DNA from: Sedimentibacter saalensis
GTDB taxonomy: Bacteria > Bacillota > Clostridia > Tissierellales > Sedimentibacteraceae
NCBI RefSeq assembly: GCF_007830175.1
Contig: NZ_VLKH01000001.1
Location: forward strand, 310,001 to 374,000
Reading direction: 5' to 3'
DNA: 64,000 bases
Shown piece after piece: positions 1 to 64,000 of the stretch (position 1 is the stretch's first letter; each line of letters starts with the position of its first letter). The notes beneath the pieces were generated by a model. It ran no database searches and had not been told where the DNA came from. It saw only the letters and a list, made by a program, of their open reading frames with translations. Position numbers and translations under genes: made by a program.

Positions 1-697
1 TAACCAGACCATCTTCTTTAAAGCACGTCTTGAGTTTTGCCAAATCTTCCATGTTAGTTCCCTTACGATAGCATTCATCTCTTTTGAAAACTGTAGGATT
101 ACCTTCTTTATCAAATCCGTTTACAGGAATAATCTCATTATCAAACAAACCATGTTCCACAGCTGTGGATGCCTTTGAATGGCTTTCAACAGACATTTGT
201 TCCATTCTTTCTCTTGTTATTCCATATTTTTTTGCAACATTTTCAGCAGTTATGCCCATAGGCATATACGTGTCGGTTTTATCCAAAAGCCATGGATTTA
301 AAAATTCAGGAGACTCTGACAAAACAGGACAGCTCATGGATTCCACACCGCCTGCAACAACTACATCCTGCAGTCCGCTCATAATCATAGAAGCACCTGT
401 GACTACTGATTGAATTCCTGATGCACAAAATCTGTTGACTGTTTGTCCCGGTACCTCAGCAGGAAGACCAGCCCTTATAACCAAATTTCTTCCGGGATTC
501 AGTCCCATTTTTCCTTCAGGGATTGCACAGCCCACAATAACATCATCAATGTCATCTGCTTTTAACTGAGGAACCCTTTCAATAACTCCCTTTAAAACTT
601 CAGCTCCAAAATCTATTGGATTAACGTTTGCCAAAGAACCGCGGCCTGCCTTTCCGATAGCCGAACGTCCATAAGCTACAATTACACAATTTTCCAT
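1..697 (-). CDS. Acetyl-CoA acetyltransferase (thiolase), N-terminal part
   Basis: The reverse strand is open from an ATG at 697, preceded by AAAGGAC, to the window edge, giving about 232 residues; the C-terminal part lies outside. It begins MENCVIVAYGRSAIGKAG. The nucleophile region NRFCASG puts the acyl-accepting cysteine at about residue 91, followed by AGGVESMS, both hallmarks of the thiolase family. Thiolases interconvert acetoacetyl-CoA and two acetyl-CoA, or the beta-ketoacyl equivalents. It shares a promoter architecture with the crotonase gene at 7500 and the dehydrogenase at 10754, so I infer it performs the final thiolytic step of the neighbouring catabolic module. A biosynthetic role is possible. 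The missing C-terminal Cys-Gly motif cannot be checked here. Confidence 0.93.
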   Translation of the reverse strand, partial: MENCVIVAYGRSAIGKAGRGSLANVNPIDFGAEVLKGVIERVPQLKADDIDDVIVGCAIPEGKMGLNPGRNLVIRAGLPAEVPGQTVNRFCASGIQSVVTGASMIMSGLQDVVVAGGVESMSCPVLSESPEFLNPWLLDKTDTYMPMGITAENVAKKYGITRERMEQMSVESHSKASTAVEHGLFDNEIIPVNGFDKEGNPTVFKRDECYRKGTNMEDLAKLKTCFKEDGLV

Positions 698-763
698 TTT
701 TTAGTCCTTTCTTGGTTGTATGAATAAAATATCTTAAAAATAAAATTTTCCTATTATGAATGT

Positions 764-793
764 ATTATAGAAATATATTTGTGGATTGTACAA
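764..793 (-). promoter_or_regulatory. Promoter of the thiolase gene
   Basis: On the reverse strand TTGTAC (788-793) and TATAAT (764-769) are 18 bases apart, about 70 bases before the thiolase start. The -35 lies in the palindrome ATTGTACAAT and is followed by AATCC. The same arrangement is found before the genes starting at 7500, 10754 and 2613. Confidence 0.75.
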
Positions 794-816
794 TTCAAAA
801 AATGCATTATAAAATT

Positions 817-829
817 AACAAACTTTGTT
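817..829. promoter_or_regulatory. Palindrome AACAAACTTTGTT, candidate operator
   Basis: A perfect 6-bp inverted repeat around a central C lies 24 bases upstream of the thiolase -35. A near-identical 11-base version lies 25 bases upstream of the crotonase -35 at 7572. The conserved spacing in two otherwise unrelated intergenic regions suggests a regulator site. Confidence 0.5.
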
Positions 830-849
830 ATTTATATTTTGACAAAGTA

Positions 850-1069
850 TGGTATAATGAAAAGTGGTGATGAGAAATATAAAGAAAAGTTAGCATTTAA
901 ACAACGCGCAATGCTTTCATTTGAACGTTTGAGAAGTTAACATATTTAAAAGCTGTTCTGCACCGAAAGAATGTCGTTATATTAAGCATGTTGCTTGAAT
1001 TATTGTATAATATTTATCATGTTGCAAATAAAGATGACTCATATTTAATAGAATCATCTTTATTTTTTT
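850..1069 (+). other. Possible short transcription unit in the thiolase/MFS gap
   Basis: An extended -10 (TGGTATAAT, 850-858) faces rightwards, and a hairpin with a T tail ends at about 1069. Between them an open frame of 27 codons (857-940) ends in LSFERLRS, but its ATG overlaps the -10, so it could not be translated from that promoter. I cannot tell a small RNA from a gene remnant. Nothing else is recognisable in this 380-base gap. Confidence 0.25.
1029..1069. terminator. Bidirectional terminator after the MFS gene
   Basis: AAAGATGA pairs with TCATCTTT, followed on the + strand by TATTTTTTT. On the - strand it lies just after the MFS stop at 1077, with a weaker T tail. Confidence 0.65.
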
Positions 1070-1076
1070 GGAATTA

Positions 1077-2354
1077 TTAATCTTCTACTTCCTTTGGACT
1101 ATCATTAAGCAGCAGCATAGCAATTATTGAAATAACTTCTATTCCCATAAATACCATGTAGGCACCTGTAAAAGATCCTGTAATGCTTATGGCTATAGCT
1201 AGTACTATAAATGCAAAGTTTCTGATAACTCCTTGAATTGTATTCATTACTGTGAATGCCAATGGAAAATCTTTTCTTCCAAATATAGTTGCAACCATTG
1301 ATGGAGGGAAATTGGCGTTTCCTCCTATAGCTCCGCCTATCATAATAAGTGAAATATATAAACAAAGAGTGTTATCAATTAAATTAAATCCAATACCTAT
1401 AATATACCAAACAGCAAAATACAATGATGCTTTCTTTGTTCCCCATTTTTGATCCACAACTCCCCAGCCATAACTTCCTGCAAGTCCTATTATAGCTGCT
1501 ATAGTCAGCATCATTATAGCTGTATTCAGTTCATAACCTCTCTCCATGAGTCTTGGAACCAGCTGTGACATAACCCCAACTGTAACCATACCGTTAATGC
1601 CATATGCTATTGCCATTAACCAGGTTTCCTTAGTTTTAAATACTTTGGCATAAGTAAGTTTTGGTATTTCCTGCGCAACTTTTTTTATTTTTATTTGATC
1701 GAGAGGCAAGTTATCAGGTGTGCATCCGGCTTCCTCTGGAGTTCCCTTCATAAATATCTTAGTAAAGATAGCTAATAATATCATAACAATACCGATAACT
1801 GTTACAGACATATTCATACCGCCAAATCTGACAGCAAGAGCATTTAACAAAATAACTATTGTTGCAGATGCCATATTCATGCCCATAGTTGCCCATCCGA
1901 ACGCTAATCCTTTTTTCCTTGGGAACCAGTTTGCCATGTACACATTTCCTGCAATGTTGCTGAATCCATTGACTAAAGAAACCATAAGCGTCAATGAAAT
2001 TCCATATGTAACTATGGTATTGGCGTGTCCGTACCAAATGGTCGCAAGGCCACCCAACACAAGGCATAATATAGCAGTGAACTGTGCTCCTTTTTTTGCA
2101 GCAAGCCATCCATAGAACATACAGGATATTAAGGCTATTATTCCTGCCGGAGTTGATAAAGCTAAAACCTGATTATAATCCATTCCATGCAGCTGACTTA
2201 ATCCAGGCACCAATACATTTAACCCGTCAACTGTCATTCCCGTCATGAAGTAATATAAAACACCTACATAAATTATTACACCCCAACCCTTTTTACCAAA
2301 ATTGTTGTTTACCTTTTCAGTTTCTATTCTTTCAATTGAATTATTAATTTCCAT
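1077..2354 (-). CDS. Major facilitator superfamily transporter
   Basis: This 425-residue protein has about twelve hydrophobic segments after a polar N-terminus. It resembles the oxalate/formate-antiporter-like branch of the MFS (inference from pattern and length). The start at MEINNS is preferred to an upstream ATG at 2369 because AAGGA sits six bases before it. It is transcribed divergently from the LysR gene at 2613, a common arrangement for a regulator and its target. Position inside the catabolic module suggests it brings in the substrate, perhaps an organic acid or phenolic derivative, or exports a product. The substrate cannot be read from the sequence. A terminator hairpin follows. Confidence 0.85.
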   Translation of the reverse strand: MEINNSIERIETEKVNNNFGKKGWGVIIYVGVLYYFMTGMTVDGLNVLVPGLSQLHGMDYNQVLALSTPAGIIALISCMFYGWLAAKKGAQFTAILCLVLGGLATIWYGHANTIVTYGISLTLMVSLVNGFSNIAGNVYMANWFPRKKGLAFGWATMGMNMASATIVILLNALAVRFGGMNMSVTVIGIVMILLAIFTKIFMKGTPEEAGCTPDNLPLDQIKIKKVAQEIPKLTYAKVFKTKETWLMAIAYGINGMVTVGVMSQLVPRLMERGYELNTAIMMLTIAAIIGLAGSYGWGVVDQKWGTKKASLYFAVWYIIGIGFNLIDNTLCLYISLIMIGGAIGGNANFPPSMVATIFGRKDFPLAFTVMNTIQGVIRNFAFIVLAIAISITGSFTGAYMVFMGIEVISIIAMLLLNDSPKEVED

Positions 2355-2548
2355 AATAAGTCCTTCCATTTTTATGTATTTTTAAGTATTTATTTAACAG
2401 CAAGACTACCATTTTAATAATGATATTTTTGAATATTTTGTACTAAATAATACACAATTACTTGATAATCAAAGCATTTAAAACGTATTCCCAATCATTA
2501 TAGCAGTTATTTTCATATCCTTCATCTCATTTATAGATTTAATTCATA

Positions 2549-2577
2549 TTGTTCAATCCTAAAAATTGTGATATAAT
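2549..2577 (+). promoter_or_regulatory. Promoter of the LysR gene
   Basis: TTGTTC (2549-2554), a 17-base spacer beginning AATCC, and TATAAT (2572-2577). The TTGTTCAATCC string is a variant of the box at the thiolase, crotonase and dehydrogenase promoters, suggesting that the regulator gene belongs to the same regulon. Confidence 0.65.
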
Positions 2578-2612
2578 TGTTAATATTTTATTTGTTGTGA
2601 GAGGATGATACC

Positions 2613-3530
2613 ATGAATCTTGAAACTCTTCAATACTTTCAATATATTGCCAAATATAAGAATATCACTAAAGCTGCAAAGCATTTTTTTGTAAGTCAAT
2701 CCACCCTGAGCCGTCAAATGATGGCCCTTGAAACTGAGCTTGGCGCACAACTTTTTATAAGAAATAATAAAAATATTGAACTGACAGAAGCAGGCAAAGT
2801 ATTGATGCGGGACTGTGATCTGTATATAAAACACATACAAACTATAAATGATAACGTTCACGCAGCTGCTCAAGGAAATTTAGGAATCCTTAGAATTACT
2901 TCACCAGGTGAGCTTTGCAAGACATTTTATGATTCATTAATATTATTTCAGAAGAAATTTCCAACAGCTGAATTAGTAGTTGAGGCTTATGACTTCAATG
3001 AAATTCCAACAGCCATTCAATATGGCGTGTACAACGTGGGATTTACTTTTGATTTTGCAACAACAACCTACGAAGAAGAAATTGAAAGCATCCCCATAGG
3101 AAATGATGATTTTTCTGTAGCTGTGTCATCGAAATTGTTCCCTAACCCAACTATTGATTCAATTCCTGAAATTGTAAAATCATTGCCCTTGATTCTTCCT
3201 TACTACACAGAACCGCCGTTTTTAAAGCGTATTATCCATGAACTTCAACATTATTCAGGAGCAAAGAAAATAAAAACAAATTATATCAATACAACAGACT
3301 CAGTTATGCTTAATGTTTCATTAGGATTAGGCTACAGCATCATTCCAACTTGCGTGTCCAAAGCCAAAAGCGGCATGGAGAACATTTCTTATATTAAGCT
3401 TGATGATAACTTTGCAAAAGGTATTATAGTTATGTTGTATAAAAAATCTCTGTCTTCAGAACTAGTTAACAGCTTTGTAGATATTGTGAAAGAACTTAGC
3501 AAAGATTTTATTTTAGGGTCTGAGGATTAA
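2613..3530 (+). CDS. LysR-family transcriptional regulator
   Basis: The 305-residue protein has the LysR N-terminal winged helix-turn-helix: ITKAAKHFFVSQSTLSRQM at about residues 18-36, then LGAQLFIRNNKNIELTEAG. A periplasmic-binding-protein-like effector domain fills the rest. Length is normal. GAGAGGATG precedes the ATG. It is divergent from the MFS carrier and convergent with the phosphate butyryltransferase-like gene, only 12 bases away. By the usual LysR pattern it controls the divergent gene and perhaps the module. Its own promoter carries the shared box, consistent with autoregulation, but the effector is unknown. Confidence 0.92.
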   Translation: MNLETLQYFQYIAKYKNITKAAKHFFVSQSTLSRQMMALETELGAQLFIRNNKNIELTEAGKVLMRDCDLYIKHIQTINDNVHAAAQGNLGILRITSPGELCKTFYDSLILFQKKFPTAELVVEAYDFNEIPTAIQYGVYNVGFTFDFATTTYEEEIESIPIGNDDFSVAVSSKLFPNPTIDSIPEIVKSLPLILPYYTEPPFLKRIIHELQHYSGAKKIKTNYINTTDSVMLNVSLGLGYSIIPTCVSKAKSGMENISYIKLDDNFAKGIIVMLYKKSLSSELVNSFVDIVKELSKDFILGSED

Positions 3531-3542
3531 ATTTCCTCAGCC

Positions 3543-4445
3543 CTAGCTAAGCATAGTGCATAAAAGTATGGAATACAGCTTTTCATTCATGCTTGCGCTT
3601 CTTGATGTTAGAACTATTGGAATATCAGCTCCCAATAGGCACCCGGCCATTATATTATCCCCATCAGCATTCCATATTTTACTCATAACATTTCCCGTAA
3701 CCATCTGAGGAACTAAAAGCATATCCACATCTCCTGCATAAGGTGAAGAATAGCCTTTTATAGCTGCAGATTCTTTGCTTGTGGCCAAATCAAAAGAAAT
3801 AGGACCTTCCACTACACAATTTCCTAATAATCCTTGAACAGACATTTCTTTCAGCTTTTGAGCTTCTATTGTTTCAGGCATTTTTTCACTGACTGTCTCT
3901 ACAGCACATAAGGCTCCTACAACCGGCTTAGTGTAACCTAACTTCATGAGGGCTTCCGTGCAATACATGATAATCTTTTTCTTGTCCTCTAACGTCGGAT
4001 ACGGTATTACAGCACAATCGCTCATTGCCAGCAGCTTATGGTAACTCTTTAGCTGCATTAGTCCAAAATGCGTAATGAATCCTCTTTTATTTAATCCTGT
4101 TTCTTTATTAAGTATTGGTCTTAATAAGTCTTTGGTCTCTATTTTCCCCTTTATTATGAAGTCGCCTTCACCCATGTGTATCAGCTTGACTGCAATCTCA
4201 GAAGGATTAGTATCCTTGCTGCAATTGACAATCTTATATTCTCTGTCTGCATAGTTCATTTCTTTAAGCTTGTTGATTATATCTTCCTCTGCACCAACAA
4301 GAACAGCCTTAATAAACCCTTTTTCCTGAGCGAGAAACACAGCCTCAAGTACATGCTCATCACAAGCTCCGGCAACAACAGCTCTTTTAACAGGACTGTT
4401 TGAGACTGCAAGCTTTTTCAACAACTCATCAAAACTTTTATACAT
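3543..4445 (-). CDS. Phosphate butyryltransferase-like protein
   Basis: This 300-residue member of the phosphate acetyl/butyryl transferase family carries the motifs VETVSEKMPETIEA and SSPYAGDVDMLLVPQMVTGN near the C-terminus. The family exchanges CoA for phosphate on short acyl-CoAs, giving acyl phosphate for a kinase. It is the last gene of a reverse-strand set crotonase, butyrate kinase, beta-keto acid cleavage enzyme and this gene, with only eight bases to the cleavage enzyme. Pairing with butyrate kinase suggests ATP formation from the acyl-CoA released upstream. Branched-chain or 3-hydroxyacyl substrates cannot be excluded. Confidence 0.88.
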   Translation of the reverse strand: MYKSFDELLKKLAVSNSPVKRAVVAGACDEHVLEAVFLAQEKGFIKAVLVGAEEDIINKLKEMNYADREYKIVNCSKDTNPSEIAVKLIHMGEGDFIIKGKIETKDLLRPILNKETGLNKRGFITHFGLMQLKSYHKLLAMSDCAVIPYPTLEDKKKIIMYCTEALMKLGYTKPVVGALCAVETVSEKMPETIEAQKLKEMSVQGLLGNCVVEGPISFDLATSKESAAIKGYSSPYAGDVDMLLVPQMVTGNVMSKIWNADGDNIMAGCLLGADIPIVLTSRSASMNEKLYSILLCTMLS

Positions 4446-4453
4446 AATATCAC

Positions 4454-5290
4454 CTATTTCTTTTTTATTCCCAGTATCTGCCTTGCTTCATCAGGTGTAG
4501 CCGGTTCTTTTCCAAATTCTTTTATAACTCTTACGGCTCTTTCTACAAATTCAACATTAGTTCCTAGTTTGCCTTTGCTGTAATAAACATTATCCTCAAG
4601 ACCAACCCTGATATGACCTCCCAGTGCCAACGCAGCATACATAATTGCCAAGTGCTGCTTGCCCAATCCAAAAGCAGACCATGTTGCATTTTTTGGAAGC
4701 ATATCGCATAAGAACTGCAGATTTTTAACTGATGCTTCCATACCTCCCCCAACTCCGAGCACAAACTGATAATGACATGGAGTTTCAAGGACTTCTTTCT
4801 TAACATAGTAGTTAACAATATTCATAAATCCTGAATCAAATATCTCAAGCTCAGGTTTTATTCCAAGCTCCTTCATTTTAAGTCCAAGAGGTTCAAGAAA
4901 CTGTGGTGCGTTATCGAAAATTCCAAATGGCATCCAGTTAAATGATCCTGCATCAAAAGAAGCCATTTCAGGCTTAACATATGGGAGGTGAGCCATTCTG
5001 TCCTCATAGTTTGCCCTGTTGTCACCGGAAGTTGTGCAGTTAATAACAACATCACAGTCTGTTCTTTGTTTTATCAAATCAACAGTCTTCTTAAATTTTT
5101 CCTTATCCATGGTGCCAATTCCTTTATCATCTCTCATATGTAGATGTACAACTGCAGCACCTGCCTTCCAACAATTGTATGCATCCTGTGCTATTTCCTC
5201 AGGAGTAAGCGGTATTGAAGGATTTAACTCCTTCGGTGTCATTGCTCCCGTCAAGGCAGCTGTTACTATAACTTTATTTTCTAATTCCAT
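4454..5290 (-). CDS. Beta-keto acid cleavage enzyme (BKACE family)
   Basis: This 278-residue zinc TIM-barrel protein transfers the acyl part of a beta-keto acid to acetyl-CoA, giving acetoacetate and a new acyl-CoA. Visible motifs are VVHLHMRDDKG with the two zinc-binding histidines near residues 45-47, INCTTSGDNR, KPEMASFDAGSFN, and GLEDNVYY with the third zinc ligand Glu. The start MELENK follows GGAGGTAATT, so the upstream ATG that overlaps the ribosome site is not used. The lysine-fermentation enzyme Kce, as I recall it, has TGAE near residue 14, where this has TGAM, hinting at a substrate without the amino group. No other lysine-fermentation gene is present. Triacetate or another 3-oxoacid is a candidate. 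Confidence 0.9.
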   Translation of the reverse strand: MELENKVIVTAALTGAMTPKELNPSIPLTPEEIAQDAYNCWKAGAAVVHLHMRDDKGIGTMDKEKFKKTVDLIKQRTDCDVVINCTTSGDNRANYEDRMAHLPYVKPEMASFDAGSFNWMPFGIFDNAPQFLEPLGLKMKELGIKPELEIFDSGFMNIVNYYVKKEVLETPCHYQFVLGVGGGMEASVKNLQFLCDMLPKNATWSAFGLGKQHLAIMYAALALGGHIRVGLEDNVYYSKGKLGTNVEFVERAVRVIKEFGKEPATPDEARQILGIKKK

Positions 5291-5332
5291 AATTACCTCC
5301 ATTGACTTAATGTTTCAAATTATTTTGCTTTT

Positions 5333-6457
5333 CTATGCCAGTTCATTTGGATTATTTATTATATCTTCAATTGAGCTGTATCCCTTAGGATAATAAATGT
5401 AAGGATGAACCTGTTCTTCGTTGTTAAGCACCCTTAGGCCCCCGGCAGCAAGTGCTTCCATTTCCCGTTCTCCCGGTATAACTGTTACAGGAGCTATGAA
5501 AGACACCTTTTCCTTAATCCATTCAGTTATTCTTTCACTGTATGCAACACCGCCTGTCAGGATTATCTGATCAACATTTCCGCCTCTTACTACGCACAGC
5601 TGTCCAATACTTTTTGCAACCCCATATGCCATTGCTTTTAGAATCAGTCCTGCTTTTTCATCGCCCTCATCTATCAGCTTTTCCACATCTCTCACATCCT
5701 GTGTGCCAAAATATGCAACAAGTCCTGATTGACCGCAAAGATACATTCTCATCTCTTGCAATGTTTTATTGCTTTTATAGCAATAATCCGCCAAATATCT
5801 TGTAGGAATTGCACCGGCTCTCTGAGGCGACATAGGTCCCTCATCATCATATACCCAATCAGCTATGCGCCCATGATCATGAAATCCAAGGGTTATACCC
5901 CCACCAAGCTGTACTATGATCAAATTAAGATCCTTGTAATCTTTTCCCATTGATTCTGCATACGTTATTCCTGCCATTTTAGTATTTAATAAATGAGCTA
6001 CAGGCATGTTAGTAATCTCAGGAATACCTGTTATTTTTGCTATTTCATCTGCTGAATCCACACAGGTTGGATCATAAATAATCACAGGAACATCAAGTCC
6101 TTTTACCAGCTTATCAGCTATTAAACAGGATAAGGTTGATGCATGCTGCGCCTCAGGTGCATAAGTAACAGATGCAATCATCAATTCATTTACTTCATAT
6201 GCACCATCATATGGAACTGAAGGAATAGTCCCTGCTCTTGAAACCACTATGTCGAAATCTTTTGGATCAAGATTGTTTTCCTTTAAGAAATCTTCTACCT
6301 GATTAGTTCGAAATTCAAGTTGATCCAGTGTTTTTGGCATTTCTTTCAGCTGCTCTGCTGTTATTGTAAGAGAAGACTTACACATCATCTTATCATCTTC
6401 AAAATAAGCTACCTTGGTTGAGGTAGAACCACAATTTATAGTAAAAATTTTTTTCAT
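5333..6457 (-). CDS. buk: Butyrate kinase
   Basis: This 374-residue member of the acetokinase/butyrate kinase fold starts with the phosphate-1 loop NCGSTSTKVAYFED and has VVQLGGGITLGFHDHGR, DDEGPMSPQRAG and the adenosine loop ILTGGVAYS. It makes ATP and an acid from butyryl phosphate or a related acyl phosphate. The body ends at about residue 346 (AAGGLRVL), where most family members stop shortly after. Here about 28 further residues rich in Tyr, Pro and Asn form a tail of unknown role. It sits 42 bases upstream of the cleavage enzyme and is read with it. CCAGGTGGTG precedes the ATG. Confidence 0.92.
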   Translation of the reverse strand: MKKIFTINCGSTSTKVAYFEDDKMMCKSSLTITAEQLKEMPKTLDQLEFRTNQVEDFLKENNLDPKDFDIVVSRAGTIPSVPYDGAYEVNELMIASVTYAPEAQHASTLSCLIADKLVKGLDVPVIIYDPTCVDSADEIAKITGIPEITNMPVAHLLNTKMAGITYAESMGKDYKDLNLIIVQLGGGITLGFHDHGRIADWVYDDEGPMSPQRAGAIPTRYLADYCYKSNKTLQEMRMYLCGQSGLVAYFGTQDVRDVEKLIDEGDEKAGLILKAMAYGVAKSIGQLCVVRGGNVDQIILTGGVAYSERITEWIKEKVSFIAPVTVIPGEREMEALAAGGLRVLNNEEQVHPYIYYPKGYSSIEDIINNPNELA

Positions 6458-6484
6458 AAAACACCACCTGGTTTATTTTTAAAT

Positions 6485-6600
6485 ATGGGGCTGTTGCAAT
6501 GATTATTATGTGTCATTCTGAGGGCATAGCCCGAAAGATCTCATCACTTCAAAAGATGAGATCCTTCGCTGCAGCTCAGGATGACACATGAACAGTCTAA
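6485..6600. repeat. Intergenic palindromic repeat, core B, copy 1
   Basis: The left end is ATGGGGCTGTTGCA and a decayed right end is GAACAGTCT. The inner imperfect palindrome runs from GTCATTCTGAGGGC through GATGAGATCCTTCGCT to AGGATGAC. It lies between the crotonase and butyrate kinase genes and may reduce read-through or form a stable RNA hairpin. Confidence 0.8.
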
Positions 6601-6609
6601 TTTTTATTA

Positions 6610-7500
6610 TTATCTTATTTTTCCTTGTAATGGTGGATCAATTTTACCTTCAAGGCCTAAATACTTAATCATAGACAAAAGCTCGGAGTGAAGCTCGTCC
6701 GCACAGAACATTCCAAACATTTCAGTTCCGAATGCCATATCCAGATCATCAGCAATTCTTTTCTTCCAAGGTCTTCTTACTAATTGAGAAGTAAGTCTTC
6801 TTGCTACTCTGTTCTGAGCCATTAGCATGTCAGCAATTTCATAAGCTCTGTCCATGAGTTTTTCTCTTGGAACAATTTCAGATACCAATCCCAGACGAAC
6901 AAGGTCTTGTGGATACATTTTATCGCCTGTCATCAAATACCATGCTGCAAATCTTGGAGGCATTAGCTCCATAAAGCAGCTGTGAATGCCATCTCCAGGC
7001 ACATTGTTTGTTCCGGGCAGCATATGTGGATCAAGTACAACGATATCATCTGCTGCAATAGCTAAATCACACATTAATGCCAGCTCAGTGTGTCCGCCGG
7101 AACCGCTCAATACTCCCAGTGTAGGAACTTCAACGTCCTGAATCATTGTTATAATCATTCGGCGTCCATCAACAAACATATGATTATATCTTGTCAGTCC
7201 AGGATCATCTCCTTCTGGAGCCCAGCTTGCAGCTTCAAAGTCTGTTACCCAAATATTTCCTGTACCTGTGAATATGATCATTTCTGTTTCACGATCTGTT
7301 CCAAGCATTCTCCACAATTTACCTATGGCATCATGTAACTCCATTGACCATATTAATGGACCGCCTTTGCAGTGCATGCGTACTGTTACAACTCCATCCT
7401 CTCTTCTTGTAATTATGAAATGCTCCTTGAACATTTCCTGAATTTCTTCAAAGCTAGGCCATTTCACATAGCTTGCATTAGTGATTCTTTCTTTTGACAT
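6610..7500 (-). CDS. Crotonase-superfamily hydrolase resembling 6-oxocamphor hydrolase
   Basis: This 296-residue crotonase-fold protein was chosen to start at MSKERIT because GGAGGATAAT precedes it and the promoter lies inside the longer frame. Instead of the usual enoyl-CoA hydratase glutamates it shows SGSGGHTELALMCD (His137), DPHMLPG (His159) and NVPGDGIH (Asp170), plus PLIWSMELHD (Trp51). As I recall it, 6-oxocamphor hydrolase has a matching Trp and His-His-Asp set, with NHPEIPVMSD, GPHFPSG and VPGDGAH, and cleaves a cyclic 1,3-diketone by a retro-Claisen reaction. I infer a C-C bond hydrolase for a beta-diketone, followed by butyrate kinase and the cleavage enzyme in one operon. Ordinary enoyl-CoA hydratase is the alternative. 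Confidence 0.75.
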   Translation of the reverse strand: MSKERITNASYVKWPSFEEIQEMFKEHFIITRREDGVVTVRMHCKGGPLIWSMELHDAIGKLWRMLGTDRETEMIIFTGTGNIWVTDFEAASWAPEGDDPGLTRYNHMFVDGRRMIITMIQDVEVPTLGVLSGSGGHTELALMCDLAIAADDIVVLDPHMLPGTNNVPGDGIHSCFMELMPPRFAAWYLMTGDKMYPQDLVRLGLVSEIVPREKLMDRAYEIADMLMAQNRVARRLTSQLVRRPWKKRIADDLDMAFGTEMFGMFCADELHSELLSMIKYLGLEGKIDPPLQGKIR

Positions 7501-7542
7501 ATTATCCTCCAAAATTTTAATAGACATTTGTCTGTATAACGC

Positions 7543-7572
7543 ATTATAAAAATTTATTCGCGGATTGTACAA
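7543..7572 (-). promoter_or_regulatory. Promoter of the crotonase-kinase-BKACE-ptb operon
   Basis: TTGTAC (7567-7572) and TATAAT (7543-7548) are spaced by 18 bases on the reverse strand, with AATCCGC just after the -35. The layout matches the thiolase promoter at 764-793, including the ATTGTACAAT palindrome. Confidence 0.78.
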
Positions 7573-7596
7573 TTCAAAATATGCATGATATATTTC

Positions 7597-7607
7597 ACAA
7601 ACTTTGT
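7597..7607. promoter_or_regulatory. Palindrome ACAAACTTTGT, second candidate operator
   Basis: An 11-base palindrome lies 25 bases upstream of the crotonase -35, between the divergent crotonase and htpG genes. It matches the site at 817-829. Confidence 0.5.
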
Positions 7608-7675
7608 TTTATGTATCTCCTTTTATTTGATATAATGATTAAAGTTCATTCAGAATTAAAAAAGCGAGGTATTAT

Positions 7676-9517
7676 ATGAAACAATCAGGAATGCTGTCAA
7701 TTGAAAGCAAAAACATATTTAACATACTAAAAAAATGGTTATACACAGAACAGGATATTGTTTTCAGAGAACTGATATCCAACGCATGTGATGCTGTAGA
7801 AAAATTATCAAATATTAAAAATATAAAAGGTGATTTATCCGAATATAAAGGCGTTATTTCTGTTACATTAGATGCAGACAAGCAATGCATCATAATCAGC
7901 GACAACGGTATAGGCATGACAAAAGAAGAAGTTCAAAAATACATAAATCAAATTGCTTTTTCAGGAGCAACTGACTTTATTAATAAAAATAATCAGGCCG
8001 GAAGCGAAACTATAATAGGTCATTTCGGTGTTGGTTTTTATTCTTCATTTATGATAAGCAATCATGTTGCCATAGAAACAAAATCTTATCTAGAGGATGC
8101 AAAGGCTGTCAGATGGGATTGCAATGTGGACATGTCATTTTCTATGAATGAAGGAAAAAAGCTACATACAGGTACAGATGTCATACTATATCTTGATGAC
8201 AACAACCCTTACTTAAAAAACCCAAAGCTTATCCTTGATATAATTAAAAAATACTTTGTTTTTTCAAAAACAGAAATATATTATGAAGCTCCTGATATAC
8301 AAAGACAGCTTGTAAACATACCAGAACCTGTTTTCAGGTTAAGCAGCAATCTAATTAACCCGGAAGAAATGAATTTATTTTACAAAGATTTTTTTGATGA
8401 CGTGTTTGATCCGTTATTCTGGTTTAAATTTGAAAGTATTGATTTAGGATTAAAAGGAATATTGTTTTTCAGGAACACAAAGAACAATACAGAAGAATTA
8501 GATGGAAAAATAAAGGTATACAGCAGAGGGGTCTATATAGGAGAAAACATAAGAGAGCTAATACCAAAATTCGTAAACCTTCAAAGCGGCATTATTGAAT
8601 GTGACAATCTACCTCTTGTAGTATCCCGCAGTACAATACGAGATGAGGATTCCAATGATAATGTAGTGTCGCTTATATATGAATGCCTTGCACAGGAAGT
8701 TACTATTTACATTAATGAAATGTTTGAAAAACACAGGGAAAAGTATGAAGCTTATTGGCCGAACATCAATGCCTTTGTGAAATACAGCATACTTCAGGAT
8801 AAAATATTTGCTTCTGTCATGGCCAGAAAAGCCATATTTATGGATTTAACAGGAAGATACTATACTATTAAAGAATATGTTGAAAAATTTGAAGGTTCAG
8901 AAGACAATGTAGTATATTATTCCTCAGATGCAGTTGAGCAGGCATACTATATAGGAATTTTCAAGCGTTGCGGCATGAATGCGCTGTTGTTTGATCATGT
9001 TATTGACCAGCCTTTTATGAGAAAATATGAGGTTCTAAATCCTTCCTTAAAATTCATAAGAATCGATTCAAACATTGAAGCCATATTCAAAGGAGAAATA
9101 AAGGAAGAGGACAAGCAAAATTCAGAGGTTGTTTCTGATAAAATCAAAAGTGCCCTTGGAGACAGGCTTGGAAATATAGAATTAAAAATAACAAATATTC
9201 AGCACGAAAGCATATCAATGCTGATCATCAATGATGAAAAAGCAAGAAGAATGGCTGACATGATGGAAATTTACGGACTAATTAATGCTAATAATTTTTC
9301 CGCCAAAGAGCTGCAGTCAAAAAGCACTTTGCTTATAAACCTGAACAATGAAATTGTCCGATTCATCCTTAACTCAAATAATGAAGAGCTTCAAAGCATT
9401 GTAATTAACCAGCTTTTTGACTTAGCCTTATTGAACCAGCAATCTTTAGAGCCTGAAGATGTTGAAAATTTCGTCAACAGAAGCGAAGAATTGCTTGTAC
9501 GAGCAATAAGAAAATAA
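7676..9517 (+). CDS. htpG: HtpG (Hsp90-family molecular chaperone)
   Basis: The 613-residue protein has the GHKL ATP-binding domain at the N-terminus: FRELISNACDAVEKL (Asn36), SDNGIGMT (Asp76) and GHFGVGFYSSFM as the lid glycine motif. The middle and C-terminal dimerisation domains follow, and total length is normal. Hsp90 proteins refold or stabilise client proteins in the cytoplasm. GCGAGGT precedes the ATG, and TATAAT at 7631-7636 is a likely -10. It is divergent from the crotonase operon and shares its intergenic region with the candidate operator, so coordinated regulation is possible though not shown. A strong terminator follows. Confidence 0.96.
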   Translation: MKQSGMLSIESKNIFNILKKWLYTEQDIVFRELISNACDAVEKLSNIKNIKGDLSEYKGVISVTLDADKQCIIISDNGIGMTKEEVQKYINQIAFSGATDFINKNNQAGSETIIGHFGVGFYSSFMISNHVAIETKSYLEDAKAVRWDCNVDMSFSMNEGKKLHTGTDVILYLDDNNPYLKNPKLILDIIKKYFVFSKTEIYYEAPDIQRQLVNIPEPVFRLSSNLINPEEMNLFYKDFFDDVFDPLFWFKFESIDLGLKGILFFRNTKNNTEELDGKIKVYSRGVYIGENIRELIPKFVNLQSGIIECDNLPLVVSRSTIRDEDSNDNVVSLIYECLAQEVTIYINEMFEKHREKYEAYWPNINAFVKYSILQDKIFASVMARKAIFMDLTGRYYTIKEYVEKFEGSEDNVVYYSSDAVEQAYYIGIFKRCGMNALLFDHVIDQPFMRKYEVLNPSLKFIRIDSNIEAIFKGEIKEEDKQNSEVVSDKIKSALGDRLGNIELKITNIQHESISMLIINDEKARRMADMMEIYGLINANNFSAKELQSKSTLLINLNNEIVRFILNSNNEELQSIVINQLFDLALLNQQSLEPEDVENFVNRSEELLVRAIRK

Positions 9518-9521
9518 AATA

Positions 9522-9554
9522 ATGCAGCCTGAATTTTGGGCTGCATTTTTGTTT
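9522..9554 (+). terminator. Rho-independent terminator after htpG
   Basis: ATGCAGCC pairs with GGGCTGCAT around a short loop, followed by TTTTTGTTTT. It lies between convergent genes and probably serves both. Confidence 0.85.
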
Positions 9555-10576
9555 TATGAAATTGTTTTGAGCCACTCCCTGACCATTTTTACTTTTTCCT
9601 TATGTTTTGTGGATTCAATAATTATAAGTAAATCTTTTATGTAATCAATGTAGTCCCCATTCTTATGAATAGAATAAACATTGATTAAATAATTTATTGA
9701 TTCGGTTATTTCTTCTGCCACGTCTTGAAGCATGTTCCTTGAGATTTTTTTTATTATCAGATTTAAATTGCCTGTGGTAATATTATAGACTGTTTCTTCA
9801 AATTTTTGTGATTCACAGCAATCCTGTATACCAGAATATATTCGCAGCATGTCCTTTGTCATGTCTCTTGTCCATGGCTTTTTCTCCGTTGTAAAGTATA
9901 GAGAAAGAAGCTTGGCAAGATAGATCCATTCTTCATAGGTTGTGCTGTGAATATCTGCATTTATATAATGATCAGTCTCCACAATATAGTGATATATAAT
10001 TCCTTTGTTTACTGCTGTTTTAAGCTCATTCTCGAAAAATTTCTCGCTCTTGACAGTATCTCTTTTGTAAATTGAGCGAGTGGAATTCTGCATGTACTCT
10101 TCAAATGTCAGCTCTTCAAATCCAACAGGGCAATCCTTTATGCTATGAACATCAACTATGTCTGGAATATCCCTATGTTGCTCATGGAATGGTTCTAAGG
10201 AATACTCCCCTTCCATATAGTTTAGAACCTCTTTTATTTCAGTTCTGTCGTAATATGTATAGCGCTGATTTCCCTTAAGCTTCACAAGAATCATTTTTAA
10301 CCCTAAAAGGTATTGTCCATAGTCTTTTTTCTCCAGGTCCCTGTAGGCCATCTCAAAAATACTGCTGTAGGACAATCCGGTTATATCCATTCTGAATACA
10401 AAATCATCAGCAGCAACATAATATTTCTGGTCAAATATTGGTTTTGAAAAATATTCATCTTGAATGTATTGAACAAGATTTATTAAATCTCTTGTAATCA
10501 TATAACTTCCTACAACGTGGAGTTTTGTCATATGTTCATTAATATTCTGTTTATTTGTCTTTGTATCATTGTCCAT
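9554..10576 (-). CDS. Uncharacterised 340-residue protein
   Basis: I do not recognise the family. The protein is soluble-looking, with no signal peptide or membrane segment, rich in Tyr, Lys and Glu, and probably mostly helical. The region FTTEKKPWTRDM near residues 235-246 and clusters of aromatic residues are visible, but there is no known catalytic motif. AAAAAGGAGC precedes the ATG at 10576. It is convergent with htpG and shares the terminator; upstream, the dehydrogenase gene is divergent. Its length and lack of decay suggest a real gene. Location next to htpG might mean a client or stress role, but that is speculation. Confidence 0.75.
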   Translation of the reverse strand: MDNDTKTNKQNINEHMTKLHVVGSYMITRDLINLVQYIQDEYFSKPIFDQKYYVAADDFVFRMDITGLSYSSIFEMAYRDLEKKDYGQYLLGLKMILVKLKGNQRYTYYDRTEIKEVLNYMEGEYSLEPFHEQHRDIPDIVDVHSIKDCPVGFEELTFEEYMQNSTRSIYKRDTVKSEKFFENELKTAVNKGIIYHYIVETDHYINADIHSTTYEEWIYLAKLLSLYFTTEKKPWTRDMTKDMLRIYSGIQDCCESQKFEETVYNITTGNLNLIIKKISRNMLQDVAEEITESINYLINVYSIHKNGDYIDYIKDLLIIIESTKHKEKVKMVREWLKTIS

Positions 10577-10670
10577 TTGAAGCTCCTTTTTGACAAGTAT
10601 ATAAGCATTATATCAGAGTTATTTCTGCTTTTCTATTATGTACTTGAAACTTATCCATACGAATTTAGCA

Positions 10671-10700
10671 TTATACAATCCGCTTTAATTTTGCTATAAT
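10671..10700 (+). promoter_or_regulatory. Promoter of the short-chain dehydrogenase gene
   Basis: TTATAC (10671-10676), an 18-base spacer beginning AATCCGC, and an extended -10 TGCTATAAT (TATAAT at 10695-10700). The TTATACAATCCGC string matches the crotonase promoter's TTGTACAATCCGC, but on the opposite strand, 3 kb away. Confidence 0.72.
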
Positions 10701-10753
10701 ACAAAAATCCAACAACATACAGTTCTTAATAATATAAAACAATGGAGGCAAAT

Positions 10754-11515
10754 ATGAAAAGGCTTGAAAATAAAATAGCCATAATTACCGGTGGAAATTC
10801 AGGAATAGGCCGTGCTACAGCAGAACTTTTTTGCAAAGAAGGTGCAAAAGTAGTTATAGCATCAAGAAGGCATGAAAAAAACGAAGAAACAGTGAATGAA
10901 ATTACAGCCCAAGGCGGAGAAATTATGGCTGTAGAAGCCGATGTTTCTAAAATGGAAGATTGCCGAAAAATCGTTAATGAAACAATCAGAAAATATGGAC
11001 AAGTAGACATTTTAGTAAATAATGCAGGTATTGCAGACAGACATATGCCTATAAATCTTTGCACTGAAGAATGGTATGAATATGTGTGCAGAGTTGACCA
11101 GTTTTCTGTTTACTACATGACAAAGTATGCTTTGGAGCATATGGAAAAGAAAGGCAAGGGCTCTATAGTTAACGTATCTTCCATTGGAAGCCAGGGTGTA
11201 GCCGGCATTTCATACAGTGCAGCTAAAGCAGCAGTAAACAGCATGACTAAAAACATAGCACTCCAATATTCTCCAACAGAAATTCGCTGCAACGCAGTTG
11301 CTCCGGGACCTACACCAACAGAGCTTAATGCACCGGAACAGTTCAAGCTTTTTAATCAGGAATTTGCAGCAGCCTGCGCAAAACACTTAGATGTTGAGCT
11401 TCCGGAGGCTCAGGCAAGCGATCAGGCTGAAGCAATTTTATTCTTTGCCAGCGATGCTTCAAGAGCAGTAACAGGACAAATATTGTACGTTGACCACGGT
11501 ACTTCATTATATTAA
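10754..11515 (+). CDS. Short-chain dehydrogenase/reductase (SDR)
   Basis: This 253-residue classical SDR has GGNSGIGRA for NAD(P) binding near residues 12-20, NNAGIADR, the catalytic Ser in VNVSSIGSQG, and YSAAK for the Tyr/Lys pair. The start MKRLENK follows GGAGGCAAAT. SDRs of this type interconvert alcohols and ketones. An acidic-looking turn after the second strand (ASRRHEKN) with two Arg residues favours NADP, but weakly. Its promoter carries the same box as the thiolase and crotonase genes, so I infer that it oxidises or reduces an intermediate of that pathway. Oxidising a 3-hydroxy acid to the 3-oxo acid needed by the cleavage enzyme would fit. A 3-oxoacyl reductase in fatty-acid synthesis is less likely here. 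Confidence 0.9.
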   Translation: MKRLENKIAIITGGNSGIGRATAELFCKEGAKVVIASRRHEKNEETVNEITAQGGEIMAVEADVSKMEDCRKIVNETIRKYGQVDILVNNAGIADRHMPINLCTEEWYEYVCRVDQFSVYYMTKYALEHMEKKGKGSIVNVSSIGSQGVAGISYSAAKAAVNSMTKNIALQYSPTEIRCNAVAPGPTPTELNAPEQFKLFNQEFAAACAKHLDVELPEAQASDQAEAILFFASDASRAVTGQILYVDHGTSLY

Positions 11516-11560
11516 TGAGTCACCGTTTGATAACAAAGTTAATTAAATTAATAATATCAG

Positions 11561-11680
11561 TAATTGTCAGTAAACTCGAAATCATAGTTCGTAGGGGAGG
11601 ACCTCGTGTCCTCCCGCAACCCCGGGCGGACACAAGATCCGCCCCTACGGTTTGTGGAATCGGGGTTTGTCAATTGTCTG
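11561..11680. repeat. Core A repeat, first of a tandem pair
   Basis: The unit runs from TAATTGTCAG to TTTGTCAATTGTCTG. Inside are two hairpins, GGGGAGGAC/GTCCTCCC and GGGCGGA/TCCGCCC, joined by CAACCC. The inner 60-odd bases from GTTCGTAGGGG to CCCCTACG are the same in the second copy. Confidence 0.85.
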
Positions 11681-11720
11681 AGACTCAACATATAAAAATT
11701 ATTTAAATGAATTAATATTG

Positions 11721-11841
11721 GAAATTGTCATCAAACTCGAAGTCACAGTTCGTAGGGGAGGACCTCGTGTCCTCCCGCAACCCCGGGCGGACACAAGATC
11801 CGCCCCTACGATTTGTAGAATCTGGGGTTGTCAATGGTCTG
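11721..11841. repeat. Core A repeat, second of the tandem pair
   Basis: A second, slightly diverged copy of the unit at 11561-11680 lies in the same orientation 160 bases further on. It ends eight bases before the stop of the betaine transporter ATPase gene. The two copies fill the gap between the SDR gene and the transporter; no terminator with a T tail is visible here. Confidence 0.85.
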
Positions 11842-11848
11842 TGGAAAA

Positions 11849-13039
11849 TTAGGTTTCTTCTCGCTCTGCTAGAGATGAAAGCACCGATGTCTTTGTCACA
11901 ATACCCTTTAAAACTCCTCCTCCGTTCAGAACTGCAATTGGATACTTTGCTTCTGCTGCCATGGGAAGTATCTCGCTTAGAAGAGTGTCTTCGCTTGTGG
12001 TCATGACATCTTTGTTTATTACGTCAAACAGCTTCAGGTTTTCCTTTCCTGCCCTTAATGCATCGTCTATTGACACTATTCCCTTGTACACCATCCTGCT
12101 GTCCACAGCATATGCAGTAGACACAGAATTTTGCTGCATTTCACGTATTGCATTCTTTGGCGAATCACTTTCCCTCACTAGACATGACGGTGTAATCATT
12201 ATGTTTTTAACGCTGAGCACCTTTGTTTTATCAGCACTGTCTATGAATTTCTTGACGTAGTCATCCACCGGATTCGTGGACATATTTTCCGGAGTGTCTA
12301 TCTGTACAATTTTGCCGTCCTTCATTATGGCAACCTTATCTCCCAGCTTAAATGCCTCATTGATGTCGTGGGTTATGAAAATAACTGTCTTTCCCAGCTT
12401 CCTTTGTATGGAAAGAAGTTCAAAGTGCATGTCTCTTCTCACAAGAGGATCAAGTGCAGAAAACGGCTCATCCATGAGAAGGACTTCCGGATTGCTTGCC
12501 AATGCTCTTGCAAGCCCCACTCTTTGCTTCATTCCTCCGGAAAGACTTTCTATGGATTTATGTTCCCACCCTTCAAGTCCTACCAGTCGTGTCATCTCAA
12601 GGGCTCTTTTCTGGCGTTCATCTTTAGCTGTACCCTTGACTTCCAAACCATATGCAACATTGTCCATGACGTTTCTGTGTGACATGAGTCCAAAATTCTG
12701 AAAGACCATGGAAATTTTGTTTCTTCTGTATTCCAGAAGCTCAGACTTGTTGAATGTTTCAATATTTCTTCCTTCATAAATTATTTCTCCGCTTGTAGGC
12801 TTCAAAAGCTGATTGAAACATCTTACCAATGTTGACTTTCCGGAACCCGACAGTCCGATTATGACGAAAATCTCACCTTTTTTAACTTCAAAGGAAACAT
12901 CCCACAGGGCAACGGTCACTCCTGTTTTCTTATACACGTCATCCTTGTTTGAGTTTTCCTTCATCATTCTTGAGGCTTCTTTCTTGTTTATGCCATAAAG
13001 CTTTGTAATGTTTTTAACTTCTATTATGTTGTCATTCAC
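11849..13039 (-). CDS. opuAA: Glycine betaine/proline ABC transporter, ATP-binding protein
   Basis: This 396-residue ATPase has Walker A GLSGSGKSTL, the Q-loop VFQNFGLM, the signature LSGGMKQRVGLARAL, Walker B VLLMDEPFSALDP and the H-loop ITHD. Two CBS domains follow at the C-terminus (about residues 275-390), the ionic-strength sensor typical of OpuA/ProV proteins. It energises import of glycine betaine or related osmolytes at the membrane. It is the last gene of a three-gene reverse-strand operon; its ATG overlaps the permease stop by four bases. The N-terminal KKEASRMM insert before the core is usual for this subfamily. In anaerobes imported betaine can also be a fermentation substrate. 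Confidence 0.94.
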   Translation of the reverse strand: MNDNIIEVKNITKLYGINKKEASRMMKENSNKDDVYKKTGVTVALWDVSFEVKKGEIFVIIGLSGSGKSTLVRCFNQLLKPTSGEIIYEGRNIETFNKSELLEYRRNKISMVFQNFGLMSHRNVMDNVAYGLEVKGTAKDERQKRALEMTRLVGLEGWEHKSIESLSGGMKQRVGLARALASNPEVLLMDEPFSALDPLVRRDMHFELLSIQRKLGKTVIFITHDINEAFKLGDKVAIMKDGKIVQIDTPENMSTNPVDDYVKKFIDSADKTKVLSVKNIMITPSCLVRESDSPKNAIREMQQNSVSTAYAVDSRMVYKGIVSIDDALRAGKENLKLFDVINKDVMTTSEDTLLSEILPMAAEAKYPIAVLNGGGVLKGIVTKTSVLSSLAEREET

Positions 13040-13902
13040 TGTTCAGCCACCTCTTTCTTTTTGATTAAGCCCTGTGTGAGGCGGTCGAAAATAATGGCTA
13101 TAATTACTATTGAAATTCCAGGCAGCAGTGCTTTGCCCATTTCTACACGGTTTGTGGCAATGAGTATTTCAAGTCCCAATCCTTCTGCACCAATCAATGC
13201 GCAGGTAACAACCATTGACATAGCCATCATTATTGTCTGGTTTACTCCTGTCATTATTGTGGGCATGGCTTGAGGTATCTGAACTTTCACAAGCGCCTGC
13301 ATCTTTGTAGATCCAAATGCAATGGCAGCTTCCTTGACCTCCTTGTCAACATGCATGATGCCGTGGCTTGTCATTCTGACCATGGGCACTATGGAATATA
13401 TAACTGTTGCCAGAAGAGCAGGCATGATTCCTATGCTGAAAAGCATTACTGCAGGAACCAGGTATACAAATGACGGCATGGTCTGCATCAAATCCAGTAT
13501 GGGCCGTATTATGTTTTCAGCACGCTTGCTCATGGCTACAAGTATTCCCAATGGAAATCCAAGTATCAGTGATATGGCCACAGCAGCTATTACCACACTG
13601 ACAGTATCTATCATGTGTGACCATAAACCGCTTGCCCCTATAAAAAACATCATGGCTCCGTACAACAATCCCACATAAATTTTCCTGCTGACTCTGTAGC
13701 CAAAATATATGACAACTATAATAAGCACGAACCATGGTATTGAGGAAAGTACCCAGTTGATACCCTGTATGCTCCTTATAGCAACGGACCGTATAGCCCC
13801 AAGAATACCCTCATTATTTTTACTGAACTGCTTAACGGCATCGTCTATAGCAGATCCAATATTAAACTGCAGTGACTGAGGAAACGAATATATGCTGTTC
13901 AT
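13036..13902 (-). CDS. opuAB: Glycine betaine/proline ABC transporter, permease
   Basis: The 288-residue integral membrane protein has about six or seven hydrophobic segments and the permease contact loop AAIAFGSTKMQALVKVQIPQ with the EAA-type motif. It forms the membrane channel for the ATPase at 11849. The frame opens at 13929, overlapping the binding-protein stop, but AAAGGA precedes the ATG at 13902, so MNSIYSF is the more likely start. The upstream ATG remains possible through translational coupling. Length and motif order match OpuAB/ProW. Confidence 0.92.
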   Translation of the reverse strand: MNSIYSFPQSLQFNIGSAIDDAVKQFSKNNEGILGAIRSVAIRSIQGINWVLSSIPWFVLIIVVIYFGYRVSRKIYVGLLYGAMMFFIGASGLWSHMIDTVSVVIAAVAISLILGFPLGILVAMSKRAENIIRPILDLMQTMPSFVYLVPAVMLFSIGIMPALLATVIYSIVPMVRMTSHGIMHVDKEVKEAAIAFGSTKMQALVKVQIPQAMPTIMTGVNQTIMMAMSMVVTCALIGAEGLGLEILIATNRVEMGKALLPGISIVIIAIIFDRLTQGLIKKKEVAEQ

Positions 13903-13925
13903 ATGTGTCATTCCTTTCAGGTTTA

Positions 13926-14933
13926 TCATTCATTGAGATATGCTCGTACCATTTCAGCATTTTCTTTAGGAAGCCATTGGTCAAGAAGACTGTCATTTTC
14001 CTTTAACAGCCATTTTGCAGTATCCTCGTGTGTTGCCTTTGTTTCATCAAGATATGCCAGTGCTTCGCTTATAAGCTGACTTCCTGTCTTGTATTTTTTA
14101 AAAAATTCAATCAGGTCCGGAGCCTTTTCTGCAAATTTGCTGCTGCTTACTATTTTAAGCTCCTGCTTTGGAAACTCACACTTACCTTCCATAAACAATA
14201 CCTTGTCATATGGAGCATCCTCAAGCAGAACCAAATCCAGCTTACCGCTCACCCATGTAGGCTCATAGCAGTATCCTACCCAAGGCTCACCAAGGTTGTA
14301 TGCAGAAACAAGGGATGCAAACAATGTTGCTTCACTTCCTAACCTTGTGTAGTTGTACATTTTATTGAGTCCGTAGAATTCGTATTTTTTATACAGAACT
14401 TCGTCTGCCATCCATCCTGGAATCGAACCATAAATTCTGCCCATTGTTTTGTCTTCGTAGTCCTGGAAAACATCAGGATAATTTTTAAGATCTTCAACTG
14501 TTTTCAAATCAGGGGCCATTGGTTCTATTCCACGTTCCTTGTCCCCTTCAATTACATAACGAGGAACATAAAGGCCCTGCGCACTGTCAGGAACAAGCAC
14601 GCCAACATCCACAATATCTCCATTTTTGACATCTTCCGGATAGCTTGCAACATTGTCTGTCCAGCTTTCAATATCCAGATCCACATCGCCAGATATTATA
14701 GCCTGCCAGTTCATGGTTGATGAAGCAGCTGATGTTTCAAATACATAACCTTTATAACCATGTTCAACTATTATTCTGGCGATTTCATTATGTAGTTTTT
14801 GGCTGTCCCAGCCGTTATCTGTAACAACTATTGTCACAGGCTCCTTTGATCCTGTTGCTGCATTTTGCGTACATCCTGCAATAACAACAGTCATAACAAG
14901 AAGCACTGTAAAAAGCCAATACAATTTCTTCAT
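13926..14933 (-). CDS. opuAC: Glycine betaine/proline ABC transporter, substrate-binding lipoprotein
   Basis: The start MKKLYWLF follows TGGAGGGATTTT. A lipoprotein signal runs to the lipobox VIAGC, so the mature 335-residue-precursor protein is anchored by its Cys outside the membrane. The body is an OpuAC-type solute receptor: NNGWDSQ-like strand VVTDNGWDS, WQAIISGDVDLDIESW, and several Trp residues that could form an aromatic box for a quaternary ammonium group. First gene of the operon, so it leads transcription. Substrate is inferred from family; choline, carnitine or proline betaine are alternatives. Confidence 0.92.
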   Translation of the reverse strand: MKKLYWLFTVLLVMTVVIAGCTQNAATGSKEPVTIVVTDNGWDSQKLHNEIARIIVEHGYKGYVFETSAASSTMNWQAIISGDVDLDIESWTDNVASYPEDVKNGDIVDVGVLVPDSAQGLYVPRYVIEGDKERGIEPMAPDLKTVEDLKNYPDVFQDYEDKTMGRIYGSIPGWMADEVLYKKYEFYGLNKMYNYTRLGSEATLFASLVSAYNLGEPWVGYCYEPTWVSGKLDLVLLEDAPYDKVLFMEGKCEFPKQELKIVSSSKFAEKAPDLIEFFKKYKTGSQLISEALAYLDETKATHEDTAKWLLKENDSLLDQWLPKENAEMVRAYLNE

Positions 14934-15117
14934 AAAATCCCTCCATTCAATTTTTTTATATAGAAACCAAATGTAAATAGAAATAGATGGCTTGTTACGA
15001 AGCATTATTCTCTACGTTTGTAAATGTTAGGCAGCAAAACTTTATAAGATACTTCGCTTGCAGATGACGTAAACAGGTTTTGTCAATAGTCTAATGGGTA
15101 ACAAAATAAAAGTTTTT

Positions 15118-15225
15118 TTACAAACCATTTTCTAATACATCTAGTACTATTTTATCCGGCAAACCGTTTTTCAGAAAATCCAATAAACCTGAAGCATAGC
15201 CGCAGTATGTTTTAATTTTTTTAAG
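15118..15225 (-). pseudogene. C-terminal remnant of an unidentified gene
   Basis: A reverse-strand open stretch of 35 codons ends in GLPDKIVLDVLENGL and a stop at 15118. It has protein-like composition (TYCGYASGLLDFLKNG) but no start and is cut upstream by an AT-rich TTATGAGTAATGAG tract. I read it as the end of a lost gene and do not recognise the family. The rest of the 14934-15407 gap holds an isolated repeat end (TTTGTCAATAGTCT at 15079-15092) and the small palindromes AATGCTTA/TAAGCATT and ACAGTATTTACTGT near 15297-15345. Confidence 0.35.
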
Positions 15226-15407
15226 TTATGAGTAATGAGTTATGATGCATTAAAATACAAATTATTTTAAGGCCAGAATGATAATTTTGATGTCATAATG
15301 CTTAATATTAAATAAGCATTAGATTATGTGACAGTATTTACTGTAAGAAAATTGTATAATTATTTTACAGCAATTTCCTTACATTTGTCAACCCTTAATG
15401 AAAAACA

Positions 15408-15438
15408 CAAAAAAAGAAGCCGTTTTTAAACGCTTCTT
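15408..15438 (-). terminator. Terminator after the alpha/beta hydrolase gene
   Basis: On the reverse strand AAGAAGC pairs with GCTTCTT around GTTTAAAAACG, followed by TTTTTG, 17 bases after the stop at 15455. Confidence 0.85.
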
Positions 15439-15454
15439 CCTGCATTTATGAAAT

Positions 15455-16153
15455 TCATTTTTTATTTGAAAACATTGAATAAATAAAATTCTCCACATCG
15501 CAGATAATCAGTGGAGCAGTGTTGCTTTTTAGAATTAAATGGCCGCCTTTATCGTAGTATTTAACTTGCTTTATCTCAGATGAAATGTTATCCATAATAT
15601 AGGCTGCACTTTTAATCTTGACTGTGTCGTCGTCTTTGGCCTGTATTGCGAAAAACGGCACATCAATTTTCTTAAGCTTTGTCTTGGTAATGTTTAGAAG
15701 CTTAAGGAAATTAAGCATGGACACCATGGGCGATGCTTTTTGAGCGCTGAGATACCTTCTGATATGCTCTGACTTTTTGTATTTTACATCCTCTGCAATG
15801 TTTTGAGCCACTCTTTTCAGTTCCCAATAATAAATTGGAGTATTGATTGTAACAATTGCTCTGACTCTGTACTTGCATGCAAGGTTAACTGCTATGAGCC
15901 CTCCCATGGAAAATCCTATGAGGACAATATCGTCTGTTTTCTGCCTGAGCCTGATAAGTTCCGTTTCAGCTGAAGCAATCCAATCATGGTATGTGGCTTT
16001 TTTCATGTGTACTCTGTTTCCAGTATGCCCCTTCAGACGTGGACATGACACTTTGTATCCTTCTTCCTTTAGGTGTTCCGCCAGCGTTTCAATTTCGTGT
16101 ATTCCTCCACCGAAACCGTGAATCACAAGACATCCTGTTCTATTTTTTTCCAT
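15455..16153 (-). CDS. Alpha/beta hydrolase (carboxylesterase-like)
   Basis: The 232-residue protein has LVIHGFGGG for the oxyanion region, the nucleophile elbow GFSMGG with Ser near residue 87, and a C-terminal KGGHL with the catalytic His; Asp in AKDDDTV is the likely acid. It resembles the Est30-type monoacylglycerol/carboxylesterase family in length and in the segment CPRLKGHTG. The start at ATG 16153 is preferred over a GTG at 16174 because GGCAGG sits before it. It stands alone with its own terminator. Natural substrate unknown; short-chain esters or monoacylglycerols are typical. Confidence 0.87.
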   Translation of the reverse strand: MEKNRTGCLVIHGFGGGIHEIETLAEHLKEEGYKVSCPRLKGHTGNRVHMKKATYHDWIASAETELIRLRQKTDDIVLIGFSMGGLIAVNLACKYRVRAIVTINTPIYYWELKRVAQNIAEDVKYKKSEHIRRYLSAQKASPMVSMLNFLKLLNITKTKLKKIDVPFFAIQAKDDDTVKIKSAAYIMDNISSEIKQVKYYDKGGHLILKSNTAPLIICDVENFIYSMFSNKK

Positions 16154-16249
16154 ATATACCTGCCGATTCAGCACATTATTTTTTTAATTATATTATAACA
16201 CATAACTAATTATACGGAAATAAAAAAACTACAATCTAATATTGCAGTC

Positions 16250-16355
16250 AATTGATGACAAAGTTGTTTCAATAATGTATGGGAGGACTACTGTCCTCCA
16301 ATAGCATTATTGAGATAATGACACGGGCGGACACAAGGTCCGCCCCTACGATATG
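16250..16355. repeat. Core A repeat with two hairpins
   Basis: The left end is AGTCAATTGATGACAAAG. Inside are GGAGGAC/GTCCTCC (16282-16299) and GGGCGGAC/GTCCGCCC (16324-16347). It is followed by GGTGGGGACGGTTCTTCCTGACC near 16383-16405, another sequence found dispersed in clostridial genomes as I recall. The deacylase gene ends just beyond. Confidence 0.75.
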
Positions 16356-16416
16356 TAGAAATAAGGTTTATTAAGGAGTCCGGTGGGGACGGTTCTTCCT
16401 GACCGATCTATTTTCG

Positions 16417-18063
16417 TCATCCCATGTTTATGAATGAGCTCATTTTTGTTGAAAATGTGAAATTTTCAGACAAATCTTTACTCTGTCTTGCCTTCAGCAA
16501 TGCTCCATTTTTAATTCCCAGATACTTGTCATGTTCCACGGCAATTTTTCCGTTAACAATTACAAAATGTATTCCTTCATTTTGAAGCAGCGGCTGCTGA
16601 TAATCTGAATGGTCAATTATTCTTTCAGCATCGAAAAGAACAATATCTGCCTCCATGCCCACATTTATTTCTCCCTTGTTCTCCAAGCCATAAAATTTAG
16701 CCGGAAGCGAAGTCATTTTACGTATTGCTTCTTCAAGAGTCAGCACATGCTTTTCTCTAACATATCTTCCCAGTATTCGTGGAAATGTTCCTATTGCCCT
16801 TGGATGTGTCATGGGCATTCCCGGAACATACAGACCGTCAGTTCCGAACATGCACAAAGAATCTGCAACCAGAGTTTCCACATCATCTTCCGACATAGAA
16901 AATCCTATATAACCGGCACCCAGAGAATTTTCAGTCAAAATTTTTATAAATGCATCAAATGGCTGTATGCCAAGATAATCAGCATATTGTTCTATTGTCT
17001 TACCGATGGCGTCCTTAGTATGAGCAGCATCAAATATGAGTATTCCATCATATCCGCATGAAGCAAGAGGGCTTTCAAAGTTCTTGTCCGGGTTGAATAT
17101 GGATTTTTTAAGCTGTTCGTGATTATTTACGTCTTTCAGATATGTTATAATATCATCCTGGTCCATTTTTTGCACATTTGGCGGAAGTGTTGATCGTATA
17201 AGTGTCGAACTGGCTGCATATGGATAGACGTCATGCATAACCGGTATTTTGGCATTATGAATCATGCTGCACGTGTTTTTGACCTTCCCCCAATTGTTTT
17301 TTCCGCTGGCCTTATGGTGCGATATATTTGCTCTGGCACCGGAAGACTCTGCGATCCTTATTGTTTCTTCGACGCACTCTTCAAGCTGATTTCCCTGATC
17401 CCTTATGTGAGAAGTGTAGATTCCTCCATATTGACCAACTACTTTACAAAGAGCTTCAAGTTCACTGCTGTCAGCAAACATGCCCGGAGCATACATGAGT
17501 CCGCTTGATAAGCCAAGGGCTCCTCTTTTCATTCCTTCATCAACCAATTCAGTCATTTTTTCAAGCTGTCTTGCTGTAGGTTTTTCCGGTGACAATCCCA
17601 TAGCAGCCATTCTGACTGTTCCGTGGGGAATGAAATAAGCCATGTTTATACCCAAAGGAAGTGTGCTCATATAATCCAGGTACTTGCCGAATGTTGTGAA
17701 AGTATTACTTTCAGCATAAATCGGTGCACCCTGGCTCTTGAAATATGATGTATACTGACTTATGTATTCAGAACCTACGGGAGCCGGTCCCAATCCGCAC
17801 TGACCGCATATTTCAGTTGTTATGCCCTGGCACAACTTTGATGATCTATCGGGATCAACAAATGCAAACATATCAGAGTGACCATGCACATCAATAAATC
17901 CCGGTGAAAGCACAAGACCATGTGCATAAATTGTTTTTTCTGATGGTTCATTTACTTCACCTATTTTTACAATTTTATTATCCTTTATAGCAACATCACC
18001 TTTATATGCAGGATTTCCGGACCCGTCAATGATGTCTGCTCCTTTTATTAAAATATCAATCAT
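16417..18063 (-). CDS. N-acyl-D-amino-acid deacylase family amidohydrolase
   Basis: This 548-residue metal-dependent amidohydrolase has the first metal motif GFIDVHGHSDM (about residues 55-65), CGQCGLGPAP with the conserved bridging Cys, SHIRDQG, ISHHKASGKNNWG, and FGTDGLYVPG with the late Asp. The order and length match the D-aminoacylase family, which removes acyl groups from N-acyl-D-amino acids. GGAGGTAATT precedes the ATG. It is read after the GPH symporter gene, 22 bases away, suggesting that the symporter supplies its substrate. The specific acyl group or amino acid cannot be told, and some relatives act on N-acyl-D-glutamate or on dipeptides. Confidence 0.88.
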   Translation of the reverse strand: MIDILIKGADIIDGSGNPAYKGDVAIKDNKIVKIGEVNEPSEKTIYAHGLVLSPGFIDVHGHSDMFAFVDPDRSSKLCQGITTEICGQCGLGPAPVGSEYISQYTSYFKSQGAPIYAESNTFTTFGKYLDYMSTLPLGINMAYFIPHGTVRMAAMGLSPEKPTARQLEKMTELVDEGMKRGALGLSSGLMYAPGMFADSSELEALCKVVGQYGGIYTSHIRDQGNQLEECVEETIRIAESSGARANISHHKASGKNNWGKVKNTCSMIHNAKIPVMHDVYPYAASSTLIRSTLPPNVQKMDQDDIITYLKDVNNHEQLKKSIFNPDKNFESPLASCGYDGILIFDAAHTKDAIGKTIEQYADYLGIQPFDAFIKILTENSLGAGYIGFSMSEDDVETLVADSLCMFGTDGLYVPGMPMTHPRAIGTFPRILGRYVREKHVLTLEEAIRKMTSLPAKFYGLENKGEINVGMEADIVLFDAERIIDHSDYQQPLLQNEGIHFVIVNGKIAVEHDKYLGIKNGALLKARQSKDLSENFTFSTKMSSFINMG

Positions 18064-18085
18064 AATTACCTCCTGTTTTTAGATG

Positions 18086-19471
18086 TCAAGACAGAAGCTG
18101 TTCTGCAGCAAGTTCTTTTTCCCTGCTCATTTGTTTTACAGTTTCTTCAATTGTAATTTTTGCTGCGCAGTAAAACATAACAACAGACATAGCAAGTGAC
18201 GTCCACCCGATTAGACCAATTAGAGTTGTAGTTACAGATTGCGGCTGAATTTTTAGGTCAGCATTATAGCCTGCCATCTGCAGGGATATTCCGATTATAA
18301 GAGTTGTGATAGATGTACCGCACTTGTTCAGGAAACCCATGAAGTTAATGACCATGCTGTCAATTCGGCGATTGTTCTCATACTCAACATGGTCTGCTAC
18401 TTCCGCACGTGTTGTACTGAAAGTAACAATGTTGAGGGCAACTGACAATCCCATGATGAACGCATTTACATACATGGCAAAGACATTCATAGGGAAAATC
18501 AGAAATGGTATTTTGCTGATGAATATTAATGCTGCACCAAGCATCATGGCTCTGCGTCTGCCAAGGGCTTTGTCCAGTCGTTTTATAAATGGTAATGCTA
18601 TGATTGACCCAACAGCAAACGCAGCCATTACATAAGTTGTAAGCCCTGAATCCTTAAAAACATATGAACAGTAATAAACCAATGTAGATGTAAGCAGAGC
18701 GTTGTTGACAAAATACAGTGTTGAAAATGCAGTGTTCCATCTAAAATTGTAATTTTTCATGACAATAGTGAACGACTTACCCAGAGAAAGCTTTTCCTCA
18801 TTTTCATTTTTTGGTTTAACGCGCTCACGGGAAGTAAAATATGAAAAAAGTGCGCCGGCAATTACAAATACTCCGATTACAGCTGCTGCAAGCGGAAAAC
18901 CACGGCTTGGGTTTATCATGTCACCATTGGTGTCAACACCGGAAAATATACGGACTAAAGGCCAGCACAGCACACTTGCCAAAACTCCACCAAGACTGGC
19001 TCCCCCAGAAGTATATGTGTTTATGCTTATGCGTTCCATTCCGTCAGAAGTAGCCAGTATGGGCATGGCATATGACGGAAGGCGTAAAAATGTTGTAAAA
19101 GAATAAAAAACAACATATATAAACATTCCATAAAAAGGCTTCATGTTCTGTGGCATATTAAAAGGCATAAACATCAGAATTGTAGTTATGGCCAGCGGAA
19201 CACATATGTAAAGCATGTATGGTCTGACACGTTCACCGTTTTTGAATCTGTGGTTGTCAGCAAAATGGGCGATGAGCGGATCATTGATACCGTCCCAAAT
19301 AACGCCAAAACTGACTATAGCCCCGGCAACAGCCGGAGATATTTTAAAAACATTTGTGTAATAGAACAAGATAAATGTGCTTACAAACTGGACGACTATA
19401 TTGCATGAAATCGAAAATGAACCGTAGCCGAGCTTTTCTGCCAGACTGATTTTTTGATTATTCATATTCAT
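18086..19471 (-). CDS. GPH-family sugar/anion:cation symporter (MFS fold)
   Basis: The 461-residue, twelve-segment membrane protein begins MNMNNQKISLAEKLGYGSFSISC, the typical N-terminus of glycoside-pentoside-hexuronide:cation symporters, with the loop GVIWDGINDPLIAHFADN that is diagnostic for the family. It moves a glycoside or organic anion with Na+ or H+. It heads a two-gene operon with the D-aminoacylase-like gene and is divergent from a LysR gene. The partner suggests that here it takes up an acylated D-amino acid or peptide-like molecule rather than a sugar; this is inference. GGAGGGATGAAT precedes the ATG. Confidence 0.88.
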   Translation of the reverse strand: MNMNNQKISLAEKLGYGSFSISCNIVVQFVSTFILFYYTNVFKISPAVAGAIVSFGVIWDGINDPLIAHFADNHRFKNGERVRPYMLYICVPLAITTILMFMPFNMPQNMKPFYGMFIYVVFYSFTTFLRLPSYAMPILATSDGMERISINTYTSGGASLGGVLASVLCWPLVRIFSGVDTNGDMINPSRGFPLAAAVIGVFVIAGALFSYFTSRERVKPKNENEEKLSLGKSFTIVMKNYNFRWNTAFSTLYFVNNALLTSTLVYYCSYVFKDSGLTTYVMAAFAVGSIIALPFIKRLDKALGRRRAMMLGAALIFISKIPFLIFPMNVFAMYVNAFIMGLSVALNIVTFSTTRAEVADHVEYENNRRIDSMVINFMGFLNKCGTSITTLIIGISLQMAGYNADLKIQPQSVTTTLIGLIGWTSLAMSVVMFYCAAKITIEETVKQMSREKELAAEQLLS

Positions 19472-19495
19472 CCCTCCTTATTTTAATTATAATAC

Positions 19496-19524
19496 TTGAC
19501 TAGTATAAACAGTTAATATATATT
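19496..19524 (+). promoter_or_regulatory. Promoter of the second LysR gene
   Basis: TTGACT (19496-19501), 17-base spacer, TATATT (19519-19524). It lies in the short divergent region between symporter and regulator, so a LysR site here could control both. Confidence 0.55.
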
Positions 19525-19565
19525 TTTAATTAGAAGTTATAAGCTATACTTATAAGGTGAGGGTT

Positions 19566-20486
19566 ATGCGTCTAGATCAGATAGAACATGTAATAAAAAT
19601 TGCTGAATGCGGCTCAATGAATAAGGCCGCAAAAAACCTGTATTTATCACAATCAAACTTGTCACAATCCATAAAAAACCTTGAGGAAGAAGTTGGACAG
19701 CCTATTTTTAACCGTACAGCCAAAGGTGTAGAGCTGACAAATTTCGGCTGCGAGTTTCTAAACCATGCCATGGCCACGTACAGTCAGTTTCGTCTCACAC
19801 AGGAATTTTGCTCGACTTATGGCAAAAATCCATCACTGACATTGTCTGTTGCATGTCAGTACATGCGTTTTGCTCATTTGCTGTTCATGCAGCTGTGCAG
19901 CAAGTACAACAGTCATCACACCGAATTTTCTTTTTTGGAATGCTCATTCATAGATATTGTAAACAATGTGAGTTCACATAGGGCAGAAATCGGCATATTG
20001 CTTTTATCTCAAAACCACAAAAAAATAACATTGCATTTGTTAAAATCACGAGGACTATCCTACCACCCTATTCTTGCCTGTCCTGCATCAGTGACTGTAG
20101 GAAAAAACAGCCCCCTGTACTCCTTCAGCGGCTCCGGTGTCACTTTGGACATGCTGAAAGATTATCCAATTGTAATGTACACAGACACGAATTTCAACTT
20201 TTCTTCAGAATTGGAGGATATTGAAATATATAAACGAAAGAACCGTATAATAGTATCTGACAGAAGCACCATGCACGAAGTGCTGCAAAACACAAATGCC
20301 TATTCAATTGCAGCATATACAAATGCCTATAAAAAAATCGAATATTATGATAATATCCGGGCATTTGAATTGCTTGATGACAGGTTTTCTATAGAGCTGG
20401 GATGGATTAGCAGCATCAGCCACCCTGTTTCAGAACTTGCAAAAGAATACATAGGAATGATTGAAGACCTGCAGAGATTAGGTTAA
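19566..20486 (+). CDS. LysR-family transcriptional regulator
   Basis: The 306-residue protein has the winged helix-turn-helix SMNKAAKNLYLSQSNLSQSIKNLEEE near residues 17-42, then GQPIFNRTAKGVELTNFG, followed by an effector domain. The ATG at 19566 is chosen because AAGGTGAGG precedes it; a GTG at 19557 lies inside that ribosome site. It is divergent from the symporter-deacylase operon and, by the usual LysR pattern, probably its regulator. The effector could be the imported N-acyl compound. A core B repeat lies directly downstream. Confidence 0.9.
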   Translation: MRLDQIEHVIKIAECGSMNKAAKNLYLSQSNLSQSIKNLEEEVGQPIFNRTAKGVELTNFGCEFLNHAMATYSQFRLTQEFCSTYGKNPSLTLSVACQYMRFAHLLFMQLCSKYNSHHTEFSFLECSFIDIVNNVSSHRAEIGILLLSQNHKKITLHLLKSRGLSYHPILACPASVTVGKNSPLYSFSGSGVTLDMLKDYPIVMYTDTNFNFSSELEDIEIYKRKNRIIVSDRSTMHEVLQNTNAYSIAAYTNAYKKIEYYDNIRAFELLDDRFSIELGWISSISHPVSELAKEYIGMIEDLQRLG

Positions 20487-20505
20487 TATTTCTTCGATAT
20501 AATAA

Positions 20506-20638
20506 ATGGGGCTGTTGCATTAGTGATAGCATCGTGTCATTCTGAGGGCTTTAGCCCGAAGAATCTCAGAATTCAAAAGATGAGATCCTTCGCTCAACGA
20601 TCAGGATGACATGAATACACTTAATGCAACAGTCCCAT
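20506..20638. repeat. Core B repeat, copy 2, with clear terminal inverted repeats
   Basis: The ends ATGGGGCTGTTGCATTA and TAATGCAACAGTCCCAT are inverted copies, enclosing core B. The tips resemble those of IS6-family insertion sequences (GGNNCTGTTGCA, recalled), so this looks like a non-autonomous miniature element. No target duplication is visible. Confidence 0.85.
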
Positions 20639-20650
20639 TGCCATTTAATA

Positions 20651-21490
20651 TTATAAAACTAAATCTTCATCCAATATTTCACCGGTTGCTACTATGTTTG
20701 TATCTCCTATGAGGTAGAGTTTATGAACAACATTGCCTGTTCTTTCAACTTCCACAAACAATTCGCCTCCTGAAACTATGATTTTAACTTTGTCACCTTT
20801 CAAATAACCCTTAAGTATTAAGGCAACAGCTGCAGATGCCGAACCGGTTCCGCATGCCAGCGTTAAATCTTCCACACCTCTTTCGTATGTCTTGACCAAT
20901 GCTGTATGTTCATCTAAAATTTCAAAAAAGTTCACATTGGCACCCTTTGGAAACTTTTCATAGTATCGGATTTTCTTTCCTGTCTCAAAAATTTCTTTGT
21001 AATCTGCATGAGACAGTCCTTCAAATTTTACAACAGCATGAGGCAGTCCTGGATTACCTAATTCAATGTATGAACATTCATATTTGACACCATCAATTTC
21101 CAAATCATTTTCAATCTTCACTATCTCAGGTTTGTTAAGCAGAACCTTGACCTGTCGGCCTTCAAGAACCTCGGATTCTACAATTCCTGCTCCGGTTTCA
21201 AATTTCATTTTTCTGCCTGCAATGTTGTTGATGTAGGCGTAACGGGATATACACCTTGCACCGTTGCCGCACATTTCTCCTATGCTTCCGTCCTGATTGT
21301 AAAAGCGCATTTTAAAATCAGCATCTCCATCGGGATAATCAACCACCATGAACCCGTCTGCTCCCAGGGAAACTTTTCTCTGGCACAGCTTTTTTGCTAT
21401 TGCCGGTATTTTTTCCACAGGCAGTTTTAAAATCATGTTGTTTATGATTATAAAATCATTTCCTGCTCCCTGCATTTTGGTAAACTGCAT
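20651..21490 (-). CDS. dapF: Diaminopimelate epimerase
   Basis: The 279-residue protein has both catalytic cysteines: MCGNGARC (Cys74) and LACGTGSASAA near residue 218. It converts LL- to meso-diaminopimelate, the precursor of lysine and of the peptidoglycan cross-link. Motifs QGAGNDF and SLGADG at the N-terminus are standard, and length is normal. GGAGGCACATT precedes the ATG. It follows lysA by 11 bases in the same operon, giving the last two lysine steps together. Confidence 0.97.
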   Translation of the reverse strand: MQFTKMQGAGNDFIIINNMILKLPVEKIPAIAKKLCQRKVSLGADGFMVVDYPDGDADFKMRFYNQDGSIGEMCGNGARCISRYAYINNIAGRKMKFETGAGIVESEVLEGRQVKVLLNKPEIVKIENDLEIDGVKYECSYIELGNPGLPHAVVKFEGLSHADYKEIFETGKKIRYYEKFPKGANVNFFEILDEHTALVKTYERGVEDLTLACGTGSASAAVALILKGYLKGDKVKIIVSGGELFVEVERTGNVVHKLYLIGDTNIVATGEILDEDLVL

Positions 21491-21501
21491 AATGTGCCTC
21501 C

Positions 21502-22800
21502 TTATTTCAATGAATCAGGTATTATCTCATTTTCTATCATATGCTCGTAGCTTTGTCTTTTTACTATTATTTCTGATTTTCCTTCTTTAACCAGCACTGT
21601 GGCCAATAGAGGATTTTTGTTGTAGTTGCTTGCCATTGTGTAGCTGTAAGCTCCTGTTGAAAACACCGCAAATATGTCTCCTCTTTTCACATCTGCAACC
21701 TGTGCATCACGGATGAGGACGTCTCCAGATTCACAGCACTTGCCGCATATTGTAACTGTTTCTGTCTTTGGTTCTTCTGCCTTGTTGGCAACTATTCCTT
21801 CATACTTTGCCTGGTAAAGTGCAGGTCTTATATTGTCGGTCATTCCACCGTCAACCGAAACATATTTTCTGATTCCTTTTATGTCCTTGATTGTTCCTAT
21901 GGTGTAAAGAGTTATTCCCGCTTCTCCAACTATGCTTCTGCCCGGCTCAATTACAATCTCAGGTCTTTCGATTCCTATATCCTTAGAAAACTGTTCAATT
22001 TTTTCCATCATTGGGTCCAGGAAGTACGCATATGGTTTTTTATGGTCTGCTTCTGTGTATTTGATTCCAAAGCCGCCGCCAATGTTAAGCTCTGGAGTGG
22101 CATAATCATATTTTTCTTTTGTGTCCTTAATGAGCTTAAGAACTATGTCCAACGCCTTAAGGTGAGATTCATTGTCATGAAGCTGAGAACCTACGTGGAA
22201 ATGAAATCCCATGAAATTTGCATATGGAGATTTTATTGCATGCTCTATGGCTGGAAAAATCACTTCATCATCCAGCGGTATTCCGAACTTTGAATCCTTT
22301 TTACCTGTTACAATGTAGTCGTGTGAATCGCTTTTTACTCCGGGAGTCACCCTGTATAAAATGTTTACTTTTTTCCCTTTTTCCTTGCAGATTTCTTCAA
22401 TTAAATCAAGTTCGTCAAGGCCGTCAACTATTATTCTTCCTATGTTGTAGTCAATGGCAAGCTGAAGTTCTTCAATGGATTTGTTGTTTCCGTTGAATTC
22501 AATTTTTTCAGCAGGAAAATCCGCCTTCATTGCTGTATACAGTTCTCCTCCTGAAACAACGTCCATGCAGAGACCTTCTCTTTCAATTATTTTGCACATG
22601 GACAAAGTCAAAAATGCCTTTGAAGCATAGGCAGCTCTTGTCTTTTCATATTTATTGAGAAATGTATCTCTGATTTCTTTACATTTTTCAACTATAGCTG
22701 TTTCGCTCATTACATAAAGCGGTGTTCCATATTTTTTAGCAAGTTCAACTGTATTACATCCGTCAAAATACAAAGTGTTGTTTTTTATTGTTCTATCCAT
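21502..22800 (-). CDS. lysA: Diaminopimelate decarboxylase
   Basis: This 432-residue PLP enzyme has the Schiff-base lysine in AAYASKAFLT (Lys61), HFHVGSQ, GGGFGIKYTEAD, EPGRSIVGEAG, the signature CCESGDVL, and GAYSYTMASNYN. It decarboxylates meso-diaminopimelate to lysine. An ATG at 22806 is only three bases from AGGAG; the ATG at 22800 has a better distance, so MDRTIKN is preferred. First gene of lysA-dapF. I looked for a lysine riboswitch in the leader and saw none. Confidence 0.97.
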   Translation of the reverse strand: MDRTIKNNTLYFDGCNTVELAKKYGTPLYVMSETAIVEKCKEIRDTFLNKYEKTRAAYASKAFLTLSMCKIIEREGLCMDVVSGGELYTAMKADFPAEKIEFNGNNKSIEELQLAIDYNIGRIIVDGLDELDLIEEICKEKGKKVNILYRVTPGVKSDSHDYIVTGKKDSKFGIPLDDEVIFPAIEHAIKSPYANFMGFHFHVGSQLHDNESHLKALDIVLKLIKDTKEKYDYATPELNIGGGFGIKYTEADHKKPYAYFLDPMMEKIEQFSKDIGIERPEIVIEPGRSIVGEAGITLYTIGTIKDIKGIRKYVSVDGGMTDNIRPALYQAKYEGIVANKAEEPKTETVTICGKCCESGDVLIRDAQVADVKRGDIFAVFSTGAYSYTMASNYNKNPLLATVLVKEGKSEIIVKRQSYEHMIENEIIPDSLK

Positions 22801-22940
22801 TATCATTATCTCCTTTTTAATTTTATGGAGTTATTTACAATTTTAATTAGTATAACTTAATCTTAATATAAATGCAAATATTATACCAAAAAATTTATAT
22901 ATTCTCAACTATTTTAATATTTTTTACCTCAAAATGCATA

Positions 22941-23068
22941 GGACTGTTGCACCAAATTTTTTCATGTCATCCTGAGCGTTAGCGAAGGATCTCATCTTTT
23001 AAAATTATGAGATTCTTCGGGCAAAGCCCTCAGAATGACACGATAATAATTACAATGCAAACAGCCCC
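22941..23068. repeat. Core B repeat, copy 3
   Basis: The ends GGACTGTTGCA and TGCAAACAGCCCC are inverted copies of the IS6-like type. Core B is in the opposite orientation to copies 1 and 2. It separates the S66 peptidase gene from lysA. Confidence 0.85.
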
Positions 23069-23073
23069 ATTAT

Positions 23074-23988
23074 TTATATATTGAATTTAATTGATTTTGT
23101 TCTTGTGTCAATAGTGCAGTTTGCTCCCAGCGGTATTGTTGACATTGGGAAGCAATGGCCTGACTTGATGTTGTACATAACCGGTTTGCTGTAATCTGCA
23201 AGAACATCCTTAAGCATTTCAACAACTGTATATTCACTGTCACTTTCGTTGACACAATCTGTAAAATCTCCGAAAATTATTCCTGCTGATTCTTTCAGTT
23301 TGTTTGAATATTTAAGCTGGTACATCATTCTGTCCAGTCTTCTTACATTTTCTTCAACATCTTCAATAAATAAAATTTTATCCTTTGTATCAACTTCATA
23401 TGGTGTTCCTATCATGGAAACAAGAAGAGATAAATTACCTCCCACAATTGTTCCCTGGGCACAGCCCTCAACCATTACCTTGAACTCTTCACCCTGTGGG
23501 TTATCAAGCAGTATTTCATCTTCCATGTTTAGTGCCTTTTCGAAGCTTGTTCTTGTGAAATCGTCGTAGGAATTAAGCATGTTTGATTTAACCATGGGGC
23601 CGTGGAATGTTACAAAACCACATTTCTGATTGAAATTCACGTTCAAGTTTGTAACATCGCTGTATCCCACAAATATTTTGGGATTGTCTTTAATCATTTC
23701 AAAGTCTAATTTATCCATTGCATGAGAGCTTGTATCCCCGCCTCTTATGCACCATATGGCTTTTACTTCCTTGTCGCCAAACATTTCATTGATATCTTCT
23801 GCCCTTGACTTTCCAGGACCTGCAGAGTATCCGTGCAATGACTGGTATGTACACTTTCCCATTTTAACCTTGTATCCCATGTCTTCAACCAGCTTTTTGC
23901 AAGCATCAGCTTGTTCTGTGGTTACAGGAGAAGATGGAGCTATTATTGCTACTGTATCGCCTTTTTTTAGCTTATCAGGAAAAAACAT
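23074..23988 (-). CDS. S66-family peptidase (LD-carboxypeptidase/MccF-like)
   Basis: The 304-residue protein starts with LKKGDTVAIIAPSSPV and has RGGDTSSHAMDKLD around the expected nucleophile, FVGYSDVTNLN, the Glu motif LFIEDVEE and a C-terminal SGHCFPM with the catalytic His. S66 enzymes either remove the terminal D-alanine from muropeptides or inactivate acylated peptide nucleotides such as microcin C. GRGGYGSSR is the usual nucleophile motif, so this one is diverged and the Ser needs checking. It lies 22 bases after spmB, so it is probably part of a spmA-spmB operon under sigma-54 control. Confidence 0.86.
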   Translation of the reverse strand: MFFPDKLKKGDTVAIIAPSSPVTTEQADACKKLVEDMGYKVKMGKCTYQSLHGYSAGPGKSRAEDINEMFGDKEVKAIWCIRGGDTSSHAMDKLDFEMIKDNPKIFVGYSDVTNLNVNFNQKCGFVTFHGPMVKSNMLNSYDDFTRTSFEKALNMEDEILLDNPQGEEFKVMVEGCAQGTIVGGNLSLLVSMIGTPYEVDTKDKILFIEDVEENVRRLDRMMYQLKYSNKLKESAGIIFGDFTDCVNESDSEYTVVEMLKDVLADYSKPVMYNIKSGHCFPMSTIPLGANCTIDTRTKSIKFNI

Positions 23989-24010
23989 TTTGTTACCTTC
24001 TTTCTGTCAA

Positions 24011-24544
24011 TTAGAAAACTATGTTTGTGATAACTGCTGCAGCTATTAAGCTTATAGCATCAACCAGCAATCCTACAGACAATGTGTGTCTTACTTTTGT
24101 AATTTTTGCAACTCCGTAATAAACAGCTATGCAGTACATTGTAGTTTCTGTTGAACCCATAGCAACTGAAGCCATTCTTCCTATTAATGAATCCGGTCCA
24201 TATGTATTGAACAGTTCAACCATCATTCCTTCAGCGCCGCCGCCTGAGAGGGACCTCATGATACCCATTGGCAGAACTTCTGCAGGCAATCCTATTAAAT
24301 TTGTTACAGGGCTCAATAATTTAACAACAAAGCTCATTGCTCCTGAGGCTCTGAATATTCCTATAGCAGCAAGCATTGCAACAAGGTATGGTATTATTCT
24401 TATTGCTGTATCAAATCCTTCTTTTGCGCCTCCAACAAACACTTCATAAACCTTGACTTTTTTAATATATCCATAAAGCGGTATTCCCAACAATATAGCT
24501 GGTATTGCATATAATGATATTGTATTTAAAACTGTCTGCAGCAT
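24011..24544 (-). CDS. spmB: Spore maturation protein B (nucleoside-recognition domain)
   Basis: The 177-residue membrane protein has four or five hydrophobic segments and the conserved LSGGGAEGMMVELFNTYGPDS and GSTETTMYCIAVYYG. It pairs with SpmA; in Bacillus the two help dehydrate the spore core, but homologues also occur in bacteria that do not sporulate. The start is one base after the spmA stop, with the ribosome site GGAGGGATAAT inside spmA, so translation is coupled. Followed by the S66 peptidase gene. Confidence 0.93.
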   Translation of the reverse strand: MLQTVLNTISLYAIPAILLGIPLYGYIKKVKVYEVFVGGAKEGFDTAIRIIPYLVAMLAAIGIFRASGAMSFVVKLLSPVTNLIGLPAEVLPMGIMRSLSGGGAEGMMVELFNTYGPDSLIGRMASVAMGSTETTMYCIAVYYGVAKITKVRHTLSVGLLVDAISLIAAAVITNIVF

Positions 24545-24545
24545 A

Positions 24546-25178
24546 TTATCCCTCCTGTACGTTTTCTACATCAGATTTTTCTATATAGTTTTCAACCTTG
24601 TATCTTTTCATTTTTCCGAACAATTTTGCAAGTATTATGGCTGAAACCGTAGAGATTGTTGTAGCCAGAATAACAGGTCCGATAACTTCTGTTGCGTTTG
24701 TAGAACCTGCTGCTGCCCTTAATCCAATAACAGTTGCAGGTAAAAGTGTTACAGATGATGTGTTTATTGCTAAAAACATAACCATGGCATCTGTTGCAAC
24801 ACCCTTATGTTCATTTAATGTATCAAGTTCTTCCATTGCCTTAAGTCCAAATGGAGTTGCTGCATTTCCCAATCCAAGAATATTTGCTGCTATATTCATT
24901 ATCATTGCTCCCATTGCAGGATGATCTGCCGGTACTTCCGGGAACAGTTTTTTCATAATAGGGCTTAAAGCTTTAGCTAATCCTCTTATTAATCCTGATT
25001 TTTCTGCGATAGCCATTATTCCAAGCCATAAAGTCATTATTCCGATAAGTCCTATTGCTATTTCAACTGCTGTGCCGGAAAAGTTTATGGCTGCATCTGT
25101 AACCGCCTGAACATTGCCGGTAAAAATAGCAACTACAACACCAATAACTATTAAACCTAACCAAATTCCATTAATCAT
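24546..25178 (-). CDS. spmA: Spore maturation protein A (nucleoside-recognition domain)
   Basis: This 210-residue membrane protein has the nucleoside-recognition Gate-type motifs LWLGIMAIAEKSGL, MNIAANILGLGNAATPFGLKAMEELD and FLAINTSSVTLLPATVIGLRAAAGS. It acts with SpmB in the membrane. AAAGGGAGAAC precedes the ATG. It heads the operon spmA-spmB-S66 peptidase. About 115 bases upstream on the same strand is a good -24/-12 element, and the gene before it encodes a sigma-54 activator, so expression is probably tied to that activator rather than to a sporulation sigma factor. Confidence 0.93.
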   Translation of the reverse strand: MINGIWLGLIVIGVVVAIFTGNVQAVTDAAINFSGTAVEIAIGLIGIMTLWLGIMAIAEKSGLIRGLAKALSPIMKKLFPEVPADHPAMGAMIMNIAANILGLGNAATPFGLKAMEELDTLNEHKGVATDAMVMFLAINTSSVTLLPATVIGLRAAAGSTNATEVIGPVILATTISTVSAIILAKLFGKMKRYKVENYIEKSDVENVQEG

Positions 25179-25293
25179 TTTTGTTCTCCCTTTTTAGTAT
25201 TTTTGTCTTGTAAATTTTGCAGGGATTTACAAACCCAATTAATCCTCCCCTCTGAATGTTGAATAATATTTATTAATTATAGCTGTCGAAATA

Positions 25294-25313
25294 TAAAGCA
25301 ATATGTATGCCAA
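25294..25313 (-). promoter_or_regulatory. Sigma-54 (-24/-12) promoter of spmA
   Basis: The reverse strand reads TTGGCATACATATTGCTTT, against the known consensus TGGCACG-N4-TTGCW. GG (25310-25311) and GC (25298-25299) are separated by exactly ten bases. Expected transcript start is near 25286, about 108 bases before the spmA ATG. Confidence 0.72.
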
Positions 25314-25426
25314 AAATCAAGATGCAATCAAAAAAATAAATTGCTGAATTTCATTGCAATTTCAGTGTTTATATTTGTTGCAAAAATCCCAACAATTTAA
25401 TTTGTTCTATTTTGAATGTTGTTTTT

Positions 25427-25442
25427 TTCCGCATTTGCGGAA
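25427..25442. promoter_or_regulatory. Palindrome TTCCGCA-N2-TGCGGAA, candidate activator site
   Basis: A perfect 7-bp inverted repeat 115 bases upstream of the -24/-12 element, a normal distance for an enhancer-bound activator. The same half-sites TTCCGCA and TGCGGAA end the larger palindrome at 25505-25541. Confidence 0.55.
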
Positions 25443-25504
25443 TAAAAAAATTCGCTGTCATCTGCTTTTCAGTAAAATATTTGTTTTTTCAATAAAATGA
25501 TAAA

Positions 25505-25541
25505 ATTCCGCAAAACAGGAAAGTTTCCTGTTTTGCGGAAT
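25505..25541 (-). terminator. 18-bp perfect palindrome after the sigma-54 activator gene
   Basis: Two 18-base arms from ATTCCGCAAAAC to GTTTTGCGGAAT surround one base, three bases after the stop at 25545, with TTTTATC following on the reverse strand. It works as a terminator, but the ends repeat the TTCCGCA half-site, so it may also bind the activator. Confidence 0.75.
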
Positions 25542-25544
25542 CAA

Positions 25545-27419
25545 TTAAATAATTATATTATGTTTTTTAACCTTTTCATAAAAAGCTGTCTTGCCTATGT
25601 CAAGAGCCATAATGGCTGATTTATAATCACCGTTGTTTGCAGCTATTGCTTCTTCAATTGCTTCTTTTTCTGCATCGTTGATTATTTCTTTTAACTTTCT
25701 CAGCCCCTTAGCACCTGCCTTATTCTGCTGTCTGTTTCTTTTTACAGCTAAGTGACTTGAAAAAATTGTTTTTCCCTCTGCCATGTTTACTGCTCTTTCA
25801 AGAATATTTTCCAGCTCCCTTACATTTCCCGGATAATCGTAGGAGTACAACAGCCTCAATGCTTCACCTGAAATTCCTTTGTCTCCGCAGCCTGTCCGTT
25901 CGCAAACTCTTGGAAGTATATTTCTTACAAGAGAATAAATATCTTCTCTTCTTTCTCTTAAGGGTGGCATCCAGATTGGAAATACATTTATCCTGTAGTA
26001 CAAGTCCTCTCTGAAGCGTCCTTTTTGAACTTCTTCTTCCAGATTCCTGTTTGTAGCAACAATTATTCTAGCATCAATTCTTTTAATATCCTTGCTGCCC
26101 ACCTTGTAGTAGGACTTATCCTGTAGAACCTGAAGAAGTTTTGATTGAAGGGACATTGAAATCTCACCTATTTCATCAAGAAACAATGTGCCGTTTTGTG
26201 CTGCTTCAAACAATCCAATTTTTCCTCCGGTCTTTGCCCCGGTAAATGCTCCTCCTTCATAACCAAAAAGTTCACTTTCCAGCAGTGTTTCCGGTATTGA
26301 GCTGCAGTTTACAGCTATAAAAGGATTATTGCAATAGCTGCTGTTTTCGTGAATTGCTTTTGCCAGCATACTTTTTCCTGTCCCGCTTTCCCCCAGTATC
26401 AGCACTGTTGAATTGGACTTGGCAGCTTTCAATGCAAGCCTTTTCACGTTGGTTATTTCCCTGCTGTCACCTGCCAGATCAGGCAGCAGCTTCTCGGTAG
26501 CCTCCTCATCGCTGAGTTTTCTTTCCATTCTGAAAAGATTTTGCAAAGCTTCGTCACGTTCGCTTATAATTTTTTTGATTTCAGATATGTCCTTGATTAT
26601 CAACACTGCGCCCGTTCTTTTGCCATTCTTGTCCACAGGATGCAGGGAGCAGATAGTCGGTCTGCCATTTATCTCCTTGTATTCATCTGTATACCTGATG
26701 TCGTTCCCTACTGCTGCCTCATAAAATTCCTTAATGGTGGAATTGCCGTTGTGTATTTCAAATACATTTTTCCCAATCACATCAAAAAGCTCTGTATCAT
26801 TGCCCTTGGACCTGAACTCCTTGCCCTTAAGCAATGCGTTTATGTCTTCGCCCCTTGCTGTATATCCTTTTGTCTGGTAAAACTTCATTTTTTTAGTGGC
26901 AGCATCTAAAACAACCATATGACCTATACATTTAACAAATTCAATCTTGTAAGTGTCTTGCCCTGCTGTTACTGCAACTATACCGTTTTCAAAGTCTATG
27001 GAAGATGAAATATGTATCCCATGATACATTCCTTCAAGCTCAAGTTTATCATGGAGTCTGTCACTGCTGCTGTATACATATTTTGGAACAAGCCGTCTGT
27101 CATCACAGTAGCTTCCTACAGCAACAATGGCATCTCCTGTTTTTATATTGCTGTTTCTAATGCCTATATATTTAAGAGATTCCGGAGAAAGGCCTCCATC
27201 ATCCTTACCGATGCAGCTGTCTGCAATGATGACAATATCACCCTTTTCAATTTTTCCTGAACTGTGGCTGTACTCGGGTTTATAGTCTATTCCGAATATT
27301 TCCTTTGCCTTGCTGTTGTATATTTGAATGATTCCCATGGTGTCAATGAATATAAAGCCGTCATGTATCATGTCCGTAAATTGTCTTTCAAAACTGTCTT
27401 TTTCAAACATAGTTCCCAT
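25545..27419 (-). CDS. Sigma-54-dependent transcriptional activator with PAS domain
   Basis: The 624-residue protein has a PAS-like domain at the N-terminus (DGFIFIDTMGIIQIYN), a sensor region with a second PAS around residues 215-290, then the AAA+ domain: Walker A GESGTGKSMLAKAI, the sigma-54 contact loop GAFTGA, Walker B GTLFLDEIGEI, and arginine-finger region REDLYYRINVFPI. A Fis-type helix-turn-helix ends the protein. It remodels sigma-54 RNA polymerase when its sensor is triggered. Located directly upstream of spmA with a terminator between, it very likely controls spmA-spmB-S66. A later ATG at 27410 is an alternative start. Signal unknown. Confidence 0.94.
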   Translation of the reverse strand: MGTMFEKDSFERQFTDMIHDGFIFIDTMGIIQIYNSKAKEIFGIDYKPEYSHSSGKIEKGDIVIIADSCIGKDDGGLSPESLKYIGIRNSNIKTGDAIVAVGSYCDDRRLVPKYVYSSSDRLHDKLELEGMYHGIHISSSIDFENGIVAVTAGQDTYKIEFVKCIGHMVVLDAATKKMKFYQTKGYTARGEDINALLKGKEFRSKGNDTELFDVIGKNVFEIHNGNSTIKEFYEAAVGNDIRYTDEYKEINGRPTICSLHPVDKNGKRTGAVLIIKDISEIKKIISERDEALQNLFRMERKLSDEEATEKLLPDLAGDSREITNVKRLALKAAKSNSTVLILGESGTGKSMLAKAIHENSSYCNNPFIAVNCSSIPETLLESELFGYEGGAFTGAKTGGKIGLFEAAQNGTLFLDEIGEISMSLQSKLLQVLQDKSYYKVGSKDIKRIDARIIVATNRNLEEEVQKGRFREDLYYRINVFPIWMPPLRERREDIYSLVRNILPRVCERTGCGDKGISGEALRLLYSYDYPGNVRELENILERAVNMAEGKTIFSSHLAVKRNRQQNKAGAKGLRKLKEIINDAEKEAIEEAIAANNGDYKSAIMALDIGKTAFYEKVKKHNIII

Positions 27420-27487
27420 CCATCATTTAATCTTTTTGTTAATAATATCACTATTTTTGACTTTGTTCAACTGTTTGAAATAAAAGA

Positions 27488-27507
27488 ACCTGATTCTTTT
27501 GAATCAG
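27488..27507 (-). terminator. Hairpin terminator after the transglutaminase gene
   Basis: On the reverse strand CCTGATTC pairs with GAATCAGG around AAAA, followed by TTCTTTTATTT. A core A repeat lies between it and the stop at 27663. Confidence 0.65.
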
Positions 27508-27520
27508 GTCAGTTTGATGC

Positions 27521-27640
27521 AATTAATAATATTGGTAATTGTGGTGATGTTGAAATCTAAGTACGTAGGGGAGAGTCTTGTGCTCTCCCGCAGATAACAA
27601 TTTATTGTTTGTATTAATCAACGGGAGGACAGTAGTCCTC
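27521..27640. repeat. Core A repeat, inverted partner of 43434-43532
   Basis: Carries GGGGAGAG/CTCTCCC and GGGAGGAC/GTCCTCCC hairpins. Bases 27521-27619 are the reverse complement of 43434-43532 with one mismatch in 99. Confidence 0.88.
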
Positions 27641-27662
27641 CCCTACACCTTGAAACAAGTTA

Positions 27663-29015
27663 TTACAATTTTTTCATCTCTAACAGCTGGTATTCTACTT
27701 TGAACTCTTCTCTTCTCAGGCCTCTGTCCTCATATTCGCATTCACCCACCTGGTTATCGTAGGGGTCATGACGCCAATATTTTTTAGGAGGATCAAATTC
27801 ATGCTGGAATTCTGAGTTTGCAACCATCCTGAATGGGTCCAGGTTTCCAAAGTAAAAATTCCATTTTTCAGTGTTTCCGTTTCTTAAAGCTCCTCCCCCA
27901 AATGAAGGATCTGCAAACAGCCACCCAAAAGGTTCCACATAAAACTGTGTCCAGTCGTGAGGTCCTATGTGCTGTGGAGTAACTGCCAATCCTGACTGCC
28001 ATCTTGCAGGAATTCCCGCGCATCTTAACAGCGTTATGAACAACAGCCCCTGCACACCGCAGTCACCTTTCAGGTTTAATGCCGCGTATTCAGGAATATT
28101 TGTTATGGTGGAGTATGCCCTCATGTAGGAATACCTCACGTTTTGTGTTATGTAGTCGTATATTTTTCTTGCCTTGATGAGAGGATTTGTTTCATCTCCT
28201 ACTATTTCATTTGCAAGTTCTCTTATGTACGGTGTGAACATGATATGTGGTTCTTGTTCCTCTGTAAAGAACTTTGGCTGCTCTTCCGAAACCAGTAAAG
28301 GATCAGGGTTGTTGTATGTAAGAGTGCTCTTAAAGGAATATTCCACTGAAAATTCCTGAGGCCCTTCCAACTTTGTTTCAAAATATGCTGTTCTTTGAGG
28401 ATAGTCAACTGATGACATATATTTTGATTCAGGTGTAGTACTGATTATTTTAATGTCTGATTGCTGGCATTCTATAGGCAGCGGCATATGAACTTTTATT
28501 ATTTTTCCAAGTTTGTCACCGGGATTTTTGATCTTCACTGATGTCTTCATGCGGATGAAGTATGAAGCGCTTCCGTTTTCTTTTGTGTCTTTGATGTTGT
28601 CGTTTAAGAACTGACCTCTGTCGTCATTTGAAACGTTGTTTTTAAGCCTTGCTTCAATATCTGGTCTTGTCTTCACAATGGAGCCGTAAAAGCTATCGTT
28701 AAATTTAACTTTTCCATCAACCAAAATCCAGTCAGCCTGGGAATTTTCCTGCAGCTCTTCCATTTCTTCTTCCGTGAAGTCCTTTATGTTGTCCTGCATG
28801 ATTTTCAGTGCCTGTTCAAATGAATAAGGATATTCACCCTTTATGGTGGTGAGTATTTCTTTTTCAATTTCAAGCCTTTTTCTCATGGCAACAGGTATTT
28901 GTTTTTCAAGGCGCAAGTCTATGAGTTTCTGTGCCCCTTCAAAATTTCCGCTGCACTTTAACTTCAGTATATCTTCAGGAAGATTTACCTTTAAGTACTT
29001 TAAATCATTAAACAT
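27663..29015 (-). CDS. Transglutaminase-like domain protein
   Basis: This 450-residue protein has the catalytic triad of the transglutaminase-like cysteine protease fold: LKGDCGVQGLLF (Cys), GPHDWTQFYVEPFGW (His) and FADPSFGGG (Asp), at about residues 335-405. The N-terminal half is a beta-rich domain with an unusual sequence (about residues 130-260). No signal peptide or membrane segment, so it appears cytoplasmic. The start MFNDLKYL follows GGGGGAAAAC. Bacterial members usually hydrolyse peptide or amide bonds; partner and substrate are unknown. Confidence 0.85.
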   Translation of the reverse strand: MFNDLKYLKVNLPEDILKLKCSGNFEGAQKLIDLRLEKQIPVAMRKRLEIEKEILTTIKGEYPYSFEQALKIMQDNIKDFTEEEMEELQENSQADWILVDGKVKFNDSFYGSIVKTRPDIEARLKNNVSNDDRGQFLNDNIKDTKENGSASYFIRMKTSVKIKNPGDKLGKIIKVHMPLPIECQQSDIKIISTTPESKYMSSVDYPQRTAYFETKLEGPQEFSVEYSFKSTLTYNNPDPLLVSEEQPKFFTEEQEPHIMFTPYIRELANEIVGDETNPLIKARKIYDYITQNVRYSYMRAYSTITNIPEYAALNLKGDCGVQGLLFITLLRCAGIPARWQSGLAVTPQHIGPHDWTQFYVEPFGWLFADPSFGGGALRNGNTEKWNFYFGNLDPFRMVANSEFQHEFDPPKKYWRHDPYDNQVGECEYEDRGLRREEFKVEYQLLEMKKL

Positions 29016-29072
29016 GTTTTCCCCCATGATTATTATATTTAATTATGCAAAGGCATCATTATAATACTGCTC

Positions 29073-29199
29073 AGACTATTGACAAACCCCGGCGCTGTCA
29101 TCCTGAACGATAGTGAAGGATCTCATCTTTATTGAATATGAGATTCTTCGGGCTATGCCCTCAGAATGACAACGTCGAAAGTTACTTCGTCATCAACCG
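29073..29199. repeat. Core B repeat, copy 4, with AGACTATTGACAAA end
   Basis: The left end is AGACTATTGACAAA, the right end a decayed TTCGTCATCAACC, and core B lies between. Flanking sequences GCATCATTATAATACTGCTCAG (29053-29074) and 29202-29221 are imperfect direct repeats that include the 3' end of the next gene. Confidence 0.8.
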
Positions 29200-29204
29200 T
29201 AGCA

Positions 29205-29522
29205 TCATAATGCTGCTTCAGTACCGTGACAATCATTTTCTGTTAAAAGTTCCAAATCCTTTTCCAGCAAAAACACATTATGTCCTTGTTTTCTTTTAAT
29301 CATGAATCCTTTTTCTCTGTTTTTAATCAAGTAAACATTATTGCAGCATGTGGATACTGCAAAAAACTTTTTCTTCACTATAAAAAGTGGTATGCAGAAA
29401 AATCTGAGAACATGGTATTCAATATATGCCTCATACCGGCCGTATTTCCCACAAAAGCTGCATAATATGGGCTGGTAGAAGTCCATGTTTTCCCGTTCAA
29501 CATATATGTTAAAAAAAGACAT
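29205..29522 (-). CDS. Small zinc-ribbon-like protein
   Basis: This 105-residue protein has CSFCGKYGRYEAYI near residues 21-34, a hydrophobic FFCIPLFIVKKKFF and VSTCCNNVY at about 57-65. The two Cys pairs and spacing match the small zinc-ribbon proteins of Firmicutes that have FFIPLF between the pairs (recalled). Function unknown; probably metal-binding. The start at MSFFNIYV fits family N-termini better than the internal ATG. Its last codons are partly duplicated on the other side of the core B repeat. Confidence 0.68.
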   Translation of the reverse strand: MSFFNIYVERENMDFYQPILCSFCGKYGRYEAYIEYHVLRFFCIPLFIVKKKFFAVSTCCNNVYLIKNREKGFMIKRKQGHNVFLLEKDLELLTENDCHGTEAAL

Positions 29523-29554
29523 ATTATCAACTCTTTTTTATTTTTTATATTATA

Positions 29555-30829
29555 TTAAATCAGTTCCTCTTCCTTGACAACTCTTTTTATTTTTGCGCCT
29601 AAATTCATAAATTTATTTTCTATATGTTCATAACCTCTGTCAATATGATGTATGTCCGTTATTTCAGTTAGTCCGTTTGCAATCAGGCCTGCAATTATAA
29701 GGGCTGCACCTGCTCTTAAATCCGTAGCTTGTACCACCGTTCCCTTCAATTCAGGATTGCCTTTTATCCATGCCTGCTTCTTTGTGTATTCTACGCTTGC
29801 ACCCATCTTCCTGATTTCATTCACATACTTGAATCGGTCCTCGGATACCCCTTCCACCACTGTGCTTTCACCGTTGACACTTGACAAAAGAACTGTCATA
29901 GGCTGCTGCAGATCTGTTGGAAATCCAGGGTACGGCAAAGTCTGTATATTTACTGGAACAAGTTCCTTATCGTAAAACACTCTCATGGAATCTCCGTATT
30001 CTTCAATTCCAACACCCATTTCCTTCAGCTTTGCAGTCACAGGCTCAAGATGCTTTGGAATTATATCGTCTATTATGATGTCTCCCTTTGTGGCTGCAGC
30101 GGCAATCATGTATGTTCCGGCTTCTATCTGATCAGGAATTACCTTGTATGTGCAGCCTGTAAGTTCTTTCACTCCGTTTATTCTTATTACGTCAGTTCCT
30201 GCACCCTTAATGTCCGCTCCCATTGAATTCAAAAAGTTCGCAGTGTCCACTATGTGCGGTTCCTTTGCAGCATTTTCTATAATAGTCCTACCTTCTGCAT
30301 AAACTGCTGCCAACATTATGTTTATGGTAGCCCCTACGCTTACAACATCCAGATATATCTTTGCACCAATCAGCTTATCGGCTTGTACATTTACTCTTCC
30401 TTCGGGGGTGATGTCAACAGTTGCTCCCAGTGCTTCAAAACCTTTTATGTGCTGGTCAATGGGTCTGTCTCCTATGTCACATCCTCCCGGCAACAGAGAA
30501 GAAGCCTTTTTAAATCTTCCAAGCCCTGCTCCCAGCAGATAGTATGAAGCTCTCATTTTTTTCGACAATCCGTTTTTAAGATAGCATTCGTTAACTTGAG
30601 ATGCATCAACATAAATGGAAGTGTCGTCTATATGTTCAGCCACTGCGCCCAGTTCCTTCAATATGTCAATGAATACATTGACGTCTTCTATTTTAGGAAC
30701 ATTTTGAATGATGCACTTGCCCGGGCAGAGCAATGTGGCCGGTATTATGGCAACAGCAGCATTTTTAAACCCTCCGATATTAACTTTTCCTTTTAATTTT
30801 GTTCCGCCTTCTATAACAAATTTAGACAT
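29555..30829 (-). CDS. murA: UDP-N-acetylglucosamine 1-carboxyvinyltransferase
   Basis: This 424-residue EPSP-synthase-fold enzyme catalyses the first committed step of peptidoglycan synthesis, joining enolpyruvate to UDP-GlcNAc in the cytoplasm. [16 protein letters not shown] contains the conserved Lys22-Asn23 pair, and [17 protein letters not shown] contains Cys117, the residue attacked by fosfomycin. The ATG at 30829 follows GAGGAATTGTTT; a TTG six bases earlier is not needed. Clostridia often carry two paralogues, and I cannot tell which this is. It lies downstream of the wal operon in the same direction with a 190-base gap. Confidence 0.96.
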
Positions 30830-31021
30830 AAACAATTCCTCAATTCTGTTTTTTTATGTATTTAAATTGACTGGCAATGATATACTCAATATTACAATTT
30901 TATTACATTCATCATAATATGATATAATATTTTTTGTTTTTTTTCAACAAAATAAAATATATACGTTTATTAAATATTGGTTATCTTTCACTGTATTTTC
31001 CAATTGCGTAACTATTTGTAA

Positions 31022-31855
31022 TCAATCAGCGTTTGGAAGGTGTTTTTGAGTACCATCACTGAATATAACTTTCCACGCGGGGTCAGAATTTATTCTTGCA
31101 ATGTACTGCCAATTCTCATCTTCCGTGCTGTAATATGTCATTTCAATTTTAATAATTTCTTTGTCTGAAACATCATCGTATGTCAAAAGCCTCATTAAAG
31201 CTTCGACGGCAGTAACTGTCCTAACTTTTTCAGTTATTTCCTTGACATGATTTATTCGCTGCATTTCAAACTTGTAAATACCATTTTCATCAGCGTAAAA
31301 ATTCATGTATGAATTTTCCATGGAATAATCGTTGTAACTTTGCGTAAATGAATAAACACATGAATCTTCAGCTACATATGTGCGGTTTTCAGTATATCCT
31401 TCCATGCTGATGTTTTTTTCTTCAACAAAATCATTTATGAGCACTGACATTTCATCTTCGGTTGGATGTTTCCCCTGTATTTTTTCACGAATAGTGTAGC
31501 TCAGTTTTTTTCCGTTTATTATTTCAAGTGTTTCTCCATTATCATTGTTGTACACATACACATCTTCAACTGCTTCTACACCGCTTCCCAGATAGTTTTG
31601 AATAAGCTCATTGTTTATATCTATCACTTCATATTCAGTATCAAGTAAGGGCATAACGTATGTCTGTTCCGGTATTTCGCTATTTATTGTTATATTTTTC
31701 TGTTTAAGAAGCTCTTCAACGCTCTCAACAAACTGCTCATCATTCATGACATTATAATCTTCCGTATATGCGTTGCTGAAGTATGATGCCAATAAAATGA
31801 TATTTAAAATAACAAATGCAATTATAAGTATTGTGTTTGACTTGTTCCAATCCAT
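31022..31855 (-). CDS. yycI: YycI-family regulator of WalK
   Basis: The 277-residue protein has one N-terminal membrane anchor (ILIIAFVILNIILLASYF) and an outside domain. In Bacillus YycH and YycI form a membrane complex that restrains or tunes the WalK kinase. The start MDWNKSNT follows AAAGGATGAATAT. It lies 16 bases after yycH and ends the operon walR-walK-yycH-yycI. Sequence conservation in this family is low, so the name rests mainly on position, topology and the MDWNKSNTILI start, which is typical. Confidence 0.88.
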   Translation of the reverse strand: MDWNKSNTILIIAFVILNIILLASYFSNAYTEDYNVMNDEQFVESVEELLKQKNITINSEIPEQTYVMPLLDTEYEVIDINNELIQNYLGSGVEAVEDVYVYNNDNGETLEIINGKKLSYTIREKIQGKHPTEDEMSVLINDFVEEKNISMEGYTENRTYVAEDSCVYSFTQSYNDYSMENSYMNFYADENGIYKFEMQRINHVKEITEKVRTVTAVEALMRLLTYDDVSDKEIIKIEMTYYSTEDENWQYIARINSDPAWKVIFSDGTQKHLPNAD

Positions 31856-31871
31856 ATATTCATCCTTTTCA

Positions 31872-33257
31872 TTACCATTCTTCAATCAATGCGCCTGTTG
31901 TGGCGTTGAAAATGTATCTCTTGTTGTTTGTTTCAATAACCCACACCACTCTTAGCATCTGTTCCTTTGAAATTCTTGCAAGGTCGAAGTATCCCAGGTA
32001 AATGTTGTTGATATCCTTAATCATTTCAATTTTAATGGGTTTAATTTCAGAAACCGTTCCTTCTGCTGTTACACTTTCACCTGTGTCAAGGTTTCTGCTT
32101 ATTACTTCAACTGCAGGTAGAATCTGAGTATTGTTCATTTTGTCCATTTGCGAATCATCTATGTTTCTTATGAACCTTTTGTACGAAACAACTTTGTTGC
32201 CTACCACATCAATCTGCAGCGCTGTATTTTCCCTTACCTTGCTGAACAATATAGGTCTTTCAAGAATTTTGTATGAAAATGTGTATCTGTAGCCGTAGTT
32301 CCCTTCATGCTGAATGCTTTCAAGATTGCTCAGGTAGACATCCTTTGGAAATCCGAGAAATTCTTCTGTGAAGTTCACAGCTGCAGCAAAGCTTTCATAT
32401 TGGTCTGTAACGCTGTTCGGGTCAAACACAGCATCATAAAAATCAAGAAGACCTTCTTCATTAATTTTAAGAACTTTTTCTGTTCTGTAGGTGTATACAA
32501 GATTTCCGCTTACTTCAACGGATTTTCTCACATAATCGTAATTGTTTTTAAAATAGTCCTTTGCAATTTCATTGATTCTATACGTATCGAACACATCAAG
32601 CTCTGACTGCACAAACACGGGATTCATTGCAGAAACTTCAAGAGGAACCGGAACCTGCACCGTTTCATCGCCTATTTTTTGATCAAAGGAATATTTCGTT
32701 TCACTTTCGAAATCAAAATTTTTGATTATGTCCAAAAGCTCAGATGTATCAATATTGTCTCCTTCTATTTTCACAGTGTTGATTCCGTCGTAAAAATATA
32801 AGGATTTAGTATTTTCAAGATCTACTATTACATTTTTGATATTTTTTACTGCTTTGTTTATTTCAGCATTTTCCAGCTGCATGTGCCCTGTGAATATTTC
32901 TGAAGGTATGTTTGTGCTGAAGTCAAACTTAAGATATTCTTTAGGAAACGCGGCAGATTCAGTAACGCTGCTTTTATCATAGTTTTGAAAAGCATCGTTA
33001 ATAATGTGCACCGTCTTTCCCCACATATCGAATTTGTCCGTATATATGACAGTATAATTTTCCTTGTATTTAATTATATTCTTTATAGGTCTTACAACTT
33101 CCCATATATCTGCAACAATAATGTCGTCAGGAACATTGTCTTCTGTGTCTGCGCTGCTTATAAAGTCAGGCAACTGAAGCCATACATAGCTGCTTAAATA
33201 GACACATACTACAACCATTACAAACAAGACTATATTTTTAATTTTTTTATGTATCAT
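31872..33257 (-). CDS. yycH: YycH-family regulator of WalK
   Basis: This 461-residue protein has one N-terminal membrane segment (IVLFVMVVVCVYLSSYVWLQL) and a large outside domain. It matches YycH in length, topology and position between walK and yycI. In Bacillus YycH acts with YycI on WalK. The spacing of 14 bases after walK supports cotranscription. No enzyme motif is visible. Confidence 0.88.
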   Translation of the reverse strand: MIHKKIKNIVLFVMVVVCVYLSSYVWLQLPDFISSADTEDNVPDDIIVADIWEVVRPIKNIIKYKENYTVIYTDKFDMWGKTVHIINDAFQNYDKSSVTESAAFPKEYLKFDFSTNIPSEIFTGHMQLENAEINKAVKNIKNVIVDLENTKSLYFYDGINTVKIEGDNIDTSELLDIIKNFDFESETKYSFDQKIGDETVQVPVPLEVSAMNPVFVQSELDVFDTYRINEIAKDYFKNNYDYVRKSVEVSGNLVYTYRTEKVLKINEEGLLDFYDAVFDPNSVTDQYESFAAAVNFTEEFLGFPKDVYLSNLESIQHEGNYGYRYTFSYKILERPILFSKVRENTALQIDVVGNKVVSYKRFIRNIDDSQMDKMNNTQILPAVEVISRNLDTGESVTAEGTVSEIKPIKIEMIKDINNIYLGYFDLARISKEQMLRVVWVIETNNKRYIFNATTGALIEEW

Positions 33258-33271
33258 ATATGCCTCTTTAT

Positions 33272-35059
33272 TTAAAATAACTCTGGAATTTTAATAATCA
33301 TCTCAGTTCCTTTGTTAATTTCGCTTTTTATGGCAATGGTGCTGTCATGGGCATCGGCTATTTGCTTTGCTATGGAAAGTCCAAGACCTGTTCCCCCCAT
33401 ATCTCTTGTTCTAGCCTTATCCACCCTGTAGAACCTTTCAAAAACTCTGGATTGATCTTCGGGAGGAATTCCAATTCCGTCGTCCTTGATGCTCACAACT
33501 ACGTTGTTGTCTTCCCTGTAAGCAGAAATATACACGTTGCCGTTTTCAGGTGTGTACTTGACTGCATTGCCTGCAATATTTAAAAGTATCTGCTCAAAAC
33601 CGTCTCTGTCAAATAATATGTGCATGTCTTCAGGAATTTTACCCAGCTGAAGGTGAATATTCTTATTCTTGATTTGAATCTGAAGTTTTTTAAGCACCTG
33701 GCTGACCATGTCGCTTAAGCTTAAATTTTCCTTTTTCCACTTAGTCTTGGAATAATCCATTCTTGAAAGCCTTAAGAGGTCGCTTACAAGTCTTGCCATG
33801 CGGTCGCTTTCCGAGTTGATGACAGTCAGAAAGTCCACGGCAATCTGTCTTTCTTCCAATGCTCCATCAAGCAAAGTTTCCGTGTAGCTTTTTATTGTTG
33901 TTATTGGAGTTTTAAGTTCATGTGAAACATTGGCAACAAATTCTTTTTGAAGCTTGTCAATCTTGTATTGTTCAGTTATATTCTTAAATACAATAATTAC
34001 GCCTCCAATTTCATTTTTATTGTTCATGAAAGGAGCGTAATCAATGTTATATGTTTCTCCGTTTTGTTCTAAAATATCGGTGCCATGGTAGTTGTTTTTC
34101 TTCAAATTATTCAGCATCATTTTGTCCTTGACTCTGACAATGGCAGAATCGTAGTCTTCATCTTCTTTCTTCAAAGAAAGAAGTCTTTCTGCTACTGGGT
34201 TTGCGTGAACTATGCTTCCTGCTGCATCAACTGTAAGAACCCCGTCAGCCATGTACTTGAATGTAGTTTCCATCTTGCTTTTTTCCTGCTGAAGTTTAGA
34301 CATCGTCCCTTTAAGCTCATCAATGAGAAAGTTGAATGTGTTTCCAAGCTGTCCGATTTCATCGTCTGACTTTACATCTACCTTGTGGTCAAAGTCACCC
34401 TTTGACATTTGTTCAGCCTTGGCAGTAAGGTCCTTGATTGGGCCTGTTATGCTGGATGACAAAATAAGACCAAGGAATATGGTGATGGCAAGCGCTATTA
34501 AGGTAGCCTTGGACATTATGTCCCTGGACTCATTCACGGTGTCGTAAATGTATTCTATGTTGTTAACAAAATAGATGAATCCTTTGATGCTTCCATCAGC
34601 GTAAACAGGATATGACATGTGATAGTAAGACGGGTCTTTTTCTCCGTCAAACTCATCGGGAGGAGCAATGTGTGCAGGGTTTCCATCCATTGACTTTGCA
34701 AGTATGTAGTTGTTTATTTTATTTGTGTTCAATGCACTTTGCCCTATGACTTCTTCAACACTGCCTGCTATTATTGTTTTCTTCTCATCATTCAATATTA
34801 CATACAAGTCTTCATTGTATCCAACCTGAAGGCTGTTTATGCTTTTTTGAATTTCCTCTGTTTTATCTTCCCACATGTTCGATTTCAAAGGGTCAGATGA
34901 CGCTATGATGAACCTTATGCGGGAGTCCATGTTCTTGGAGTTCATCTCCAGCTGTATTTCCTCCAGCTGATCAACAATGTAAATTCCAACTATGGACATG
35001 GAAAGAAAAACCAGCAAAAAATAAATTAATACAAATCTCCACTTAATACTTTTAAACAT
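33272..35059 (-). CDS. walK: Sensor histidine kinase WalK (VicK/YycG)
   Basis: This 595-residue kinase has two membrane segments (about residues 8-28 and 180-200) around an extracellular sensor domain, a HAMP domain, a PAS domain (about 260-350), the phosphoacceptor motif VSHELKTPITTIKSY, and an ATPase domain with N-box LLNIAGNAVKYTPENG, DDGIGIPPED and GGTGLGLSIAKQI. It phosphorylates WalR in response to cell-wall state. The start MFKSIKWRF follows AGGTGCAATT. Lies 36 bases after walR. This is the essential two-component system of low-GC Gram-positives. Confidence 0.95.
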   Translation of the reverse strand: MFKSIKWRFVLIYFLLVFLSMSIVGIYIVDQLEEIQLEMNSKNMDSRIRFIIASSDPLKSNMWEDKTEEIQKSINSLQVGYNEDLYVILNDEKKTIIAGSVEEVIGQSALNTNKINNYILAKSMDGNPAHIAPPDEFDGEKDPSYYHMSYPVYADGSIKGFIYFVNNIEYIYDTVNESRDIMSKATLIALAITIFLGLILSSSITGPIKDLTAKAEQMSKGDFDHKVDVKSDDEIGQLGNTFNFLIDELKGTMSKLQQEKSKMETTFKYMADGVLTVDAAGSIVHANPVAERLLSLKKEDEDYDSAIVRVKDKMMLNNLKKNNYHGTDILEQNGETYNIDYAPFMNNKNEIGGVIIVFKNITEQYKIDKLQKEFVANVSHELKTPITTIKSYTETLLDGALEERQIAVDFLTVINSESDRMARLVSDLLRLSRMDYSKTKWKKENLSLSDMVSQVLKKLQIQIKNKNIHLQLGKIPEDMHILFDRDGFEQILLNIAGNAVKYTPENGNVYISAYREDNNVVVSIKDDGIGIPPEDQSRVFERFYRVDKARTRDMGGTGLGLSIAKQIADAHDSTIAIKSEINKGTEMIIKIPELF

Positions 35060-35095
35060 AATTGCACCTAAGGCCGGAGTCACCGGCCTGTCTCC

Positions 35096-35779
35096 CTATT
35101 TGCTCTTGAAGTAATATCCTGTTCCTCTTTTTGTGATTATATACTTGTCTTCTTCAGTTTCAATTTTTTCTCTGAGTCTTCTTACGGTAACATCCACGGT
35201 TCTTAAGTCACCGAATTCATATCCCCAGACTTCCTTCAAAAGATGTTCCCTGTTGAAAACCCTGTCTGAATTTTGAAACAAATATTTTAAGAGATCAAAT
35301 TCTCTGTTTGTAAGATCAATAATTTGGTTGTCCTTGCTGACTTCGTACGTATTCATATCAATTGTAAGGTTTCCTACATTGATTATTTTGGACTTCATTT
35401 CTTCATTGACATTTGAAAGTTTAACACGTCTTAAGTTTGCTCTCACCCTTGCAACAAGTTCCTTGTTGCTGAATGGTTTTGTGATGTAGTCATCAGCTCC
35501 CAGCTCAAGTCCGGTTATCTTGTCATTTTCTTCTTCTTTTGCTGTAAGCATTATGACAGGCATAACATATTCCATCCTGATTTCCTTGAGAACCTCAAAT
35601 CCGTTTTTCTTGGGAAGCATTATGTCAAGTATTACAAGCTCCGGATTCAATTTATGAACCACTTTGAGAGCATCTTCGCCGTCATATGCTGTCTGTACTT
35701 CAAACCCTTCTTTTTGCAAGTTGTACTTAATTATTTCGGCTATGGGTCTTTCATCATCCACTACTAATATTTTAGGCAT
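35096..35779 (-). CDS. walR: Response regulator WalR (VicR/YycF)
   Basis: The 227-residue OmpR-family regulator has a receiver domain (VVDDERPIAEII, phosphoacceptor Asp in LVILDIMLPKKNGFEV, Lys in ADDYITKPFSNKELVARV) and a winged-helix DNA-binding domain (LTNREFDLLKYL, VDVTVRRLREKIE). The start MPKILVVDD follows GGAGGAATTT. It heads walR-walK-yycH-yycI. Its promoter region carries three 19-base tandem repeats, possibly an autoregulatory site. HtrA and YycJ, which often follow in Bacillus, are absent here. Confidence 0.96.
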   Translation of the reverse strand: MPKILVVDDERPIAEIIKYNLQKEGFEVQTAYDGEDALKVVHKLNPELVILDIMLPKKNGFEVLKEIRMEYVMPVIMLTAKEEENDKITGLELGADDYITKPFSNKELVARVRANLRRVKLSNVNEEMKSKIINVGNLTIDMNTYEVSKDNQIIDLTNREFDLLKYLFQNSDRVFNREHLLKEVWGYEFGDLRTVDVTVRRLREKIETEEDKYIITKRGTGYYFKSK

Positions 35780-35858
35780 AAATTCCTCCATGTGACAATT
35801 ATCATTAAACAACAGAAAAAATAGATTGTTGATGCTAAAATGGACAGCATTCTTTCAT

Positions 35859-35915
35859 TGTACTAATGCTTATCCAGTGTACCTATGTTTATCCATTGTT
35901 CAAATATTATACCAT
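35859..35915. repeat. Three tandem 19-base repeats at the walR promoter
   Basis: Units 35859-35877, 35878-35896 and 35897-35915 follow the pattern TGTNCNNATNNTTATNCCA. The first two agree at 15 of 19 positions; the third is more diverged and overlaps the walR -10. The known WalR box has half-sites TGTWAH eleven bases apart, so this is not a standard one. Confidence 0.7.
35906..35914 (-). promoter_or_regulatory. Extended -10 of walR
   Basis: The reverse strand reads TGGTATAAT, an extended -10, with no clear -35. Transcript start would be near 35899, giving a leader of about 120 bases that contains the repeats. Confidence 0.6.
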
Positions 35916-35977
35916 GTTTTTCAAAAATGAACACCATCTTTATTTATAAGCATAAATTAATTTAGGTGGTGAATATA

Positions 35978-37147
35978 ATGAAAAATCATATAGATTACAA
36001 TAAACTCTGTCCAATTATACAAGGGCAGCTAAATTCAAGCAATAACAACATTTTACCGGTTATAATAAGTTATAAGAGCGACAAAAAAATTAAAGAAGGA
36101 AAAATTTCTTCATTATCAAATAAATTAAACTACAATCTTCCCATAGTAAACGGATGCGCCTGCGACATGTGCATTCAATCAATCATTGAAATAACAGAAG
36201 ACCCGGACGTGGAATTCATAAGCTATGATTCAAAGGTATTCGCAGTAATGGATGTTGCAAGAAGCGTGGTGGGAGCGGATTTGATTACAAACACAAAGTA
36301 TACAGGCAAAAACATCACAGTTGCCATAATTGATACGGGAATTTCACCCCATGCGGACCTTGTTTACCCCACAAACCGCATAGTAGGATTCAAGGATTTT
36401 GTAAACAAGGAAACAAGAGCATACGATGACAACGGACACGGCACTCATTGTGCAGGAATACTTGCCGGAAACGGCTATTCGTCAAAGGGTAAGTACAAAG
36501 GAATTGCTCCGGAAGCAAATATTCTTTCAGTGAAAGTTCTTGATGAAAGCGGAAACGGAAACACATCAGACATTTTATCAACTGTCCAGTGGATAATCGA
36601 AAATAGGGAGGTTTATAAAACAAGAATAATCAATTTTTCCCTGGGAGCCATTGCTCAGTACAGGGAAAGGAGAGACCCATTGGTTAAAGCAGCAAACAGG
36701 GCTATAGACAACAACTTCATAGTTGTTGCAGCAGTAGGAAACAGCGGACCCATGAGAAACACCATACTGTCTCCTGCAACCAGCAGGTATGTAATTTCCG
36801 TAGGAGCACTTGATGACGGGCGCACAGTTGAAACAAATGATGATTCAATTGCGGAATTTTCAAGCAGGGGCCCAACTCTTGACAGGGTAAGGAAGCCTGA
36901 TCTCATAGCTCCCGGAGTAAACATCATGTCTCTTTCCAACAAAAACCTGACCAGTTATACTACATTGAGCGGAACAAGCATGTCCGCCCCAATGGTTTCA
37001 GGAGCTGCAGCACTTTTACTGAACGAAAACCCAAATTACACTCATTATGATATTAAGCGAAAGCTGTTGAATGCATGCACGAAAATAAAAGCCTCCTCCA
37101 TTGAACAAGGCGCAGGAATACTTGATATAAGCAGAATTTTTTTATAA
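35978..37147 (+). CDS. S8-family serine peptidase (cytoplasmic subtilase type)
   Basis: The 389-residue protein has the full subtilisin triad: VAIIDTGISPHADL (Asp), DNGHGTHCAGI (His), AAVGNSGP (oxyanion Asn) and SGTSMSAPMVSGAAAL (Ser). There is no signal peptide and only a short propeptide-like stretch, so it probably stays in the cytoplasm, like AprX/Isp-type subtilases. The start at ATG 35978 follows AGGTGG; GTG codons lie inside that ribosome site. It is divergent from walR, where HtrA-type proteases are often found in other Firmicutes. A decayed par operon ends in the opposite direction just beyond it. Confidence 0.93.
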   Translation: MKNHIDYNKLCPIIQGQLNSSNNNILPVIISYKSDKKIKEGKISSLSNKLNYNLPIVNGCACDMCIQSIIEITEDPDVEFISYDSKVFAVMDVARSVVGADLITNTKYTGKNITVAIIDTGISPHADLVYPTNRIVGFKDFVNKETRAYDDNGHGTHCAGILAGNGYSSKGKYKGIAPEANILSVKVLDESGNGNTSDILSTVQWIIENREVYKTRIINFSLGAIAQYRERRDPLVKAANRAIDNNFIVVAAVGNSGPMRNTILSPATSRYVISVGALDDGRTVETNDDSIAEFSSRGPTLDRVRKPDLIAPGVNIMSLSNKNLTSYTTLSGTSMSAPMVSGAAALLLNENPNYTHYDIKRKLLNACTKIKASSIEQGAGILDISRIFL

Positions 37148-37178
37148 AAAAGATACAGTTCATTTCTATCAATAAATC

Positions 37179-37340
37179 TTAAATATAAAAATTGTACGGG
37201 CGGATCTTGTATCCGCCCGCATGTGAATAATAAAAGGTGCTTAAACAATTACCATCATCATTATTTATATCAGGCTTGCCAATTATATCGCTAATCAGAT
37301 CGTGACCTTTTAATTTCTTATTTAAATTTAATTTACTCAT
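37179..37340 (-). pseudogene. Truncated gene after parA, possibly parB
   Basis: The ATG at 37340 overlaps the parA stop in ATGAGTAA, the usual coupling of parA and parB. The reading frame starts MSKLNLNKKLKGHDLISDII, which could be a ParB N-terminus. After about 33 codons the frame runs into a core A half-repeat (GGGCGGAT/ATCCGCCC, 37198-37218) and ends after 53 codons. The true gene was evidently cut at the repeat. The identity as ParB rests on position more than on sequence. Confidence 0.45.
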
Positions 37341-38115
37341 TACATAACACTTCCTTTGCTAACAATTCATATGATTTAGCAACTTCACTGTTTGGATGAT
37401 ATGCAAATATGCTTAGTCCTTGTGATGGTGCTTCAGCAATTTTTGTTGACACCGTAATAGTATTTTTGAACACTTTAATATATTCCCCATAAGTATCATT
37501 AATTGCTTCAAAAACTTCTTTACTCAAGTTTGTCCGCTTATCGTACATTGTTAATAGTATGCCTTCAATTTCTAGATCCGGATTGATTTGTGCCTTAACT
37601 CCTTTAACAGTTTCTAAAAGTTGTTCCATTCCACGCATTGATAAATATTGAGCTTGCACTGGTATAATTACACTGTCTGAAGCTACTAAAGCATTTATAG
37701 TAAGATTTCCTAATGATGGCAGACAGTCAATTATTATGTAATCAAACATTGGCTTAAATTCCTTGACAATATTCTTAAGTATATTTTCTCGGTTTATAGT
37801 ATTTAGCATTTTTACTTCAATACTAGATAAACCTATATCTGCAGGCAATAAATATACACCTTCTGCATTTATAAGATACTTGCTTTTTTCAATACTATAA
37901 TTATAGTCCTTAATTCTATTTTCAATTAAATTTGTAATAGTATTATACAGTTCATCAGGCTCAAATCCTAATGACATTGTCAAATTGGCTTGCCCATCCA
38001 AATCAATGAGCAACACCTTCTTGTTAAGTTTTGACAGACTTATTCCTAAACTAATTGCTGTTGTAGTTTTACCAACTCCACCTTTTTGATTTGCTATTGC
38101 TATTACTTTACACAT
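37333..38115 (-). CDS. ParA/Soj-family ATPase (orphan)
   Basis: This 260-residue protein has the deviant Walker A QKGGVGKTTTAISLG, LIDLDGQANLTMSLG, and DYIIIDCLPSLGNLTINAL, all typical of ParA/Soj partition ATPases. It normally works with a DNA-binding ParB to position plasmid or chromosome DNA; here the partner is truncated. AAGGAGGGTATA precedes the ATG. No parS-like site (TGTTTCACGTGAAACA) is seen nearby. It is more likely left over from a plasmid or integrated element than the chromosomal Soj, given the accessory surroundings. Confidence 0.9.
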   Translation of the reverse strand: MCKVIAIANQKGGVGKTTTAISLGISLSKLNKKVLLIDLDGQANLTMSLGFEPDELYNTITNLIENRIKDYNYSIEKSKYLINAEGVYLLPADIGLSSIEVKMLNTINRENILKNIVKEFKPMFDYIIIDCLPSLGNLTINALVASDSVIIPVQAQYLSMRGMEQLLETVKGVKAQINPDLEIEGILLTMYDKRTNLSKEVFEAINDTYGEYIKVFKNTITVSTKIAEAPSQGLSIFAYHPNSEVAKSYELLAKEVLCNE

Positions 38116-38139
38116 ATACCCTCCTTATTTTTGGAAACA

Positions 38140-38171
38140 AAAAAATAATTGCATTAAATGCAACTATTTTT
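38140..38171 (-). terminator. Terminator hairpin upstream of parA
   Basis: On the reverse strand TTGCAT pairs with ATGCAA, extended by A and T tracts and followed by TTTTTTTG, ending 24 bases before the parA ATG. It would stop transcripts from the immunity-gene side or act as an attenuator of parA. Confidence 0.6.
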
Positions 38172-38556
38172 CTTATTTTTCAACATTCTTTTATTTTGTC
38201 TTACTGTATACGGCACTCAATAACAAGCATCATTGGACCAATTTTGTAAACCATACAGAAACAGCCTTTATTATATACGGTCAAACCCTCGTTTTTTACA
38301 TCAGAATAGCATCTTTAAAATAATGTACGTTAAGACGAGTGCAGTTTTGGGCGCACTCATCGGTTAACAGCGGTCGGCATTGCCGACCGCTAAGAAATTT
38401 GAACCTGCAACAACTTTTCTTTAGGTGGCTGAACATTTAACAGGGTACACCTTTAGGTTAGCTGTAATTACTGTAAAATAGAAGATACAAGCTTTTCAAG
38501 GTATTTGTCACGGATATTTTACTTCACAATAATTAGGTTTTGTGTAATACGGCAGT
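38172..38556. other. Gap with a perfect palindrome and coding remnant
   Basis: An 11-bp palindrome, AGCGGTCGGCA/TGCCGACCGCT around one base, lies at 38369-38391. On the reverse strand a 20-codon open stretch (38390-38452) ends in LNVQPPKEKLLQVQIS with its stop inside the palindrome. It looks like the end of a lost gene, possibly from a mobile element, but I cannot name it. Similar strings GGACCAATTTTGTAAAC at 38234-38250 and at the end of the immunity gene (inverted) may be a small duplication. Confidence 0.35.
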
Positions 38557-39012
38557 TTACAAAAACAATTGGTCCTGGTACGGTGCTCCATTAAGAATGA
38601 TATTTATGTCATTTTCAGCCTTTTTCTTATAATTCTCCCCTATTGCTTCAAAAAGCTGAAGTTCTTTATCAAATATCAAACGTCTAGGATCCTTACCTTT
38701 TATTCTGTGTTTTAACTCATAGCTTAATGCCATATTAAAAACTTGGTCATTAAATATCCAATAAGATAATTCAAAAAAATCCTTTGTTATCTTATGCATA
38801 CTCACTTCTCCTCGTTCTGTATAACAATAATGATACCCATTTTCATCAGAGTAGCAATACGCCCCTTCTTTGTTTTGTGGCGTTCCAGTAGAAAAGCTAA
38901 TATCAAGTGGTTTATAGATACCATCTGATACGGCTAAAGGCTTAAGCCTTCCATACGTTGCATTCAACTTTTTATCAAGCTCAATTGTGGTATACAGATT
39001 GTCTAAATCCAT
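38557..39012 (-). CDS. Imm63-like immunity protein
   Basis: The 151-residue acidic, soluble protein contains GAYCYSDENGYHYCYTERGE near residues 50-69, then ITKDFFELSYWIFNDQVFNMALSYELKHRIKGKDPRRLIFDKELQLF. This order closely matches, as I recall it, the Imm63 family of immunity proteins from polymorphic toxin systems. Such proteins bind and neutralise a secreted toxin domain. No toxin gene is next to it, so it is an orphan, perhaps protecting against toxins of neighbours. GGGGGTTATAAT precedes the ATG. Confidence 0.72.
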   Translation of the reverse strand: MDLDNLYTTIELDKKLNATYGRLKPLAVSDGIYKPLDISFSTGTPQNKEGAYCYSDENGYHYCYTERGEVSMHKITKDFFELSYWIFNDQVFNMALSYELKHRIKGKDPRRLIFDKELQLFEAIGENYKKKAENDINIILNGAPYQDQLFL

Positions 39013-39187
39013 ATTATAACCCCCATATTATTTTATAATAACATTTTCTTTTTTATCAATTCAACAATCTCGTCCCCTTGTCACTACGGGACTTTATAAA
39101 GAAAGACTGCTACGGATAATGAAAAGCCATCCTTTTTATTATCTTATTAGCCTTTGATTTTTCTGACTTTCTATGATTTTAAAACCA

Positions 39188-39403
39188 TTAATAATAGTAA
39201 ATTTGCCCCTGAGAAAACATATCCAAATACTCTCCATATTCTCTAACATCTTTAATCTTCTCTTCAAAATTCTCAGGTTTTTTTGAAATTGCAATATCTC
39301 GGAATATATTACTAAATAATTGTCCCTTTGAGTATGACGCCCATATAAAAATCAATCCTAGACAGAAATTGAGAGTCAATATTACTATTTTCATTGTAGT
39401 CAT
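39188..39403 (-). CDS. Small membrane-anchored protein of unknown function
   Basis: The 71-residue protein has one N-terminal hydrophobic stretch (IVILTLNFCLGLIFIWASY) and a charged tail ending in Tyr residues. GGAGGTAA precedes the ATG. I do not recognise it. It lies in the accessory island among other small exported or membrane proteins; the upstream 355 bases contain only gene debris. Confidence 0.55.
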   Translation of the reverse strand: MTTMKIVILTLNFCLGLIFIWASYSKGQLFSNIFRDIAISKKPENFEEKIKDVREYGEYLDMFSQGQIYYY

Positions 39404-39758
39404 TCATTTACCTCCAGTCTATTAATTATCGTTTATGGGGTTTTGGTTTTCTCTTATCAGGGTCAAATATATCCGATTCAAGTACTTTTAACGTTGTTTG
39501 TTTTTATGTGATGCTATTTCTTCGAACAGTGCAGCCATTTGTGACTATATTGTGGTTTCTGCTGAAATTATTACCACAACTTCACTGCAAGATTTAATTT
39601 TTGCAGCCAACAGCCTACGGTCTAAACCGTTGGCGTCTGTTGTCGAAAAATTTATTCTGATTAATATATTATAAATATAACATAAGTAATTCACTACATA
39701 AAAGTAATTATAGGAACATTTTTATATCATTAAGACATTTTTATTATTAAAACTACTA
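39404..39758. pseudogene. Gene debris, including a decayed copy of the 41729 gene
   Basis: At about 39660-39755 the reverse strand matches the middle of the gene at 41729-41971 (the part encoding NDIKMFLYLLLCSEFFMLYL) with a one-base deletion and substitutions. A second fragment, ending at 39426, reads LKVLESDIFDPDKRKPKPHKR before a stop and looks like the end of another gene. Neither has a usable start. A hairpin ACGGTCTAAACCGT lies at 39616-39629. Confidence 0.55.
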
Positions 39759-40244
39759 TCATTTTAAAGAATTATAATATGGTTCAAATAAATCATTGAT
39801 TGAATTTAATTCTTCATAAACTGTTTTGATTTTATCTTCAGTTAATTCTATTTCGCTATTACTCAGTTTAATGGATTCAATAAGTAAGTTTTGAGAATTT
39901 TGAATTATTTTTGCTGCTGCATTACTAATATCTCTTCCTTCATCATATGTTTTATCCACATTTAATAAACCTTTTTTGTAACATTCACTCATGTTTCTTG
40001 ACAATGAAATTAAATTTTCCATCAATATTCCCATATTATATTGAATATTGCTATAATCCTTGATGTTAGGTGTTTCAATGAAATTTTCTAATAATTCTAT
40101 TAATTCTTTATTGCCGTTTTGAAAGCTAGAAATATCATTTTCGTAATCTCTATATATTCTTTTGTTTTGGTCTTCTATAATACTCCAAGCGATTAAAAAT
40201 ATTGTAATTATTAAAAATACTGCAATTAACCTTTTTTTGTTCAT
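39759..40244 (-). CDS. Exported or anchored helical protein of unknown function
   Basis: The 161-residue protein has an N-terminal hydrophobic segment (LIAVFLIITIFLIAWSI) that acts as a signal or anchor, then a mainly helical, polar body with heptad-like Leu/Ile patterns. No Cys follows the segment, so not a lipoprotein. AAAGGTGG precedes the ATG. Family not recognised. Its AT-rich coding sequence and neighbours suggest acquired DNA. Confidence 0.6.
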   Translation of the reverse strand: MNKKRLIAVFLIITIFLIAWSIIEDQNKRIYRDYENDISSFQNGNKELIELLENFIETPNIKDYSNIQYNMGILMENLISLSRNMSECYKKGLLNVDKTYDEGRDISNAAAKIIQNSQNLLIESIKLSNSEIELTEDKIKTVYEELNSINDLFEPYYNSLK

Positions 40245-40440
40245 TCAGAAAGCCCACCTTTTAATCAATTATAATATTTTACAGTAATATAAAAACTAAT
40301 ACACACTTATTTTTAATTAGAAGTATTTTGTAAGATATTACTTGTATTTCGTTATAGTCCAATGTTAATGTCATGAGCATAGCAAGACATTGGTCTACAA
40401 GCCAGTGTCCGTCTTCTATCCCTATGTCATTATAATCTTA

Positions 40441-40941
40441 TTATTTTGAAAAATTTATTTCTCCTATTCTGAAGCTAGTACCATTCTGTTGAAATAACTT
40501 ATTCTTGTCACCATCTATTTCTACTCTCCAAGTAGTTGTGTATTCATCCGAATTATCAACTTCATACTTTTTTATTAATTTTTCAATATTTTCATCAAAC
40601 ATCCAAATTTCATTCTTGCCTTCAGACGGATCTATCTGGTTTACCAATATTCCTATATTATTTTTATCTTTTACAACTCCAGAATAATAATATCCATAAG
40701 GTAACTTTACCTTATCTTTATGTGATAAGCTATAACCGTCACCATCTTTAGCATATATGTATACTTGATCTTTAGGATTATACCCTTGCCCTTTTTCCAA
40801 ATTAAATACTACATTTCCGTTTGGCAGCTCTATAAAGTCAATATTATAAGGGTAAACACTCTTAACTTCATTACTTCTAAGTACAACACCCTTATTATCA
40901 ATCATTTCGACAATAACATCAATGCCACCCTTTTTTTCCAT
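40441..40941 (-). CDS. C-terminal part of a frameshifted exported protein
   Basis: This 166-residue frame is the continuation of the gene at 40977-41624. Its frame is open further upstream, reading NIVIIKASDENVKRL before the annotated Met, and would join the first part after one added A in the AAAA run at 40991-40994. The sequence is rich in beta strands with a repeated pattern (GNVVFNLEKG, YIYAKDGDGY, WMFDENIEKL) that could be a beta-propeller. No ribosome site precedes the Met. Either a real disruption or a sequencing error. Confidence 0.5.
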   Translation of the reverse strand: MEKKGGIDVIVEMIDNKGVVLRSNEVKSVYPYNIDFIELPNGNVVFNLEKGQGYNPKDQVYIYAKDGDGYSLSHKDKVKLPYGYYYSGVVKDKNNIGILVNQIDPSEGKNEIWMFDENIEKLIKKYEVDNSDEYTTTWRVEIDGDKNKLFQQNGTSFRIGEINFSK

Positions 40942-40976
40942 AAGTCTTTTAACATTTTCATCACTTGCTTTTATAA

Positions 40977-41624
40977 TTACAATATTTCCATTTTATAAGA
41001 TTCAAAAAAAATGTATGAGCCTTCATACTTTTTCAAGTCAAAATTATTTTTGTCTATTTCATGCATTGTTCTAATATTAGTAGTGTTTTCCATGTAGAGT
41101 CTACGCCTCTCATGCTCTGAATTACATTCAGCATATATCTTATCACCTACCTCAAAAAAGTTGCTAATTTCGTATTTAATCCTTACAGCCTGCTCTATCT
41201 CCATATCTGTATTAAATCTTATAAGATAACTGCTTGGCATCTCATCACCATAAGGAATTTCTCCATATGCCCCCATATACATTTTCTTATCTTTATTAGA
41301 ATAGTATAGTGCCGTTACTTCAGCGTATTCTTTCGGAATTTCTTTTAACAAATCTATCCTGTTATTTTTAATGTTTACTCTGTATATAAAGTTTCTTCTA
41401 TCTGTAGAAAGGTATGAGGCTTCAGTATAATACCGCATATTATATACCTTATCGTTTTCATCAAGCTGCACAGAATCTATGGCATCAAAATAAGGTATTT
41501 CTTCCACTAGATCAACCTCATTTAAAGTATTTATATGTATTATATCTTTATCACCATTCAAATTTACTACGATTAATGATATCAATAACACTATGGTTAA
41601 ACTAATAAATAACTTTTTTACCAT
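40977..41624 (-). CDS. N-terminal part of a frameshifted exported protein
   Basis: The 215-residue frame starts with a hydrophobic segment (LFISLTIVLLISLIVVNL), so the product is anchored or secreted. The body has short beta-like repeats (NFIYRVNIKNNRIDLLKEI, SYLIRFNTDMEIEQAVRI), suggesting a propeller-like fold. It ends ESYKMEIL at a premature stop; adding one A restores a frame through the 40441 segment, for about 390 residues in all. AAAGGACAAATGAC precedes the ATG. Function unknown. Confidence 0.6.
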   Translation of the reverse strand: MVKKLFISLTIVLLISLIVVNLNGDKDIIHINTLNEVDLVEEIPYFDAIDSVQLDENDKVYNMRYYTEASYLSTDRRNFIYRVNIKNNRIDLLKEIPKEYAEVTALYYSNKDKKMYMGAYGEIPYGDEMPSSYLIRFNTDMEIEQAVRIKYEISNFFEVGDKIYAECNSEHERRRLYMENTTNIRTMHEIDKNNFDLKKYEGSYIFFESYKMEIL

Positions 41625-41728
41625 GTCATTTGTCCTTTCAACTAATTTTCAGGAATTTGAAAGTTAGCATGTTATCAATTTTCATTTATGTATGATGCTC
41701 AATTTTGTCATTTTCGCAAACTAAAATG

Positions 41729-41971
41729 TTATTTCTTACTAGTCTTAATTTTTCTTATATGAAGAATTGTTAGAATCAGCAATACAGTATTTATTCCTGC
41801 TACTGCTGGTGAACAGTCAACGTTTTCATAAAACATCTGTCTTCCTGATAAATATAGCATAAAAAATTCACTGCATAAAAGTAAGTAAAGGAACATTTTT
41901 ATATCATTAAAGGCATTTTTATTTTCTTCTTTATTCTTTCTTTCAATTTTTTTATTGCTTTCATTGTTCAT
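41729..41971 (-). CDS. Small two-segment membrane protein
   Basis: The 80-residue protein has a charged N-terminus, then two hydrophobic segments (MFLYLLLCSEFFMLYL and AVAGINTVLLILTILHI) and a Lys-rich tail. AGGATAATGAGAG precedes the ATG. Family unknown. A decayed second copy of its middle part lies at 39660-39755, so a duplication once existed in the island. It could be a small immunity or toxin-related membrane protein, but nothing proves this. Confidence 0.55.
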   Translation of the reverse strand: MNNESNKKIERKNKEENKNAFNDIKMFLYLLLCSEFFMLYLSGRQMFYENVDCSPAVAGINTVLLILTILHIRKIKTSKK

Positions 41972-42033
41972 CTCTCATTATCCTTTACTAATATTATTTT
42001 TATTTATGATATTAGTTCCGTCTCAAAGCACGA

Positions 42034-42519
42034 TTAATATTTCAACCCAATTGATTCAATAAAATCTTTTTGCTGAGAACGACCATTTCCTTCTCTAAAA
42101 GGATGAAGTGCATTTATTTCGCTCATATAAAAAGAAAGACCATCATATATAGCATCGTTACCTGCATTAATAAGATAGTTTTCTTCTTTAAGTTTATTAA
42201 AGACATAATCCGCATAGCTCTCGATATTTTCATAATAGCAAAAAACACTGCCCTTAGATATGTTAACATTTCTAATTTGTCCGGCCCACTCATATATATC
42301 TTTGAAAATATTGTAGTGTATATCCTTTAAATGTTTGAAATCCAATTTTCCTTTTAGTGGTTCATTTTCAATTTCCATTATTCTTAATGAACTTATTTCT
42401 CTTTCAGCAATGCCTAAATCATGTTCATTTGTTATATTTAATTTATTTTTTAGAACAGAAGAATTGGGATAACAATACTTTAAATCGTTATCAAAGCTGT
42501 ATGAATAATCAGTATTCAT
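42034..42519 (-). CDS. Fic/DOC-family protein, apparently C-terminally truncated
   Basis: This 161-residue protein carries the Fic motif HPFREGNGRSQ (catalytic His139) and the upstream substrate-loop region GSVFCYYENIESY. Fic enzymes usually transfer AMP to Tyr, Thr or Ser of target proteins such as DNA gyrase. The family normally continues 30-50 residues past the motif; here the frame stops at QQKDFIESIGLKY, so the final helices are missing. It follows the antitoxin gene by three bases in a coupled operon. Whether the shortened protein is still active is uncertain. Confidence 0.85.
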   Translation of the reverse strand: MNTDYSYSFDNDLKYCYPNSSVLKNKLNITNEHDLGIAEREISSLRIMEIENEPLKGKLDFKHLKDIHYNIFKDIYEWAGQIRNVNISKGSVFCYYENIESYADYVFNKLKEENYLINAGNDAIYDGLSFYMSEINALHPFREGNGRSQQKDFIESIGLKY

Positions 42520-42522
42520 AGT

Positions 42523-42699
42523 CTACACTCTTTTCACAGTATGTTTTTCCACAAGTTTTTTTACAGTATCATTAATTGTGGTTTTTCCAGTTAAACAATC
42601 TCTCATTCTTATTTTATCGTTGTTGGTTAATGGCATTCCTTCAATTGATAGATTTGCATTAACATTTCGTATTATTTTTTCTATTCTTTTATCATCCAT
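42523..42699 (-). CDS. VbhA-like antitoxin of the Fic protein
   Basis: The 58-residue protein starts at MDDKRIEKI, after GGAGGGATTATT, rather than at the longer frame's ATG at 42741. It contains the helix NVNANLSIEGMPLT and the segment RDCLTGKTTINDTVKKLVEKH, typical of small antitoxins that block Fic enzymes with a helix bearing (S/T)xxxE(G/N). Here the Glu-Gly is present, but the position four before Glu is Asn rather than Ser or Thr, which may weaken the inhibition or reflect co-evolution with the truncated toxin. Confidence 0.75.
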   Translation of the reverse strand: MDDKRIEKIIRNVNANLSIEGMPLTNNDKIRMRDCLTGKTTINDTVKKLVEKHTVKRV

Positions 42700-42814
42700 A
42701 ATAATCCCTCCAACCATACATATTTTATCATATTTAGGCAATTTTATCTACAAAAACCTTAACTCTTTACTTATATTCTAAGGCTGAATTCTCCACTTGC
42801 TTAAAGCTTAATTT

Positions 42815-43105
42815 CTATTTAACTGCATTTGAAACAACATAATATCCTAATATATAAATTAAAAACAAATATATCAATAATACCGCAAAATAAATTGCAA
42901 ATCTAATACGTTTTAATTTAAGATGACGAAAATATTTACTATTTAAAAACACATATGCTGTTACAGGCATAAAGATAATAATAATTATTATCGCTTTTAA
43001 GATATAATCACCGCCACCAAAAAACTGTGACCATTTTATTATAATTATTATAGTTAATATGAAATACAATACATATTTAAAATTTTTTTCATTATAGAAC
43101 TCCAA
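42815..43105 (-). CDS. Small membrane protein of unknown function
   Basis: The frame encodes 96 residues with three hydrophobic segments (YVLYFILTIIIIIKW, AIIIIIIFMPVTAYVFL, IYFAVLLIYLFLIYILGY). The frame opens with TTG at 43105 and lacks a good ribosome site. An ATG at 43092 has GGAG seven bases before it but is out of frame by one base in a run of seven A, so a single-base change may have uncoupled it. Not recognised; likely part of the accessory island. Confidence 0.5.
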   Translation of the reverse strand: MEFYNEKNFKYVLYFILTIIIIIKWSQFFGGGDYILKAIIIIIIFMPVTAYVFLNSKYFRHLKLKRIRFAIYFAVLLIYLFLIYILGYYVVSNAVK

Positions 43106-43355
43106 TTTATTCTAAAAATAAAATACTATACTACATCTCATGCAAAACTTGCAATTGCACTTATATTAAAAATTAATTTTCTCAAGTGTGTCACTATTTT
43201 TCTATTTAATTTTTATTAAATACTATCATATAAAGGCTGATTGTGCGTGGACATGTTGAAAACAATATATGTTTTTGTAAAAACTTAAGATTCGTGTGTT
43301 AATTAAAGAAGTTCAAAAATATGAAAGGATTAAAAATTAGATTGGACTAAAAAAA
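43106..43355. other. AT-rich gap at the island edge
   Basis: No gene, terminator or clear promoter is visible in these 250 bases. They separate the membrane protein gene from the repeat element downstream of the PAS/GGDEF gene and probably mark the right edge of the accessory island. Confidence 0.3.
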
Positions 43356-43573
43356 GAATGCTATGCATTCCCTAGACTATTGACAAACTTAATTTCTACA
43401 TATTGTAGCGGAGGATCTTGTGTCCTCCCGTGGGATTAATACAAACAATAAATTGTTATCTGCGGGAGAGCACAAGGCTCTCCCCTACGTACTTAGATTT
43501 CAACATCACCACAATTACCAATATTATTAATTAAAATAACTTTGTCAGAAGCCTGAGGAATGCTATGCATTCC
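43356..43573. repeat. Core A element flanked by a duplicated terminator hairpin
   Basis: A perfect 16-base direct repeat, GAATGCTATGCATTCC, lies at 43356-43371 and 43558-43573. The enclosed 186-base element starts CTAGACTATTGACAAA and ends TTTGTCAGAAGCCTGAG, with core A hairpins inside. On the reverse strand the distal copy of the hairpin has a TTTTTTT tail, so the element seems to have inserted at the terminator of the PAS/GGDEF gene. Confidence 0.85.
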
Positions 43574-43580
43574 ATTAGGT

Positions 43581-44471
43581 TTATGACAATATTATTCCTT
43601 TGCCCATGGACTGGGCCTTTACCAGCAGTGCTTCAGCCTTGCTGAACAACTCTTCAATTGTTTCTCCGTTGTATTCCACCAGGGCGCCGCATGTGCTCAA
43701 ACTTGTGTTATTGATGTTAAGGTTGTAATTTTTTGTTTCCATTTTTACTTTTTCAACCATAAGCTTGGCTATGTCAATGTCCACGTTGTTCATAACAACT
43801 ATGAATTTGTCATTTTCATATCTTCCTGCAACATCAATTTTTCTTACTACAGAGCTAAGTATCCTGGCAAAATCCTGAAGAACCTTATCTCCTGTGTTCA
43901 TGCCGTAGCTTAAGTTGAACGTCTTGAAATCGTCAATGTCTATAATCAGCATGCAGAAGTTGGCTCCTTCTTCTTTATATGATGCAATACTATTGTTTAT
44001 GCAGTCAATCATGAACTGAAAATTGTAAAGTCTTGTGAGCATATCTACATTGGCTCTTGATTTTATTTCATTTTCCAGATGTTGTATCTGCCTGTCCTTT
44101 TCCAGCACAATTCTTCTGATTTCCTTTTTTTCAGTTACATCCTGTGCGGCAATGTAAAATGTGTCATCCTTGTATCCGAAAACACTAAGCCTTAGATATC
44201 TTTCAAAGTTCGGAAAATACTGCTCAATTATTTTATGTTCATTTGTCATGGCAGCTTCGGATAATATTCTCGGCCAATCAAACAACGAATCTGAAAGCTT
44301 TGGAAAAAGTATTGCCATGTTTTGATTCACCAACGCTTCCGGCCTAAAACCTGTTATGCCCTCTACCTTATCGTTGCAGAAAATCGCGAATAAATCAATC
44401 TTTCCTGTTTCCCCTCGTACAATTTTGCACTTTATCAATGCGTCAGAAATATAATTGCTAAATTCAATCAT
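43581..44471 (-). CDS. PAS domain protein with degenerate GGDEF domain
   Basis: The 296-residue protein has a PAS domain at the N-terminus (about residues 15-120), a coiled linker (EKDRQIQHLENEIKSR) and a GGDEF-fold domain starting DMLTRLYNFQFMI. The active-site motif, normally RYGGDEF, reads RYENDKF, so cyclic-di-GMP synthesis is unlikely; the IDIDDFK metal region is kept. It may bind GTP or c-di-GMP, or act as a signal scaffold. No signal peptide, so cytoplasmic. GGGGGTGTAAGT precedes the ATG. It follows recX by 31 bases. Confidence 0.88.
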   Translation of the reverse strand: MIEFSNYISDALIKCKIVRGETGKIDLFAIFCNDKVEGITGFRPEALVNQNMAILFPKLSDSLFDWPRILSEAAMTNEHKIIEQYFPNFERYLRLSVFGYKDDTFYIAAQDVTEKKEIRRIVLEKDRQIQHLENEIKSRANVDMLTRLYNFQFMIDCINNSIASYKEEGANFCMLIIDIDDFKTFNLSYGMNTGDKVLQDFARILSSVVRKIDVAGRYENDKFIVVMNNVDIDIAKLMVEKVKMETKNYNLNINNTSLSTCGALVEYNGETIEELFSKAEALLVKAQSMGKGIILS

Positions 44472-44502
44472 ACTTACACCCCCTAGTTATATTCTGTCAA
44501 TT

Positions 44503-45156
44503 TTAATAGCACTGGTCAAACTCATCAAAATCCCCCTTTAATAGACTTGACACCACCTTCTTTACTGTGCTGTATTCAAATCCCTTGTTAATTAAATAGT
44601 TCGACAATTTAAGCGTTTTTTTGCGGGTATCCTCTTCCTTCATTGAAGCGAGCTTTTTTTTGGCTAGCAAAAATGCTCTTTCTATTTCCTCTTCTTCAGA
44701 CACGCTGCTCAGTTTTTCATCTATTATTTCCTTATTTATTCCCTTGTTGTACAATGCTTCTTTTATTTTTCGCCTGCCGTCTTTTGATGTGTTTATTTTG
44801 CTGCTAATGAACATTTCACTGTATCTTTCATCATCGATGTATCTTTGTTCTCTTAGCTTTTTTATGACATTTTCAATGAAGATTACATCATAACCCTTAT
44901 CCTGCATTTTCATCTTAAGCTCTTTTTCGCTTTTTGGAGCTCTTGAAAGCAAGTTGACTGCGTAGTTGTATGCATTCATTTCTTCCTCTGCAGTTAATAT
45001 TTCACTTATGAAATCATCATCTAGTTCCATGTTCTTTGCAAGGGAATATTTTATCATAACATTCATGTCAACAGCAAAGGCATAGCTGTCATCAAGGTAA
45101 ATGTTAAATCTGTCTTTATTCTTTTTTTGATATTCGATTTTCGTAATTTTTTTCAT
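44503..45156 (-). CDS. recX: Regulatory protein RecX
   Basis: The 217-residue protein has three tandem three-helix repeats typical of RecX: AVNLLSRAPKSEKELKMKMQ, VIKKLREQRYIDDERYSEMF and IKEALYNKGINKEIIDEKL. RecX binds RecA and modulates its filaments. Length fits the longer Firmicute form with an N-terminal extension (TKIEYQKKNKDRFNIYLDD). GAGGGAAAT precedes the ATG. recA is not in the window. Confidence 0.93.
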   Translation of the reverse strand: MKKITKIEYQKKNKDRFNIYLDDSYAFAVDMNVMIKYSLAKNMELDDDFISEILTAEEEMNAYNYAVNLLSRAPKSEKELKMKMQDKGYDVIFIENVIKKLREQRYIDDERYSEMFISSKINTSKDGRRKIKEALYNKGINKEIIDEKLSSVSEEEEIERAFLLAKKKLASMKEEDTRKKTLKLSNYLINKGFEYSTVKKVVSSLLKGDFDEFDQCY

Positions 45157-45234
45157 ATTTCCCTCGCAATAATTTTATATATTTTATCATGTTTATCGAA
45201 ATTTATCAACTTTTGTATTATTAACAAAAAAAAG

Positions 45235-45398
45235 GAGAAGATTTCTCTTCTCAGAATATTGACAAACCCTGACGCTGTCATCCAACGATAGTGAAGGATC
45301 TCATATTTGTTGAAAACATGAGATTCTTCGGCTTCGCCTCAGAATGACAACGACCAATTTTTTTGTTTTGTCATCAGGCTGAGAAGATTTCTCTTCTC
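45235..45398. repeat. Core B element flanked by a duplicated terminator hairpin, copy 5
   Basis: A perfect 18-base direct repeat, GAGAAGATTTCTCTTCTC, at 45235-45252 and 45381-45398 encloses a 128-base element with ends AGAATATTGACAAA and TTTGTCATCAGGCT and core B inside. On the reverse strand the hairpin is followed by TTTTTTTT, making it the terminator of the thioesterase/sec side. Confidence 0.88.
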
Positions 45399-45444
45399 CA
45401 CTAAATACTGACAATTATGTTTATTGTACTAATTGCAGGGGCGG

Positions 45445-45592
45445 ATTATTGTGAGACCACTGAAAAAGTCTATTTTGTCATCCTGAACGTTAGTGAAGGA
45501 TCTCATCTTTTGTTGAAAATATGAGATTCTTCGAGCAAGCTCTCAGAATGACAGCGAATAAATGTATAGTTTTTCAGTGACTTCATTATTGT
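45445..45592. repeat. Core B miniature element with 8-bp target duplication, copy 6
   Basis: ATTATTGT at 45445-45452 and 45585-45592 flanks a 132-base element with ends GAGACCACTGAAAAA and TTTTTCAGTGACTTC, inverted copies at 12 of 15 positions. Outside, GGGGCGG and CCTCCCTTAC look like the two halves of a core A hairpin, so this element inserted into an older repeat. Confidence 0.88.
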
Positions 45593-45617
45593 CCTCCCTT
45601 ACAATTCAAAATTTATC

Positions 45618-46037
45618 TTATTTTAAGTTTTTTGCTCTTTCTCTTATTTGGATTTCTTCTTCATCCTTTGGCTCATCCATCACAAGTCCGTGAGGAACTT
45701 TCTTGCCGTCAGCATCAACAGAAATAAATGTTATAAACCCTTCAACAGGTTGGATTTTGTTAAGTTCCATGTCAAGTCTCGTGTACACAACTATACTTGT
45801 CTTTCCAACGTGAACAACCTTGCTTGTGAATTTTACTATTTCTCCTCGGTTGATTGGAGTTCTGAACACAAAGCCATGAATATTGAGGCATACAACTCTT
45901 TCAGGATCTCCAATTGTTGAAGCAGCTGCAATGAATGCAGACTCTACAAACCATTCTGCAGTGCGTCCTGCGAACAATGTGCCGTGATGATTCAAATCTT
46001 CTGATTTTACCAATCTTGAACAAATATACTCCTTCAT
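45618..46037 (-). CDS. Acyl-CoA thioesterase (hotdog fold)
   Basis: The 139-residue protein begins with YICSRLVKSEDLNHHGTLFAGRTAEWFVESAFIAA, the N-terminal signature of the YciA/BACH-type acyl-CoA hydrolases, with Asn-His-His-Gly and the later Asp/Glu region. It hydrolyses acyl-CoAs to free acids and CoA in the cytoplasm. TAAGGAGGTAAA precedes the ATG. Fourteen bases after secF, so perhaps read with secDF, though the functions are unrelated. Confidence 0.9.
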   Translation of the reverse strand: MKEYICSRLVKSEDLNHHGTLFAGRTAEWFVESAFIAAASTIGDPERVVCLNIHGFVFRTPINRGEIVKFTSKVVHVGKTSIVVYTRLDMELNKIQPVEGFITFISVDADGKKVPHGLVMDEPKDEEEIQIRERAKNLK

Positions 46038-46051
46038 TTTACCTCCTTATA

Positions 46052-46960
46052 TTATGCTTCTTGTTGTCTCTTATGCCACATAACAAGCATTGGGCCTGCA
46101 AGACAAACTGTTGAATAGCAGCCGCTTATAACTCCAACTAGCATTGGTATTGCAAATGTCTTGATTGAATCAATGTTGTAGGCAAATGCCAGTATGCATA
46201 CAATCAAAATGCTTATGCCTGTTGTTATGCTTGTGTTGATTGATCTTGAAAGCGACTGGTTGATGCTTGTGTCAACAAGCTCTTCGAATGTTTTCTTTTC
46301 AAAATATGGTTTGTTTTCTCTTATGCGGTCATAAATAACTATGGTGTCGTTGATTGAATAACCTATTATTGTCAGTGTTACTGCTATAAATGAGTCATTA
46401 ATAGGCATTTTGAATATTACAAATATGAAGAACACCACCAGCACATCGTGAACAAGTGCTATTAATCCTATAACACCTGCAGAAAGCCCTGATATTTTTT
46501 TGAATCTGAAGCGTACATAGATTATTATAAACAATGATGTAAGCCCAAGAGCTATAAGACCGTTTGTGAGGAATCTCTTGCCTATGAACGGCTGTACCAC
46601 ATTTGATTCAGACAATTCAAGCTGAGCATCGGGAAATGCTTTTTTAAGCTCTGCATCAAACTTATCCTGGTCGTTGGCATCAAGACCGCTGTTGCCTGAC
46701 AGGTTGAATACAATTTTCTTGCTGTGGGTAGCCAGGTCTTCTGTAAGCTGGACTTCCGTGTTTCTGTTTAATATTTCAGTTGCCTTGTCTGCTGCTACTT
46801 CAGCATCCATTTCACCTGTGTATGAATATTTTATTATTGCCCCTCCCTTGAACTGAATGGACAAATTAACTCCGTTTATAAACAGTGCAACTAGGCCAAC
46901 TATCATTATGGCAGCGGATAAAGCAAAAAATATTTTTCTTTTCTCATAAAATTTAATCAT
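46052..46960 (-). CDS. secF: Protein translocase subunit SecF
   Basis: The 302-residue membrane protein has six hydrophobic segments, the first (IFFALSAAIMIVGLVALF) followed by the external loop with FKGGAIIKYSY. GYSINDTIVIYDRIREN near residue 205 is the signature of the SecD/F family. With SecD it uses the proton- or sodium-motive force to help preproteins leave the Sec channel. Its ATG overlaps the secD stop (TAATG). Confidence 0.96.
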   Translation of the reverse strand: MIKFYEKRKIFFALSAAIMIVGLVALFINGVNLSIQFKGGAIIKYSYTGEMDAEVAADKATEILNRNTEVQLTEDLATHSKKIVFNLSGNSGLDANDQDKFDAELKKAFPDAQLELSESNVVQPFIGKRFLTNGLIALGLTSLFIIIYVRFRFKKISGLSAGVIGLIALVHDVLVVFFIFVIFKMPINDSFIAVTLTIIGYSINDTIVIYDRIRENKPYFEKKTFEELVDTSINQSLSRSINTSITTGISILIVCILAFAYNIDSIKTFAIPMLVGVISGCYSTVCLAGPMLVMWHKRQQEA

Positions 46961-48225
46961 TATTTTGCCTCCTTAACTTTAACCCCGTACAGGGATTTTT
47001 TTGCGAACGCATCGTTCATGCTCATTGATTTAGATATTATTTGTGATGCAGTCACTCCTGAAACAAAGTTAAGAATACATCCAACCATCAAGGTGTAGCC
47101 AAATGAAAGCATTGAACCTGTTCCGAATATCATCATTATTATGGCTGCAGCTATTGTTGTTATGTTACCGTCAAAAACCGCTGAAAATGCCTTCTTGTAT
47201 CCTGTGTCTATGCAATATCCCAAAGACCTTCCGGCTCTTAGTTCTTCTCTTATTCTTTCAGCAATTATTACATTGGCATCAACTCCCATTCCTATGGACA
47301 GAATTATACCTGCGATACCTGTGAGAGTAAGAGTTACCTGAGGTATTGAAAGGGCAAGCATTTGTATTGATACCTGAAGAATAATAGCCAAACATGCAAC
47401 AAAACCCAATATTCTGTAGTAGAAAATCATGAACAGACATACAAATGCAAATGCCAGCATTCCTGCCTTTATCATAACATCAAGAGCTCCAGAACCCAAT
47501 GTAGGTGTTATGGTGCTGTGATTTTTTGATACCAGTGAGAAAGGAAGAGCACCTGAATTTATTTTGTCAGAAAGGTCCTTTGCTTCCTCAACGCTTCCTA
47601 TGTCGCTTATTACAGAGTTTCCTCCGGATATTTTTTCTCTTACGTTAGGAGCAGAAATCAATGTTTCATCCATGTAAATGGATATTCTTTGACCTACAAG
47701 TCTTTCTGTAGCATCTGCAAACTGTTTTGCTCCCTCATTATTGAACACTAATGTTACAACAGGTTTGCCTGTTTTTTTGTCAAGCTGCACAACACTTTCC
47801 TTTACATCCTTGCCTTCCACCAGAATATTTCCATCCGGGTCTCTGAAAGTAAGTCTTGCTGTTTCACCAAGCTCAGCAATTGCTGCCTGAGGATTGAAAT
47901 TTGTTTCACCTGATTTCCAAGGAAATCTTACAATTATTTGCCCATTGTTATTGTCTACAGTAATTTCTCTGTCCAGAATGTTCTGAGCATCCATTCTTGT
48001 TTCCATTATGATTTTTGCAGATTCAAGCTCGCTTGCTGTAGGCACCCTATTAAGGTCTGCCGGTTCAAACACCGCTTCTACTCCGCCTCTTATGTCAATT
48101 CCAAATCTTATATCCTTCATTCCCTTGATTTGAACCGATCCTGCATTTACACCAAAGACTGCAACCAATGATATGCATATTATCAGCAATATTACAAGGA
48201 TGTACATGTTTTTATTTAATCTCAT
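46960..48225 (-). CDS. secD: Protein translocase subunit SecD
   Basis: The 421-residue protein has one N-terminal membrane segment, a large external P1-like domain (RFGIDIRGGVEAVFEP at the start), and five C-terminal segments with GMGVDANVIIAERIREEL. It partners SecF. CAGGAGGAAAC precedes the ATG. Separate secD and secF genes, joined by one overlapping base, are usual in Clostridia, whereas many Bacilli have a fused gene. Confidence 0.96.
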   Translation of the reverse strand: MRLNKNMYILVILLIICISLVAVFGVNAGSVQIKGMKDIRFGIDIRGGVEAVFEPADLNRVPTASELESAKIIMETRMDAQNILDREITVDNNNGQIIVRFPWKSGETNFNPQAAIAELGETARLTFRDPDGNILVEGKDVKESVVQLDKKTGKPVVTLVFNNEGAKQFADATERLVGQRISIYMDETLISAPNVREKISGGNSVISDIGSVEEAKDLSDKINSGALPFSLVSKNHSTITPTLGSGALDVMIKAGMLAFAFVCLFMIFYYRILGFVACLAIILQVSIQMLALSIPQVTLTLTGIAGIILSIGMGVDANVIIAERIREELRAGRSLGYCIDTGYKKAFSAVFDGNITTIAAAIIMMIFGTGSMLSFGYTLMVGCILNFVSGVTASQIISKSMSMNDAFAKKSLYGVKVKEAK

Positions 48226-48247
48226 TGTTTCCTCCTGATTTGTTTTA

Positions 48248-48640
48248 TTATGTTGTTATGATTTCACGCATCATCCTTTTTTTGCCGTCACTCTTGTTTG
48301 TGTAGAACACCACAAACACGCTGTAATTAAACAGCCTGAAGATTTCACTTATGACTGAAGAATGTTTGTGTTTATAAATACTTGCATTTAGGCTAACATT
48401 TACCAAAATATATGTCTTGAACAAGCTGAACATAAAATTGCTGTTTGCTTTGAAGATGTGAGAATTCTCGTTTTGAGCATACTCTTCCTCTAATATGCTG
48501 ATACTTTCAGTTTCCGCATACATTTCTATGTTGTTTTGTCCGTCAGTTTCTAATTTTTGGTTGTTTTTAAACTGCAAAATAAAAATCGAGGCCATAATGA
48601 CTAAAATCATTATGGCTGCAAGTTTTCTGTTGCTTTTCAT
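48248..48640 (-). CDS. Small anchored protein of unknown function
   Basis: The 130-residue protein has an N-terminal hydrophobic segment (LAAIMILVIMASIFILQF) followed by a polar, Glu-rich external stretch and a Cys-free C-terminal half with short hydrophobic pieces. GGAAGGATGACTAA precedes the ATG. It lies between the decarboxylase subunits and secD, 22 bases before secD, so may be cotranscribed with secDF. Not recognised. Confidence 0.6.
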   Translation of the reverse strand: MKSNRKLAAIMILVIMASIFILQFKNNQKLETDGQNNIEMYAETESISILEEEYAQNENSHIFKANSNFMFSLFKTYILVNVSLNASIYKHKHSSVISEIFRLFNYSVFVVFYTNKSDGKKRMMREIITT

Positions 48641-48693
48641 TTAGTCATCCTTCCCCGATCATTTAATCATTTAATCTTTTAATTAATGTTGTA

Positions 48694-48816
48694 TTATTTC
48701 TCGCTAGTCCATTTTAACATTAAATTTAGGGCTGCATATATCACTATTATTACAAAAAATATTGCGGCCATTCCCATTCCCATGAGTTCTAATGATTTTA
48801 TAACATCTATGTCCAT
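48694..48816 (-). CDS. Small OadG-like subunit of a sodium-pump decarboxylase
   Basis: A 40-residue frame that is short but well supported: GGAGGTTTGT precedes the ATG at 48816, ten bases after the beta subunit stop. The product has a short polar start (MDIDVIKSLELMGMGM), one membrane segment (AAIFFVIIVIYAALNLML) and ends KWTSEK. Gamma subunits (OadG/MmdC) have this topology and hold the alpha and beta subunits together. This one lacks the longer hydrophilic tail that binds alpha, so it may only stabilise the membrane part. Confidence 0.75.
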   Translation of the reverse strand: MDIDVIKSLELMGMGMAAIFFVIIVIYAALNLMLKWTSEK

Positions 48817-48825
48817 ACAAACCTC

Positions 48826-49965
48826 CTACAACAACAGTGCCGGTACAAGACCTATTATTACGCCGCCGGCTATAACTGAAGCAATTTGTCCTGACACATT
48901 AGCTCCTACAGCATGCATCAAAAGGTGATTTTGAGAGTCTGCTTCAAGACCCATCTTCTGAATAACTCTTGATGACATTGGGAATGCAGATATTCCTGCA
49001 GCACCAACCATTGGATTTATTTTTTCCTTCAGGAACAAATTAAGGAACTTAGCAAACAATGCTCCTGCGATTGTATCAAACACAAATGCCAGCAATCCCA
49101 AAACCATTATTAACAATGTCTCCTTTGTAACAAAATATTCAGCCTTCATGCTTGCTGAAATTGTAAGTCCCAAAAGCAGTGTAATGAGGTTTACCAAATC
49201 TTTTTGAGCTGTTTCAGAAAGTGACCTGAGCACTCCACATTCTCTTATGAGGTTTCCGAACATCAAAAATCCTACCAGAGAAATGGAAGCCGGTGCTACA
49301 AGACCTGCAATCAATGTTACAACTATTGGGAACAAAAGTCTTGTCATTCTTGAAACACTTTTTGGATTGTACTTCATTCTTATTTTGCGGTCTTTTTCTG
49401 TAGTGCATATTTTTATTGCAAAGGGCTGTATTATTGGCACAAGCGCCATGTATGAGTATGCCGCCACTGCTATAGGCCCTATGTAGTTGCTCTTTAAAAC
49501 CTGCGAAACCAAAATTGATGTAGGACCGTCAGCTGCTCCTATGATTCCTATGGCTGCTGCATCTGTGAGAGAAAATCCCAGAAGCGTTGCAACCGTAACT
49601 GTAGCAAAAATTCCGAACTGGGCTGCTGCGCCGAAAAGCAGAAGCCTTGGGTTTGACAAAAGGGGTCCGAAGTCAATCATGGCTCCAATTCCTATAAACA
49701 ATAAGAGTGGCATCATTTCAGAAGCTTCTATTCCTACTTCAAAAAGCCAATCTATTATTCCCTGTACTTCACCAATTCCTTGTAAAGTCTGATTTAACAC
49801 GCCTGAACTTGGTATGTTAACCAAAATTGCTCCAAATCCCATTGGCAGCAACAGGGCTGGTTCAAGTTCCTTTGCAATTGCCAAGTAAATTAGAGTGCCA
49901 CCTATAATCCACATTAAAATTTGCTGCCAGGTAACCTGAGTAATACCGTTAGTTAAAAATTCCAT
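48826..49965 (-). CDS. Sodium-ion-translocating decarboxylase, beta subunit
   Basis: The 379-residue membrane protein of the OadB/GcdB/MmdB family pumps two Na+ out per decarboxylation. Motifs include GIGAMIDFGPLLSNPRL, GIIGAADGPTSILVSQ (with the Asp that is essential for Na+ transport in this family), and GAAGISAFPMSSRV. The ATG at 49965 with AAGGAGCGGGAA is the start; the longer upstream frame is not needed. No alpha (carboxyltransferase) or biotin-carrier gene is nearby. It may work with a decarboxylase encoded elsewhere, such as methylmalonyl-CoA or glutaconyl-CoA decarboxylase. Confidence 0.93.
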   Translation of the reverse strand: MEFLTNGITQVTWQQILMWIIGGTLIYLAIAKELEPALLLPMGFGAILVNIPSSGVLNQTLQGIGEVQGIIDWLFEVGIEASEMMPLLLFIGIGAMIDFGPLLSNPRLLLFGAAAQFGIFATVTVATLLGFSLTDAAAIGIIGAADGPTSILVSQVLKSNYIGPIAVAAYSYMALVPIIQPFAIKICTTEKDRKIRMKYNPKSVSRMTRLLFPIVVTLIAGLVAPASISLVGFLMFGNLIRECGVLRSLSETAQKDLVNLITLLLGLTISASMKAEYFVTKETLLIMVLGLLAFVFDTIAGALFAKFLNLFLKEKINPMVGAAGISAFPMSSRVIQKMGLEADSQNHLLMHAVGANVSGQIASVIAGGVIIGLVPALLL

Positions 49966-50171
49966 TTCCCGCTCCTTTTTGTTTATTCTTGTGTATTCTA
50001 TTATAAATAACTTCAATAAGCAATTATACATAATCCTTAAAATTATTCATTTATGGGACAAATCATTAATATTTATATATATTTAACAAAAAACATTCAT
50101 TAAAATACTAGTAACTTTTATTTTCTCATTTTTTCTGCTATAGTTGTTTTATTCGCATTTTCATGCAAGAA

Positions 50172-52322
50172 TCACTGTACTTCCTGCATCCATGAAGTAT
50201 GCTCTTTATTTTCTATGGTAAAATCAATTCTGTAGCCATTGTCAGCCATCTTGAGGGTCAAGTCAATTTCCTGTCCTTCTTTTGTTGCCTTTACTGCAGT
50301 TTCCTTGTTTTTCAGGAGTTCCTGAACATCTTTACTTGTCAGTGAAATTCCGTTATCTTCAAGAACCTTGTCATTCTTCCATATGGAAAATTTGCAAGAA
50401 GGAAAATTTTTATATCCTGTGCAGAAGAAATTTTTTTTGCTTTCATATACTTCTCTGCCACAGCGTGGGCATATGCCTACAGCATTGCTTTTCTTTTTGC
50501 TGCCCGTACTTTCAAAGCTCACATTTTTTGCAGAACTTAATTTGCCTTCCTTTATTATTTCAGCTACATACTTTTTTATGTCAACTATGAAATCCTTTGA
50601 GGATGCTTTTTTTTGTGCGATTTTTCCAAGCTCACTTTCCCATTCCCCTGTGAGGTCCGGCTTTTTAAGCTTTTCATGCACAATTTCAATGAGCTGTATT
50701 CCATTTTGGGTAGGCACCAGATTTTTTTTATTTCTTTTAATATAACCAACAGAAATTAACTTTTCTATTATTCCGGCTCTTGTGGCAGGAGTACCCAGCC
50801 CTATGGATTTCATTTCTTCCCTAAGCTTCTCGTCTTCTATTTGCTTACCTGCTGTTTCCATAGCAGTCAGGAGAGTTGCTTCCGTATATGGTTTCGGAGG
50901 AGAGGTTTTTTTTGTTACCACCTTAACTTCCTTGGGCATAATCTTGTCGTTGAGATTCAGATTTGTGGTTATTTCCTTGTCTTCCGAATCTTCCTTCACC
51001 TTGCCTAGCATTATATCTTCAATTTCCTTCCAGCCGGGTATGACAACTTTTTTTCCTCTTGCTTTGAACTTATCGCTTTCAATTTTAAGTTCAATGTCTG
51101 TCTGATCAAATTCCTGCTTCCTGTCAAGTACAGCAATGAATCTGGCAACAATGAGCCTCAGTATGTTTTCTTCTCTTTCAGGAAGCTTAATATTTGAAAC
51201 TGTCCTGATGTTAGGCGTAACAATTATGGCGTGATGGTCTGTAACCTTTGAGTCGTCAATTACTCTTTTGTCAGCATTGATCTTTTGCTTTAGCACCTTG
51301 TCCACGCAGTATTCAGAGCCTTTCCATCCTTGTTTAATGTTTTGAAGAATGTCGGTCAATTTTGATTTCATGTCCTTTGTCAGGTACCTGGAATCTGTTC
51401 TTGGATAGGTTGCCAGCTTGTATTTCTCGTAAAGGTTCTGGGCTGCATCAAGGGTCTGTTCAGCAGAATAACCATATCTTCTGTTTCCGTCCCTCTGCAG
51501 TTCTGTCAGGTCATACAATAAAGGCCTTTCAACCGTAGCCCTTTTCGTCTGCAGCTTTGTGACAGTTGCTTCCTTGTTCTGACACCTTGCTGCAATTTCC
51601 TCGGCCTTTTCCAATTCATCTATTCTTGTGCCATCCTTGTTAAACCAAGTGGCAGTAAACATTTCGCAGTCTGCAGCCACTTCATAAAATGGCTGAGAAA
51701 CAAACTCGTCGATTTCCTTCTGTCTTGACACTATAAGTGACAATGTTGGTGTCTGAACCCTTCCTATGGTCAGCATCTGGTTGTACTTAACCGTAAAAAG
51801 CCTTGTGGCATTTATTCCCACAAGCCAGTCTGCCTCTGAACGTGCCTTTGCGGACTGGTAAAGGGCAAAATATTCCTTGTTGTCCTTCAGGTCCTTGAAT
51901 CCTTCAAGAATTGCCTCGTCAGTCATGCTGCTTATCCAAAGTCTTCTGACAGGCTTATTACAGCCTGCGTTCACATAGACATAACCAAATATGAGCTGCC
52001 CTTCGCGGCCGGCGTCGGTTGCGCATATTATTTCGTCGATGCTGTCGTCAAGCATTAGCCTTTTTACTATTTCATATTGTTTTTCTGTGGAAGGATTGAC
52101 CATGTATTTAAATTGCCTTGGGAAAATAGGCAGGTCATTTACATTCCAGCTTTTATATTTAGGATCATATTCTTCCGGGTATGAAAGCTGAATCAAATGT
52201 CCTACACACCATGTTATTTTGTAATCCTGGCTTTCTATATAGCCGTCTCTTGAACGGTTTATGTTCAAAACCCTTGCAATGTCTTTTGCCACTGACGGTT
52301 TTTCAGTAACTATCAATTTCAT
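50172..52322 (-). CDS. topB: DNA topoisomerase III (type IA)
   Basis: The 716-residue enzyme starts MKLIVTEKPSVAKDIARVL with the TOPRIM domain, has CATDAGREGQLIFGYVY (acidic metal site), and the active-site tyrosine motif YPRTDSRYLTK at about residue 305. A C-terminal zinc ribbon (CPRCGREVYESKKNFFCTGY) follows. It relaxes supercoils and unlinks DNA via a single-strand break. GGAAGAATTTGT precedes the ATG at 52322; the earlier ATG belongs to leader sequence. Full length for plasmid- or chromosome-type TopB. Confidence 0.95.
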   Translation of the reverse strand: MKLIVTEKPSVAKDIARVLNINRSRDGYIESQDYKITWCVGHLIQLSYPEEYDPKYKSWNVNDLPIFPRQFKYMVNPSTEKQYEIVKRLMLDDSIDEIICATDAGREGQLIFGYVYVNAGCNKPVRRLWISSMTDEAILEGFKDLKDNKEYFALYQSAKARSEADWLVGINATRLFTVKYNQMLTIGRVQTPTLSLIVSRQKEIDEFVSQPFYEVAADCEMFTATWFNKDGTRIDELEKAEEIAARCQNKEATVTKLQTKRATVERPLLYDLTELQRDGNRRYGYSAEQTLDAAQNLYEKYKLATYPRTDSRYLTKDMKSKLTDILQNIKQGWKGSEYCVDKVLKQKINADKRVIDDSKVTDHHAIIVTPNIRTVSNIKLPEREENILRLIVARFIAVLDRKQEFDQTDIELKIESDKFKARGKKVVIPGWKEIEDIMLGKVKEDSEDKEITTNLNLNDKIMPKEVKVVTKKTSPPKPYTEATLLTAMETAGKQIEDEKLREEMKSIGLGTPATRAGIIEKLISVGYIKRNKKNLVPTQNGIQLIEIVHEKLKKPDLTGEWESELGKIAQKKASSKDFIVDIKKYVAEIIKEGKLSSAKNVSFESTGSKKKSNAVGICPRCGREVYESKKNFFCTGYKNFPSCKFSIWKNDKVLEDNGISLTSKDVQELLKNKETAVKATKEGQEIDLTLKMADNGYRIDFTIENKEHTSWMQEVQ

Positions 52323-52399
52323 ACAAATTCTTCCTTTTTTATTGCTTTGCCTGATTATTATAGCATAAAACCTGTTACATGTCCTTTCTTTTTTTGTTT

Positions 52400-52428
52400 T
52401 TAACATTATTGCTGCTCTTTCATATAAT
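52400..52428 (+). promoter_or_regulatory. Promoter of the ATPase-carrier operon
   Basis: TTAACA (52400-52405), 17-base spacer, TATAAT (52423-52428), about 30 bases before the TTG start at 52460. Confidence 0.65.
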
Positions 52429-52459
52429 ACAACATTAGTCTATGTAGGGAGGTATTCAT

Positions 52460-53524
52460 TTGAAGGAAAAGCATTTTTTTGCAGGCAACAATACATCGCA
52501 AGGTTTTTTCAGTTACTTTGACTATATTTTAAAACCGGATGAAGCAAGACACATTTATATTTTAAAGGGAGGACCCGGTGTTGGGAAAAGCACTTTCATG
52601 AAGAAATTTGCTCATGAAATGCTTAAGAAAGGTTACTCGGCAGAATTTATTCATTGTTCCAGCGACAATGAAAGCCTTGATGGTGTTGTGATTCCCGAAC
52701 TTAAAATTTCACTCATTGATGGCACAGCTCCTCACACTGTTGACCCATCCGTTCCCGGAGCAGTTGACGAAATAATTAATTTGGGTGTTTATCTGGACAA
52801 AAGTTCCCTTGAAAAGCACAAAGCACAAATTATGCAGCTCATAAAAAACAAATCAAATCTCTACAAAAGCGCCTACAGGTATCTTGGAGCTGCCGGAATC
52901 ATATCAGAAGAAATAAATTCTATTTATGACCAGTACATGAACCAGGATAAATTCAACAATCTTGTAAACAAAGCAAAGGAAATGTTGTTCCCGGATGTTC
53001 CGCGAAGATTAAAAAAAGGCAAGGCGAGAAAGCTTTTTGCTGAAAGTTACACTTCCGCAGGATATGTAAGCTACACCCCTTCTCTTTCAAGCGGCAAAAT
53101 AATCTGGGCAGTAGTTGGAGAAGACACAAATTACACATCATTGTTTTTAAAATCAATAGCAGAGGAAGCTTATGACAAAGGCCTGGATACAGAATGTTTC
53201 TTCAGACCACTTGACCCAACAAGGCTTCAGCATCTTTATATTCCTGAAAAAAATCTTTTTATCATGAGTGCAGAAACAAGCATGAGCGTACATTATGACG
53301 AAGTTTTCGACATGCACCTAATCATGGACACTGAAAGCATCAAGGCCCGCATTTCAGAAATTGAAAACAACCTCCACATGCATGACATGCTTATTAAAAA
53401 TGCCCTGGAAAAATTGTCAGCCACCAAAAAGGCTCATGAACTTCTTGAAATTTTTTATGTTAACAGCATGGACTTCAAAGGAGCAGATGAATGCTTCAGC
53501 AGTGTAATTTCAAAACATACATAA
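52460..53524 (+). CDS. P-loop ATPase of the PRK06851-like family
   Basis: The 354-residue protein has Walker A ILKGGPGVGKSTFMKKFAHE at about residue 33, repeated pattern in its second half (KIIWAVVGEDTNYTSLFLKSI), and no membrane segment. It matches the uncharacterised family of duplicated P-loop proteins known in Clostridia; the biological role is unknown. The start is a TTG, supported by GGGAGG seven bases before and the promoter upstream; no ATG in frame is nearer. It is followed by a carrier 19 bases later, so the two likely work together. Confidence 0.82.
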   Translation: MKEKHFFAGNNTSQGFFSYFDYILKPDEARHIYILKGGPGVGKSTFMKKFAHEMLKKGYSAEFIHCSSDNESLDGVVIPELKISLIDGTAPHTVDPSVPGAVDEIINLGVYLDKSSLEKHKAQIMQLIKNKSNLYKSAYRYLGAAGIISEEINSIYDQYMNQDKFNNLVNKAKEMLFPDVPRRLKKGKARKLFAESYTSAGYVSYTPSLSSGKIIWAVVGEDTNYTSLFLKSIAEEAYDKGLDTECFFRPLDPTRLQHLYIPEKNLFIMSAETSMSVHYDEVFDMHLIMDTESIKARISEIENNLHMHDMLIKNALEKLSATKKAHELLEIFYVNSMDFKGADECFSSVISKHT

Positions 53525-53543
53525 AATTCAAGGAGGTTTATTT

Positions 53544-54908
53544 ATGGTTCTAACTTCAATGCACTATCTGTATATGGTGATGGTTGTCATCATCCTGGTA
53601 ATCATGCTCATGAAAAAGGATATTGTTATTCCTTGCATAATCGGCATTTTCGCAATGGGTTACCTTTATTCCGGCAGTATTGTTGTGGCTGTTCAGTCAA
53701 TTTTCAACACTCTCATTTATGCGGGCAATGAATTTTGGGGTATTATTGTTATTATTTCCCTTGTGGTTGCAATGTCTAAAGCATTGCAGGAAGTTGGGGC
53801 TGACGTCTTGATAATGTCTCCTATAAAAAAGGTGATGGTAAATCAATCCATGGCATTTTGGGCAATAGGCATAACCATGATGATCATTTCATGGCTGGTT
53901 TGGCCTAGTCCTGCAGTACCTCTTGTAGGGGCTGTACTGCTTCCGGCAGCAATGAAAACAGGGCTTCCTGCTATATATGCAGCTGTGGCCATGAACCTGT
54001 TCGGGCACGGCATTGCACTTTCCAGTGACTTCTTCATTCAAGGAGCTCCATCCATTACTGCTGCAGGAGCAGGAGTAGAAGTTACGGAAATAATTTCCGC
54101 TTCTGTGCCTATATGGCTAACCATGTCTGTAGTGACCGTTGCAGTTGCATTTTTCATGATGAAAAGAGATTTGAAGAAAAATCCTCAGCTTTATGTTCAT
54201 CACGAAATGGAAGCTTCTGAAGTTAAGGTTCCGGGAAAGACAGCAAAAGCAATTGCCATATTCACACCTCTGGCATTCATACTTGACATTGCAGCAATGT
54301 TAAAACTAAAACTTGCAGGAGGAGATGCCACAGCTCTTGTAGGTGGAACAGCAATCATAATAATGCTGGTAACGGTGCTCACAAGCTTTAACCCAAAGGA
54401 TGGATTTGAAATTACGGTTGATTATATCAAGAAAGGATTCTCTTTTGGAATAACAGTATTTGCTCCGGTTATATTCATAGGAGGATTTTTCTTCCTCGGA
54501 AACCAAGGAGGAGCTACGGCAGTTTTCGGCGAAGGGGCTCCGGGCATATTGAATGAAATCAGCATATTCCTTTCGGAAAATGTTCAGATGACAAAGTTCT
54601 CTACAATTTTAACCCAGTCTGCAGTATCCGTAATCACAGGACTTGACGGTTCCGGATTCTCAGGTCTTCCCATTGTTGGAACACTGGCATACACATTTTC
54701 AAATGTAATAGATATTAATATGGCAGGGCTTGCTGCTCTAGGTCAGGTAATCACTGTGTGGTTTGACGGCGGAACAGTAATTCCTTGGGCTGTTATTCCT
54801 GTTGCTGCTATATGTAATGTAAATCCTCAGGACCTTGCAAGAAAGAATCTCATACCTGTTCTGTGCGGTATAGCTGCAGCAATAGCAATATCAATGATAA
54901 TACTATAA
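53544..54908 (+). CDS. Integral membrane carrier, ion-transporter-superfamily type
   Basis: This 454-residue protein has about eleven to twelve hydrophobic segments in an arrangement suggestive of the ion transporter superfamily (citrate, dicarboxylate, anion carriers), with helical re-entrant features around WPSPAVPLVGAVLLPAAM and GLDGSGFSGLPIVGTLAYTF. The substrate cannot be read. AAGGAGGTTTATTT precedes the ATG. It is the second gene of a two-gene operon with a P-loop ATPase of unknown role. Convergent with uvrA across a strong hairpin. Confidence 0.75.
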   Translation: MVLTSMHYLYMVMVVIILVIMLMKKDIVIPCIIGIFAMGYLYSGSIVVAVQSIFNTLIYAGNEFWGIIVIISLVVAMSKALQEVGADVLIMSPIKKVMVNQSMAFWAIGITMMIISWLVWPSPAVPLVGAVLLPAAMKTGLPAIYAAVAMNLFGHGIALSSDFFIQGAPSITAAGAGVEVTEIISASVPIWLTMSVVTVAVAFFMMKRDLKKNPQLYVHHEMEASEVKVPGKTAKAIAIFTPLAFILDIAAMLKLKLAGGDATALVGGTAIIIMLVTVLTSFNPKDGFEITVDYIKKGFSFGITVFAPVIFIGGFFFLGNQGGATAVFGEGAPGILNEISIFLSENVQMTKFSTILTQSAVSVITGLDGSGFSGLPIVGTLAYTFSNVIDINMAGLAALGQVITVWFDGGTVIPWAVIPVAAICNVNPQDLARKNLIPVLCGIAAAIAISMIIL

Positions 54909-55018
54909 ACAATGAAGAATTAATAATTAAGAATGAAAAATGAATGAAGGGAATTTTGCCTCAGCAAAATTCCCTCCTTTAATTCTTAATTCTTCACTCT
55001 TCATTCTTAATTAATTAA
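54909..55018. terminator. Large bidirectional terminator between carrier and uvrA
   Basis: AAGGGAATTTTGC pairs with GCAAAATTCCCT around CTCA, and the outer AATTAAGAATGAA-type tracts pair as well, giving an almost full-length palindrome. The AT outer tracts resemble a known clostridial repeat; both convergent genes would be terminated. Confidence 0.8.
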
Positions 55019-57835
55019 TTAATGTTTCATTACTTTTTTCAGATATTGTCCTGTGTAGGATTTTTTCACCTTTGCCACTTCTTCCGGAGTTCCCTGGGCA
55101 ACTATTGTTCCGCCGCCGTCTCCTCCTTCGGGACCTAAATCAATAACAAAGTCTGCTGTCTTGATAACATCCAGGTTATGTTCTATGACAACAACCGAAT
55201 TTCCTGCCTCAACAAGCTTGTTTAAAACTTCAACCAGCATGTGAATATCAGCTATGTGAAGCCCTGTAGTAGGCTCATCCAAAACATACACTGTCTTTCC
55301 TGTTCCTTTTTTGCTCAGCTCATATGCTAATTTAACACGCTGTGCTTCTCCCCCGGACAATTCCGTTGAAGGCTGGCCAAGCTTCACATATCCCAATCCC
55401 ACATCATTGAGTGTCTTAATCTTGTTGTATATCTTAGGAATATTTTCAAAGAATTCCAATGATTCCTCTATGGTCATGTCAAGAACTTCTGCAATATTTT
55501 TCCCCTTGTACTTAACTTCAAGAGTTTCTCTGTTGTATCTCTTGCCCTTGCACACATCACATGGAACATACACGTCGGGAAGAAAATGCATTTCGATTTT
55601 CAATATGCCATCGCCGCGGCAAGCTTCACATCTGCCGCCCTTAACATTGAAGCTGAACCTTCCCTTTTGATAGCCTCTTTCCTTTGCTTCAAGAGTCATT
55701 GAAAAGATATCTCTGATATAATCAAATACTCCTGTATATGTGGCAGGGTTTGACCTTGGAGTTCTTCCAATAGGGGACTGGTCAATGGTAATTATTTTAT
55801 CGATATTTTCAATGCCCAGCATCTCGTCGAACTTACCTGGTTTATTGCTGTTTTTGAACAACTTCTGGTGCAATCCCTTTGACAGTATTTCGTTTATCAA
55901 TGAACTTTTTCCTGAACCCGATACACCTGTTACAGCACACAAGACGCCCAATGGAATTTTGACATCAAGATTTTTCAGATTGTTTTCTCTGGCACCTTTT
56001 ATTTCAATAAACCTTTCAGGCACTCTTCTTACTTCAGGTATTTCTATCTTTATCCTTCCGCTTAAATATTGACCTGTTATGGAGTTCTGGTTGTTTTTTA
56101 TGTCTTCAAATGTTCCCTGTGCTACAACCTCGCCTCCATGGACACCTGCACCGGGGCCAATGTCCAATATATAATCGGCACTTTCCATGGTTTCTTCGTC
56201 ATGTTCAACAACTATAAGGGTGTTTCCCAAGTCAGTAAGGTTTCTCAAAGTCTTAATGAGCATGCTGTTGTCTCTTTGGTGAAGACCAATGCTGGGTTCA
56301 TCCAGCACATAAAGCACTCCCACAAGACTTGAACCGATTTGTGTTGCCAGTCTTATACGCTGGGATTCTCCTCCGGACAATGTTCCGGCATTTCTTTCCA
56401 AAGTGAGATATGTGAGCCCCACATCTGATAAAAACTGAAGTCTTGAATTGATTTCTTTGATTATCTCGCTGCCGATTATCTTGTTAATAGGGCTTAGCTC
56501 AAGCTCATTAAAAAACTTCAGACTTTTCAAGACTGAAAACTGAGTTACCTCATAAATATTCTTGTTTCCTACCTTTACTGCAAGGCTGACAGGATTTAAT
56601 CTGGCTCCGTGACATACAGGGCACAAACTTTCATACATGTAATCTTCAATCCACTCTCTCATTTCAGGAGACCTTGTTTCCATGTACCTTCTTTGAAGGT
56701 TTGTCACAACCCCTTCAAATTCTCTCTTATATGTTTTATTCTCGCTTTGATACTTGCTGTAAAAATCTACTGTAATTTCTCTTCCATTTGTTCCATACAA
56801 AATTTCATCTATGAATTCTTTTGGAGCTTCTGAAAGTGGTTTTGAAACGTCAAATTTGTGGTAATCAGCTATTGCCCTGAATATCTGGTAATAATAACCA
56901 TCTTCATCTGCTCCGTAAGGAGCAATTGCTCTTTCGCCGATTGTTTTTGAATAATCAGGAATTACCAAATCAGGATCAATTTCTTTTTTTACTCCCAGAC
57001 CGTTGCATTCAGGGCATGCACCAATGGGGTTGTTAAAGGAAAACATCCTTGGGGATATTTCTCCGAAGCCTATTCCGCAGTCTGTACATGCAAATTTAGT
57101 GCTCATGAGAAGCTCTTCCTGCCCCATGACATCAATGAGAACCATTCCGTTAGACATCTCCAGAGCTGTTTCTACTGAATCCACAAGTCTTTTTTGTATT
57201 CCTTCCTTTACAATTAATCTGTCTATAACAACTTCAATGCTGTGCTTTTTGTTTTTATCCAGATTAATTTCTTCTTCTAATTCCATGAGCTCCCCGTCAA
57301 CTCTCACTCTGACGTATCCATCTTTTTTAATGTTTTCAAGAAGCTTTTTGTGGGTGCCTTTTGCCCCCCTTACCATTGGAGCCAAAATTTGTATTTTTGT
57401 TCTTTCTTCATATTCCAGAACCTTGTCTGTTATCTGGTCCACTGTCTGAGTTGTAATTGGTCTTCCGCAGTTAGGACAGTGAGGAGTTCCGACTCTCGCA
57501 TACAACAGTCTGTAATAGTCATAAATTTCTGTTACGGTTCCCACAGTTGAACGGGGATTCTTGCTTGTTGTCTTCTGATCTATGGATATGGCAGGAGACA
57601 ACCCTTCGATTGATTCCACATCCGGTTTATCCATTTGTCCCAGGAACATGCGGGCATATGAAGACAAACTTTCAACGTAGCGTCTCTGTCCCTCTGCATA
57701 AATTGTATCAAATGCAAGAGATGTTTTTCCGGAGCCGCTCACTCCGGTGAAAACAATCAATTTATCTCTTGGAAGCTCAACTGAAATATTCTTCAGGTTA
57801 TTTTCCTTCGCTCCCTTAATTATAATTTTGTCCAT
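55019..57835 (-). CDS. uvrA: Excinuclease ABC subunit A
   Basis: The 938-residue protein has two ABC ATPase modules: Walker [18 protein letters not shown] and [17 protein letters not shown], signatures [12 protein letters not shown] and [12 protein letters not shown], Walker [13 protein letters not shown] and [12 protein letters not shown], and zinc sites [16 protein letters not shown] and CEACRGDG. It recognises DNA damage with UvrB at the start of nucleotide excision repair. AAAGGATAAACA precedes the ATG. Follows uvrB by 11 bases; full length. Confidence 0.98.
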
Positions 57836-57846
57836 TGTTTATCCTT

Positions 57847-59829
57847 TCACTCAACAACCAGTGCGATGTTGTTCTGAATTTTTATATCTTTTATCTGATC
57901 TCTTAAGTGAGCTGCTTTTTCAAATTCCAGGTTTTCAGCAGCTTTGCGCATTTCTTTTTCAAGCTCGATGATGTATGAATTGACATCCTTAACATCATCC
58001 TTGGTCTTGTAATGTTTTTCTTCCTCTGCTGCCTTTGTTGCCTCAATTATGTCTCTCACACCCTTGATTATGGACTGTGGAGTGATGTTGTGCTGTTTGT
58101 TGTACTCATCCTGAATTTTTCTTCTTCTGTTTGTTTCATTTATTGCTCTATCCATGGAACCTGTCATTTTGTCAGCATACATTATTACTCTGCCATCCAC
58201 GTTGCGGGCTGCTCTTCCCACAGTCTGAATGAGAGATGTTTCCGAGCGCAGGAATCCTTCCTTGTCGGCATCAAGAATGGCAACAAGGGAAACTTCAGGC
58301 AAGTCAAGACCTTCTCTCAAAAGGTTTATTCCCACAAGCACGTCAAATTCTCCCACTCTCAGGTCTCTGATTATTTCCATTCTTTCAAGTGTATCAATGT
58401 CCGAATGAAGATACCTTACCCTTATGCCTGTATTCTTGAAATAAGCTGTAAGGTCTTCAGCCATTTTCTTAGTAAGGGTTGTAACAAGAACCCTTTGATT
58501 TTTTGATGTTGATTTTTTTATTTCATTGAGCAAATCGTCAATCTGATTAGCAACGGGACGAACATAAATTGGAGGATCAAGAAGCCCTGTAGGGCGGATG
58601 ATCTGCTCAGCAACATTCTGAGAATGTTCCGTTTCATATGGTCCCGGGGTTGCGCTTACAAACACAACCTGGTTAATTATTTTTTCAAATTCATCAAATT
58701 TCAGCGGCCTGTTGTCAAGAGCCGAAGGAAGTCTGAAGCCGTAATCCACAAGCGTGGTTTTTCTGGCTCTGTCTCCGTTGTACATTCCCCTTACCTGAGG
58801 AACTGAAACGTGTGACTCATCTATTATCATCAAGAAATCCTTTGGAAAATAGTCCAGAAGCGTGAATGGTCTCATGCCTGGCTGGAGGTTGTTTATATGC
58901 CTGGAATAGTTTTCTATTCCGTTGCAGTATCCCATTTCCTGAAGCATTTCCACGTCATAGTTCGTTCTTTGCTCAAGTCTTTGCATCTCCAGAAGTTTGT
59001 TTTCACTTTCAAAAGTTTTAAGTCTTTCTGCAAGCTCCTCTTTTATGCTTACAACTGCTCTTTGAACATTTTCTTCCGTTGTGGCATAGTGAGTTGCAGG
59101 AAAAATTGAAATATGGTTTCTCCTGCCTATGAGTTCTCCTGTGACTGTGTTTATTTCTGTTATTCTGTCGATCTCATCGCCGAAAAATTCAACCCTGATT
59201 GCATTTTCAGAAGATGATGCAGGGAATATTTCAACTGTGTCTCCTCTGACGCGAAACGTCCCTCGTGTAAAGCTTATGTCATTTCTTTTGTATTGAATTT
59301 CCACAAGCTTCTTTATAGTTTCTTCTCTTCCCTTTTCCATTCCCGGTCTAAGAGACAAAACAAGATTTTCATAGTCAATAGGGCTCCCCAAGCCATATAT
59401 GCATGAAACGCTGGCTACAATTATTACATCTTTTCTTTCAAAAAGAGAAGCAGTTGCCGAGTGTCTCAGTTTATCTATTTCATCGTTGATGGATGCATCC
59501 TTTTCAATAAAAGTGTCGCTGCTGGGCACGTAAGCCTCAGGCTGATAGTAGTCGTAGTAGCTTACAAAGTACTCAACTGCATTGTCCGGAAAAAACTCTT
59601 TAAATTCCGAGCACAGCTGTGCTGCCAGCGTCTTGTTGTGGGCAAGAATCAGCGTAGGTTTTTGAACCTTTTCGATGATGTTTGCCATGGTGAAGGTTTT
59701 TCCTGAACCTGTTACACCAAGAAGGGTCTGATACTTTAAATTTTTCTCTAAACCTTCCGTAATTTTAAGAATAGCCTCCGGCTGGTCGCCTGTTGGCCTG
59801 AATTCTGATTTTATTTTAAATTCTCCCAT
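57847..59829 (-). CDS. uvrB: Excinuclease ABC subunit B
   Basis: This 660-residue helicase-like protein has Walker [17 protein letters not shown], the beta-hairpin region [20 protein letters not shown] that clamps damaged DNA, the DEAD-like motif MIIDESH, and a C-terminal UVR domain [20 protein letters not shown] that binds UvrC. It takes over the lesion from UvrA. GAGGTGCGTT precedes the ATG. Forms uvrBA operon; uvrC is not in the window. A LexA box (GAACNNNNGTTC-like) was looked for and a partial GCGAACATACG is seen upstream, near 59850, but it is not convincing. Confidence 0.98.
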
Positions 59830-59894
59830 AACGCACCTCTATACATAAACGTATGTTCGCTTCATTATATTACTTTTAGTATACATAGTCAACT

Positions 59895-59941
59895 AAAAAC
59901 TGCCTTATCATAATCCATTTTTTGGCATTGAAAAGGCAGTT
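59895..59941 (-). terminator. Terminator of the rph-rdgB-yfcE operon
   Basis: On the reverse strand ACTGCCTT pairs with AAGGCAGT around a 27-base loop, followed by TTTTAG, about a dozen bases after the yfcE stop at 59953. Confidence 0.75.
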
Positions 59942-59952
59942 GCATGTATTGT

Positions 59953-60435
59953 TTAATTTTCCAGCGTCATGACGCTGCATTTTATATCATTGTCTGTAAA
60001 TTCAAGTATACCGTAGCTTCCATTTCCCTTTCTTGGGAAAATTGTGCTTCCCGGGTTAAAAAACAATGTTTTGTCCATATATTCAGTCAGCTGGTCGTGG
60101 GTGTGCCCAAACAATACAACGTCAGCATTGTTTTCTTCAGCAAATTTCTTTAAGGCATCAAGATTGTATTTGACATTGTGGATGTGTCCATGTGTAATGA
60201 GAACATTTCTCCCCATTATTTCCTTGAAGATAATTCCTTTCTCTATAACATTGTAATCACAGTTTCCAGGAACCTGGTATACCGTGTTTATATTAAGTTT
60301 GTCCGCAAACTTCTGTGCATCATTGTACTTGTCACCGCAGTGGATTAAAATATCATAATCTCCATGTGTCTTGATTTCATTTATGTGGCTTTCAAACACT
60401 GCTCCGTGACTATCGCTAATTACCAGAACCTTCAC
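59953..60435 (-). CDS. YfcE/MJ0936-family metallophosphoesterase
   Basis: The 160-residue protein has the calcineurin-like metal motifs [27 protein letters not shown] and FGHTHDQ. The family hydrolyses phosphodiesters with manganese; physiological substrate is uncertain. Its ATG lies 20 bases inside the end of rdgB, so translation is coupled. Last gene of the rph-rdgB-yfcE set, an order common in Firmicutes. Confidence 0.93.
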   Translation of the reverse strand: MKVLVISDSHGAVFESHINEIKTHGDYDILIHCGDKYNDAQKFADKLNINTVYQVPGNCDYNVIEKGIIFKEIMGRNVLITHGHIHNVKYNLDALKKFAEENNADVVLFGHTHDQLTEYMDKTLFFNPGSTIFPRKGNGSYGILEFTDNDIKCSVMTLEN

Positions 60436-61030
60436 TTGCTTCCTCCAGCTTTTCCTTTAAATTCATGAGTGCATTTGCTCTATGACTTACTTGGTTTTTT
60501 TCTTCTTCTGTCATTTCAGAAAATGATTTATTCCATCCATCCACTATGAACAATGGATCATATCCAAAGCCGTTAGTTCCTCTTTCCTCAAATGCAATCT
60601 TGCCCTTGCATTCTCCTTCTGCCATCAGTCGACTTCCATCTTCCAAAACAACTGCCATCACTGTTTTAAATGTGGCAGTTCTTTTTTCCATTGGAACACC
60701 TTCAAGATTTTTAAGCAGAAGTTTGTTGTTGTCCTTGTAGGATACAGGCTCTCCTGCATATCTTGCAGAATAAACTCCGGGGTCTCCGTTTAATGCATCC
60801 ACAAAAAGTCCCGTGTCGTCGGCAATCACTATCCCCTTCACAAGTTTGTGAAGTTCTTCTGCTTTCTTGAATGCATTTCCTTCAAGAGTGTCCTTATCTT
60901 CTTCAACATCAAAATCCAAATATCCAAGATCGTCTTTTGACACCACATCAAAAATTGTGTTTTTGAGAATGTCTTTTATTTCATTTATTTTATGCTTATT
61001 TCCGCTGGATAAAATTATTTTTCTTCTCAT
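60416..61030 (-). CDS. rdgB: XTP/dITP diphosphatase (RdgB/HAM1)
   Basis: The 204-residue protein begins [18 protein letters not shown] and has [35 protein letters not shown] and SHRANAL, the hallmarks of the HAM1 family that removes non-canonical purine triphosphates to keep them out of DNA. The ATG overlaps the rph stop by four bases. Full length, no anomalies. Confidence 0.96.
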
Positions 61031-61770
61031 TTTCCTATTTCCCCGCTGATTTCTTCTCCCAGAGCTTCTCTTTGTATATTATAAAGCTTCTGGCAGCCTG
61101 ATGTGGCCAAAGAAACAAGGTCCATAAACTCGCCCTGAGAAAATGTTGCTTCCTCTCCTGAGCCCTGAACTTCAACAAATTCGCCTTTGTTTGTCATAAC
61201 TATGTTCATGTCCACATCTGCTGCTGAATCCTCTTCATAGCACAAATCAAGTATTTTTTCTCCTCCGCTCAGTCCAACGCTAACTGCTGAAACAAATGCC
61301 TTTATGGGCATCTTTTCAATCATTTTTTTATCTATTAGGCCCTTGAATGCATCTGCCATGGCAACAAATGCACCGGTAATTGATGCAGTCCTTGTGCCCC
61401 CATCAGCCTGAATTACATCACAGTCTATCCAAATTGTTCTTTCACCTATAACGCCCAGGTCAACAACGGATCTCAGGCTTCTGCCTATGAGTCTTTGGAT
61501 TTCCTGAGACCTTCCGTCTATTTTCAATTTATTTATGTCCCTTGACTTCCTAGTAATTGTAGAGCCAGGTAGCATTGAATATTCTGCCGAAACCCATCCC
61601 TTGCCTGTTCCCTTCAAAAATGGAGGAACCCTTTCCTCAACCATTGCAGTACAAATTACTTTTGTGTTTCCTACCTCTATTAAAACTGAACCGTCGGGAT
61701 GCATCAAATAATTTCTTGTTATTTTTACATTTCTCAGTTCATCGTTTTGTCTGTTGTCAATTCTGTTCAT
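61027..61770 (-). CDS. rph: Ribonuclease PH
   Basis: This 247-residue phosphorolytic 3'-5' exoribonuclease trims tRNA precursors. Visible are [67 protein letters not shown] and [12 protein letters not shown], all standard. The ATG at 61770 follows AAAGGAGTAATT; an earlier ATG at 61788 belongs to the leader. Heads the operon rph-rdgB-yfcE and is divergent from the IclR gene. Confidence 0.97.
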
Positions 61771-61798
61771 AATTACTCCTTTTTTCAATTCTGGAATT

Positions 61799-61827
61799 AT
61801 TATACCCTAATTATACATCTTTAACAA
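61799..61827 (-). promoter_or_regulatory. Promoter of rph
   Basis: Reverse strand TTGTTA (61822-61827), 17-base spacer, TATAAT (61799-61804), about 30 bases before the ATG. Confidence 0.7.
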
Positions 61828-61890
61828 TAATAAACAACTAAGTTTTTGACATACATTATTTAAAAGAAAAGTCAACCGAACCTTGTTATG

Positions 61891-61919
61891 TTGACTAATA
61901 CCATTCATTCGAGTAAAAT
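61891..61919 (+). promoter_or_regulatory. Promoter of the IclR gene
   Basis: TTGACT (61891-61896), 17-base spacer, TAAAAT (61914-61919), about 45 bases before the ATG at 61965. Confidence 0.65.
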
Positions 61920-61964
61920 ATAAGTATTACCGTCAAGATTGCAATATGTCTAAGGGGGAAACGT

Positions 61965-62738
61965 ATGGTTATGGAAGATAAGAACAGCAATATTCAAGTT
62001 ATTGACAGAACTCTTGATATAATCGAACTTCTGTCAACACAACAAAAAGGAATAGGCGTCACAGAAATATCAAAAAAAACAAATCTGCACAAAACTACCG
62101 TACATAGAATCCTATCGTCATTATACGCGAGAAATTATGTTGAAAAAAACAAAAATGGCGAGTATAAATTGGGATTGAAATTAATAGAAATAGTGGGCTG
62201 CCATATTAATGAACTGGAACTTCAAACTGAGGCTCGCCCATACCTGTTAGAATTATCTTCAAAATACAATCTTACATCACATCTGGGAGTACTTGACGGC
62301 GAAAATGTTGTTTACATTGAAAAACTTGAGACATATACACATATGAGGTTGTATACGCAAATAGGTTACCGCGCCCCGGCTTATTGCTCATCTCTTGGAA
62401 AATGTTTGCTTTCTTCTCTGTCTGAAACAGAGCTTGAAGATATTATGGCAGACTGCACATTTGTACGATATACTGAAAATACCATCTGTGATTTAAAGGA
62501 ATTGAAAAAGCACCTTAGAAATATAAGAATACAGAAATGGGCTATGGATAATCAGGAACAGATTATGGGTCAACGATGCATTGCTGCACCAATTTACGAT
62601 TACAGAGGCGAAGTAATTGCTGCTGTCAGCGGAAGCGGAAACTTAGAACAGCTGCCCGATGAAAAAATAAATGACGTGGCTGATTACATTGTCAATATTG
62701 CCATAGAAATATCAAGACGTCTGGGATATAAGCAATAA
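61965..62738 (+). CDS. IclR-family transcriptional regulator
   Basis: The 257-residue protein has an N-terminal winged helix-turn-helix (GIGVTEISKKTNLHKTTVHRILSSL, about residues 28-52) and a C-terminal effector domain with SHLGVLDGENVVYIEKLE, YCSSLGKCLLSSL and ISRRLGY at the end. IclR proteins control catabolic or metabolic genes in response to small acids. AAGGGGG precedes ATG 61965; a second ATG at 61971 is an alternative. Convergent with the FIST gene, so its target is unclear; divergent from rph only by a wide gap. Confidence 0.93.
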   Translation: MVMEDKNSNIQVIDRTLDIIELLSTQQKGIGVTEISKKTNLHKTTVHRILSSLYARNYVEKNKNGEYKLGLKLIEIVGCHINELELQTEARPYLLELSSKYNLTSHLGVLDGENVVYIEKLETYTHMRLYTQIGYRAPAYCSSLGKCLLSSLSETELEDIMADCTFVRYTENTICDLKELKKHLRNIRIQKWAMDNQEQIMGQRCIAAPIYDYRGEVIAAVSGSGNLEQLPDEKINDVADYIVNIAIEISRRLGYKQ

Positions 62739-62748
62739 AACAAAAAAC

Positions 62749-62774
62749 GGCTGGCACCAATATTGGTGTCAGCC
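62749..62774. terminator. Terminator between the IclR and FIST genes
   Basis: GGCTGGCACCAA pairs with TTGGTGTCAGCC around two bases. The reverse strand has a GTTTTTTGTTTT tail; the forward strand has TGATTATTATTTT. Confidence 0.8.
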
Positions 62775-62780
62775 TGATTA

Positions 62781-63941
62781 TTATTTTGAAAATCCTGTAA
62801 ATGACAGCATCAGCCCTCCGCATGTATTAATGCCGTCTTGTTCATATCCGTATTCGCCAAATGTAAATTCAGCAATGAATGGAACATCGCCTGCAGCATC
62901 CTTGATTTCTTTAACGACCTCATCAATTCTGCTGTCAATTCCTGCCCTTCTTCCTCCGCAATGAACCAGGTGATAAGCACCAGGATTTGCACCAAGTTTT
63001 TCTTTCAATTCATTTAATGTCTTGCCTGTTGATGATATTAATTCATCAACAGAACCTTCCATGTAAATTATTGCTGTGTTAACGGCTATGTTGTTTCCTA
63101 AATTCATGGTATTATCTTCATTTCCGTTCATAGGATGTCTGATTGCCACCAGGTCACCAAGGCGGTCCTTAACTCCAAGAGGGGCACATATAGTTGCTCC
63201 AAGAAGATTCATGCCTAGGAGGTCCTTAGTGTTTTTACCGCTCCACTCTGCATATTTTTCAAGTGCCGGTACACCATCTATTTCTGCAAGAACTCTGTTT
63301 CCTACTACCTTTGTAATAACACCTGATTTATTAGTCTCATTGTAAGCGCCTGTAAATTTATTGGCAAATTTCTTATCTGTATAGAAAAATGCTACAGCAA
63401 CACCGTCTGCAAATGAACCTTTATCTGTGAACAGTTTCCATTCTCCTGATATGGTATTGTCAGCAGCGCTTCCTCCAAAGAACGGCACTCTGCCTACAAC
63501 CTTTGTGATGCCCTTCAGATAAAATTCCTCTTCTCCCGGAGGAGCTACCATGTAAAAATAATTCGGCGAATCTGTCCTGCCTGCATTTTCAAGGGCTTTT
63601 TTTGCAACTTCTTCACCTGTTGTAATAGCATCAATTCCCTTAGGCATTCCTGCAACACCTACAGTCATATCATCTTCCATGGCCATGATGCCAACAAAAG
63701 CATCTCCTGTAATAAATCCTTCAGGTGTTATAACTCCTGTAAATGATGTGTTTCCTATTACAGGAACTCCGTTCATTGCTTCTTTAACGCCTTTAATAAG
63801 TTCATCCTGGTCATACGCAACACTGCTGTACATGAAAGCCACTTTCGGATTACTTAATCCTTCAGCTGCTTTCATTCCTGCTGTTTTTCCTGCCTCAAAG
63901 GCATTAGTGGATGTACATGAACCAACGTTTGCTTTAAACAT
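62781..63941 (-). CDS. FIST-domain signal-transduction protein
   Basis: The 386-residue protein has the FIST N domain in the first half (AGMKAAEGLSNPKVAFMYSS, VIGNTSFTGVITPEGF) and the FIST C domain in the second (TFGEYG near the C-terminus, GGRRAGIDSRIDEV). FIST proteins are thought to bind small ligands such as amino acids and to pass the signal to partners, and often sit next to chemotaxis or kinase genes. GGAGGAAATATT precedes the ATG. No signal partner is in view within the window. Confidence 0.88.
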   Translation of the reverse strand: MFKANVGSCTSTNAFEAGKTAGMKAAEGLSNPKVAFMYSSVAYDQDELIKGVKEAMNGVPVIGNTSFTGVITPEGFITGDAFVGIMAMEDDMTVGVAGMPKGIDAITTGEEVAKKALENAGRTDSPNYFYMVAPPGEEEFYLKGITKVVGRVPFFGGSAADNTISGEWKLFTDKGSFADGVAVAFFYTDKKFANKFTGAYNETNKSGVITKVVGNRVLAEIDGVPALEKYAEWSGKNTKDLLGMNLLGATICAPLGVKDRLGDLVAIRHPMNGNEDNTMNLGNNIAVNTAIIYMEGSVDELISSTGKTLNELKEKLGANPGAYHLVHCGGRRAGIDSRIDEVVKEIKDAAGDVPFIAEFTFGEYGYEQDGINTCGGLMLSFTGFSK

Positions 63942-63979
63942 AATATTTCCTCCTTATATTTTTAATCAATAATATTTTA

Positions 63980-64000
63980 TTAACCCCCGGCCAGCAGTGG
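63980..64000 (-). CDS. Possible end of an upstream gene (7 codons)
   Basis: The last bases read PLLAGG and a stop on the reverse strand, markedly more GC-rich than the intergenic sequence next to it, and 38 bases upstream of the FIST start. This may be the 3' end of a gene in the same operon. Too short to identify. Confidence 0.2.
   Translation of the reverse strand, partial: PLLAGG

Follow-up and report, generated by a model that had tools for sequence, protein, structure and literature searches.

Which substrate and which chemistry are served by a Sedimentibacter saalensis locus in which a crotonase-fold hydrolase lies beside a short-chain dehydrogenase (SDR), a beta-keto acid cleavage enzyme (BKACE) and butyrate kinase? 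A first-pass annotation of the window (the whole stretch of 64,000 nucleotides that was analysed) had proposed an anaerobic pathway for a cyclic 1,3-diketone of the phloroglucinol type. Family matches and coordinates confirmed that the thiolase, MFS, Ptb, BKACE, Buk, crotonase and SDR genes that it named all exist where it had placed them, and the region also contains a LysR gene, a divergent Hsp90 gene and a gene for a 340-aa protein that it had not mentioned. The features are as follows.

-460 to 697, minus strand: thiolase, 385 aa; positions 1 to 697 are the 5′ part inside the window (whole gene in L005)
783 to 808, minus strand: 26-bp box resembling an operator and followed by TATAAT, some 86 bp upstream of the start of the thiolase gene; score 28.7
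1077 to 2369, minus strand: MFS transporter
2613 to 3530, plus strand: LysR-type regulator
3543 to 4445, minus strand: phosphate butyryltransferase-like protein (Ptb); scored at 254 bits by the butyryltransferase subfamily model, whose cut-off is 399
4454 to 5302, minus strand: BKACE; PF05853, 335 bits, cut-off 24.8
5333 to 6457, minus strand: butyrate kinase (Buk); 402 bits, cut-off 222
6610 to 7500, minus strand: hydrolase of the crotonase fold, predicted to cleave beta-diketones without CoA (retro-Claisen)
7562 to 7587, minus strand: 26-bp box of the same operator-like kind, again followed by TATAAT, some 62 bp upstream of the start of the crotonase gene; score 34.4
7676 to 9517, plus strand: divergent Hsp90 (HtpG-like) paralogue
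9554 to 10576, minus strand: 340-aa protein that matches no Pfam or NCBIfam model
10656 to 10681, plus strand: related weaker box with TATAAT downstream, before the SDR
10742 to 11515, plus strand: SDR dehydrogenase

The crotonase, whose start was set at the ATG after a GGAGG in preference to a TTG at 7572, has as its nearest solved structures two beta-diketone hydrolases of the crotonase superfamily, the Anabaena enzyme ABDH (2j5g, 3.5e-28) and 6-oxocamphor hydrolase (OCH; 1o8u, 5.4e-27), both of which act on cyclic diketones; the next family match is an enoyl-CoA hydratase (2pbp, 1.3e-12). Identity to OCH is only about 27% (62 of 233 aligned residues), and, in difference from OCH, the window enzyme sits in an anaerobic fermentation cluster. 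The catalytic residues given for ABDH, His43, His144, Asp153 and Glu243 (PMC3584854), correspond to H55, H158, D169 and E259 of the crotonase (the Glu is off by two in the pairwise alignment but lines up in the multiple alignment). All 13 sequences aligned, from 10 genomes, have these four residues unchanged, a partial copy (L050) being excluded. The ABDH H144 position, here H158, is that of Glu164 in enoyl-CoA hydratase. A glutamate, E138, read by eye, is retained near the position of E144 in the rat hydratase, in which E144 and E164 form the catalytic pair, but the two-glutamate pattern is absent from the crotonase, with His at the E164 position, and the protein does not look like a hydratase. 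This active site makes it unlikely that the crotonase acts only on enoyl-CoAs, the outcome that the first-pass annotation had named as fatal to its proposal. Because the nearest structures are beta-diketone hydrolases and the four catalytic residues are invariant, the ring-opening logic stands, and we regard the crotonase as the predicted ring-opening enzyme. An AlphaFold model had a mean pLDDT of only 40.4, the underlying alignment being too shallow; a class-wide scan gave, besides the window gene, only matches of 21–30% identity, in 22 of 391 genomes (S. saalensis included).

The association of these genes is more than chance, because the set recurs around the crotonase, wholly or partly, in 10 other genomes of several genera, two of which have only short contigs. 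By tblastn, the crotonase and the divergent Hsp90 paralogue were present in all 10, BKACE and an Fe-S flavoprotein in nine each (the latter partial in one), and the SDR, an FAD reductase and Buk with at least 77% identity in eight each; the MFS transporter at 1077 to 2369 had a match of at least 41% identity in three. BKACE lies on the crotonase contig in G449 and G450 (Sinanaerobacter and a MAG) and on another contig with other cluster genes in the MAG G454. The SDR, which directly follows a crotonase copy in three relatives, was not found in the 38 kb examined of Anoxynatronum, and a Herbinix MAG was outside the SDR assessment; in a Lachnospiraceae MAG with a GC content of 62%, the SDR match, of 59%, is separated from the crotonase by about 20 kb and the nearby Buk is only 37% identical. 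Named carriers are Sedimentibacter acidaminivorans DSM 24004, Sinanaerobacter chloroacetimidivorans BAD-6 and Anoxynatronum buryatiense Su22.

A matrix trained on six crotonase promoters from outside the window was used to scan 79 kb and 40 null sequences. The two best matches were the window's own crotonase (34.4) and thiolase (28.7) promoters, with 17.8 as the best score in the null set. The box before the SDR scored 29.6 when SDR sites of relatives were included in the matrix and 12.3, not above the null, when they were left out. One kind of box in both promoters suggests that the crotonase and thiolase/redox operons are regulated together, and the LysR-type protein is likely the regulator that acts on this box. 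Together with the recurring neighbourhood, the boxes uphold the view that the SDR, BKACE, thiolase and Ptb/Buk are partners of the crotonase. The best-scoring box is in the divergent crotonase/Hsp90 intergenic region, with its TATAAT pointing away from the Hsp90 gene, and therefore is no proof that Hsp90 belongs to the regulon. The Hsp90 protein passes the PF00183 cut-off, scores 426 bits with the HtpG model NF003555 (cut-off 371) and has the ATP-site motifs FRELISNA, DNGIGM and GHFGVGFYS; a canonical HtpG is encoded elsewhere in the same genome (G000:C15), making the window protein a paralogue. It may fold or assemble one protein of the cluster.

The first-pass annotation had seen no ring reductase and had advised a search beyond position 1 for a reductase or a CoA transferase. 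Its observation holds within the window, but some 1.7 kb past position 1 a candidate reductase module begins, encoded on the same strand, and a CoA transferase gene is inside or adjoining the cluster in three relatives. From the thiolase on, the series reads thiolase, OFA-type MFS, 694-aa Fe-S flavoprotein (NuoG/GltD-like), 214-aa Fe-S protein, 505-aa FAD reductase, MFS and 638-aa OYE-like reductase, with gaps of -4 to 200 bp. The best NCBIfam model for the FAD reductase is vinyl phenol reductase (316 bits, below the cut-off of 600). In four of nine contexts its homologues lie within a few genes of polyphenol genes, namely a DPGC/TAL cluster, DAPG-hydrolase-family genes or a C-glycoside deglycosidase, and DPGC, the cyclohydrolase of the published phloroglucinol route, is carried by three of the six other genomes having the FAD reductase, compared with five of the remaining 384 in the class sample; Fisher values for such associations take no account of relatedness.

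We give a probability of about 60% to the reading that the region is part of a two-operon regulon for the anaerobic fermentative breakdown of a ring compound through a cyclic 1,3-diketone. Alongside the gene content, neighbourhood conservation, catalytic residues, two-operon box and polyphenol context of the redox module, which are observed, we infer the substrate, every reaction and the step order, of which the best reading is reductive dearomatisation, crotonase-fold retro-Claisen opening, SDR, BKACE and Ptb/Buk. The MFS carriers would take up the ring compound, and electrons from NAD(P)H or ferredoxin would pass through the 694-aa flavoprotein and the 214-aa Fe-S protein to the FAD reductase, which would reduce a conjugated C=C of the keto tautomer of the ring. 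The crotonase-fold hydrolase would then convert the 1,3-diketone to a free oxo-acid by CoA-independent retro-Claisen hydrolysis, and the SDR is predicted to oxidise the hydroxyl of the acid left by ring opening, giving a beta-keto acid that BKACE would cleave with acetyl-CoA to acetoacetate and an acyl-CoA. The acetoacetate would be recycled by the thiolase (and the CoA transferase in some relatives), and Ptb/Buk would yield ATP. The oxidative deoxyribonate pathway is similar in that an SDR makes the beta-keto acid for a BKACE, with a thiolase and MFS carriers; the available part of its description names neither a crotonase nor Ptb/Buk (PMC6365646).

The best candidate substrate is a resorcinol- or substituted-phloroglucinol-type ring of a plant-type phenolic. 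Only a 1,3,5-oxygenated ring leads directly to a free beta-keto acid, and BKACE therefore agrees best with substituted phloroglucinols. A resorcinol-type ring suits the Fe-S-fed reductase, yet requires an additional oxidation step; plain cyclohexane-1,3-dione would be hydrolysed to 5-oxohexanoate, not a direct substrate for BKACE, and this counts against the main reading. In fermentative resorcinol degradation, a resorcinol reductase acts and the ring is cleaved hydrolytically (Kluge et al., 1990, as cited in PMC10470551); no gene assigned to this route was seen in the parts of the literature searched. It calls for two enzymes that are predicted for the present gene set, a 1,3-diketone hydrolase and a ferredoxin-linked reductase, but it gives BKACE no direct role. 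That the regulon is this reductive resorcinol-type route of fermenters, with an NAD(P)H/Fe-S-fed FAD enzyme as ring reductase, a crotonase-fold cyclohydrolase (an enzyme like 6-oxocamphor hydrolase that has been drawn into primary catabolism) and a dedicated Hsp90 paralogue as obligate maturation factor of one of these enzymes, is a tentative and rather doubtful proposal.

It is unlikely, on the present comparison, that the locus encodes an alternative phloroglucinol pathway in which the crotonase opens dihydrophloroglucinol, the SDR forms triacetate and BKACE cleaves it. The published pathway of Clostridium scatologenes (PGR, DPGC, TfD and TAL) has in common with the present gene set the sequence of reduction, retro-Claisen ring opening, hydroxy-acid oxidation and BKACE cleavage, as well as the thiolase, MFS and regulator genes and the butyrate kinase, the last agreeing with the energy conservation that the first-pass annotation had assigned to this enzyme (PMC10470551). 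A close DPGC homologue was not found in S. saalensis or in five of the 10 relatives (in a sixth, G446, all that was found was an 81% end piece where contigs end), so the crotonase could replace DPGC. The enzymes themselves differ. The same source describes DPGC as a Mn-dependent 'cyclase' protein and the dehydrogenase as a 3-hydroxyacyl-CoA-dehydrogenase (3HCDH) relative (PMC10470551), whereas the present gene set has a crotonase-fold ring opener unrelated to that 'cyclase', an SDR in place of a 3HCDH-type triacetate-forming dehydrogenase, a candidate Fe-S-fed FAD ring reductase, a linked Hsp90 paralogue and the shared 26-bp box. The 'cyclase' family PF04199 had no match in the S. saalensis genome, although the same search was positive in eight of 14 control genomes and also matched the cyclases of published-type clusters; a 3HCDH-family gene lies elsewhere in the genome, beside another BKACE (L007). 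At the position of Trp16 in CsTAL and Glu14 in the lysine-fermentation enzyme Kce, the window BKACE has Met, and the 10 aligned cluster BKACEs have Met (seven) or Val (three) and no Trp. The window SDR was also considered as phloroglucinol reductase and rejected, as it shares only 29% identity with the PGR-like SDR of L094, which matches 5g4k/5g4l (phloroglucinol reductase, listed as an SDR oxidoreductase) at 351 bits; if the L094 gene is a guide, the published reductase is an SDR of another branch. Finally, four of the 10 crotonase-bearing genomes have, on another contig, a published-type cluster (SDR, 3HCDH, PF04199 cyclase and Trp-type BKACE, as defined by families and gene content and not by direct comparison with the C. 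scatologenes sequence), which would make the crotonase set redundant for phloroglucinol and therefore suggests that it acts on a different substrate. Identity with the published route is thus not borne out, and plain phloroglucinol is poorly supported as the substrate.

The polyphenol neighbours of the FAD reductase may instead reflect side-chain or enone reduction of flavonoids, not ring reduction, and the crotonase might, once an ene-reduction has taken place, cut a linear beta-diketone or the side chain of a compound of the flavonoid or curcuminoid type, leaving the ring intact. OYE- and VprA-like proteins act as reductases on the conjugated double bonds of phenylpropanoids, and such family names occur among the module genes, relatives of which lie near flavonoid genes. 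We nevertheless consider such a cleavage without ring opening improbable: the characterised nearest relatives of the crotonase use cyclic diketones, and BKACE and Ptb/Buk need a free beta-keto acid and a short acyl-CoA, neither of which a diarylheptanoid would give directly. Ordinary CoA-dependent amino-acid or hydroxy-acid fermentation, with the crotonase as an enoyl-CoA hydratase and BKACE acting as in lysine fermentation, is very unlikely, although Sedimentibacter species include amino-acid fermenters and the lysine Kce model (NF052387) is the best NCBIfam model for BKACE, since its 310 bits fall below the cut-off of 382, Met replaces the Glu14 that binds the amino group, a His occupies the position of the hydratase Glu164, the top structural relatives are beta-diketone hydrolases and no further lysine-fermentation gene was seen among the cluster genes whose families were looked up. 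Because the amine-binding Glu14 is replaced by Met, exclusive action of BKACE on the lysine intermediate, a concern of the first-pass annotation, is unlikely too; the NCBIfam dioxohexanoate BKACE model gave no match in the class-wide scan, controls included, and so carries no weight either way.

Three named strains carry the gene set, and growth and induction experiments are therefore possible. If ring breakdown through a cyclic 1,3-diketone is true for this regulon, it would supply genes for a kind of anaerobic breakdown of phenolics that was found to have none named in the literature searched, would mean that the reductive opening of polyphenol rings has two non-homologous solutions, and would tie an Hsp90 paralogue to a single catabolic cluster.

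The closest PDB entries to the crotonase-fold hydrolase (crotonase; 6610-7500, minus strand), the predicted ring opener, were the Anabaena beta-diketone hydrolase (ABDH, 2j5g) and 6-oxocamphor hydrolase (OCH, 1o8u), with every hydratase far behind. According to the accessible part of PMC3584854, the catalytic residues of ABDH are His43, His144, Asp153 and Glu243, and hydratase Glu164 aligns with the ABDH His position. In our multiple alignment the ABDH set corresponded to crotonase H55, H158, D169 and E259 (chain index offset 10) and OCH His122 to H136; all five were invariant in 13 of 13 crotonases from 10 genomes, including that of the window and excluding a partial copy in locus L050. The catalytic pair of hydratases is thus broken in the crotonase, because its Glu164 position is His. 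This active-site conservation, together with the gene neighbourhood and a promoter box common to two operons, supports the diketone logic of the first-pass annotation.

The genes listed by the first-pass annotation, and the observation as such, were borne out by the gene and family listings of the window. The genes for crotonase, butyrate kinase (Buk), beta-keto acid cleavage enzyme (BKACE) and phosphate butyryltransferase (Ptb) form one minus-strand unit with intergenic gaps of 152, 30 and 8 bp; a LysR gene lies on the opposite strand, and MFS and thiolase genes come next in series. The search past window position 1 that had been proposed revealed a redox gene series in the 3.83-Mb genome, including an FAD reductase, as a continuation of the thiolase series (gaps −4 to 200 bp), in this order:

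Beyond position 1: OFA-type MFS, first in the continued series
Beyond position 1: 694-aa Fe-S flavoprotein, with a NuoG-like 2Fe-2S/4Fe-4S part and a GltD-like flavoprotein part
Beyond position 1: 214-aa Fe-S protein, like the NuoF C-terminus
Beyond position 1: 505-aa FAD protein (FAD reductase)
Beyond position 1: further MFS
Beyond position 1: 638-aa OYE/BaiCD-like protein

Also seen in the window were:

6458-6609, Buk/crotonase gap: imperfect inverted repeat found by eye, ends GTGTCATCCTGAG...GAATGACAC, resembling a small mobile or terminator-like palindrome
9554-10576, minus strand: 340-aa protein with no Pfam/NCBIfam match; relatives near the crotonase in L048 (40%), L049/L037 (65%) and, partial, L038 (37% over 124 aa)
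11849-15005: glycine-betaine/proline ABC transporter-like genes (ATPase, permease, binding protein; by eye), apparently unrelated

The 64 kb contain two copies of the 13-mer GAATTGTACAATC, one 5′ of the thiolase and one 5′ of the crotonase; with at most one mismatch it gives 3 matches versus 0.24 expected. The box extends to 26 bp, with TATAAT downstream. A matrix trained only on six crotonase promoters of other genomes ranked the window crotonase first (34.4) and the thiolase second (28.7) in 79 kb, the maximum in 40 Markov sequences being 17.8. The crotonase match is expected from orthology; the thiolase match is the independent one. The SDR promoter scored 12.3, inside the null range, with this matrix, and 29.6 (null maximum 14.8, 20 sequences), a partly circular value, once relatives' SDR promoters joined the training set; the site has core and TATAAT spacing in common with the box. 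Outside the training set, the box was present at the second Sinanaerobacter crotonase (36.7), next to the Hsp90 gene of S. acidaminivorans (L037; 35.5), three times in the Lachnospiraceae locus L044 (29.8, 28.2, 19.3), by an L097 MFS gene (26.9) and 5′ of the first L046 crotonase (21.6). No box reaching the listing threshold of 14 was found in L047, L087, L090, L092, L093, L099, L100 or L101. In S. acidaminivorans, LysR and MFS genes separate Hsp90 from the crotonase and the box still adjoins Hsp90; since, like the one in the window, it has its TATAAT facing away from the Hsp90 gene, this box may be a relic.

A single scan across 84,980 species genomes, sensitive to close relatives only, yielded 10 crotonase loci (80-96% identity). 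They belong to Sedimentibacter, a Herbinix MAG, Anoxynatronum, a Lachnospiraceae MAG, Sinanaerobacter and further MAGs. The Hsp90 paralogue was found in all 10 relatives (46-79%), BKACE in nine (57-92%), the Fe-S flavoprotein in nine (one match partial), the FAD reductase in eight (71-90%), Buk in eight (at least 77%), Ptb in seven (at least 65%) and the OYE-like protein in four (at least 60%), several absences falling on short contigs (G451, G454). SDR was present in eight (59-90%), the 59% match lying about 20 kb from the crotonase; it was not found in 38 kb of Anoxynatronum, and the Herbinix MAG was not assessable. In three loci (L045, L046, L050) it is the next gene 3′ of a crotonase copy and is read in the same direction. 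Three genomes carry two crotonase genes each, and a CoA transferase gene lies inside or beside the cluster in three loci (L092, L090, L100). In one MAG a URO-D/MtaA-like methyltransferase gene (L048:11058-12020) lies between crotonase and Buk, and a URO-D family gene is also close to the FAD reductase in L123; these genes perhaps serve O-demethylation. In the Lachnospiraceae MAG an HpaB-family gene, perhaps 4-hydroxybutyryl-CoA-dehydratase-like, immediately follows the tandem crotonases (L044:12429-14042).

The window Hsp90 is divergent (99 bits, PF00183) and retains its ATP-site motifs; a canonical HtpG (354 bits) is encoded elsewhere in the genome (G000:C15). Among 25 same-genus genomes, incomplete ones included (62-99%), crotonase and Hsp90 of at least 79% identity co-occur in the same three (G000, G405, G414). 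Hsp90 divergently adjoins a crotonase copy in 9 of 11 loci, 83-340 bp apart. Within the order, three genomes where the crotonase was not found have more distant Hsp90 relatives (37-40%). The paralogue may be a chaperone for this pathway. This linked Hsp90, the redox-operon extension and the common box are new relative to the first-pass annotation.

In C. scatologenes, as the accessible part of PMC10470551 describes, phloroglucinol reductase acts first, a Mn-dependent 'cyclase' (dihydrophloroglucinol cyclohydrolase, DPGC) opens the ring, a 3HCDH-type enzyme oxidises and a BKACE with Trp16 (triacetate acetoacetate-lyase, TAL) cleaves. A profile search for the cyclase family (PF04199) gave no match in the S. 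saalensis genome. SDR, 3HCDH, cyclase and Trp-type BKACE genes are neighbours in L094 (Sinanaerobacter), L095 and L096 (MAGs) and L133 (Anoxynatronum). This published-type cluster occurs in 4 of the 10 relatives (G447, G449, G450, G451), always on a contig other than the crotonase's, so the crotonase set there must have another task or be redundant; G446 has a DPGC homologue only as a 32-residue piece at contig ends. A DPGC homologue (at least 71%) occurs in 8 of 391 genomes of a class sample, and crotonase carriers thus look enriched in phloroglucinol degraders (4/10 versus 8/391, in differing samples and ignoring kinship). At the decisive position, the aligned cluster BKACEs have Met (7/10) or Val (3/10), whereas DPGC-linked BKACEs have Trp. 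Given these differences, the phloroglucinol label of the first-pass annotation is unsupported. Trp also occurs in BKACEs located outside such clusters (L007, L008) and so does not alone mark a TAL. In L007 (G000:C6:116000-134000, at 9123-12374) the Trp-type BKACE adjoins a 3HCDH-family dehydrogenase and, by eye, a short-chain fatty-acid carrier-like transporter, read as a separate beta-hydroxy-acid cleavage unit of the S. saalensis genome; in L008 (G000:C21, 766-4707) another BKACE accompanies, by eye, a ketopantoate-reductase-like dehydrogenase and a MaoC-like gene.

In the resorcinol route set out in the accessible part of PMC10470551, a ferredoxin-dependent reductase acts first and hydrolytic cleavage comes next; no gene is named there for this route, and none was seen assigned in the literature searched, which covered few subscription papers. 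Hydrolysis of a cyclic 1,3-dione would give a 5-oxo acid, and a BKACE substrate would arise only if ring C5 carries oxygen, which is the case for phloroglucinol and substituted phloroglucinols, or if a further oxidation step intervenes. We therefore keep both substituted phloroglucinols and resorcinol-type rings as candidate substrates of the pathway.

A class scan for the FAD reductase (E ≤ 1e-80) identified it in S. saalensis and six other genomes, with 10 further matches, of which nine contexts were examined. A Fe-S flavoprotein gene and a NuoF-like gene adjoin it in six of the nine. Five contexts showed no polyphenol genes nearby, and in the other four such genes are a few genes away from it at most:

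L125: a DPGC/TAL/thiolase/CoA-transferase run and a DAPG-hydrolase-family gene
L126, L127: DAPG-hydrolase-family genes
L121: a C-glycoside deglycosidase subunit

DPGC occurs in three of the six other genomes with the FAD reductase versus 5 of 384 without it, apparently all from the same draw of 391. These neighbours and this co-occurrence point to a role of the redox module in the reduction of a phenolic compound.
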